A DNA stretch of 35,011 bases, from positions 1 to 35,011 of the forward strand of contig NZJX01000006.1 in NCBI GenBank assembly GCA_002692065.1. The letters run 5' to 3'. Below, piece by piece: positions 1-35,011 of this stretch (the first letter of the stretch is position 1; every line of letters begins with the position of its first letter). The stretch comes from Flavobacteriales bacterium. GTDB lineage: Bacteria; Bacteroidota; Bacteroidia; Flavobacteriales; UBA7430. Under the pieces are notes generated by a model. That model was given only the letters and a program-made list of their open reading frames with translations. It did no database searches and was not told the origin of the DNA. The translations under genes were made by a program, and so were the position numbers.

Positions 1-207
1 AATAATTAATTTTTGGGTGTATTTATAATTAAATTAAGAAGAGGTTTATAAATAGTGGGAATTTTACAAAACCGACAAAAATTAAAGGTTAAATTTTTAA
101 ATTTTTTTACAATCCCTTTATGGATAAGTGATAGGGGACGAATTATTGGTTCGTAAATAGTCGATTACAGTTGAGTAAATTTTAGCCTCTTTGAGTCTTT
201 TTTGGGT

Positions 208-2787
208 TTATGCAGAATTTCTACTCGCATTTATATTTCCAAACAACGAACGTGTCACCATTTTTTCGTAAATAGTAATTTCTTTTGATGATGGGTCTTC
301 ATTTTTAAGTTCTTGAATTTGTTTTAATGCATACTGTTGAATGGTTAAAAGAGGGAGAACAATTTGTTCTCTAATTTCTATAGAGGCTTTACCTTCAGGG
401 TAGTTGTCCATAAGTTCTTTTTGACCTGATATTTGCAATAGTAATCGTTTAGTTGTTTTATATTCCTTATAAATTAATTTCCAAAAGTCTCCATAAACTG
501 GGTCATTTGACATGTAACTGGTTAATTTGAAAAATGATTTTGTTAAACTCATCATACTATTTTCCAGTAAAGTTTTAAAGAAATCAGATTCATTATAAAA
601 TGAAATGATTTCGTCAAGCCTGCCAGAATCTTCATATGTTTTTAATGCAGAACCAAGGCCGTAAAATCCTGGAACATTTTGTTTTAATTGACTCCAACTA
701 CCAACAAAAGGAATTGCTCTCAGAGCAGAAAAATCTAATTTAGATGAAGAAGGTCTTTTAGAAGGTCTACTTCCAATATTCGTTTTTGAATAGTATTTTA
801 GTGTACTCATTTCTTCCAAATATGGGAGGAATTTAGGGTGGTTTTTAAAATCTTTATATTTATTATAACTCGTCTTGGCTAAATCTTCAATAAGAACTCT
901 ATGTTTATTGTTAAATTGATTTTTTCTAAAAACTTCATTTTTTATACCAGAGCTCAGTAATTGCTCTAAGTTAAATTGGGATGAACTTAGTGTTCCAAAA
1001 TTTGAACTTATAGTTTGCCCTTGAACGGTCAATTGAATTTGCTTATGTTCTATAGATGGTCCTAGTGAGGCATAAAATTGATGTGTTTTACCACCTCCTC
1101 TTGCAGGAGGACCTCCACGCCCATCAAAAAATATAACTTTAATATCGTATTCTCTTGATACTTTTGTTAAAGCTTCTTTTGCTTTGAAAATTCCCCAGTT
1201 GGCCATCAAATATCCACCATCTTTAGTTCCATCAGAAAAACCCAGCATAATCGTTTGCTTATCATTCCTTTGCTTAAGATGTATTCTGTAGTTTTTATTT
1301 TTGTACACAGTTCGCATTACTTTCTCTGCATTCTTTAGATCTTCAACAGTTTCAAATAAGGGGATTACATCGACAGGGACATTGTCTTTAAATCCAGATA
1401 AATTAAGCATGGCAAAAGCTTCCATTATATTTAATGCACTTTGGTTATTACTAATTATATATCTATTGGCACCACGTTCGCCATTTCTTTCTTGAATGGT
1501 TTTTAATGCAAAAATAGATTCCATAGTTTTGATAGATAGTTCATTTTTTAATATGCCCATGTCAACGATACCTTTTACTTGTGATAATATATTAATTTGA
1601 TCTTTTTTAGAAAGTGTTAAATAGTTTTTTGGAAAGGTAGGGTCACCTATGTCAATTAGGTTTTTAACCATATTTGTAAGAGCATCATGATGAATTCTAC
1701 TATCTTGTCTTATGTCAATACTTGCAAAATGAAACCCGAAAATTCTAACTTTATTTATGACATCATTTAATTCATCAATAAATAAAGATTGGTGTTGTTC
1801 AATAACTATTTTTTTTGCTTTTTCTAATTCTATTAAAACTAATTCTTGAGATAAGTCAATTGTTTTAAAGCTTCGTACAACGTGTTTGTAGATTTTTACT
1901 TCTAAAGAAGATAGAATTTCCTGAACTCCACTAAAAGTCAATCGTCTTTTCAATCTTTTTATGTCTTTGTGGTAATTTTTTAACACAGTTTGACGTAATT
2001 TCTCTGCGACATCAAGCGTGATTTGTGCTGTAACAAAAGGATTTCCATCCCTGTCTCCACCTGGCCAAAATCCTAGATCAATTATTTGATTATCTGATTT
2101 TTTACCTTCAAATATATTTGCTTCTATATAGTTGTAAATTTTGCTAACAGAATGGTAAAACACATTTTCTAAATACCAAATTAGATTAACTGCTTCATCG
2201 TAAGGTGATGGTTTTACTTTTTTAAAGAATCTTGTTTTACCTAATTGAGATAGAAGATTTTTAATTAGAACTAGATTATTATTATGTATGGCTTTATCCA
2301 GATCAGTAATTATACCTAGTACTTCACCGGGATAAAATTGAGTAGGATGTGCTGTTAATACAATTCGAACTCTAAACTCTTCTAAGTATTTTTTCAGTTC
2401 TTCTTTTTTATTTTTAGAATAGGCAATCTCTTTTAAACTTCTTAGTGTACCAATTCCATTCATATTGTTCACAATAGGAAATGAGGCATCTTCAATTGCA
2501 TCAAACAAAACAACTTGACGTTCGATGAACTGAATAAATCTAAAAAGAAGATTTATTTTTTCTTCTTCAGAAAAATTTTCTTGTTGTCTTTTGAAAAAAT
2601 TGTCAATAATTTCTGTAGGATTTTTACCCATAGTGAATCCTTTATTACAAACATCATGAAATAATGGTAGTAATAAGCCCGTATTACTTATCGAGTCAAA
2701 AGGTAGAGTCATGAAAAGGCTATTGTAAATCTGGTATTTTGATACAACATTTTCATTAAAACGAGTTAATTTCGTTTGTGCAGTCAT
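208..2787 (-). CDS. ppc: Phosphoenolpyruvate carboxylase
   Basis: Cytosolic anaplerotic enzyme that carboxylates PEP with bicarbonate to give oxaloacetate. The 859-residue product is close to the usual family length. The N-terminal catalytic motif TAHPT is at about residues 145-149 (catalytic His about 147), the GGDRDGNP motif at about 243-250, the FSDGTKDGG motif (family form YSDSNKDGG) near 520, and the glycine/arginine loop FDGRGGPPARGGG near 555-570. The loop has Asp where the E. coli enzyme has its essential His (FHGRGG), and the C-terminus reads RNSA instead of RNTG; I recall the Asp form from other Bacteroidota PEPCs, so this is probably a lineage variant and not a dead enzyme. The ATG start lies only 3 bases after the stop of a small secreted-protein gene, which suggests co-transcription. 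Identification is secure; allosteric behaviour cannot be judged. Confidence 0.96.
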   Translation of the reverse strand: MTAQTKLTRFNENVVSKYQIYNSLFMTLPFDSISNTGLLLPLFHDVCNKGFTMGKNPTEIIDNFFKRQQENFSEEEKINLLFRFIQFIERQVVLFDAIEDASFPIVNNMNGIGTLRSLKEIAYSKNKKEELKKYLEEFRVRIVLTAHPTQFYPGEVLGIITDLDKAIHNNNLVLIKNLLSQLGKTRFFKKVKPSPYDEAVNLIWYLENVFYHSVSKIYNYIEANIFEGKKSDNQIIDLGFWPGGDRDGNPFVTAQITLDVAEKLRQTVLKNYHKDIKRLKRRLTFSGVQEILSSLEVKIYKHVVRSFKTIDLSQELVLIELEKAKKIVIEQHQSLFIDELNDVINKVRIFGFHFASIDIRQDSRIHHDALTNMVKNLIDIGDPTFPKNYLTLSKKDQINILSQVKGIVDMGILKNELSIKTMESIFALKTIQERNGERGANRYIISNNQSALNIMEAFAMLNLSGFKDNVPVDVIPLFETVEDLKNAEKVMRTVYKNKNYRIHLKQRNDKQTIMLGFSDGTKDGGYLMANWGIFKAKEALTKVSREYDIKVIFFDGRGGPPARGGGKTHQFYASLGPSIEHKQIQLTVQGQTISSNFGTLSSSQFNLEQLLSSGIKNEVFRKNQFNNKHRVLIEDLAKTSYNKYKDFKNHPKFLPYLEEMSTLKYYSKTNIGSRPSKRPSSSKLDFSALRAIPFVGSWSQLKQNVPGFYGLGSALKTYEDSGRLDEIISFYNESDFFKTLLENSMMSLTKSFFKLTSYMSNDPVYGDFWKLIYKEYKTTKRLLLQISGQKELMDNYPEGKASIEIREQIVLPLLTIQQYALKQIQELKNEDPSSKEITIYEKMVTRSLFGNINASRNSA

Positions 2788-2790
2788 TCT

Positions 2791-3105
2791 TTAAAATATA
2801 TTGTTAACATTTGTAAATGCACCCTCAACCGAAGATTTAAATTCTATTATTATTACGGCCCCTAACGACCCAGAGTGTAAACTAGAGAGAGTGTATGGGG
2901 TCTTATTTTCATAATAAATTACACCTCCCTTGTTAACAAGTGATGTGAGATTATTTATAAACCAAGCATAAGAAGCATATGCCTCGTTATTTTCACCTCC
3001 TTGCGAGGTAAGAACTAATGTTTTGTTACATTGAGCATTAACTAAAAACCACAGTGTAAATACAAGAGTGAATAATCTAATAAATTTTTGTGTAAAGTTT
3101 TTCAT
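2791..3105 (-). CDS. Small secreted protein of unknown function
   Basis: Encodes 104 residues beginning MKNFTQKF, with a hydrophobic stretch and a likely signal-peptidase I site at VNA|QC. A Cys follows directly, but the preceding residues do not form a good lipobox. The mature part is about 80 residues, rich in Asn, Ser and Tyr, with a hydrophobic GAVIIIEF strand near the end; I recognise no family. The frame is open further upstream to a TTG at 3273, but I chose the ATG at 3105 because it begins a proper signal peptide and a -7-like element sits 29 bases upstream of it. The stop is 3 bases from the ppc start codon, so the two are probably one transcript. It could be a fragment of a longer exported protein. 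Confidence 0.55.
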   Translation of the reverse strand: MKNFTQKFIRLFTLVFTLWFLVNAQCNKTLVLTSQGGENNEAYASYAWFINNLTSLVNKGGVIYYENKTPYTLSSLHSGSLGAVIIIEFKSSVEGAFTNVNNIF

Positions 3106-3441
3106 TTTTAAGAAAGGCAATTTATAATCACAACAAATATAATTATAAAATATAATAAAATATATTCTCAATTTTGGAATCAAACACTCGCCTATATCGG
3201 TTTTTCCTAATTTTCTCTTACTTGTAAATTGAGTAAATAAAGTTTTGTTTAAGAATACTTTTTGTTCTCGCAATTCTGTATCCTTTTAAAGTCAGAATAT
3301 GATAAATTTATCTATAACCAAGGCCTCTATTTTCTTTCAAAAATTTAATTAAATGATATAATTTATATTTAACATTAAAAAATTCAGAGTATTGTAATTT
3401 ATAACTCATTAATTCTAAGTAATTTCGCTATAAAATTGAAT
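3106..3441. other. Divergent intergenic region between the ppc transcript and typA
   Basis: This 336-base AT-rich stretch separates two divergent transcripts. A minus-strand frame stays open to a TTG at 3273, but its translation before residue Met-57 (the ATG at 3105) has no protein-like features. I see no tRNA, riboswitch or strong hairpin. The only element I can point to is the -7-like octamer at 3134-3141; a promoter for typA must lie in the right half but I could not identify one. Confidence 0.6.
3134..3141 (-). promoter_or_regulatory. Possible -7 promoter element for the small secreted gene and ppc
   Basis: On the minus strand the octamer reads TATATTTG, matching the Bacteroidota primary-sigma -7 consensus TAnnTTTG. 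It would start transcription near 3127, giving a leader of about 22 bases before the ATG at 3105. No matching -33 TTTG is found at the right distance, and such octamers occur by chance in AT-rich DNA, so this is tentative. Confidence 0.35.
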
Positions 3442-5205
3442 ATGAAATCTATACGAAATATTGCCATTATTGCTCATGTTGATCATGGAAAAACTACACT
3501 TGTAGATAGAATAATTCATGAGTGTAAGATGATGGATTCAAGAAAAAAAACAGGAGAGTTGATTCTTGACAGTAATGATTTGGAGCGAGAAAGAGGTATA
3601 ACGATTCTTTCAAAAAATGTTGCAGCAAGTTATAAAGGAGTAAAAATAAATATACTAGATACACCAGGTCATGCTGATTTTGGGGGAGAAGTTGAGCGAG
3701 TATTAAAAATGGCAGATGGTGTTTTACTTCTAGTAGATGCTTTTGAAGGCCCCATGCCTCAAACAAGATTTGTTTTAAGTAAAGCTATTTCTTTGGGCCT
3801 TAAACCAATTGTTGTTGTAAATAAAGTAGATAAGGAAAATTGTAAACCTGAGATAGTTCAGGAGCAAGTTTTTGATCTTATGTTTAATTTAGATGCAACT
3901 GAAGATCAGCTTGATTTTGTTACGATTTATGGTTCTTCTAAGCTTGGCTGGATGAGTAAGTATTGGGAAACTCCAACTCATAATATAACTCCATTATTGG
4001 ATGCAGTAATTGAAAATATACCAGAAGCACCATACCTTGAGGGCCCCCCCCAGATGCAGATAACTTCTTTAGATTTCTCTAATTTTAAGGGGAGAATAGC
4101 TATTGGCAGAGTTTTTCGCGGGGATTTGATTAAAGGGAAGGATTATATTCTTTGTAAAGATGCGATAAATAAAAAAGTTCGAATTAAAGAGTTATTTGTT
4201 TTTGAAGGTCTTGGAAGAGTAGAAGTTGATTCAGTTAGAGGTGGAGATTTATGTGCAGTTATAGGTTTAGATGATTTTGATATTGGAGATACTCTTGCAG
4301 ATTTAGAATATCCGGAACCATTACCAAGAATTTCTGTAGATGAACCAACCATGAGTATGCTTTTTACAATCAATAATTCTCCTTTTTTTGGCAAGGAAGG
4401 AAAATATGTTACATCTAGAAATATTCGAGAGCGACTTTTAAAAGAAACAGAAAAAAATCTTGCTTTACAAGTTGAAATGACAGACTCTGAAGATAAGTTT
4501 AATGTTTTTGGGAGAGGAGTTCTACATTTATCTATCCTTGTTGAGACAATGAGAAGAGAGGGTTATGAGTTCCAAGTTGGAAAGCCTCAATTTATTGAAA
4601 AACAAATAGATGGAGTTAAAAGTGAACCTTTTGAAACTCTGGTTGTTGATGTTCCTTCAGAGTTTTCGGGGAAAGTAATTGAATTAGTCACTCAAAGAAA
4701 AGGGGATCTAATTGTGATGGAACCTAAAGGCGATTTACAACATTTGGAGTTTTATATTCCTTCCAGAGGATTAATTGGATTGAGAAATAATATGCTAACA
4801 GCCACTTCAGGGCAAGCCATTATGACCCATAGGTTCAGAGAGTTTTCTCAACACAAAGGAGATATACATACGAGAATGAAAGGGTCTTTAATTTCAATGG
4901 AACAAGGTTCAACAAAGAGCTTTGCTCTAAATAGGCTTCAAGATCGAGGAAGATTTTTTGTCGAGGCAACAGATATGATTTATAAGGGTCAAGTAGTTGG
5001 AGAACATACTAAAGACAATGACTTAGAGGTAAATCTAATAAAAGGAAAGCAATTAACAAATATGAGAAAATCTGGTTCAGATGATGCAATGAAAATATCC
5101 CCTAAAGTTATTTTTTCACTTGAGGAATCGATGGAGTATATTAAAGAAGACGAGTATTTAGAGATTACGCCATCAAGTTTAAGAATGAGAAAGATCAAAT
5201 ATTAA
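3442..5205 (+). CDS. typA: Ribosome-associated translational GTPase TypA/BipA
   Basis: GTPase of the EF-G/LepA class that binds the ribosome and assists large-subunit assembly and stress or cold adaptation. From the ATG at 3442 the product is 587 residues, normal for the family; a TTG two codons earlier is not needed. GTP-binding motifs are clear: G1 HVDHGKTT at about residues 12-19, the switch-I RGITI segment, G3 DTPGHADF and G4 NKVDK. The TypA-specific C-terminal region with SRGLIGLRNNMLTAT and the HTRMKGSLISM segment is complete. The coding sequence contains a run of eight C at 4044-4051, unusual in such AT-rich DNA, with the frame intact. It converges with the DEAD-box helicase gene downstream. 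Confidence 0.96.
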   Translation: MKSIRNIAIIAHVDHGKTTLVDRIIHECKMMDSRKKTGELILDSNDLERERGITILSKNVAASYKGVKINILDTPGHADFGGEVERVLKMADGVLLLVDAFEGPMPQTRFVLSKAISLGLKPIVVVNKVDKENCKPEIVQEQVFDLMFNLDATEDQLDFVTIYGSSKLGWMSKYWETPTHNITPLLDAVIENIPEAPYLEGPPQMQITSLDFSNFKGRIAIGRVFRGDLIKGKDYILCKDAINKKVRIKELFVFEGLGRVEVDSVRGGDLCAVIGLDDFDIGDTLADLEYPEPLPRISVDEPTMSMLFTINNSPFFGKEGKYVTSRNIRERLLKETEKNLALQVEMTDSEDKFNVFGRGVLHLSILVETMRREGYEFQVGKPQFIEKQIDGVKSEPFETLVVDVPSEFSGKVIELVTQRKGDLIVMEPKGDLQHLEFYIPSRGLIGLRNNMLTATSGQAIMTHRFREFSQHKGDIHTRMKGSLISMEQGSTKSFALNRLQDRGRFFVEATDMIYKGQVVGEHTKDNDLEVNLIKGKQLTNMRKSGSDDAMKISPKVIFSLEESMEYIKEDEYLEITPSSLRMRKIKY

Positions 5206-5280
5206 ACAATATTAGAAAAAAATGACAATAATAATTGGGCTTTACTGTGGTTTTAATAAAATAACTAATTGATTTAAAAT

Positions 5281-6996
5281 TTACAATAATTTATTTTTTT
5301 TAATTCTTTTATTTTTAGATACATTTTTTCTATTTTTAAATTCACCTCCTCTTCGGCCTTTTGTATTTGGGTGAGTAGATCTCCCTTTTTTAATTTTTAA
5401 AGATTTATTTTCTTTAGATTTTTTGCTAATTTCTATGACAACATCTCTACCTCCTAGTGAAAACCCTTCTAAAGATTTAAATACTAGCTTAAGTTTTTCC
5501 TTGGATACATTGAAAAATGAAAATGATCTTTTGACATCAAATCCATTTAGATCCTCATCATTTAGTGAAGTCTTATCTTTTAATAAATCTTTTAACGCAG
5601 CCCAATTTAATCCATCCTTTTCACCTATATTTATAAATACCCTCTCAGAGCCAAATAATTGATTTTTATTTAAAGAATTCAAATCTTCTGAATCCTCATA
5701 GAAATTGATCATTTTAGATAATGAATGTGAAATGAATTTTTCAATTATTTTATTTGATGTAGTTTTTTGTGATATATCATCAATTATTTTTTTGAAAGGT
5801 TTCAAAGATTTTTCATTTATTTTAGAATTTAATAAATCATCTATTGATTTTGTTACAAGAGCTTTGATCACTTCACTACTAGATGGAATATTTTTTTTTT
5901 CTATTTTAAAGTTGAGTGTCTTTTCAATCTTGATGAGTTTGTGCCTATCTTTAGCTCCTATCAAAGATATTGATTTACCATGGTTCCCTGCCCGTCCAGT
6001 TCTTCCACTTCTGTGAGTATAAACTTCTACTTCATCGGGGAGTTGATAGTGAACTACGTGGTTTATATTATCTACATCAATTCCTCTTGAAGCTACATCT
6101 GTTGCAACAAGAATAGTGATTTTTTTCTTTTTAAATTTTTTCATGACTGCATCTCTTTGCATTTGAGACATATCTCCATGTAAACCATCAGTGTTGAAAC
6201 CATCAGTTTGAAGTCGATTAGTAATATTTTGAGTTTCTGCTCTTGTTCTGCAAAATACGATTGCATAAAAAGAAGGGTTATAATCTATCACTCTTCTCAA
6301 CACTTTGTAACGATTTTTATGATCAATTAAATAATAGTAATGATTAACTGTTGATGCCGATTGATTTTTTATTCCACAAGTAACTTCTATTGGGTCATTC
6401 ATATATTGGTATATTATTTTAGAAACAGAATTTGGCATTGTGGCAGAATATAACCATGTATTTCTCTTTTTTGAGACTGTTTCCAATATTTTGTCAATAG
6501 CTTCCTGGAATCCCATGTTTAACATTTCATCTGCCTCGTCAATTACCAAATAATCAACATTTGATAAAATGACTAAACGTCTATTAATGATATCTTGAAG
6601 TCTTCCTGGTGTTGCAACAATAATTTGTACTCCTTTTTTTAAATTTCTTGCTTGATCTGAAATACTTGCACCTCCATATAGGGCTAAAATCTTTGTTTTT
6701 TTAATTCGTGCAAAATTTTTTAAATCTTCTGAGATCTGAATACACAACTCTCTTGTTGGAGCTAAAATTAATGCTTGAATGTTATTACTATGATTATTTA
6801 TTTTTTGAATTAGAGGTAACCCAAAAGCAGCTGTTTTCCCTGTACCAGTTTGAGCTAAAGCAACTAAGTCAGTTTTTTTTTTTAAAACAATTGGAATACA
6901 TCTTTTTTGGATTGAAGTAGGTTTTTCAAAACCTAAATAATTGACCGCTTTAATGATATCTTTCTCAAGTCCTAGGGTAAAAAAATCTTCATTCAT
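5281..6996 (-). CDS. DEAD-box ATP-dependent RNA helicase with DbpA-like RNA-binding domain
   Basis: ATP-dependent RNA helicase, probably acting in ribosome biogenesis or cold-related RNA remodelling. The motifs are in order: Q motif GFEKPTSIQ at about residues 22-30, Walker A AQTGTGKT at about 48-55, PTREL, TPGR, DEAD near 155, SAT, VATDVASRGID and HRSGRTGRAG. After the two RecA domains comes a linker, then a DbpA-type RNA-recognition domain (about 455-525, with FSFFNV and LGGRDVVIEIS), then a strongly basic Lys/Arg-rich tail. At 571 residues this is the architecture of DeaD/CsdA-like proteins; whether it is the functional equivalent of CsdA or DbpA cannot be decided. The ATG start is at 6996 and there is a leader of about 200 bases before the next gene upstream. 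Confidence 0.93.
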   Translation of the reverse strand: MNEDFFTLGLEKDIIKAVNYLGFEKPTSIQKRCIPIVLKKKTDLVALAQTGTGKTAAFGLPLIQKINNHSNNIQALILAPTRELCIQISEDLKNFARIKKTKILALYGGASISDQARNLKKGVQIIVATPGRLQDIINRRLVILSNVDYLVIDEADEMLNMGFQEAIDKILETVSKKRNTWLYSATMPNSVSKIIYQYMNDPIEVTCGIKNQSASTVNHYYYLIDHKNRYKVLRRVIDYNPSFYAIVFCRTRAETQNITNRLQTDGFNTDGLHGDMSQMQRDAVMKKFKKKKITILVATDVASRGIDVDNINHVVHYQLPDEVEVYTHRSGRTGRAGNHGKSISLIGAKDRHKLIKIEKTLNFKIEKKNIPSSSEVIKALVTKSIDDLLNSKINEKSLKPFKKIIDDISQKTTSNKIIEKFISHSLSKMINFYEDSEDLNSLNKNQLFGSERVFINIGEKDGLNWAALKDLLKDKTSLNDEDLNGFDVKRSFSFFNVSKEKLKLVFKSLEGFSLGGRDVVIEISKKSKENKSLKIKKGRSTHPNTKGRRGGEFKNRKNVSKNKRIKKNKLL

Positions 6997-7095
6997 AATC
7001 TAAGATTAAGTTTTTATAGAATCCTAACACTCAAATCACTTAATATTCATTATTAACTAACTAATTGTATGTGTTATAAGATTGCGAAACTACAA

Positions 7096-7103
7096 CAAAT
7101 TTA
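7096..7103 (-). promoter_or_regulatory. Possible -7 promoter element for the DEAD-box helicase gene
   Basis: The minus strand reads TAAATTTG, fitting TAnnTTTG. Transcription would begin near 7089 and leave an untranslated leader of roughly 90 bases before the ATG at 6996. Long leaders are known for cold-induced RNA helicase genes such as E. coli deaD, but no -33 element is visible here, so the assignment is weak. Confidence 0.3.
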
Positions 7104-7202
7104 TTTAGTAAAAGAATATCTAATAAAGATAAAGCCTAAGTTCATAGAAGAGAGTTTATTTTATAGTTTAGAATTTTGAAATTTAACTTTTAATAGATGT
7201 TT

Positions 7203-8807
7203 CTATGTTGTTTTTAAAAGCTGAATACTAACGGTTGTTTGTCCATTATTGGGGAATTTAAATGTAAATTTTGGGACGGGGGAAAGTCTAGCTTGTTTAG
7301 CAGCATTTATGAAACTTTCGTACTCAATAATATACTGATCTGTATATCCATGAGTTGCATCATAAGGTGTAGCGAGTGTTCCTCCAATATTAGATGCAGC
7401 ATTTTTTGAGTTAATAGTATGTAATTCTACTATTAATAAACCAAATTTTCTAACGAAAGGTGCCCAGGATAAAAGGTGATTATTTAAATTTTGAAATAAT
7501 TCGTTATTTGGAATTCTTCTACCTCGAAATGCAAAAGCGCCCTCTGAATTAGTTTTTAATAGTGTCTTTACAGGTCTTTTATATATTCGATTATGATCTA
7601 AAAAGGTTCTGGTATTTAACAAATCAACTAATTTTATTTGATATCTATCAAAAAGCATTTTATTAAGTTTATGAGGATCACTAATATCTCCAAAAACTAT
7701 TTTTGCCTTTATTTTTTCGGAATTCATTTTTTTTATTGAAGTCAACCTTGCCTTTTTATTGAAGTCAACCCCAACTATCTGGACTGGAAATTTTGATAAA
7801 AATGTTCCCCTCAAAGTTTTTTCTTTAATTACATTGTAAATGTGGTTTATAAAAGAGCCGTCTCCACAACCAATGTCAATAAATCCTTTTGGTTGTTCAT
7901 TTATAGGCTTATTAAATATTTCAATAATTATTTCATCTACTTTTTTAAAGTAGGTATTATGAGCTCCTCCACTACCCCATACATTCATATATCTGTAAAC
8001 ATGACTCTCATCACCTTTTTCAGTTTTTACCCAAATTAAATTTGGATCTCCAGTTAATAGTGTATTAAGTTTGGCAAATGTGGGAAGATATGATACAGTT
8101 ACTCCATAAGCACTTGCTTTTTTTAAATAGAATACTCCTCTCTCATTAATTCGAACTTTTGAATTTTGTTTAGATATAAATTTTAAATTTTGAAATATTT
8201 CAATCATCAATTCATAAGTTTTTTTTGGGATATCCAAACTTTTTTGGGATAAAAGAGAATTAACTTCTATTTTTTTTAATTTATTATTCATTCCTAGTCC
8301 AACCATTAATGGTCCTAAAATTATTCCTTCCATATGGTTCACCATTCTTCTAATTAATAAATTACTTTCATTAACATGAAGATATTTTATTTCGTTATAA
8401 GCCTTTTTAAGATATTCAACATTTAATGTATTAGAAATCATATTCTTAGGCCGAACTATTAAATTTTTTATAAGATTAAAAAATGTCTCATAATAATGAA
8501 CTTGACGAAAAGCTTGTTCTCCTAAATTTGTTATTTTTAAGTATATTCTGTCCATGTCATTGTCTATTTCTCTCCTAAGATATCCTTGTGATGAAAGGAT
8601 ACGAAGAGCAATATTTAAATAGCCGGAATTTGTATTTAACATGGAATTGAGTTTGTTAAATCCCAATTCACGTTTATCAATTAATATTTTTAGAGCGCCT
8701 ATTTTATGTAAGACATAGATTGTTGGAATAACAGCCCATCCATCAAGATGTAAAAATAATCTTTTTCGAATTTCTATCTGTTCTTCTTTACTTAAACAAT
8801 TTTTCAT
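7203..8807 (-). CDS. SAM-dependent methyltransferase with two N-terminal winged-helix-like repeats (AprA-like?)
   Basis: The 534-residue product has a class I SAM-binding motif FIDIGCGDGSF at about residues 309-319, followed by a VGVDFN acidic-loop segment near 346. The N-terminal 240 residues look like two related winged-helix/dimerisation units: about 18-100 (...YLKITNLGEQAF) and about 158-235 (...VRINERGVFYLKKA), as in O-methyltransferases but duplicated. Toward the C-terminus are TRTFLDHNRIY (about 399-409) and ATPYDATHGYTDQY near 480-492, which I recall from AprA-type methyltransferases associated with polyketide enzymes; that resemblance is from memory and unchecked. The gene lies 57 bases downstream of ubiE on the same strand, so a quinone-related role is also possible. 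An 18-bp direct repeat lies inside it at 7730-7770. The substrate is unknown. ATG start. Confidence 0.75.
   Translation of the reverse strand: MKNCLSKEEQIEIRKRLFLHLDGWAVIPTIYVLHKIGALKILIDKRELGFNKLNSMLNTNSGYLNIALRILSSQGYLRREIDNDMDRIYLKITNLGEQAFRQVHYYETFFNLIKNLIVRPKNMISNTLNVEYLKKAYNEIKYLHVNESNLLIRRMVNHMEGIILGPLMVGLGMNNKLKKIEVNSLLSQKSLDIPKKTYELMIEIFQNLKFISKQNSKVRINERGVFYLKKASAYGVTVSYLPTFAKLNTLLTGDPNLIWVKTEKGDESHVYRYMNVWGSGGAHNTYFKKVDEIIIEIFNKPINEQPKGFIDIGCGDGSFINHIYNVIKEKTLRGTFLSKFPVQIVGVDFNKKARLTSIKKMNSEKIKAKIVFGDISDPHKLNKMLFDRYQIKLVDLLNTRTFLDHNRIYKRPVKTLLKTNSEGAFAFRGRRIPNNELFQNLNNHLLSWAPFVRKFGLLIVELHTINSKNAASNIGGTLATPYDATHGYTDQYIIEYESFINAAKQARLSPVPKFTFKFPNNGQTTVSIQLLKTT
7730..7770. repeat. 18-bp direct repeat within the methyltransferase gene
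   Basis: The same 18 bases (TTTTTATTGAAGTCAACC) occur at 7730-7747 and 7753-7770, separated by 5 bases. The offset of 23 is not a multiple of three, so the two copies are read in different frames (VDFNKK in one and RLTSIKK in the other). The reading frame stays open across both copies. Confidence 0.85.
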
Positions 8808-8864
8808 AATTAATTTAGAAATTTTTTAAAGTTTTTTAATGCATTAATAATTTTTTAATAATTT

Positions 8865-9593
8865 TTATTTTACTGCAATATATATTGAAGCTACTCCCAT
8901 TGATAATGAATAACTTTTTACATTTATATATCCAGAGTTTTTAATAATTTTTTTTAACTCAAAACCATATGGAAAAGTATCAACTGATTTAGGGAGGTAA
9001 TTGTATGCATTACCATCTTCTGAAAAAAGTTTCCCTAATCTTGGAATTATATGGTAAAAGTAGAATTGGTAAATTTTTTTAAATATAAATATTTTAGGTT
9101 TTGAGAATTCTAAAATATATAGTTTACCTTTTGGTTTAAGAACTCTGTTAATTTCGTATAGTCCTTTTTCTAGATTTTCAAAGTTTCTCAGTCCAAAACT
9201 AATAGTAACTGCATCAAATTCATCTTTTTTAAATGGAAGTTTTTCTGAGTCTCCTAATTGAAGCTTGATTTTATGAGTTAATGATTTTTTAATTAATTTT
9301 TTACTCCCAATTTCTAGCATTTTTTTTGAAATGTCTAGACCAATAATTTCATTAGGTTTTGCTTTCATTAATGCAATTGCAAGATCACAGGTTCCAGTTG
9401 CAACGTCTAAGATATTTTTTGGTTGTTGCTTTTTAACATGGTTAGCAAGTTGGTTACGCCAATAAATATCTAAGCCTAAAGAAAGAAAGTGATTTAAAAA
9501 ATCATATTTATTGGAAATTTTATCAAACATTTTAACAATTTGTTCTTTCTTTGATAAACTAGATTTTTTATAAGGCGTTACAATTTTTTTCAA
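8865..9593 (-). CDS. ubiE: Demethylmenaquinone methyltransferase UbiE/MenG
   Basis: Catalyses the last step of menaquinone synthesis, C-methylation of demethylmenaquinone using SAM. The 242-residue product has the family N-terminus VTPYKKSSLSKKEQIVKMFD, the SAM motif ILDVATGTCDLA at about residues 61-72, GLDISKKML near 85-93, and the UbiE signatures ISFGLRNFENLEKGL at about 131-145 and LEFSKPK. The start is a TTG at 9593: a stop lies three codons upstream in frame, and the next ATG would remove the conserved VTPYK...KKEQ region. It is followed on the same strand by the winged-helix methyltransferase gene. Ubiquinone use is unlikely in this lineage, so MenG activity is the better reading. Confidence 0.93.
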   Translation of the reverse strand: MKKIVTPYKKSSLSKKEQIVKMFDKISNKYDFLNHFLSLGLDIYWRNQLANHVKKQQPKNILDVATGTCDLAIALMKAKPNEIIGLDISKKMLEIGSKKLIKKSLTHKIKLQLGDSEKLPFKKDEFDAVTISFGLRNFENLEKGLYEINRVLKPKGKLYILEFSKPKIFIFKKIYQFYFYHIIPRLGKLFSEDGNAYNYLPKSVDTFPYGFELKKIIKNSGYINVKSYSLSMGVASIYIAVK

Positions 9594-9713
9594 ATCAAAA
9601 TTTTATAAAAACACACTTTTAATTTCTTTATTTGTATTAGCTTAGGTAAATTATAATATTTATTAAAATACTTTATGAACTATAAAGGTAAAGTTTTATA
9701 GGTGAATTAATAC

Positions 9714-10121
9714 CTATTTTAAGATTCCGTTACGTCCACTTTTCCCGTCCATAGTTCCAGTTAAATATATATTTTTACTAACACCATTTTTTGAATTAAA
9801 TAGAGTCATAATAATAGATGAGTCTGAATTCCATTGGTATTTAGCTTTATCAAATATATCTTCTTCAACAAATCCCCCCATAAAACTAATTAAAGAATCA
9901 TTCCCTTGATAATTTATTTTTACATTATAAACATTTTTGTTTAAATCCAAAAAATTAAACATATTCCATACAGATACTTTTTTGTCAAATATTGAATCAG
10001 GGGTTTCATTTAAAAAAAGAGAGTCAATTTGAATATCAATAGTTATTTCATTTGAATCGTTTGATGGCTTGTTTTGGCATGAAAATAGAATTAAGGAAAA
10101 AAAAATTAAAAATTGCTTCAT
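9714..10121 (-). CDS. Small lipoprotein of unknown function
   Basis: A 135-residue product starting MKQFLIFFSLILFSC, a clear lipoprotein signal with the lipid Cys at about residue 15, followed by an Asn/Ser-rich tether. The mature domain (about residues 30-135) appears beta-rich and ends in a TGTMDGKSGRNGILK segment. No family is recognised. An upstream in-frame TTG at 10139 exists, but the ATG at 10121 gives the normal signal peptide. The gene stands alone, 120 bases upstream of ubiE on the same strand, and is divergent to the small membrane protein gene at 10195. Confidence 0.7.
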   Translation of the reverse strand: MKQFLIFFSLILFSCQNKPSNDSNEITIDIQIDSLFLNETPDSIFDKKVSVWNMFNFLDLNKNVYNVKINYQGNDSLISFMGGFVEEDIFDKAKYQWNSDSSIIMTLFNSKNGVSKNIYLTGTMDGKSGRNGILK

Positions 10122-10148
10122 AAATATTTTTACTTGCAATCTAGTATT

Positions 10149-10156
10149 TATATTTG
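10149..10156 (+). promoter_or_regulatory. Possible -7 promoter element for the small membrane protein gene
   Basis: The octamer TATATTTG matches TAnnTTTG and would start a transcript near 10163, about 32 bases ahead of the TTG at 10195. No convincing -33 element is present, so this only mildly supports the small gene downstream. Confidence 0.3.
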
Positions 10157-10194
10157 GGTTACAATAATTACTTTAAAATTAAATCGAAAAAATT

Positions 10195-10398
10195 TTGAAA
10201 TATTTAAAAGAAAATAAGGGAGCTGGAATAGTCTTTTTAATTACAATTGTTTTAATTTTTTTTCAAAATCTAATTGCTAAATATTATGGAGAAATAAATA
10301 GTCTTGTATGTATTATCATTTTAATGATAGGATTAATTTTTACTGTAATAATTTACAGAGTTAAGAGGGACAAAAAAAATAGCCATTTTATTATCTAA
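10195..10398 (+). CDS. Tiny two-helix membrane protein (hypothetical)
   Basis: Potential 67-residue protein: a short Lys-rich N-terminus, hydrophobic segment 1 at about residues 11-28 (GIVFLITIVLIFFQNLIA), segment 2 at about 36-55, then a basic tail RVKRDKKNSHF. The layout of two helices with positive ends is typical of small inner-membrane proteins. There is no ATG near the start; it would begin with TTG at 10195 (or a nearby ATT), with a stop five codons upstream. A -7-like octamer about 40 bases upstream supports it. No family or function is recognised, and chance hydrophobic frames are common in AT-rich DNA. Confidence 0.42.
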   Translation: MKYLKENKGAGIVFLITIVLIFFQNLIAKYYGEINSLVCIIILMIGLIFTVIIYRVKRDKKNSHFII

Positions 10399-10421
10399 AC
10401 ATAAAAAGTTAAAGAATCAAT

Positions 10422-13376
10422 TTAAAGTAAAATTTGAACTCCTAAGTTGAATTGAGGGGCATAATTAAAGTTTCTAAAATTATATTCTTTCCCATTAAAT
10501 GGATAGTACCATCTGTTTTTAGCACTTAAAAGGTTTCTTGCACTTAAAGAAATATTACTTTTTTCAGTGATCTTTCTATTTATTTTAAGGTTTAAAATAG
10601 GTTGAGGAGCCTGGTAAACGTCAACAGCTCCTTTTTGAACAATAACAATATTTTTTCCAGAAATATTAAAATTTGCACTAGATGTCCATTTATTAAATTG
10701 ATACTGGGAATAAAAATTAATTATATAAGGAGATTGGCCAAACATTGGTCTGGTGTCGGAATGATTGGGATCCAATGCTTGAATAAGCTCAAGCTCTTGT
10801 GAATCAATTTTTGTTTGAGATTTAATATACGAAGCATTAAACCCTAAGTTTAGAATTCTTTCTTTTTTTAAGAGAATTTTTTTTTTGAATTCAAATTCAA
10901 ATCCAAATAATAACGCTTGATCAACATTTCTCCACGATAATTCTATATTTTGAGCTTGAGGATTCATTACTTGTTCAATTGGATTTGTAAATTTTTTATA
11001 AAATCCTGATATACTAGCTATCCCAGCCCCTAAAAGATATCGCTCTAATCTTAAATCTAAATTGTTAATTAGAGTTCGTTTTAAATTAGGATTTCCAATA
11101 AATTGAAAAGTCGTTTCAAAATCATACCAAGAAATAGGAGCAATTTCTCTAAAACTTGGTCTTGCTAAAGTTTTAGTAAATGAAATACGCAGAAATGAAT
11201 TTTCATCTAAATTATATTTAGCATTCAATGCTGGAAGAATATCACTATTATTTAGTCTACCAATATCTTGTTCCGCATCTGAACTCACTGCAAGAATTTT
11301 AGAATTTTCAAATCTTGCCCCAAAGGTAATTTCTAAAATATCAGTTGGGTTTAGTGTGCTCATTATATAGGAACTTAAAATTTTTTGTTCTGCATTATAT
11401 TGATTTTTTATTTCAGTATTGTCGATTACATTAATGTATTCCCCTTGCCCCCCCAGGCCAGTATTTGACTGTCCAACAATCATATTTTCAGAATTAAAAT
11501 ACTCCTTTAAATTATCATTATAGTTAATCCCATTTGCAATAAAAGTATAACGATATTCAATATTGTCTCTTTTTTTATCTAAATAGTAAAATCCTAATTT
11601 TATAAATTCAGAATCATTCAGGTTAAATTTATAATCTGATTTAAAATTAATATTATCTTCATTTAGATAACGGTAATATCTGGTTGGTGCTGGATATAGA
11701 TTTGCTTGGATTGAATATGTAGGTAATGTATCTAAATAAATATCTCCAGTTTCATCATCTTCAAGATATATATACTCATAAGAATTAGTGAATACTCTTA
11801 AATCAGGTGTATTTTGATAGGATTTGGTCAAACCTAAATACCAATTTAGTTCTGAATTTTTATTTCTAGAAAATTTATGGTTACCAGATAATTGTGAGGT
11901 TTTCATTTGTCTTTCAAGATATCTTTGAGTTCTCTGTTCTTCATATAATCCAAAGGCATCAGACATATTTTCACCATCAAAGTATCTTGCAGAACTTTGT
12001 CCACTTTGGTTAATCATTCCCATCAAAGCCAATTTGTGGTTATCATTAAATTTTATTGAAGTAGTTGTGAAAATTGAGCCAAAAATATTTTCATCGCCTC
12101 TAGATTCCAAACCAACTTTATCAGGATTAAGAGTTTGAGATGCACTACCTGTTTGTTTATACCTTCCAAATTCAGCATTTTCGAAGTATAAATATTTTTT
12201 TGAATAATTTACACCAGAATAGAATCCAACCTCTTTTTCCTTTAAAATATATTTATTACCTATGCTAAAGTTAAGTGATCTATTTAATCCAGACCTATAT
12301 CTTTCAGGGTCCCAATTTTTGGAAAATGAATTTGTAGCTATTGAAAGAGAGTCGTTAGTTTTGATTCTATGTTGTTCTATCCAAAACCACCTTTCAGACC
12401 AACTATTAAAATTACCATTATCATCTTGAACTTCATTTAATGTCATGTTTGCGTAACTAGGATCTTGGGATTGAGCATAGTAAAAAGCTTGTTCAAATGA
12501 AGATGGATCGTAGTTATTAATTCCATTTTGTAAAACAAAATCTGGAATATCTCTTGATCCGTCATCATATCCAATCCAGTCAGTGTTACTTGGGTCTTGT
12601 CTTAAAAAATTATTATTAAGATTTGATAAGTTTGAATACCCAGTACTATAATTAAAAAATACTTCCAGAGAATCGGGGAAGTCACTAGTATATAAATCAA
12701 CTAATCCTCCAGTAAAATTTCCAGGAAGATCAGGAGTAAAAGTCTTAAACACTAATATATTATCAATAATATTTGAAGGGATTAAGTCCATTTGAACAGA
12801 GTTTTTATTGGGATCTAAGCTAGGAATTGCAACTCCATTTAATGTTGCTAAACTATAACGATCACTTAATCCTCTTACAAATACATACTTGCCACTTTGA
12901 ATATTTACTCCGCTAACATTTTTAACAGCTTCAGCTGCATTTGAACTCCCAGTTATTCTCATTTGTTTTTTTGAAAGAGTATTTATTAATCCTATAGATT
13001 TTTTTTGAACATTTACTACATATGACTCATCTTTTCTATTAACTTTTGTAACTAAGTTAACATCATCAATAGTATAACTATCTGAAATAAGTTCAAAGTT
13101 AACTGTTAAGTTATTATCCAAATTTATTTCTATGGTATCATTTAGATATGAAATGTATTGGCAAATAATTTTTACTATACCGCTTTCAATATTTAAAATT
13201 TCGTAATTACCCTCAAAATCTGAGATTGTTCCATTATTTCCTCCATCTAGATAAACAGATGCTCCAATTAATCCTTCTCCAGTTGATTTATCAGAAATTT
13301 TTCCAGATATCTTAAAATTATTTTGGCTAAAGACAATATTAGACACAAAAAGTATTACGGCTAAGTAATGTTTCAT
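10422..13376 (-). CDS. TonB-dependent outer-membrane receptor with carboxypeptidase-regulatory-like domain
   Basis: A 984-residue outer-membrane receptor. A signal peptide ends at VFSQ (about residue 18). Next are a carboxypeptidase-regulatory-like beta-sandwich at about 22-98 (ISGKISDKSTGEGLIGASVYL...), a plug domain at about 125-235 containing FVRGLSDRYSLATLNGVAIPS, and a long barrel domain ending in NLGVQILL. The form resembles stand-alone Bacteroidota receptors more than SusC, and no SusD is next to it. It is divergent from a secreted T9SS-type gene, with Pho-box-like repeats between them, and a PiT phosphate transporter and a PhoB-like regulator follow on the other strand. From this context I infer uptake of phosphate or a phosphorus compound; the sequence alone does not identify the ligand. 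ATG start at 13376. Confidence 0.9.
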   Translation of the reverse strand: MKHYLAVILFVSNIVFSQNNFKISGKISDKSTGEGLIGASVYLDGGNNGTISDFEGNYEILNIESGIVKIICQYISYLNDTIEINLDNNLTVNFELISDSYTIDDVNLVTKVNRKDESYVVNVQKKSIGLINTLSKKQMRITGSSNAAEAVKNVSGVNIQSGKYVFVRGLSDRYSLATLNGVAIPSLDPNKNSVQMDLIPSNIIDNILVFKTFTPDLPGNFTGGLVDLYTSDFPDSLEVFFNYSTGYSNLSNLNNNFLRQDPSNTDWIGYDDGSRDIPDFVLQNGINNYDPSSFEQAFYYAQSQDPSYANMTLNEVQDDNGNFNSWSERWFWIEQHRIKTNDSLSIATNSFSKNWDPERYRSGLNRSLNFSIGNKYILKEKEVGFYSGVNYSKKYLYFENAEFGRYKQTGSASQTLNPDKVGLESRGDENIFGSIFTTTSIKFNDNHKLALMGMINQSGQSSARYFDGENMSDAFGLYEEQRTQRYLERQMKTSQLSGNHKFSRNKNSELNWYLGLTKSYQNTPDLRVFTNSYEYIYLEDDETGDIYLDTLPTYSIQANLYPAPTRYYRYLNEDNINFKSDYKFNLNDSEFIKLGFYYLDKKRDNIEYRYTFIANGINYNDNLKEYFNSENMIVGQSNTGLGGQGEYINVIDNTEIKNQYNAEQKILSSYIMSTLNPTDILEITFGARFENSKILAVSSDAEQDIGRLNNSDILPALNAKYNLDENSFLRISFTKTLARPSFREIAPISWYDFETTFQFIGNPNLKRTLINNLDLRLERYLLGAGIASISGFYKKFTNPIEQVMNPQAQNIELSWRNVDQALLFGFEFEFKKKILLKKERILNLGFNASYIKSQTKIDSQELELIQALDPNHSDTRPMFGQSPYIINFYSQYQFNKWTSSANFNISGKNIVIVQKGAVDVYQAPQPILNLKINRKITEKSNISLSARNLLSAKNRWYYPFNGKEYNFRNFNYAPQFNLGVQILL

Positions 13377-13414
13377 TTTTAAAATATTATTTATACAAAT
13401 GAAATGCTCTTATG

Positions 13415-13443
13415 TTAACATACTATGACATTAATATTAACTT
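13415..13443. promoter_or_regulatory. Pho-box-like triple direct repeat
   Basis: Three 7-bp units, TTAACAT (13415), TGACATT (13426) and TTAACTT (13437), are separated by 4-bp AT-rich spacers, giving an exact 11-bp period. This is the geometry of PhoB/PhoP binding sites, and TTAACA matches the B. subtilis PhoP half-site. The array lies between two divergent genes, 39 bases from the TonB receptor start. On the minus strand a one-mismatch -7-like octamer (TTCATTTG, 13403-13396) sits 11 bases from its edge, a spacing like that of PhoB-activated promoters. Binding by the regulator encoded at 16355 is inference. Confidence 0.5.
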
Positions 13444-13547
13444 AATATAAATTTATATGAATTAATAACTAAAAATTAATATAAGTTAAAGAATTAAATA
13501 ATATTACATTACCAAGTTTATTTTCAAATTAATCAAAAAATATTGTT

Positions 13548-15014
13548 ATGGATTTTAAATTACTCTTTTTAAATTCTTTATCTTTTTTATTTATTTTCTT
13601 AATTTATGCAGATGATATTACTATTTCAAACAACGTTGGTGTATGAGAAGTTTATTGGACCTCTGACAATACATATCACCTAGATGGTGGAGTGTTTGTA
13701 GATGCTGGAACAACTCTTTACATTGAGGCGGGTACAGTAATAAAAGGTATGCCAGGAGTTGGTCAAGAATCGTCATATTTGTGCGTAGCAAGGGGGGCGA
13801 AGTTGTATGCAGAAGGAACTGCTGATGCTCCAATTATTTTTACATTTGAGCAAGATCCATTAGACGGCTCAGTTCCTTTAACTACAAGAGGACAATGGGG
13901 TGGACTAATTGTACTTGGTTATGCTACATTGAATTCAATTCCGGGAGAATCAGCTGTTGAGGGAATTCCAACAAATGATCCTCGTGGAATATATGGAGGG
14001 AATAATGATACAGATAATTCTGGAGTTATTTCATATGTTTCAATTCGTCATGGAGGCACAGAAATTGGTGCAGGTAACGAAATAAATGGACTTACACTAG
14101 GTGGAGTTGGATCTGAAACTTCGATAAATAATGTAGAAGTTATTGCAAATATGGATGACGGTATCGAGTTTTTTGGAGGGACAGTAAGTATTCAACATGC
14201 TTTTGTTTCTGCATGTGGTGATGATAGCTTTGATTATGATTAGGGATGGCGAGGTCAATTAAATTCACACTGGGTGTGCATAGTTTCTTCAGATGATGGT
14301 GATAGAGGTGGAGAACATGATGGAGGGACAGATCCAGAGACAGCGCAACCGTATGCAATACCATTTATAGATAATGCAATTTTTGTTGGAAGAGGATCTG
14401 ATGCTGGAAAAAGAGCATTAACCTTTAGAGATAACGCAGGAGGTAATTACACTAACTCTATGTTTGTGAACTGGGCTAAGGGAGTTGATATTGAAGATTT
14501 AGAACAAGGTGAAGATTCATATTCAAGATTTTTAAGTGGAGAGTTAACTTTTACAAATAATATTGTAGATGTTGCTTCAGATGCATTTGTTACATCTCAG
14601 GGGGAAGATTTGTCTAATTATTTTGAAGAAAATGGTAATACCAAATCTTCTAATCATGGGATTACTTGGACACCAAATGAAGTAAACATGGGAGGACATG
14701 CAAATTGGGCGACATGGACATTAGCAATGACTTCAGGTTGGGTAGAACCAGGATTCTCAGTAAATATTGATAAAATAATTTCAGAAGATTTTACTATTTA
14801 CCCAAATCCAGTTATTAATTCATTAAATGTAAAGTTCAATGAAACTAGAACTGGTAATTTTCAATTGACAAACTCTTTAGGTCAAGTTATTAAAAAAGGA
14901 TTTATAGACGGTAGAATGATTAATATTACTGACATAAATTCAAAAGGAATATATATTCTTAATATTAATTTTGAAAATGATATTTCTGTCAGTAAAATTA
15001 TATACAAAAATTAA
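13548..15014 (+). pseudogene. Secreted T9SS-sorted protein gene interrupted by two in-frame stop codons
   Basis: One continuous frame of 489 codons runs from ATG 13548 to TAA 15012-15014, but contains TGA at 13644-13646 (codon 33) and TAG at 14241-14243 (codon 232). Apart from these stops it reads as a single exported protein: hydrophobic signal-like N-terminus, a beta-helix-like region (VFVDAGTTLYIEAGTVIKG, then TRGQWGGLIVLGYA), DDSFDYD-stop-GWRGQ, and a C-terminal T9SS type A sorting domain (FTIYPNPVINSLNV ... GIYILNINF). As I recall, relatives have DYDQGWRG at the second stop, so TAG replaces CAG by one base; the TGA could derive from TGG. No frameshift is seen. Either a recent pseudogene, a readthrough gene, or assembly error. 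It lies divergent to the TonB receptor and upstream of the phosphate transporter. Confidence 0.85.
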
Positions 15015-15031
15015 TTTATCTAATTTACAAT

Positions 15032-15066
15032 AAAAAAAAAGGTCTTAATATTAGGGCCTTTTTTTT
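15032..15066 (+). terminator. Rho-independent terminator after the interrupted T9SS gene
   Basis: A 9-bp stem (AAGGTCTTA / TAGGGCCTT, with two G-U pairs in RNA) closes a 4-base ATAT loop at 15039-15060, followed by a T-run to 15066. An A-run precedes the stem, so it could also act in reverse. It starts about 25 bases after the stop of the interrupted gene and separates it from the PiT transporter gene. Confidence 0.85.
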
Positions 15067-15133
15067 ATATAATATAGTTCGGTTTTCTATAATTTTTTTT
15101 GTTCTTTTACAATGCTATTTTTTAGAAAACTTT

Positions 15134-16279
15134 ATGCTAAAAATATTAAAGAGATTTAGTTATCCAATTAATTTGTGGATTCAAAAAGATGAAAGATCTT
15201 TCCTTACATTTGTAATTATTGCATTGTTATTAGCAATATTTAGTGTACCAAATCCTAATATTGCAATGTGGGTTGGGTTTTTATTTGCAGCATATGCAGC
15301 AGTTGCTAATGATAGTATACAAACGTTAGGAACTTTTATTGCTTCAAATCAAGACAAGAAATGGTGGGTCCTTTGGATTTTCATAGGTAGTATTTTTTTG
15401 CTCACTGTTGGTTATAGTTGGTTTTTTTATAATGGAGATGTCTCTCATGGACGATTATTATCTAAAGGATTTGATATTGCCCCAAAAAAATTTCACTTTT
15501 TACAGATTGCTGCACCTATCTTTTTATTGATTCTTACTCGATTAAGAATGCCTGTATCAACAACATTCATTCTTTTAACATCTTTTGCCACTGCGCCTGC
15601 TGCAATAGGTAAGGTTTTAGCTAAAAGTATGAGTGGCTATATATTAGCATTATTTTTAGGATTATCAGTCTTCTTATTAATTTCTAAACTTTCGAAAAAA
15701 TACTTTATAGGCAAGCCTAAATTTATCTGGACTATAATTCAATGGATTACTTCAGGTACTTTATGGTCAGTATGGTTAATGCAGGATGCCGCAAATATTG
15801 CAGTATATCTTCCAAGGGATATGAATTTTTTAGAATTTTTAGGATTCGCTGCTACAATATTTTGTGGGTTAGGAATGTTACTTTATTTCAAAGGAGGTAG
15901 AATTCAAAAAATAGTTACTGAGAAATCTGTAGTTCATGATGTTCGTTTTGCTACGATCATAGATTTTATTTATTGTTTAATATTATTTTATTTTAAACTT
16001 TATTCTCAAATTCCTATGAGTACAACATGGGTATTTATTGGATTATTAGGAGGAAGAGAAATAGCAATGTCATTGAGAAATACAGGATCTCATGGTCTTT
16101 TATTTTCCATAAAACTATTATTAAAAGATTTTACACTTGCTTTTATTGGTCTAATTATCTCAATTGTTATTGCAATTCAAGTGAACGAAGAATTAACATT
16201 TACTAAAATGACACAGTCAGTTCCCAATGAATTTAATGCAAGTATGAAAGAGTTTTTTTTAAATTTAATGATAAAATGA
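15134..16279 (+). CDS. PiT-family inorganic phosphate transporter
   Basis: A 381-residue inner-membrane protein with about ten hydrophobic segments. It carries the duplicated PiT signatures: AVANDSIQTLGTFIAS at about residues 56-71 and, in the second half, QDAANIAVYLPR. These are paired with the PVSTT and PMSTT motifs (MPVSTTFILL and IPMSTTWVFIGLLGG) that belong to the same repeats. PiT proteins import phosphate with a coupling cation. Its position between the TonB receptor region and a PhoB-like regulator fits a phosphate role. A terminator ends the preceding transcript, so it probably has its own promoter, although I found no clear -7 element. The ATG is at 15134 and the stop is TGA. Confidence 0.9.
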   Translation: MLKILKRFSYPINLWIQKDERSFLTFVIIALLLAIFSVPNPNIAMWVGFLFAAYAAVANDSIQTLGTFIASNQDKKWWVLWIFIGSIFLLTVGYSWFFYNGDVSHGRLLSKGFDIAPKKFHFLQIAAPIFLLILTRLRMPVSTTFILLTSFATAPAAIGKVLAKSMSGYILALFLGLSVFLLISKLSKKYFIGKPKFIWTIIQWITSGTLWSVWLMQDAANIAVYLPRDMNFLEFLGFAATIFCGLGMLLYFKGGRIQKIVTEKSVVHDVRFATIIDFIYCLILFYFKLYSQIPMSTTWVFIGLLGGREIAMSLRNTGSHGLLFSIKLLLKDFTLAFIGLIISIVIAIQVNEELTFTKMTQSVPNEFNASMKEFFLNLMIK

Positions 16280-16302
16280 ATATAATTTTTTTTCATCTAT
16301 AA

Positions 16303-16310
16303 TACTTTTG
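16303..16310 (+). promoter_or_regulatory. Possible -7 promoter element for the response regulator gene
   Basis: The octamer TACTTTTG fits TAnnTTTG and lies 44 bases before the ATG at 16355. No -33 match is found at 19 bases' spacing. The regulator may instead be co-transcribed with the phosphate transporter, whose stop is 75 bases upstream of its ATG. Confidence 0.3.
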
Positions 16311-16354
16311 TTACTTTTAAATGTTGATAAAGAAATTATTTCAAAATAAGACTT

Positions 16355-17053
16355 ATGAATATATCCAAAAGAGTTTTATTAATAGATGATGAAAAATATA
16401 TTTTAGAGTTCTTAAGTTATAATTTAACTAAGGAGGGATTTGAAGTTATGACATGCAATGATAGTAACTCAGTATTAAATTTAATTGAAGAGTTCCAACC
16501 TAGTTTAATATTAATAGATATAACGATGCCAAATATAGATGGAATTGAAACTTGTGAGGCTATCAGATCTAATCCTAAATATGATCATATTATTATTGCT
16601 TTTTTGACAGCTAGAGCTGAAGATTATTCTCAGATTGCTGGACTAGAAGCTGGAGCTGATGATTATATAAAGAAACCTATCAAACCAAAGGTTTTAGTTA
16701 GTAGAGTAAAAGCTTTATTAAGACGAAAGAGCAGTGAAAATCCATATCATGAAAGTTCTAAAGAATTGATAGAAATTTCTGACTTAAGAATTGATAGAGA
16801 AACTTATTCTGTAAATGTTGAAAATCAAAATATATTTTTACCCAGAAAAGAGTTTGAATTACTCTATCTTTTAGCCTCTAAACCGGGAAAAGTTTTTAAA
16901 AGAGAAGAAATATTTGATAAAATATGGGGAGACGATGTTTTAGTTGGTGGAAGAACAATAGATGTTCATGTTAGAAAAATTCGACAAAAATTAACAAAAC
17001 AATACATAACTACAGTTAAAGGTGTAGGGTATAAATTTAATACCAATATGTAA
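16355..17053 (+). CDS. PhoB/OmpR-type two-component response regulator
   Basis: A 232-residue DNA-binding regulator. The receiver domain (about residues 6-122) has the acidic pair in LLIDDEKYI, the phospho-acceptor Asp at about 55 in LIDITMPNIDG, the conserved Thr in FLTARAED and the Lys in YIKKPIKPKVLVSRVKALLRR. The C-terminal winged helix (about 131-230) shows LPRKEFELLYLLASKPGKVFKREEIFDKIWG, GRTIDVHVRKIRQKL and VKGVGYKF, typical of the OmpR/PhoB class. Adjacency to a PiT transporter and Pho-box-like repeats suggests PhoB function, but OmpR-family members look alike. No histidine kinase is encoded nearby, so the partner must be elsewhere. Confidence 0.92.
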   Translation: MNISKRVLLIDDEKYILEFLSYNLTKEGFEVMTCNDSNSVLNLIEEFQPSLILIDITMPNIDGIETCEAIRSNPKYDHIIIAFLTARAEDYSQIAGLEAGADDYIKKPIKPKVLVSRVKALLRRKSSENPYHESSKELIEISDLRIDRETYSVNVENQNIFLPRKEFELLYLLASKPGKVFKREEIFDKIWGDDVLVGGRTIDVHVRKIRQKLTKQYITTVKGVGYKFNTNM

Positions 17054-17201
17054 TTATCTTTTCCTAATTTAAATCTAGGAATAAATATTTTTACTCATCC
17101 AAATTAATAATTATATATCCATTTAATTATTTTAAATGGTATTTTCTTTTATTAAAATAAATTCATAAAATTTTAATCAATTTATTAATATATTTACCAA
17201 A

Positions 17202-19544
17202 ATGATTAATTCTAAAATGAGGTGTATTTTACTTTTTTATTGTTTATTTTTCATTTCAGCTTATGCGCAGGAAACTAAACCTCCTTATTTGGATAGTACT
17301 TTGTCTGTTGATAAAAGAATAGATGACTTAATGGGGAGAATGACTCTTTATGAAAGAGCTTGTCAAATGAATCAATTTGTTGGACTAGAACACATGAAAA
17401 AAGCGGAAGAAGATTTGTCTCCTGAGGATTTAAAAAAAAGTGATGCACAGGGGTTTTATAAGGGGGTATTTTCTTATGAGGTTGAACAAATGATTGTTAA
17501 TGGACAAATTGGTTCTTTTCTTCATGTAGTTACAGCAGAGGAAGCTAATTATTTACAAGAATTAGCATTTAAATCTAAATTAAAAATCCCACTACTTATT
17601 GGAATTGATGCAATACATGGAAATGCATTATATAAGGGAGCAACTGTTTATCCCTCTCCAATAACAATTGCTTCTTCATGGGATCAAACTAATTCATATA
17701 GTGTGGGTGTGCAAACTGCTTTTGAGATGAGAGCGACAGGGTCTCATTGGGCATTTACTCCAAATGTAGATGTAATGAGAGATGCCAGATGGGGAAGGGT
17801 AGGCGAAACCTTTGGTGAAGACCCATATTTAGTTGCTCAAATGGGTAAGGCTATGATAAATGGACTTCAGCAAGATGATTTTACAGGAATAGATAAAGTT
17901 ATAGCGTGTGCAAAGCACTTTATAGCTGGAAGTGAACCAATCAATGGATTGAATTTTTCTCCTATGGATATTTCAGAAAGAACATTAAATGAAATTTATT
18001 TACCACCATACAAGAGTGCTGTTGATGCAGGTGTTTTTTCAATTATGGCAGCTCATAATGAAGTTAATGGAATACCATGCCATGCAAATAAAAAACTTTT
18101 GACTGATTTAATCAGAAATAAATGGGGTTTTAAAGGGTTTTATGTTAGCGACTGGTTAGATATTGAAAGGTTGGAAACTCTTCACAGAGTTGCTAGGAAT
18201 TTCAAAGAAGCTATTTATATTGCTGTTGATGCAGGAATTGATATGCATATGCATGGTCCTAACTTTCCTGAATTATTAGTCGAATTAGTAGCTGAAGGAA
18301 AATTATCAGAAAATAGAGTAAATTATGCGTGTTCAAAAATATTAGAAGCTAAATTCAAGTTAGGGCTATTTGAAAATCGGTATGTAGATGAAAATAATAT
18401 TTCAAAAAAAATATTTAATCAATCCCATACAAAAACAGCTTTAAAATTAGCAAGGGAAGGTATAGTTTTATTAAAAAATAATGATATTCTCCCTCTAAGA
18501 AATCCTCAAAATAAAAAAAATAAAATATTAGTTACAGGTCCAAATTCTGATAATCAATCAATATTAGGTGATTGGCATAGCCCTCAGCCCAAAGAAAATG
18601 TATATACTATATACAAAGGTGTTGAAAAAATCGCTACAGATATGGGATATATAGTTGATCATCATGATAGTAATCAAAACATAATGAATATTTCAGAAAA
18701 TGATATCAATAAAACGATTGAAATTGCAAATAAATATGATATTGTAATTGTAGTAGTTGGAGATAATTCAATGAGGTATAATTGGAAACAAAAAACAGCA
18801 GGAGAAAATAGAGCAAGGATGGAACTTAATTTAGCTGGAAATCAATTAAATTTAGTCAAGAAATTAAAAGAAACTGGTAAAAATGTTATTGTTGTTTATG
18901 TAAATGGAAGACCAATTTCAGAACCTTGGATTTCTGAAAATATAAATGCAATTATAGAAGCTTGGGAGCCAGGCAGTTTTGGCGGATTAGCAGTTGCTGA
19001 AATTATTTTTGGAAAGATAAACCCTAGTGGTAAACTACCCTTAACTATTGCAAGATCAGTAGGTCAATTAAAAATGTTTTATAATCATAAGAACTCTATG
19101 TATTATAAAGATTATACTATGAATACTAATAAATCACTATATTCTTTTGGGTTTGGTTTAAGTTATACAAAATTTCAAATTAGTGAACCAAAATTTAATA
19201 GTTTAAAATTCAAAAAAGGAATTTTAAGTGTTTCAGTTGACATCAAAAATATTGGTCAAATTTCTGGTGATGAAATAGTTCAGCTATATATTTCTGATAA
19301 GTATAGTAGAATTACCCGACCTGTTATAGAACTTAAAGGTTTTAAAAGAGTTAATTTAAAACCAGGTGAATTAAAAAAGGTTACATTTGATATAGATAAA
19401 TCTGCATTTGCATATTATGATATAGAGATGAAACAAGTTGTTGAGGCAGGGGAATTTAATATTCTAATAGGTAATTCATCAAGAGTTGAGGACTTAAAGA
19501 GTAAAAGCTTCATTATTGACGAAACATTTTATATGAGAGACTAA
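17202..19544 (+). CDS. Exported GH3 beta-glycosidase (BglX-like)
   Basis: A 780-residue glycoside hydrolase family 3 enzyme, probably periplasmic, cleaving single sugars from the non-reducing end of beta-linked oligosaccharides. A signal peptide ends at AYAQ (about residue 23); ATG codons at 17202 and 17217 both fit. The TIM-barrel domain holds IGIDAIHG (about 133-140), ACAKHF (about 235-240) and the nucleophile Asp in VSDW (about residue 317). The second domain has the TAGENRARMELNLAGNQ segment expected to carry the acid/base Glu, and the C-terminal fibronectin-like domain begins near SVDIKNIGQISGDEIVQLYIS. It opens a same-strand series with two sulfatases and a formylglycine-generating enzyme (29 bases to the next gene), indicating a role in degrading a sulfated glycan. 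The exact sugar specificity is not readable. Confidence 0.94.
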   Translation: MINSKMRCILLFYCLFFISAYAQETKPPYLDSTLSVDKRIDDLMGRMTLYERACQMNQFVGLEHMKKAEEDLSPEDLKKSDAQGFYKGVFSYEVEQMIVNGQIGSFLHVVTAEEANYLQELAFKSKLKIPLLIGIDAIHGNALYKGATVYPSPITIASSWDQTNSYSVGVQTAFEMRATGSHWAFTPNVDVMRDARWGRVGETFGEDPYLVAQMGKAMINGLQQDDFTGIDKVIACAKHFIAGSEPINGLNFSPMDISERTLNEIYLPPYKSAVDAGVFSIMAAHNEVNGIPCHANKKLLTDLIRNKWGFKGFYVSDWLDIERLETLHRVARNFKEAIYIAVDAGIDMHMHGPNFPELLVELVAEGKLSENRVNYACSKILEAKFKLGLFENRYVDENNISKKIFNQSHTKTALKLAREGIVLLKNNDILPLRNPQNKKNKILVTGPNSDNQSILGDWHSPQPKENVYTIYKGVEKIATDMGYIVDHHDSNQNIMNISENDINKTIEIANKYDIVIVVVGDNSMRYNWKQKTAGENRARMELNLAGNQLNLVKKLKETGKNVIVVYVNGRPISEPWISENINAIIEAWEPGSFGGLAVAEIIFGKINPSGKLPLTIARSVGQLKMFYNHKNSMYYKDYTMNTNKSLYSFGFGLSYTKFQISEPKFNSLKFKKGILSVSVDIKNIGQISGDEIVQLYISDKYSRITRPVIELKGFKRVNLKPGELKKVTFDIDKSAFAYYDIEMKQVVEAGEFNILIGNSSRVEDLKSKSFIIDETFYMRD

Positions 19545-19573
19545 TCTAACTTTATTATTGAATCAAATTACTA

Positions 19574-21193
19574 ATGTTTAACAAAAAAAATTATTTCCAA
19601 TCAAAAACAAATCAATTTACACTATATTTATATGTTTTTGAAAACATAGTAAATGTCCAATTATTTGTTGTATTGTTTTGTCTATTCAGTTGTTCTGAAA
19701 GTCAAAAAAATAATAAAATAGAACCTGAGTTAATTTCACATACAAGAGAAAAAATGAATGTTTTATTTATTATTGCAGATGACCTAAATTGTGATCTCGG
19801 CTCTTACGGAAATTCAGTTGTAAAAACCCCTAATATTGATCGTCTTGCTGAAATGGGAGTGCTGTTTGAAAACGCTCATAATCAATATCCATTATGTGGT
19901 CCATCACGAGCCTCATTTATGACGGGCATGTATACCAATCAAACTAAGATAACCGAGAATAATATGAATCTTAGGAATTCCGTTCCTGATGTTATTACCT
20001 TGGGTCAACGTTTCAGACAACAAGGTTATCAATCCGTTCGAATTGGTAAAGTTTTTCACTATGACAACCCAAGTGCAATAGGAACATCAGGGAATGATGA
20101 CATTTATTCTTGGGACCAAACCGTCAATCCATATGGTAGAGATAAAATTGAAGAATATAAAATTAACACCCTAAAACCAAGAAGGTATGGTGGAACTTTA
20201 AGTTGGTTAGCTGCTGATGGTAAAGATGAAGAGCAAACAGATGGTATTGGAGCAAGTGAGGCTATCAAAAAGCTTGATGATTTTGCTATGAATAACACTC
20301 CATTTTTTTTAACTGTAGGGTTTTTTAGACCTCATACCCCATTTGTAGCTCCTAAAAAATATTTTGATCTTTATGATCGAGAAAAAATTGAAATTCCAAA
20401 AATCTCTAGTGACTATTTAGCAACTCTTCCAGAGCCTGCTGTAAAATCAATTAGAGCAAAAAAAAATCAGCTAAATCTCGAAAAAGAACTTGCTCAAGAA
20501 ATTAAAGAGGCTTATTATTCAACCATTTCATTTGTGGATGCTCAGGTTGGTAGACTTCTTGATCATCTTAAATCATCTGGATTAGACAAAAATACAATTG
20601 TAGTATTTACATCTGATCATGGCTATCATATGGGAGAACATGGTCACTGGCAAAAACAAACACTTTTTGATAATGCAACCCGAATTCCATTAATAATTTC
20701 TTTTCCAAACATGAAAAATAAAGGAGGTATATCTAAGAGTCCAGTTGAATTAATTGATCTTTATCCTACCTTAATGGATTTGACTGGAATAAATATACCT
20801 GAACATGTTGTTGGAAAAAGTCTAGAACCATTAATGAAAAACTTGAAAGCTTCAGTTCGAGGAAGTGCACTTACCAGATGGCGAAAAGGATATTCAATCA
20901 AAACTAAACGCTTCAGGCTCACAAAGTGGGGAAGTAATGGAGAGTTAGGTTATGAGCTCTACGACCATAAGAACGATAAGAAAGAGCTAATTAATCTTGC
21001 TAGAAACCAAGATTACAATGAAATAATGGATTCTTTAAAATTAGTAATCGAACAAAGAATTATTGAAGCCTCAATTAAACCTAAAGGTTTAGGCAGACAA
21101 TTTGAAGATGCCAAACCCACCCCAAAAGCAAAAAATATTACTTTTGGGGACATCCACGCTGTAAATGGAGAAATATTGTATTTTAAGAAATAA
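19574..21193 (+). CDS. S1-family sulfatase, iduronate-2-sulfatase-like (S1_7-like)
   Basis: A 539-residue exported sulfatase, probably a lipoprotein (CLFSC, lipid Cys about residue 40, after an unusually long 25-residue polar lead). The alkaline-phosphatase-type fold shows the metal-binding DD in FIIADDLNCDLGSYG (about 69-70), the sulfatase signature LCGPSR with the formylglycine-forming Cys at about 108, the iduronate-2-sulfatase-like features RIGKVFH and GFFRPHTPFVAPKKYFDLY, and the second metal site TSDHGYHMGEHGHW. These resemble human IDS and subfamily S1_7, so desulfation at a 2-O position of a sugar is plausible but unproven. It sits 29 bases after the GH3 gene. The Cys must be converted to formylglycine; a suitable enzyme is encoded two genes on. 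Confidence 0.93.
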   Translation: MFNKKNYFQSKTNQFTLYLYVFENIVNVQLFVVLFCLFSCSESQKNNKIEPELISHTREKMNVLFIIADDLNCDLGSYGNSVVKTPNIDRLAEMGVLFENAHNQYPLCGPSRASFMTGMYTNQTKITENNMNLRNSVPDVITLGQRFRQQGYQSVRIGKVFHYDNPSAIGTSGNDDIYSWDQTVNPYGRDKIEEYKINTLKPRRYGGTLSWLAADGKDEEQTDGIGASEAIKKLDDFAMNNTPFFLTVGFFRPHTPFVAPKKYFDLYDREKIEIPKISSDYLATLPEPAVKSIRAKKNQLNLEKELAQEIKEAYYSTISFVDAQVGRLLDHLKSSGLDKNTIVVFTSDHGYHMGEHGHWQKQTLFDNATRIPLIISFPNMKNKGGISKSPVELIDLYPTLMDLTGINIPEHVVGKSLEPLMKNLKASVRGSALTRWRKGYSIKTKRFRLTKWGSNGELGYELYDHKNDKKELINLARNQDYNEIMDSLKLVIEQRIIEASIKPKGLGRQFEDAKPTPKAKNITFGDIHAVNGEILYFKK

Positions 21194-21233
21194 TGGATTC
21201 ATTTTAAACATTAAAATTATAAAATTTGATATT

Positions 21234-22703
21234 ATGATATTACAAGAAGCATTAAAAAAAATACCATTTAGCGTTAATAAAAAAGTATTTTTCCTAGTTG
21301 GAATTTTGTTACTTTTTTTTTCATGTAATTTTAATGATGTTTCTAAAGAAAAAAATTTTTATACATCCTCTCCTAATTTCATACTTATTTTAGCTGATGA
21401 TCAGGGTTGGAATGGCACCTCAGTTAAAATGATGGATAACGAGCCAGGATCAAAAAGTGATTACTTTGAAACACCAAACTTAGAGATTCTCTCTAAAAGA
21501 GGTATTCGGTTTTCTAATGCTTATGCAAGTGCTCCTGTTTGTGCTCCTTCAAGGTATAGTATTCAATTTGGAAAAACACCAGCTCGGCTATCATTGATTC
21601 GTGTTGGAATGAATACAGATCATATTGATCATGAAGGATTTATAAGTATACCTAAGGCGCTTAAAAAAATAAATAGACAATATAAAGCAGCACATTTTGG
21701 AAAATGGGGAATGGGTAGTAATCCTGATGTTTTAGGTTATGATTTAAGCGATGGGACCACTAAAAATAAGGATGGGGGGCATATTAATAATAAAAGTCAA
21801 TGGGAAAATACATTTAAAAAGGATCCGAAAAAAATTTTCTCTATAACTGACAGAGCATTAAATTTCATGAAATCTTGTAAAGCAGAAAAAACCCCTTTTT
21901 ATCTTCAAATTTCTCATTATGCTGTTCATGCCAACATTGAATCCAAAGAAATAAGCTATTCTCGGTTAAAAGATAAGCCAAAGGGGGAACAACAAAAAAA
22001 TCTAGGATTTGCTGCAATGACTTTTGATTTAGATGAAGGGCTTGGTATACTTTTGAATAATATAAAAGAACTTGGCATCGAAGACAACACTTATATCATA
22101 TACATGTCTGATAATGGTTCAGTGCCTAATATCCCAGCAGCCAGGAAGTATCAAAAAAGTTATAACTACCCTTTGAGTAGAGGTAAATGGGATGCACTAG
22201 AAGGAGGAGTTCGTGTTCCACTAATTATTTCTGGACCAGGAATTAAAAATGGTTCAGAGTCTTCCATACCTGTCTCTGGAAGCGACCTCTTACCTACTAT
22301 ATTAGAATTAGCTGGCAATAAAACAATCACATTGAATGAGATTGATGGAGGGAGTTTTGCGCCAATACTTTTGAATAAAAATAATGACCAAATTAAAAGA
22401 GCGGTTGATGGTATTTTCTTTCATGTTCCCTATAAAAATGGTATTGCTTTAAAAAGACCACATTCTGCAGTAAGAAAAGGAGATTATAAGCTAGTTAAAT
22501 TTCAAGATGATAAATCAATCTTTTTGTATAATTTAGTAGAAGACAAAATGGAACAAATAAATTTAGCCCCTCAAAATCTAAAGAAAGCAAAAGAATTGGA
22601 AAAAATGTTAGATAATTATCTAATTGAGGTCCATGCCCCAAAATGGCAAGATGGAATTACTTGGAAAAAGACACCTTTAAATGAAATTAACTCAAACTAC
22701 TAA
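21234..22703 (+). CDS. S1-family sulfatase (arylsulfatase A-like)
   Basis: A 489-residue exported lipoprotein sulfatase. I placed the start at ATG 21234: an earlier in-frame ATG at 21165 lies inside the previous gene and adds a non-signal-like lead, whereas the chosen start gives a lipoprotein signal (LLLFFSC, lipid Cys about 31). The metal-binding DD is in LILADDQGWNG (about 55-56), the active-site Cys at about 103 in VCAPSR, then AHFGKWGMGS, YMSDNGS, and SRGKWDALEGGVRVPLIISGPG, which is typical of arylsulfatase-like S1 members (perhaps S1_16). The regiospecificity is unknown. The gene is 40 bases after the previous sulfatase, and the next gene starts 3 bases after its stop, so they are almost certainly co-transcribed. 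Confidence 0.92.
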   Translation: MILQEALKKIPFSVNKKVFFLVGILLLFFSCNFNDVSKEKNFYTSSPNFILILADDQGWNGTSVKMMDNEPGSKSDYFETPNLEILSKRGIRFSNAYASAPVCAPSRYSIQFGKTPARLSLIRVGMNTDHIDHEGFISIPKALKKINRQYKAAHFGKWGMGSNPDVLGYDLSDGTTKNKDGGHINNKSQWENTFKKDPKKIFSITDRALNFMKSCKAEKTPFYLQISHYAVHANIESKEISYSRLKDKPKGEQQKNLGFAAMTFDLDEGLGILLNNIKELGIEDNTYIIYMSDNGSVPNIPAARKYQKSYNYPLSRGKWDALEGGVRVPLIISGPGIKNGSESSIPVSGSDLLPTILELAGNKTITLNEIDGGSFAPILLNKNNDQIKRAVDGIFFHVPYKNGIALKRPHSAVRKGDYKLVKFQDDKSIFLYNLVEDKMEQINLAPQNLKKAKELEKMLDNYLIEVHAPKWQDGITWKKTPLNEINSNY

Positions 22704-22706
22704 TTC

Positions 22707-23876
22707 TTGATCAGTAATAAAAAATATATATTGTTTGGGACTCTGACTTTTCTTCTAACTTCATGTAAGATTCGAGATAAAAATTCAAATACAAATGAAG
22801 AAATCAAAAATAACAATTGCCAAAAGACATGCCTTGAAAATTCAAGAACAAAGAGTCTCCTTAAGGAAATAGACCATACAAATGTTGTTAACAAAATAAA
22901 TGATTCATTATATTGTTTAAACCCAGACTCCAATGAGAGTATGGCTTATATTCCAGGGGGGATATATAGTATGGGTTCAAGTAACATAGACATGGCTCTA
23001 AAAAGGGAGCTCCCTCAACATCAAGTTAAAGTAAACGCCTTTTATATGGATATTCACGAGGTAACAAATTCTCAGTTTTCTGCTTTTGTTAGGGCAACTA
23101 ATTATAAAACTGTTGCAGAGCGTCAAATTGATTGGGATATAATTAAAAAACAACTTCCAAAAAATACTCCCAAACCTAATCCTGATCTTCTACAACCCGG
23201 ATCAATGGTATTTGTCTCGAGTAAAGATATCTATAATTTGATTGATATCTCCCAATGGTGGAGATGGATTAAAGGAGCTGATTGGCAGCATCCTTATGGT
23301 CCAGAAAGTAATATTAAGGGTAAAGGACAAGAACCTGTTGTTCATATTTGTTACCATGATGCTTTAGCATATGCAAAATGGTGTGGAAAGCGCTTACCTA
23401 CTGAAGCAGAATGGGAGTGGGCAGCTAGAGGGGGGTTAAAAGATAAAGTTTATCCCTGGGGGAATTTATCTGTGGAAAAAGGAACCCCCAAATGTAATTA
23501 TTGGACAGGAATTTTCCCAACTAAAAATACTGAGACAGATGGTTTTGAAGGGGTTGCACCAGTGATGCAATATGAACCAAATGGCTATGGTCTTTATGAT
23601 ATGGCAGGGAATGTTTGGGAAATTTGTGAAGATTGGTATGATGAAAATTATTATTCATCTTTAAATCTAACGGAAATTCAAGATAATCCAAAGGGACCAA
23701 AGACATGGAATTATCCCATGGAACCAATGGATCCAAAACGTGTTATTCGTGGAGGATCATTTTTATGTAATGATAGTTATTGCTCAAGCTATAGGGTTTC
23801 AGCTAGAATGCCTTATTCTCAAGATACAGGTATGAGTCACACTGGATTCAGATGTGTAAAAGATGTCACTCCATAA
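22707..23876 (+). CDS. Exported formylglycine-generating enzyme (sulfatase activation, SUMF1-like)
   Basis: A 389-residue FGE-fold protein that should oxidise the Cys of C-x-P-S-R sulfatases to formylglycine. It keeps both catalytic cysteines, at about residues 354 and 359 in GGSFLCNDSYC, with the five-residue spacing of human C336/C341, plus the FGE features YIPGGIYSMGSS, IHEVTNSQF, KRLPTEAEWEWAARGG, YGLYDMAGNVWE and GFRC. This argues for a true copper-dependent, oxygen-using enzyme over a non-catalytic FGE-like domain. The N-terminus (ILFGTLTFLLTSC) is a lipoprotein signal with lipid Cys about 20, so it acts outside the cytoplasm. The start must be TTG at 22707: an in-frame stop is two codons upstream and the next ATG would cut into the fold. 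It follows the sulfatase gene by 3 bases. Confidence 0.9.
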   Translation: MISNKKYILFGTLTFLLTSCKIRDKNSNTNEEIKNNNCQKTCLENSRTKSLLKEIDHTNVVNKINDSLYCLNPDSNESMAYIPGGIYSMGSSNIDMALKRELPQHQVKVNAFYMDIHEVTNSQFSAFVRATNYKTVAERQIDWDIIKKQLPKNTPKPNPDLLQPGSMVFVSSKDIYNLIDISQWWRWIKGADWQHPYGPESNIKGKGQEPVVHICYHDALAYAKWCGKRLPTEAEWEWAARGGLKDKVYPWGNLSVEKGTPKCNYWTGIFPTKNTETDGFEGVAPVMQYEPNGYGLYDMAGNVWEICEDWYDENYYSSLNLTEIQDNPKGPKTWNYPMEPMDPKRVIRGGSFLCNDSYCSSYRVSARMPYSQDTGMSHTGFRCVKDVTP

Positions 23877-23979
23877 TTAACTTTATATTGTTATTCTCAA
23901 TTTAATTATAAATAGATATCACAATTATTGATTCCAATAAAATTTTGTTAAAGTGTTTATTACATTAACTATAAAAAGT

Positions 23980-24010
23980 CTTGTCTTATAATTTTAATTT
24001 ATTATTTTTG
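23980..24010 (+). promoter_or_regulatory. Promoter of the outer-membrane barrel/lipoprotein/glycosidase cassette
   Basis: A -33-like CTTG (23980-23983) and a perfect -7 match TATTTTTG (24003-24010) are separated by exactly 19 bases, as in Bacteroidota primary-sigma promoters. Transcription would begin near 24017, only about 18 bases before the ATG at 24035. This also argues against the longer TTG start at 23981, which would lie inside the promoter. Confidence 0.55.
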
Positions 24011-24034
24011 CCATGTTTACACATCTTGTATGTT

Positions 24035-25930
24035 ATGAGGAGATCATTTTGGTTCATTCTTTTTATGTGGTGGGGGTCTTCTTTTTCTCAAGATACAATT
24101 ATCCAGCAAAAACCTTTTAGCAGTAATATTTTGAGTTTTAAGAACCCTTCAACTTCAATAGCATTTTCAGGTTATTACAGGTTTTTAGGTTTTGTGCGAA
24201 ATCAAAAAGAGACATTTCCAAATAACGCTGGCAAAACAGTATTTATTAACTCAGGAGATGTGTTTAGAGAACCTATGCTTCTTTTAAAGTTAAATGGAAA
24301 AACGAGAGACAACATTAGTTTTGGCGCTGATTTAATGATCAATAGTTTATATAAAGGCCCTTCAGCTATTTATACTCGAGCTTTGACCCTAGAGCTTGGA
24401 CTTAATCTAACAACATCATTTGCTACGAAATACGGAAACTTTAATTTTAAATCAGGGGGTGTTTCATGGTATAGACAAAGTCGACTCACTGTCTGGGGAA
24501 ACAGATCCTTTAATAGGACCAGTATCTTTGAAAGAAGACCTCAAACTTTATTGAATAAATTACCTATTAATCGTTATTCAAATTATTACAATAGTGGATT
24601 GGTAGATCAAGGAATTAGATATGGGAATCGAGCCTTTCAAGGTATTTTTCTTCAAGGATCTAAGCTTCCATTAAATTTTTCTGTAAAAGGAGTTATTGGG
24701 AAAACTAACTTCAACCGATCTTTACTTGAAACTAGTGATAATTTCACAGGGTGCTTTCAACTTAAAAATATGCTCAGTCCCAATTTAAAAGTTGCTTACA
24801 ATTACCTTTCCTCATGGGCAGATACAGACTCTTTGAGAGATGATAAAAGAAACTATTTTATTCATTCTTTTGAATTGGTAAAGAAGTGGAATAAAATACA
24901 ATTCGAAATGGAGATAGGACTAGGGAAGTATAGTGATCCTAATCAGAATTTGGGCTATGGAGAAGCTATCCTTTTAAATATTAAAACAGCAAAATCAAAT
25001 AAAGTCCCCTTAAATGTTCAGTTTTATAGAATTTCACCACAATTTGTAAACGTTACAGGAAACTTTTTAAACACCTCAGTTCTCGAGGTCTTCCCAAATG
25101 TGGAAGGTATAGGAACTACAGTGAGAACACCTTTTCAAAGTCCAATTGTAGGGCTTGGAAGACCTGTAAATAATAGACAAGGTTTCTCTATTAATGCAGA
25201 TGCTAGTCTTGGTAGGTTGAAATTAAACGGAGGTATTGGAATATATGCTGAGATTGATACTTCATATGCTGCTTTGTCTTATATCCACAATGTTAATAGC
25301 CAGACACTATCAAGGCTAAATATATTTGCACAAAACTGGGGACCATATAATGCCCTAAATTCTACTTACAGAGGAGTCTTTGAAAATGTAAATATTAGTG
25401 ATACCACTGCAAGTGGATTTGCAAATTTTAAAAAGTTTTACAACACTATTGAATTCCAAGCCAAATACAATAATAAGATATTTGGAAAGAACTACTATAT
25501 ATTTTCTCTAACACGACTTAATTCTTGTCAAAAAAATTTAAAGGCTCTTCCACAGGTTAATAGCCAAGCACTGATTAGTCAACTTAGCGAAGAAATAGAT
25601 TTTAGTATTGAATTAACAAAGAAATCAACATTTGTTTTAAGCTATGGTGTAGAAAAAATATTAGGTAATAATTCTACAGATATAGGAGACAGCCCAGAAC
25701 CTTCTGCAACAAGTGCTTTTTTTGAGAGGTTGGGTCTTAAAAAGCTTTTCAGATATACGAAAGCAAGAAATCAAAAAAACACACTTTTTGGTTTAGGTTT
25801 TGATTATATGATAGGTCCAAATGCAATGATTTTTTTTCGTCACAACCGGTACAGATATTTTGACCCCAATTTTATAGAAAATCATTTAAAAGGCTGGGAA
25901 ACAATGCTTGAATTAAAAATAAAATTTTAA
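24035..25930 (+). CDS. Outer-membrane beta-barrel protein of unknown family (first of pair)
   Basis: A 631-residue product starting MRRSFWFILFMWW with a signal peptide cleaved at SSFSQ. The rest alternates hydrophobic and polar residues in many short strands and ends in WETMLELKIKF, with a terminal Phe as expected for an outer-membrane barrel. The start contains SIAFSGYYRFLGFVRNQ, and there is no TonB plug or carboxypeptidase-like domain, so it is neither SusC nor a TonB receptor. I recognise no family. It opens a five-gene cassette with another barrel (3 bases downstream), two lipoproteins and a glycosidase, flanked by sulfatase genes. A porin, surface glycan channel or binding scaffold is possible but unproven. 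Start chosen by signal peptide and promoter position. Confidence 0.75.
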   Translation: MRRSFWFILFMWWGSSFSQDTIIQQKPFSSNILSFKNPSTSIAFSGYYRFLGFVRNQKETFPNNAGKTVFINSGDVFREPMLLLKLNGKTRDNISFGADLMINSLYKGPSAIYTRALTLELGLNLTTSFATKYGNFNFKSGGVSWYRQSRLTVWGNRSFNRTSIFERRPQTLLNKLPINRYSNYYNSGLVDQGIRYGNRAFQGIFLQGSKLPLNFSVKGVIGKTNFNRSLLETSDNFTGCFQLKNMLSPNLKVAYNYLSSWADTDSLRDDKRNYFIHSFELVKKWNKIQFEMEIGLGKYSDPNQNLGYGEAILLNIKTAKSNKVPLNVQFYRISPQFVNVTGNFLNTSVLEVFPNVEGIGTTVRTPFQSPIVGLGRPVNNRQGFSINADASLGRLKLNGGIGIYAEIDTSYAALSYIHNVNSQTLSRLNIFAQNWGPYNALNSTYRGVFENVNISDTTASGFANFKKFYNTIEFQAKYNNKIFGKNYYIFSLTRLNSCQKNLKALPQVNSQALISQLSEEIDFSIELTKKSTFVLSYGVEKILGNNSTDIGDSPEPSATSAFFERLGLKKLFRYTKARNQKNTLFGLGFDYMIGPNAMIFFRHNRYRYFDPNFIENHLKGWETMLELKIKF

Positions 25931-25933
25931 CCT

Positions 25934-27697
25934 ATGAAAAGAAGGATACAACTTTTACTTGTTTTTTTTGCAATCCTTTCATCTGAATATAATCTTCAAG
26001 CTCAGATGAATGGTAATATTTGGTTTGACGGACTTTATCGTTCGTATTTTACAAGAGATGCACTAAACAACAGTACAACAGATGATACATTATCTCCTAG
26101 AAATACATCAAATGGCTACAATTTATTAGATCTCAATACTCATATAAATCCAATTAAGGATATTGAAATTTTTGCACAGCTCCGAATTCGAAATTCTTTT
26201 GGAAGCTTTTTTGGATCAGCGTCAGGAACACAAATAAATGTGCGACAACTTAAGGCGAGAGGAGTCATAAATAATAAGTTACGTTTTAGTGTTGGTGATC
26301 TTTTTTTAAAGCAATCTAAATTTACTCTTTACAACTATGATGAAGAACTTTCAGGTTTTGAAAATGATATGTTTAAGCCTTATCGTGATATAATTCACTA
26401 TGAAAACTTTTACATAGAAAATAGATGGCGATTACAGGGTATTCAAACTGACTTCTCCTATGAATTTGATAGATTTATAAGGAACTTAAGTTTTGATTTA
26501 TTTGTCACTCGTCCTAGTGGATCTTCTCAAATTAATGAAACTACAGCTTCAAGTGATCTTTTACTTTCAGGAGTTTCTATGGTTTCTGAAATTAATAAAA
26601 GACTAATAGTATCACTAAACTACGTTAACTTATTTGAAGTGCCATCTAGCGGCACGAGCAATATTTCTGTTCGAAATCCAGTTTATGATCTGTCAATTTT
26701 ACACCATCTTAGCAAAGATAAGTATCGGATTGAAAATAAGATCCAAACTGGCTTCTCCAAAAGGTTTTGGCTTCATTCAGAGCTTGCTAATGGAGAATTA
26801 GACACAATATCAAATCACACGAAAGGGATGTTTTTTGAATTAGATAATAAATTTATTAAAAGAGACTCTTCACTATTGTTAACTTTTGGTTATCGCTACG
26901 TAGATCCAAATTTTAGAAGTGCTGGAGCCCAAACTCGTCGGTTAGATTATGCCTCCGGAAATATCAACACTACTTATCCGATATACACTAATATGTCTTT
27001 AATTAGACCACCTTCTGTTTTTGACCTCGTATCTGATGACCAACTGTATAACCAAGACCTATCTAGTGTTTTAATGGTCTTCAATCCTATTTATTCAAAT
27101 ATATTGCCTTTTGGAGACGCCACCCCCAATAGAACAGGGATTTACCTTAAGGCTAAAATAAATAATGAAAAAAATGTATTTCTTTCTAAAATTAATTCAG
27201 GATTTTTTAAAGAAGTAATAGGTCAAGGTGCTTCAGAAAAAAGAAATTTTGCCTTAATTAAAGGTTTTTTCAAAATTAATTTTCATCGATGGTTAAATTG
27301 GAAAAAAGAATTAAGTGTTTCTACTTCATCTGAAAGTGAATTTACTAAAAGAGGTGGTGAAGCTGTTTCTTCATTAAATTTATTTAGTCACCAAATGAAT
27401 ACATCAGTAAATGCAGAGTTAACCAAAAATCTTTTCATTCAAGCATCCTATAAGCTTTTTAATGCAAATGGTAATGAATTTTTAACTCAGCGAGATGATT
27501 ATGGGAATATTACTTATTTTGCATCAACAGAGATAGACCAAAAAGATCATATTCTATCACTAGGAATGTTGTATAAATTTAGAAAAAATGCTTATGCGTC
27601 GCTAAATTATAATTGGTGGGGTACTGAATTTACTGATCAACCGAATTTAGATTACAAATATAATAGACTAATATTAATTTTATCTGTGGAGTTATGA
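25934..27697 (+). CDS. Outer-membrane beta-barrel protein of unknown family (second of pair)
   Basis: A 587-residue product with a signal peptide (MKRRIQLLLVFFAIL..., cut near LQAQ at about residue 24). It begins GNIWFDGLYRSYFTRD, followed by NLLDLNTHINPIKDIEIFAQLRIRNSFGSFFGS, a pattern of amphipathic strands seen in porin-like barrels, and ends YNRLILILSVEL. No TonB box or plug is seen. I cannot name the family. It starts 3 bases after the preceding barrel gene, and its TGA overlaps the ATG of the following lipoprotein gene (ATGA), so production is probably coupled. Both barrels may form one outer-membrane complex with the lipoproteins; this is inference from gene order. Confidence 0.75.
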   Translation: MKRRIQLLLVFFAILSSEYNLQAQMNGNIWFDGLYRSYFTRDALNNSTTDDTLSPRNTSNGYNLLDLNTHINPIKDIEIFAQLRIRNSFGSFFGSASGTQINVRQLKARGVINNKLRFSVGDLFLKQSKFTLYNYDEELSGFENDMFKPYRDIIHYENFYIENRWRLQGIQTDFSYEFDRFIRNLSFDLFVTRPSGSSQINETTASSDLLLSGVSMVSEINKRLIVSLNYVNLFEVPSSGTSNISVRNPVYDLSILHHLSKDKYRIENKIQTGFSKRFWLHSELANGELDTISNHTKGMFFELDNKFIKRDSSLLLTFGYRYVDPNFRSAGAQTRRLDYASGNINTTYPIYTNMSLIRPPSVFDLVSDDQLYNQDLSSVLMVFNPIYSNILPFGDATPNRTGIYLKAKINNEKNVFLSKINSGFFKEVIGQGASEKRNFALIKGFFKINFHRWLNWKKELSVSTSSESEFTKRGGEAVSSLNLFSHQMNTSVNAELTKNLFIQASYKLFNANGNEFLTQRDDYGNITYFASTEIDQKDHILSLGMLYKFRKNAYASLNYNWWGTEFTDQPNLDYKYNRLILILSVEL

Positions 27698-28743
27698 AAA
27701 TTAAAATAAAACTTATTACTTTTTACAGCTTACTATTCTTTGTACATAGTTGCACAAAAACAGAATTTGAAGGACCATCAATTGCAAATTTATACGGGGA
27801 CTTTGAGTTAATTGAACCACTTATACTTACAAATAAAAATCCAAGTTTTTCAATCAACGAACAAGTTGGTTTTCATTGTGAGTTTAATAAACCAGTTCAA
27901 TGGAAAATTGCTATCTCGGGTCTAAGTTCTTCTGCTTATAAGGAAATTTCGGGTTTTTCTGATCTTATTGACTCAAATACTGTTTTTTGGAATGGCGGGC
28001 CATCACAACTTCCTTTTTTTTCAGAAGAAGTTTGTTCTGTCGAATTGACTATTGAAAATGAAATTGACACCCTAAGAGACGATATCACTATTGTTTCAAC
28101 TAAAACTTATGAAAATGGTATCTGGGTTGAAGATTTTGAAGATGGTCTTCCAGAAGGCAGTCTTATTCACTATGATTCTGATGGTGGAGGTATGACTTTT
28201 TTTGTAGCAAGTGATGACCCATTACTTGGGAATAATTATTTTAAGATGGGTGGTAGAGTTAATTGGGACTGGCCTTTGGGAAATCTTGATATACCTATTA
28301 ATATTGCTAATGCTAGCCAAAGTTCAAACAATTTTTATATTAATATAGGCATACTGTCAGATATCCAAGACTTACATAGTGGTCAATTTATAAATATTTT
28401 AATTTCTGAGGAAAAAGACACTCCATTTAATGATAATCTAAACAATAATGCTTCAGACTTATTTGAATCATCAATGGAGGTATATAAAATGAAGGTCCCT
28501 GTAGATTGGGATGGTTGGCAAATTAAATCGTTTAGGTATTCAGACTTTGAACCTGTATCACCAAATAATACAAATATTAATTTTAATATGAATCCAAATG
28601 ACATTAGGGCAATTAGAATTTCTTGTCAAGCATGCCCCTCATCTGTTGGAAATCCAGTTTGTCCTGAAAATTTTGGAAAAGATGTAAGAACAGATATAGA
28701 TCATATTATTTTCACTACAAATTCTAGCTTATTAGACCAATAA
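27694..28743 (+). CDS. Lipoprotein with possible carbohydrate-binding beta-sandwich
   Basis: A 349-residue lipoprotein: signal ending FFVHSC with the lipid Cys about residue 20, followed by TKTEFEGP. The region from about 25 to 130 looks immunoglobulin-like and is followed by a second beta-rich domain beginning GIWVEDFEDGLPEG, with DSDGGGMTFF and a WDGWQIKSFRYSDF segment reminiscent of jelly-roll carbohydrate-binding modules. Four cysteines lie close together near the C-terminus (SCQACPSSVGNPVCPENF plus neighbours). No SusD-type helical repeats are present. I do not recognise the family. The start overlaps the stop of the second barrel gene by 4 bases and its stop overlaps the next start by 1 base. 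A surface glycan-binding role is plausible. Confidence 0.7.
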   Translation: MKIKIKLITFYSLLFFVHSCTKTEFEGPSIANLYGDFELIEPLILTNKNPSFSINEQVGFHCEFNKPVQWKIAISGLSSSAYKEISGFSDLIDSNTVFWNGGPSQLPFFSEEVCSVELTIENEIDTLRDDITIVSTKTYENGIWVEDFEDGLPEGSLIHYDSDGGGMTFFVASDDPLLGNNYFKMGGRVNWDWPLGNLDIPINIANASQSSNNFYINIGILSDIQDLHSGQFINILISEEKDTPFNDNLNNNASDLFESSMEVYKMKVPVDWDGWQIKSFRYSDFEPVSPNNTNINFNMNPNDIRAIRISCQACPSSVGNPVCPENFGKDVRTDIDHIIFTTNSSLLDQ

Positions 28744-29918
28744 TGAAATTGAATATACAAATAATTATAGGATTTTTTATTTTTTGCAGCCTCTCCTGCG
28801 GTTCTATGCGTGAGGTTAGTATTTATGAACCTTCTAGATCTATTTCAGCATTTGATCAATTTCCCTATAAAACACTCTTTACAAATTCTAGTGAAAATGG
28901 ATTATGGGGCGTAAAAAATAATAATTGTAAGGAAGTATATTTTGATACTAATAATAGCTTCATTGGAAAAGACCATCTTCATATAAAGTGGGATGCATCA
29001 AAATGTAATTATATTGGAATGGGGCTGAAATGGAGTAATTACAAACCTAAAAATCTGATACCTATTATAGAATCGACCGCAATAGAACTTCGTGTTCGTA
29101 TTGATTCGGGTTCTATTTCAAATACACCTATGTTTTTTATATTATTAGATTACGGAGGTAATCAATGTAGGGCAAATATTAACTATTTAGATCTTGAAGG
29201 AGGAAAAATTGATACACAATGGAGACGTATACGCATTCCTCTTCAGGCATTTAATTACGAAAAACGAGGTGTTAATATGAGTAATATAAAAGAGCTTCGT
29301 CTTGAATTTCAAAGAAAGGGAGATCTTCATATAGATAATATTTTAATTGTACCTCATGATCATAATTATCATAAGACAAAGGGTACATTTAAAAAAGTAT
29401 TTAAGTCAAATCCTATTAAGCTTGGAGTTGGCAAAGAATATTGGTGGGGGATTAATACAAAATATTCATCTAGTCTGCAATTTGGCAACTCCTTTAAAAA
29501 CGAAAGTATAGTTGTTGATCTTCCCCAATCTAAAGAATCATCTTGGAATATATTTGGTTTTTCTCCCTATCAATGGTTGCGTATTGATATATCCACTATT
29601 TATAGTACATCAGCTCTAAAGTTTAAGTTAAAAGCAACTCAAATTCCAAAGCTTCAAGCTAATTTTTTTGCTTATACAGGAAAAAAAAGAAGGTTATTTA
29701 AAATATTAAATGAAAGTCATTTTATTGATAAAGGGAATGGCATATATGAAGCCTATCTTCCTTTAAAAGCAATAAAAGGCCATGGAGAATTTAGATGGGA
29801 TGAACTCAAGGAAATCAGATTTAAAATATTAGAGGGGGGACAATTTGAATTAGGGGACTTTCAACTAATTGAATTTCGTGGAAATCCTAAAAAACCTACA
29901 CAATGGAAAGGAATATAA
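28743..29918 (+). CDS. Lipoprotein with two tandem beta-sandwich-like regions
   Basis: A 391-residue lipoprotein: signal with IFCSLSC, lipid Cys about residue 19. The first region (about 40-205) contains HLHIKWDASKCNYIGMG, IELRVRIDSG, WRRIRIPLQAF, IKELRLEFQRKGDLHIDNILIV, the strand order of galactose-binding-like/CBM11-type folds that end in an IDNI strand. A second region (about 225-391) shows SWNIFGFSPYQWLRIDIS, LKFKLKATQIP, FRWDELKEIRFKILEGG and ends with a corresponding strand FELGDFQLIEF. Such proteins often bind polysaccharide next to a catalytic partner; here the glycosidase gene starts 16 bases before its stop. No catalytic residues are evident. Family assignment is by pattern only. 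Confidence 0.68.
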   Translation: MKLNIQIIIGFFIFCSLSCGSMREVSIYEPSRSISAFDQFPYKTLFTNSSENGLWGVKNNNCKEVYFDTNNSFIGKDHLHIKWDASKCNYIGMGLKWSNYKPKNLIPIIESTAIELRVRIDSGSISNTPMFFILLDYGGNQCRANINYLDLEGGKIDTQWRRIRIPLQAFNYEKRGVNMSNIKELRLEFQRKGDLHIDNILIVPHDHNYHKTKGTFKKVFKSNPIKLGVGKEYWWGINTKYSSSLQFGNSFKNESIVVDLPQSKESSWNIFGFSPYQWLRIDISTIYSTSALKFKLKATQIPKLQANFFAYTGKKRRLFKILNESHFIDKGNGIYEAYLPLKAIKGHGEFRWDELKEIRFKILEGGQFELGDFQLIEFRGNPKKPTQWKGI

Positions 29919-31180
29919 ATATATTTATTTGCCTAGTATTTGTTATGGCATACTCTCTCAACACCTATTCACAGGTAAATAAAGTTCAAGTGATTAAGAA
30001 TGCTTTAGGTAATTTTGAATTACAAAGAAATGGAAAGCCATACTACATTAAAGGTGCAGGTGCTAAAGCTCATTTTGATCTATTAGCCCAGTCAGGAGCT
30101 AACTCAATTAGAGTTTGGAGTACTAGTAATAATGCATTATTAGATTCTGCTTATAATCACAACTTTACCGTCTCACTAGGTTTATATGTAAGACCTGAAA
30201 GAAGCGGTATGGATTATAATGATGAATATGCAGTTAAAGGTCAAATCGAATATCTTAAAAATGAAGTCTTGAGATACAAGGATCACCCAGCTCTATTGGT
30301 CTGGGGTATTGGTAATGAGGTTGATTTGAGATATAGTAATTTTAAAGTTTGGGAAACCATTGAGATCATAGCAAAATTCATAAAGGAGGTAGACCCTTAT
30401 CATCCCACTATGACAGTAATTGCTGGGGTAGATCCGTCTAAGGCATTTTATATAAAAAAAAATTGCCCAAGTATTGATATATTGGGGCTTAATGTCTATG
30501 GTTCAATTGAAAATGCAGGAGCTAATTTAAGAAAGTTTAATTGGGAAAAACCTTACATAGTTTCTGAATGGGGAGTAAATGGGCCTTTTGAAGCTCGAAA
30601 AACATCTTGGAATGCGAAGATTGAACCACCAAATGGAGTAAAAGCTGACCAGCGAAAGCGAAGATATCTTGAGATAATTGAAAAAGATAACGAACTTTGC
30701 CTTGGGAGTTATTGTTTTCTTTGGGGACAAAAACAAGAATCAACAGCTACTTGGCATGGAATGTTTTTAAGTAATGGAAATCCAACAGAGGCAGTTGATG
30801 TAATGCAATATTGTTGGACTGGAGAATGGCCAAAATCAAGAGCACCTTCTATTAAAAATATATCATTAGAAAATATAGGATGGAGAAAAGATCACGTCCT
30901 ATCTCCATCTAAACAAGCGACTTTGAGGATAGATTATTTTAAATACAACAACGAACAAGTAACGCTTGAATACATATTATATCCTGAAGCCTTTAGCAAT
31001 AAAATTGGTGGTGATATTCAGTTATCGCCAGATCCCATAAATTTTGAAATTATACAGAAAATTGGTTCGGAGTTAACTTTTATAACTCCAAGTAAAAAAG
31101 GAGCTTATCGTATTTTTGCTTATGTAAAAAATAATAAAGGACAATGCTCTGTTGCTAACATTCCATTCCTAGTAGAATAG
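29903..31180 (+). CDS. Exported clan GH-A glycoside hydrolase (GH2/GH5/GH158-like TIM barrel)
   Basis: A 425-residue secreted retaining glycosidase. Signal peptide ends at NTYSQ (about residue 24). The TIM barrel starts NGKPYYIKGAGAKAHFDLLAQSGANSIRVWS; the acid/base Glu is about residue 139 in VWGIGNEVDL, just before strand 5, and the nucleophile is about residue 222 in YIVSEWGVNG. A WGQKQESTATWHGMF loop follows, and a C-terminal beta domain (about 315-425) completes the protein. The motifs are those of clan GH-A; the overall look is that of short proteins annotated as GH2 TIM-barrel or GH158-like, and I cannot choose a family or linkage without a search. Its start overlaps the upstream lipoprotein gene by 16 bases. 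It ends 4 bases from the stop of a convergent sulfatase gene. Confidence 0.85.
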   Translation: MERNINIFICLVFVMAYSLNTYSQVNKVQVIKNALGNFELQRNGKPYYIKGAGAKAHFDLLAQSGANSIRVWSTSNNALLDSAYNHNFTVSLGLYVRPERSGMDYNDEYAVKGQIEYLKNEVLRYKDHPALLVWGIGNEVDLRYSNFKVWETIEIIAKFIKEVDPYHPTMTVIAGVDPSKAFYIKKNCPSIDILGLNVYGSIENAGANLRKFNWEKPYIVSEWGVNGPFEARKTSWNAKIEPPNGVKADQRKRRYLEIIEKDNELCLGSYCFLWGQKQESTATWHGMFLSNGNPTEAVDVMQYCWTGEWPKSRAPSIKNISLENIGWRKDHVLSPSKQATLRIDYFKYNNEQVTLEYILYPEAFSNKIGGDIQLSPDPINFEIIQKIGSELTFITPSKKGAYRIFAYVKNNKGQCSVANIPFLVE

Positions 31181-31184
31181 TTAG

Positions 31185-32765
31185 TTAGTTGTTAAATAGT
31201 TGAATAAGTGTTTTATAACCAGGTCTAAAGAGAAGCACCTCGAAATCTTTTTTAGGTTTAATTATTTCGTTTGCTTTATAAATATTCCAACCTGATTCAT
31301 TCCTATTTCGCCAACCTACCGAGGTATATAGATTATTAGATTCAATTATATAACCTAAATCTTTCATAATAAGTTTTGGTAAGTTGAGTTTTGGTATAGA
31401 TATGGAACTGGTAAACATGGAATCTAGCATTGCTAATTCGCTCATGTTACCAAAATCAGACTCTTCCATCCATTTAAATAAATGATATTTTAATGTATTA
31501 TAAATTTCTTCATATTTGGGATTATGGATTAGGTTGTTTAATTCAAAGAAGTCTTTTGAAACTTCATAAAGTTCAAAACGATCTTTATGTTTCAAGAACC
31601 AATTTGAAAAGTAAGAATTTAGTTCTTGCTTTTTCATAAGAGAATCAAGTACTTGCATCGTTTTCATTTGTCGACGGTATATAATCGGTTTATATATGGT
31701 AGTTGAGGTATCTCCATTATAAATTAGTTTAAAATTACTATCACGAATACTTCTTCGCATATCAACCCCACTATCAAACCTGTCTGTAGCTCCATAGACA
31801 TACTTACGTTGGTCTTTTTTAAAGAAAGAAACACCTTCAAACGGTAATTCTCTTTCAATATTTGCTGCGTCAAGTAAAGTTGGAGCAAAATCAACAAAGC
31901 TAATCAGTTGAAAATTCTTTCCTCTATTAGTCTCATCAATCCATTTAACTATCATTGGAACATTAAGACCAGTTTCATAAATTGATCGTTTATATCTGGG
32001 GAAGGGGCCACCGTGGTCGCTAAAGAAAAATATAATAGTGTTTTTATACAAGTTGTCCGCTTTTAGCTGGTTTAAAATTGCACCAATTTTTTCATCCAGT
32101 TTTTCTATATTTTTATAGTTAGTTAGTATATCCCTTTTAATTTCATCGTCATCAGGAAAAATTTTTGGAGTTAGAATATTTTCTAATTCTTTTTTTGAAT
32201 ATGAAGTTTTATTCCTCCAGATATTAGACTCATGCGTTACATTGAAATTAAAGACCGAAAAAAAAGGTTGACCTTCTTGTTTATTTCTCCAATGTGCTTC
32301 TTGACTACTTTCGTCCCAGGCTAACGGAGATGCTTTCATATTATAATCTTCTTTTGAATTATTAGTACAATAATAGCCTTTTGCTCTAAGATCTTCTGTG
32401 AAGAAACGAATTGGTTTTTTTGGTTTAGCACTATAATATGGTAGAGAGTTATGAGGATTAATTGCACTATTTTCTTTCGATTTTTTATAAGCTCGCATAT
32501 GTTGTGTACCAATTGATGTAGGATACATTCCTGTAATTAGACAACTTCGACTTGGGGCACAGACAGGAGAAGGTGTGTAACAATTTTGATACACCAATCC
32601 ATCTTTAGCCAGCTGATTTATGTTTGGAGTATTTGCACTTGAATCACCATACATTGGAAAAAATAAGGATTGATCTTCACAAACTAGCCATAAAAAATTT
32701 GGTGATCCTTGTCCAAAAGAAAAAGTGGATATACTCAAAAATAGATAAAATAGACTCGTTTTCAA
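31185..32765 (-). CDS. S1-family sulfatase, S1_8-like (sulfamidase-like)
   Basis: About 526 residues. I chose the TTG at 32765, which gives a normal signal peptide (MKTSLFYLFLSISTFSFGQ); the more distant TTG at 32789 adds eight residues of poor signal character and lies inside a -7-like element. The mature enzyme starts NFLWLVCEDQSLFFPMYG, where the usual DD is ED as in heparan-N-sulfatase-like members; the formylglycine-forming Cys is about residue 69 in PVCAPSR, and the second metal site is FFFSDHGGPFPRYKRSIYETGLNVPMIV. It has no lipobox, so it should be soluble in the periplasm or secreted. It is divergent from another sulfatase gene and convergent with the clan GH-A glycosidase gene. Substrate position is uncertain. 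Confidence 0.9.
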   Translation of the reverse strand: MKTSLFYLFLSISTFSFGQGSPNFLWLVCEDQSLFFPMYGDSSANTPNINQLAKDGLVYQNCYTPSPVCAPSRSCLITGMYPTSIGTQHMRAYKKSKENSAINPHNSLPYYSAKPKKPIRFFTEDLRAKGYYCTNNSKEDYNMKASPLAWDESSQEAHWRNKQEGQPFFSVFNFNVTHESNIWRNKTSYSKKELENILTPKIFPDDDEIKRDILTNYKNIEKLDEKIGAILNQLKADNLYKNTIIFFFSDHGGPFPRYKRSIYETGLNVPMIVKWIDETNRGKNFQLISFVDFAPTLLDAANIERELPFEGVSFFKKDQRKYVYGATDRFDSGVDMRRSIRDSNFKLIYNGDTSTTIYKPIIYRRQMKTMQVLDSLMKKQELNSYFSNWFLKHKDRFELYEVSKDFFELNNLIHNPKYEEIYNTLKYHLFKWMEESDFGNMSELAMLDSMFTSSISIPKLNLPKLIMKDLGYIIESNNLYTSVGWRNRNESGWNIYKANEIIKPKKDFEVLLFRPGYKTLIQLFNN

Positions 32766-32786
32766 GTTGTGTAGTTTATAAATAGT

Positions 32787-32794
32787 CAAATTTA
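32787..32794 (-). promoter_or_regulatory. Possible -7 promoter element for the minus-strand sulfatase gene
   Basis: The minus strand reads TAAATTTG, matching TAnnTTTG, and would start transcription near 32780, about 15 bases upstream of the TTG at 32765. No good -33 element is visible. If real, it excludes the longer start at 32789. Confidence 0.38.
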
Positions 32795-32914
32795 ATTAAA
32801 TTAATTATTTTAGTATCTTTAAAAACTTAAGATAATAAATTAGGTCTGAAAGTTATCTAGTTTAGGCTTTTTTATTCAGCCCTAAGAAGTATTTATCTGA
32901 TTAATAATTTTAAT

Positions 32915-34516
32915 ATGAAGTCTAACAATTTTTTCAGTTTGTTCAACATTATTAGTCTTTTTCTAATCTCGCTTTGTGCATGCAATTCAACTAAAGAAAA
33001 ATTTCAAGAAAATAAACCGCTAAATATCATTTATATTATGGCTGATGACCATGCTTATCAGGCTATTAGTGCATATGAATCTGAAATTAGTAAACTTGCG
33101 CCAACTCCTAATATAGATCGTATCGCAAAGGAAGGAGCTCGAATGGACGCTGTTTACTGTACAAATTCTATATGTGGACCCAGTAGGTCCTCCATATTAA
33201 CAGGTAAATTTTCACATGTCAATGGATTTTATAAAAACGTTGATGGAGGAGATTTCAATGGGGAGCAGCTAACATTTCCAAAAGTTTTTCAAAAAAACGG
33301 CTATCAAACTGCAGTAATTGGGAAATGGCATTTAGGAACTAAGCCTACTGGGTTTGACTATTCTAAAGTTCTAATAAATCAAGGTGGACAGGGAACTTAT
33401 TTTAATCCCCAATTTTGTATAAATGGAAAAGATACTGTGACAGAAACAAAACTGCATTTAACAAAAGTAATAGAAAATGATTGTTTAGATTGGTTATCAA
33501 ATAGAGATACTACTAAGCCTTTTATGCTGTTGTATCAATTTAAAGCTCCTCACAGAGATTGGAGGCCAGACTCAATGTATCATGATTTGTTTAATAATTT
33601 TGATTTTCCACTTCCAGAGACCTTTAACGATAATTATGAGGGAAGAATTGCAGCTAGTGAAAATATGATGGAAATTGGAAGGCACCTTAACAGAAGAGAT
33701 ATGAAGCAAATACCTCCTAAGGGATTGTCAAGAAGAGATTCATTACGTTGGCTTGCCTATGGAGATAAGGGGCAATATTGGTCACCAAATGATACATTAA
33801 AAGGAGATGCTTTAAAATACTGGAAATTTCAAACTTATATAAAAGATTATCTAAGATGTGTTGCTGGAGTTGATCGGGCAGTTGGAAGTGTTTTAGATTA
33901 TTTAGATGAAAATGGATTAAGTGAAAACACGATTGTAGTTTATACCTCTGACCAAGGGTTTTATCTTGGAGAGCATGGATGGTTTGATAAAAGATGGATG
34001 TATGAAGAATCTTTTAAGATGCCTTTCTTGATTAAAAATCCAAGAGTTATTAAAGCTGGAACCACCTCAGATGCAATGTTAATGAATGTTGATTTCGCTC
34101 CCACTCTTCTTGATATGGCCGGTATAGAAATTCCTGGGGAAATGCAGGGAAAAAGCTTCAAAGAGGTATTTGGTGGTAATCAAAAAAATAAAAGAAAATC
34201 AGTCTATTATCATTATTATGAGTATCCTATTTGGCATAAAGTACAACCACATTATGGGGTAAAAACTAATAGATACAAATTAATGTATTTCTATTATACA
34301 ATGGATGAGTGGGAATTATATGATTTAAAAACAGACCCAAATGAAATGAATAATATATATTCTGACGCGCCTCAAGATTTGATTGATAGCTTGAAAAAAG
34401 AACTTGAAGCACTCAGAAAAGAATACAAAGACGATGATTCACTTGAACAAATGAGAAGGATGACAGATACTGTTATCAAAAGAGTTTATAATGAGCCAAA
34501 CAAGATTATGAAATAA
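32915..34516 (+). CDS. S1-family sulfatase, N-acetylglucosamine-6-sulfatase-like (S1_11-like)
   Basis: A 533-residue exported lipoprotein sulfatase: signal with lipobox LCAC, lipid Cys about residue 23. The metal-binding DD is in IIYIMADDHAYQAIS (about 44-45), the formylglycine-forming Cys about 87 in SICGPSR, then GKWHLGTKPTGFDY, FKAPHRDWRPD, YTSDQGFYLGEHGWFDKRWMYEESFKMPFLI and a C-terminal region YHYYEYPIWHKVQPHYGVKTNRYKL. The HRDW and GEHGWFDKRWMYEES segments resemble members of subfamily S1_11, which act on 6-O-sulfated GlcNAc; the true substrate may be another sugar. ATG start at 32915, divergent from the S1_8-like gene with 149 bases between the starts. The last gene in the window begins 40 bases after its stop. 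Confidence 0.92.
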   Translation: MKSNNFFSLFNIISLFLISLCACNSTKEKFQENKPLNIIYIMADDHAYQAISAYESEISKLAPTPNIDRIAKEGARMDAVYCTNSICGPSRSSILTGKFSHVNGFYKNVDGGDFNGEQLTFPKVFQKNGYQTAVIGKWHLGTKPTGFDYSKVLINQGGQGTYFNPQFCINGKDTVTETKLHLTKVIENDCLDWLSNRDTTKPFMLLYQFKAPHRDWRPDSMYHDLFNNFDFPLPETFNDNYEGRIAASENMMEIGRHLNRRDMKQIPPKGLSRRDSLRWLAYGDKGQYWSPNDTLKGDALKYWKFQTYIKDYLRCVAGVDRAVGSVLDYLDENGLSENTIVVYTSDQGFYLGEHGWFDKRWMYEESFKMPFLIKNPRVIKAGTTSDAMLMNVDFAPTLLDMAGIEIPGEMQGKSFKEVFGGNQKNKRKSVYYHYYEYPIWHKVQPHYGVKTNRYKLMYFYYTMDEWELYDLKTDPNEMNNIYSDAPQDLIDSLKKELEALRKEYKDDDSLEQMRRMTDTVIKRVYNEPNKIMK

Positions 34517-34556
34517 TTTCACAAATTTTAAAAATCAGATATTCAAATATTACATT

Positions 34557-35011
34557 ATGAAAATTTTTTTATTGCTATTATTTAGTATACCTATTATGAG
34601 TTTAATCTCTACTAACAAATGTTCTTTGTCCGAACTTTTTCTAAAAAAAACTAAAATATTTCTATTATTAGCTGTATTTATAGTTAATTCTTTTAACACA
34701 TTTGCTCAAACTACATCCTTAATAAGTGATTGTGGTGATTTCATTCCAGGCCCTAATGCTTCTTGGCCTCATGTTCTTGTGGCAACAATTATTGCAGATG
34801 GTCCAGCTAGTCAAGCATCGCAAACATTTACTATGAATGTAACTTCTTTACCAGCAGATGGAGCCAACTTTAGAGTTTATAAAACTGTTGCAAATGGAAA
34901 TGACTATTTTGGAAATCCAATAGAATTGAATCTGGGTTCAAATAGCATCACAGTGAGTGCTGTTACTTTTGATAGAGCAGTGAAATTCCAATTCTCAAGT
35001 GGAGATGTAGA
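34557..35011 (+). CDS. Secreted protein, 5' part only (cut by window end)
   Basis: An open frame from ATG 34557 runs through the window end, about 151 codons so far. The N-terminus has two hydrophobic stretches, residues about 3-16 and about 33-48; the second ends FNTFA|Q, a normal signal-peptidase I site, so the true start could be the internal ATG (about codon 14, 34596). The mature part begins QTTSLISDCGDFIPGPNASWPHVLVATIIADGPASQ and continues with Thr/Ser/Asn-rich short strands (TFTMNVTSLPADGANFRVYK), typical of an extracellular beta-sandwich domain. A T9SS signal or catalytic domain might follow outside the window. It is co-directional with the preceding sulfatase gene. Confidence 0.7.
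   Translation, partial: MKIFLLLLFSIPIMSLISTNKCSLSELFLKKTKIFLLLAVFIVNSFNTFAQTTSLISDCGDFIPGPNASWPHVLVATIIADGPASQASQTFTMNVTSLPADGANFRVYKTVANGNDYFGNPIELNLGSNSITVSAVTFDRAVKFQFSSGDV

Follow-up and report, generated by a model that had tools for sequence, protein, structure and literature searches.

Background

In Cytophaga hutchinsonii, the gene cluster chu_1276-chu_1280 is reported to be required for the use of polysaccharide and to be induced by it, and mutants in chu_1276, chu_1277, chu_1279 and chu_1280 lost cellulose use or were weakened in it (PMC12016534). According to the same source, SusC/SusD are not involved in cellulose use by this species, and growth is restored even by CHU_1279 variants whose binding is damaged. 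Loss of CHU_1277 lowers the cell-associated beta-glucosidase activity (PMC5553014). The cluster is described as an 'atypical PUL' and consists of two barrels, a lipoprotein, an SGBP-B-like fourth gene and an endoglucanase, the GH9 gene CHU_1280 that comes next after CHU_1279. In the abstract of PMC12016534, C. aurantiaca and S. myxococcoides are the only further holders named.

Beta-1,3-glucan is handled in Bacteroides uniformis by a SusC/SusD PUL with the enzyme BuGH158, which is predicted to lie at the cell surface (PMC7157763). Laminarin PULs of marine bacteria and CAZyme clusters that lack SusCD, with CAZyme families that overlap those described below, have also been reported, among them one NS4 laminarin PUL noted to be without susCD; the available portions of these reports do not describe the barrel pair of the present study, and the PUL caller of PMC6794258 demanded a susC- or susD-like gene (PMC10108472, PMC6794258). 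Synthase-dependent exporters of the AlgE type possess a barrel-type outer-membrane conduit for polysaccharide.

Results

As listed below, a cassette of five genes and its surroundings were examined in a stretch of 35,011 nucleotides (the window), whose host is a small, probably marine bacterium. The first-pass annotation had claimed five genes with junctions of +3, -4, -1 and -16 bases, flanked by four sulfatases, one GH3 and one FGE. All five ORFs, each with an ATG start, are found in the ORF list of the window with these junctions; all 4 sulfatases match PF00884 and carry C-x-P-S-R, and the GH3 and FGE assignments were confirmed.

17202..19544, plus strand: GH3 by family match, associated
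19574..21193, plus strand: sulfatase (CGPSR), PF00884 with C-x-P-S-R, associated
21165..22703, plus strand: sulfatase (CAPSR), PF00884 with C-x-P-S-R, associated
22707..23876, plus strand: formylglycine-generating-enzyme-type protein (FGE), PF03781 E 8.4e-77, associated
23981..24010, plus strand: possible Bacteroidetes-type promoter, string TTG-N19-TATTTTTG
24035..25930, plus strand: BAR1, 631 aa, outer-membrane beta-barrel, CHU_1276 homologue
25934..27697, plus strand: BAR2, 587 aa, second outer-membrane barrel, CHU_1277 homologue and remote BAR1 homologue
27694..28743, plus strand: LIP1, 349 aa, probably surface-exposed glycan-binding lipoprotein, CHU_1278 homologue
28743..29918, plus strand: CBM30L, 391 aa, lipoprotein with CBM30-like domain, at the CHU_1279 position
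29903..31180, plus strand: GH158, 425 aa, endo-beta-1,3-glucanase-type enzyme with signal-peptide-like N-terminus
31185..32789, minus strand: sulfatase (CAPSR), PF00884 with C-x-P-S-R, convergent with the cassette
32915..34516, plus strand: sulfatase (CGPSR), PF00884 with C-x-P-S-R, associated

The minus-strand sulfatase directly after GH158 is also present in several relatives, such as L067, L069, L070 and L072. The window contains one TonB-dependent receptor, on the minus strand at 10422-13376, outside the cassette. A string that we take to be a match to the Bacteroidetes-type promoter consensus is present at 23980-24010, where a promoter had been proposed; the spaced motif of this kind begins at 9 sites on the plus strand of the window, and TAnnTTTG, found at 24003, occurs 34 times in the window, where base composition alone predicts about 30. 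Because the motif is this common, the match is weak and a cassette promoter at this place is graded as plausible.

The barrel pair

As had been proposed, both barrels appear to be without a TonB plug: no plug or TonB-barrel family was found for BAR1 or BAR2 in Pfam/NCBIfam at E up to 1, nor did any Plug match turn up in the two barrel-family alignments, each of 32 members with the protein of the window among them. A Plug scan of the own genome gave 18 matches, every one outside the cassette. Only weak generic OMP_b-brl matches in 3 of the 32 members of each family, and one DUF3575 match, were obtained (E up to 0.01). Among PDB sequence profiles, BAR1 had no matches and BAR2 just OprF at E 0.064, and PHROGs gave no useful family for any of the five cassette proteins at E up to 0.1. 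Membership of a known unrelated family, which would have spoken against the proposal, was thus not seen in the libraries searched. On profile comparison, BAR1 and BAR2 are remote homologues of each other (hhalign 97.3%, E 2e-11, 505 columns), and a C-terminal Phe occurs in 55 of 57 BAR1 relatives.

The AF2 models were built on shallow alignments of 8 (BAR1) and 7 (BAR2) rows. The BAR1 model is barrel-like with low confidence (pLDDT 55.8, pTM 0.58), and in VIA its highest rows (Z 14-15.5) go to FimD/PapC ushers, Occ porins and BT1762-1763 chain D, with AlgE also among the structural matches listed. The predicted fold of BAR1 would therefore be that of a generic barrel, from which no kinship is drawn. 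The BAR2 model is poor (pLDDT 41), and BAR2 is called a barrel because of its homology to BAR1, the weak OMP_b-brl matches and the published account of CHU_1277. Besides the window protein, the wide alignments contain length-filtered sequences: 31 of 56 for BAR1, 31 of 56 for BAR2, 25 of 55 for LIP1 and 17 of 37 for CBM30L.

The two lipoproteins

Neither LIP1 nor CBM30L matches SusD in Pfam/NCBIfam, in agreement with the initial description of both as unlike SusD. LIP1 contains a lipobox-like HSC, then CTKTEFEG. Of the 44 LIP1 relatives having a lipobox, 38 carry at least 2 acidic residues in positions +2 to +7, and the acidic signal was seen in just 3 of 28 CBM30L relatives; these counts skip 12 of 56 LIP1 and 10 of 38 CBM30L sequences, in which the regex found no lipobox, and the 56 LIP1 include one weak T9SS-type match (L131, 20.9 bits). 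The acidic stretch of the LIP1 family resembles the K-(D/E)2 signal for surface export (PMC5080379), to which the letters of the window LIP1 fit loosely. A CBM11 match was found in 1 of 26 LIP1 members (E 1.8e-4). In a comparison of LIP1 with PDB sequence profiles, odorant-binding proteins appeared at E 0.04-0.07 and were taken as chance. LIP1 is probably a surface-exposed glycan-binding lipoprotein.

CBM30L matches the Pfam family CBM30 at E 1.6e-6 with 28.6 bits, above the cut-off of 27, while two laminarin-type relatives score 21.3 and 21.6, under the cut-off. The CBM30L profile also matches PDB entries 2c24 (E 0.00097) and 1wmx (E 0.0027). No kinship between LIP1 and CBM30L is claimed, since their hhalign match covers only 34 columns at the signal region.

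The GH158 enzyme

The fifth gene had been assigned to a clan GH-A glycosidase and can be placed more exactly in GH158 by PDB sequence matches to 9oro (E 2.4e-83) and 6pal (E 5.6e-56). GH158 is an endo-beta-1,3-glucanase family with catalytic N/E/E residues (PMC7157763), and an endo-glucanase activity is predicted for the gene from its family. In the numbering of the L067 enzyme, which is 98% identical to that of the window, N138 and E139 are kept in 48 of 48 aligned relatives and E222 in 47, the remaining residue being X. Systematic differences in the clade of the window were seen at 14 positions, three of which lie beside the nucleophile. A regex lipobox is absent in 41 of 46 GH158 sequences, and no T9SS tail was found in the window enzyme, which is probably periplasmic. 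The cassette GH158 is without a lipobox, in contrast to the predicted cell-surface location of BuGH158 (PMC7157763).

Gene order and spread

Gene order was compared over 71 loci. BAR1-BAR2 are adjacent in 69 (2 contig ends), BAR2-LIP1 in 62 (7 contig ends) and LIP1-CBM30L in 54 (8 contig ends), with 0 exceptions for each pair. All five genes exist in 50 of the 71 loci; GH158 adjoins the other four in 34 of these 50 and lies 1.3 to 4.6 kb off in 16. The suggested co-occurrence in other genomes was thus observed, and the arrangement, seen in dozens of other loci, is not limited to its own genome. The conserved order is more than chance.

Only 6 of 395 phylum-wide genomes carry BAR1, the own genome included. 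At a cut-off of E <= 1e-30, GH158 is present in 48 of 55 BAR1 genomes and in 14 of 241 others; several of the 7 BAR1 genomes without a GH158 match are fragmentary. SusD was found in 17 of the 55 BAR1 genomes compared to 142 of the 241 others, a contrast confounded by phylogeny, and 17 genomes have both. Among genomes with GH158, SusD is present in 13 of 14 without BAR1 and in 17 of 48 with BAR1. The absence of SusC/SusD from the cassette was borne out by Pfam/NCBIfam, and the own genome (92% complete) contains no PF07980, no PF14322 and nothing over the SusC cut-off.

Neighbour clusters were built from ORFs of 150 aa or more that lay no further than five genes away, and the loci were often truncated by contig ends. 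A sulfatase or FGE gene is nearby in 19 of 19 window-type loci and 0 of 47 others, and an FGE-type gene in 16 of 19 and 0 of 47; the neighbours were already known when the window-type set was chosen, which makes the sulfatase count descriptive. Monophyly was tested afterwards, and the window-type clade held together as one lineage in each of the five gene trees, which omit short fragments and matches of 100 bits or less and in which L067 (BAR1 97% identical) stands for the window. The neighbours of relatives include GH16, GH3, sugar importers and NrtR-type regulators. A lipobox is absent by regex in 15 of 29 GH3 sequences.

A laminarin-type copy of the cassette, with GH158, GH16 and GH3 all three, was found elsewhere in the same bin (G000:C15), in a row with MFS, GH94-like, T9SS-tailed, GH16, GH3 and GH26 genes. 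Its place in the same organism is uncertain because of the lower G+C of this stretch (0.265 vs 0.302) and the estimated bin contamination of 6.8%. In G004:C2, a window-type and a laminarin-type cassette stand on one contig. In the own genome, the end stretch of contig C7 equals the start of C2 with 99.83-99.91% identity over about 34 kb. Duplication of the window within this genome was set aside; C7 and C2 probably overlap as contigs that were left unmerged, and the second, near-identical BAR1 match is therefore probably no second gene.

Relation to the C. hutchinsonii cluster and other systems

BAR1 matches CHU_1276 with 283.7 bits by profile (BLASTP 2e-36, 25%), BAR2 matches CHU_1277 with 353.4 bits (BLASTP 2e-71, 30%), and LIP1 matches CHU_1278 with 114.8 bits (E 2.2e-32), the best of 1000 shuffles reaching 8.7 bits. 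The CBM30L profile A4 missed CHU_1279, although hhalign with the CHU_1279-like group gave 96.1%, E 3.5e-9 over 206 columns. By these comparisons, BAR1, BAR2 and LIP1 are clearly homologous to CHU_1276-1278, and CBM30L appears remotely homologous to CHU_1279, in the same order. The systems differ in the fifth position (GH9 there, GH158 here), in the sulfatases and FGE that surround the cassette in the window, and in substrate, which is cellulose in C. hutchinsonii, whereas here it may be a beta-1,3-glucan or a sulfated polymer related to it. Binding lipoproteins and, in the laminarin-type copy, all of GH158, GH16 and GH3 are shared with the B. uniformis PUL (PMC7157763), from which the cassette is distinguished by two plug-less barrels and no SusC or SusD. 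The cassette family is much wider than found in the literature searched.

Discussion

Taken together, the cassette is best read, with a probability of about 0.7, as the core of an atypical PUL free of SusC/SusD and of the same descent as chu_1276-chu_1280, in which glucan is bound, led through the barrels and then cleaved in the periplasm. The following steps can be envisaged, in which we infer transport, its direction, complex formation, the leaflets of the lipoproteins, the location of GH158 and the substrate. LIP1, flipped to the cell surface, would capture a beta-glucan-like polysaccharide, and the paired plug-less BAR1 and BAR2 would pass chains or long fragments across the outer membrane. 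CBM30L may receive or steer the chain at the membrane, and GH158 would cut it in the periplasm, after which GH3 and the sulfatases would finish the fragments and an inner-membrane sugar carrier would take over. The subtype of the window may have recruited sulfatases and FGE, with GH158 altered beside its nucleophile; due to these two features, a sulfated relative of laminarin is the probable substrate. The G000:C15 copy would represent the laminarin version. The earlier suggestion that two porins, binding lipoproteins and a hydrolase together serve glycan capture or transport is thus supported by the conserved order and the homology to chu_1276-chu_1279, while its transport part is conjectural.

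Periplasmic glucanases trim the polymer in cellulose secretion, and the barrel pair might accordingly export or remodel the cell's own beta-glucan-like polysaccharide, trimmed by the GH enzyme. A context of this kind exists in L190, where BAR1-BAR2 adjoin a GT2 synthase of 1333 aa that also contains GH26- and GH158-like domains as a fusion, and stand beside an acyltransferase, a UDP-glucose dehydrogenase and an epimerase. This synthase was matched in 1 of 29 loci from the order of G712, L190 itself. The uptake reading, for its part, is weakened by 15 of these 29 loci, which match no GH9, GH3, GH16 or GH158 reference, as well as by the BAR1 genomes without a GH158 match and the loci with GH158 at a distance. 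Export, already raised as the alternative in the first-pass annotation, fits poorly in the window, whose neighbours are sulfatases, FGE and GH3 and where no glycosyltransferase was found in the 22 of 24 ORFs (>=100 aa) scanned (2791-3273 and 5705-6016 were left out). Unlike the AlgE-type exporters, the window shows no synthase within the same 22 of 24 ORFs, and the barrel match is generic. The GH16, GH3, sugar importers and NrtR-type regulators adjoining relatives, and the lost or weakened cellulose use of C. hutchinsonii mutants (PMC12016534), also argue against export, which we regard as unlikely for this locus; given L190, some members of the family may nevertheless export.

Equally improbable is a role of the barrels as outer-membrane scaffolds that hold lipoproteins and enzymes at the surface, with uptake via other porins. 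The lowered cell-associated beta-glucosidase after CHU_1277 loss (PMC5553014) and the growth restored by binding-damaged CHU_1279 variants (PMC12016534) would suit such a role. However, the GH158 and GH3 enzymes without a lipobox, counted above, are probably periplasmic and would therefore need imported polymer or oligomer, and two barrels strictly kept together would make a costly scaffold. Genomic hitch-hiking of unrelated porins in a CAZyme-rich region, to which the presence of BAR1 in so few phylum-wide genomes might point, is already contradicted by the exceptionless gene order over 71 loci, the recurrence of the window-type clade in all five gene trees and the two whole cassettes of different type on one G004 contig.

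Beyond this locus, a wider, still tentative and rather doubtful proposal can be made: BAR1-BAR2 may be a second, general outer-membrane polysaccharide conduit of Bacteroidota, without SusC/SusD and without TonB plugs. Its enzyme partners could be GH9 for cellulose, GH158/GH16 for laminarin and GH158 together with sulfatases where the glycan is sulfated, and at least one lineage could have coupled it to a glycosyltransferase to export polysaccharide; it might replace SusC/SusD in streamlined Flavobacteriales that take laminarin-like polymers whole. Among the carbon stores of algae, laminarin is a major one. PUL callers that require susC or susD, as in PMC6794258, would miss such cassettes, and the polysaccharide use of small-genome Flavobacteriales may thus be underrated. 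The cellulose cluster of C. hutchinsonii would turn from an oddity of a few cellulose eaters into a branch of a wide family, and the passage of glycans without SusC/SusD would become testable with a short list of genes.

Gene cassette and its surroundings

The five open reading frames, with the coordinates and junctions claimed in the first-pass annotation, were all confirmed by an ORF check:

24035-25930, + strand, first plug-less outer-membrane barrel (BAR1)
25934-27697, + strand, second plug-less outer-membrane barrel (BAR2)
27694-28743, + strand, first lipoprotein (LIP1)
28743-29918, + strand, second lipoprotein (CBM30L)
29903-31180, + strand, glycoside hydrolase (GH158)

According to the family profile scan, a GH3 gene, two sulfatases and an FGE-type gene lie 5' of the cassette and two further sulfatases 3' of it; the C-x-P-S-R motif is present in all 4 window sulfatases. 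BAR1 is 97% identical in the closest named record, uncultured Cryomorphaceae bacterium AG-903-K14, and the source bacterium is presumably marine. The minus-strand gene at 10422-13376 encodes a TonB-dependent receptor whose N-terminus is carboxypeptidase-regulatory-like. A secreted, T9SS-tailed protein is apparently split into two ORFs at 13692-15014. Three relatives of one secreted protein, with unresolved bases, span the window end (34557-35009) and positions 3-5876 of the following stretch (L024, G000:C2:35011-52000); one of them combines a T9SS tail with a match to Glucodextran_B.

The genome bin (G000), in which the window is C2:1-35011, comprises 1.65 Mb in 21 contigs, and is 92.1% complete and 6.8% contaminated. 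About 34 kb are common to the window's contig, C2, and contig C7 (window 159-34615 against about 197357 to 231812, 99.83-99.91% identity), and the break in the T9SS-tailed protein is seen at the same place in the C7 copy. The two are probably unmerged overlapping contigs, and this overlap may account for part of the contamination estimate.

Characteristics of the five proteins

The cassette enzyme is assigned by sequence to GH158, with 9oro (named GH158(Pro), E 2.4e-83) and 6pal (E 5.6e-56) as best PDB matches. The catalytic residues of BuGH158, an Asn/Glu pair (N136, E137) and a second Glu (E220) in PMC7157763, correspond to N138, E139 and E222 in the aligned relatives. N138 and E139 occur in 48/48 relatives and E222 in 47, the remaining one being X. 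Since 41 of 46 relatives lack a lipobox (regex) and no T9SS tail was found in the window protein, GH158 is probably periplasmic.

CBM30L matches Pfam CBM30 at 28.6 bits, above the 27-bit cut-off. No family match was found for LIP1, and 1 of 26 members of its family matches CBM11 (E 1.8e-4). At least two acidic residues are found at +2 to +7 past the lipid Cys in 38 of 44 LIP1 relatives, K-D-E in several, resembling the K-(D/E)2 surface-export signal described for Capnocytophaga in PMC5080379. The same acidic pattern is seen in 3/28 CBM30L, 1/14 GH3, 3/22 sulfatase and 6/13 FGE relatives. The difference between the two lipoproteins suggests an outward-facing LIP1 and perhaps an inward-facing CBM30L.

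Pfam and NCBIfam scans gave no family for BAR1 or BAR2, and a generic outer-membrane barrel model was touched by 3/32 members of either alignment. Profile-profile comparison identifies the two as homologs of each other (97.3%, E 2e-11, 505 columns). The predicted BAR1 structure is a low-confidence beta-barrel (pLDDT 55.8, pTM 0.58), whose best structural matches are a mixture of large and small barrels.

Distribution and gene order

The cassette genes are homologous across many genomes, co-occur and keep their order. The BAR1 profile matched 55 of 296 genomes and 26 of 91 genera in the window's own order, 6 of 395 in the phylum sample, the window's genome being one of the 6, and 10 of 114 in another order of the phylum, that of G591, with loci of 54-69% G+C. 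The BAR2 profile matched 26 of 291 genomes in the order of G712, which includes Cytophaga hutchinsonii. A named collection yielded 61 loci, titled Flavobacteriales (36), Cryomorphaceae (4), Crocinitomicaceae (5), Bacteroidetes/Bacteroidota/Bacteroidia (13) and others (3). One BAR1-BAR2 contig titled Sphingomonadales (L122, VHAX01000052.1) is probably misbinned Bacteroidota.

Among 71 loci read in six frames, BAR2 follows BAR1 in 69 and the other 2 are cut by contig ends, leaving no exceptions; LIP1 follows BAR2 in 62 (7 contig ends), and CBM30L follows LIP1 in 54 (8 contig ends). All five genes are present in 50 of the 71, so the co-occurrence that the first-pass annotation wished to see checked extends to other genomes. 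GH158 is downstream in 35 loci, upstream in 21 and not seen in 15, every one of which has a contig end on one or both sides, within or near the cassette. Where the locus is complete (50 cases), GH158 adjoins the other four genes in 34 and is separated from them by 1.3 to 4.6 kb in 16. In the order sample, GH158 is present in 48/55 BAR1 genomes versus 14/241 others; 7 BAR1 genomes gave no match. Patristic distances across the five gene trees correlate at 0.59 to 0.85, LIP1 being lowest.

In the window's own genome (bin 92.1% complete), neither SusD family searched, PF07980 or PF14322, had a match, and nothing exceeded the SusC cut-off although TonB receptors are present. PF07980 was found in 17/55 BAR1 genomes versus 142/241 others of the order sample, and, among GH158 genomes, in 13/14 without BAR1 versus 17/48 with it. 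These tables ignore phylogeny and are only suggestive of a cassette standing in for SusC/SusD.

Relationship to the Cytophaga hutchinsonii locus

According to PMC12016534, chu_1276-chu_1280 encode two outer-membrane proteins, two SGBP-like proteins and an endoglucanase, co-activated on cellulose. Cellulose degradation requires chu_1276, loss of chu_1279 prevents growth on cellulose, and mutants lacking chu_1277 or chu_1280 are markedly affected. The locus was located in genome data; its fourth gene, of 375 aa with W89, F92, F180, Y253, F256 and F343, agrees exactly with the published CHU_1279. Profiles that drew solely on the window and its family's genomes scored 283.7 bits for CHU_1276, 353.4 for CHU_1277 and 114.8 for CHU_1278 (best of 1000 shuffles, 9.1). 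Direct BLASTP linked BAR1 to CHU_1276 (2e-36, 25%) and BAR2 to CHU_1277 (2e-71, 30%); CBM30L reached CHU_1279 by profile-profile comparison alone (96.1%, E 3.5e-9). CHU_1280 is GH9 whereas the window enzyme is GH158, and therefore the enzyme was exchanged between the two loci.

In the order of G712, an adjacent barrel pair occurs in 28 of 29 loci read, C. hutchinsonii included, and LIP1 in 26 of those 28. Genes related to the GH9, GH3, GH16 or GH158 references turned up at 14 of the 29; the other 15 had none of them. PMC12016534 describes this closest system for a few cellulose-degrading Cytophagales. The literature searched contained no report of its extension to GH158 and sulfatase loci, to Flavobacteriales or to the distant high-G+C group, nor of the paralogous cassettes, and these extensions appear to be new.

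Two subtypes of the cassette

A second cassette (L015, G000:C15:33000-50000; order GH158-BAR1-BAR2-LIP1-CBM30L) is 29-44% identical to the first. Its row includes an MFS sugar porter, a GH94-superfamily protein, a T9SS-tailed protein, GH16, GH3 and a partly read GH26; no SusC/SusD was seen in it. Judged by these families, the gene set matches the needs of a laminarin locus, SusC/SusD excepted. Relatives carry comparable rows, the one in G006 (L020) having been read most completely. The C15 contig might conceivably be a contaminant; the presence of both cassette types on one contig of another genome (G004:C2) bears against this. Several genes in both G004 cassettes (L017, L018) are in pieces, probably through sequencing or assembly errors.

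Nineteen loci were assigned to the window type; represented by 15 to 18 members per gene tree, they are monophyletic in 5/5 trees (support 0.999-1.0). Sulfatases lie near 17/19, FGE near 16/19 and one or the other near 19/19, versus 0/47 other loci. A relative of an NrtR-type NUDIX/winged-helix regulator is near 26/47 of the other loci (e.g. L110, L112, L114) and 0/19 of the window type. In GH158, 14 positions differ systematically between window-type and other loci, of which three adjoin the nucleophile (V225, P228 and F229 versus P, H and W); another is H285 versus Y. A changed, probably sulfated, substrate is suggested for the window type.

Proposed function

Glycan uptake is the favored role, at a probability of roughly 0.7, each transport step being predicted: LIP1 would capture the glycan, BAR1/BAR2 conduct it, CBM30L guide it and GH158 cut it in the periplasm, with the GH3 and sulfatases performing the final breakdown. 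Export through the barrel pair is improbable, its context being found at one of the 29 loci in the order of G712. At that locus (L190, G712:C19:22000-40000, 5943-17811), BAR1-BAR2 without LIP1 adjoin a single 1333-aa protein in which a GT2 synthase is fused to GH26 and GH158-like parts, with an acyltransferase, a UDP-glucose dehydrogenase and an epimerase nearby; the pair may here take a form that exports polysaccharide. A scaffold role for the barrels is equally improbable. Uptake remains preferred for the cassette, but the gene context of L190 looks biosynthetic and speaks against import as the sole role: the two barrels may form a channel that can serve both directions.
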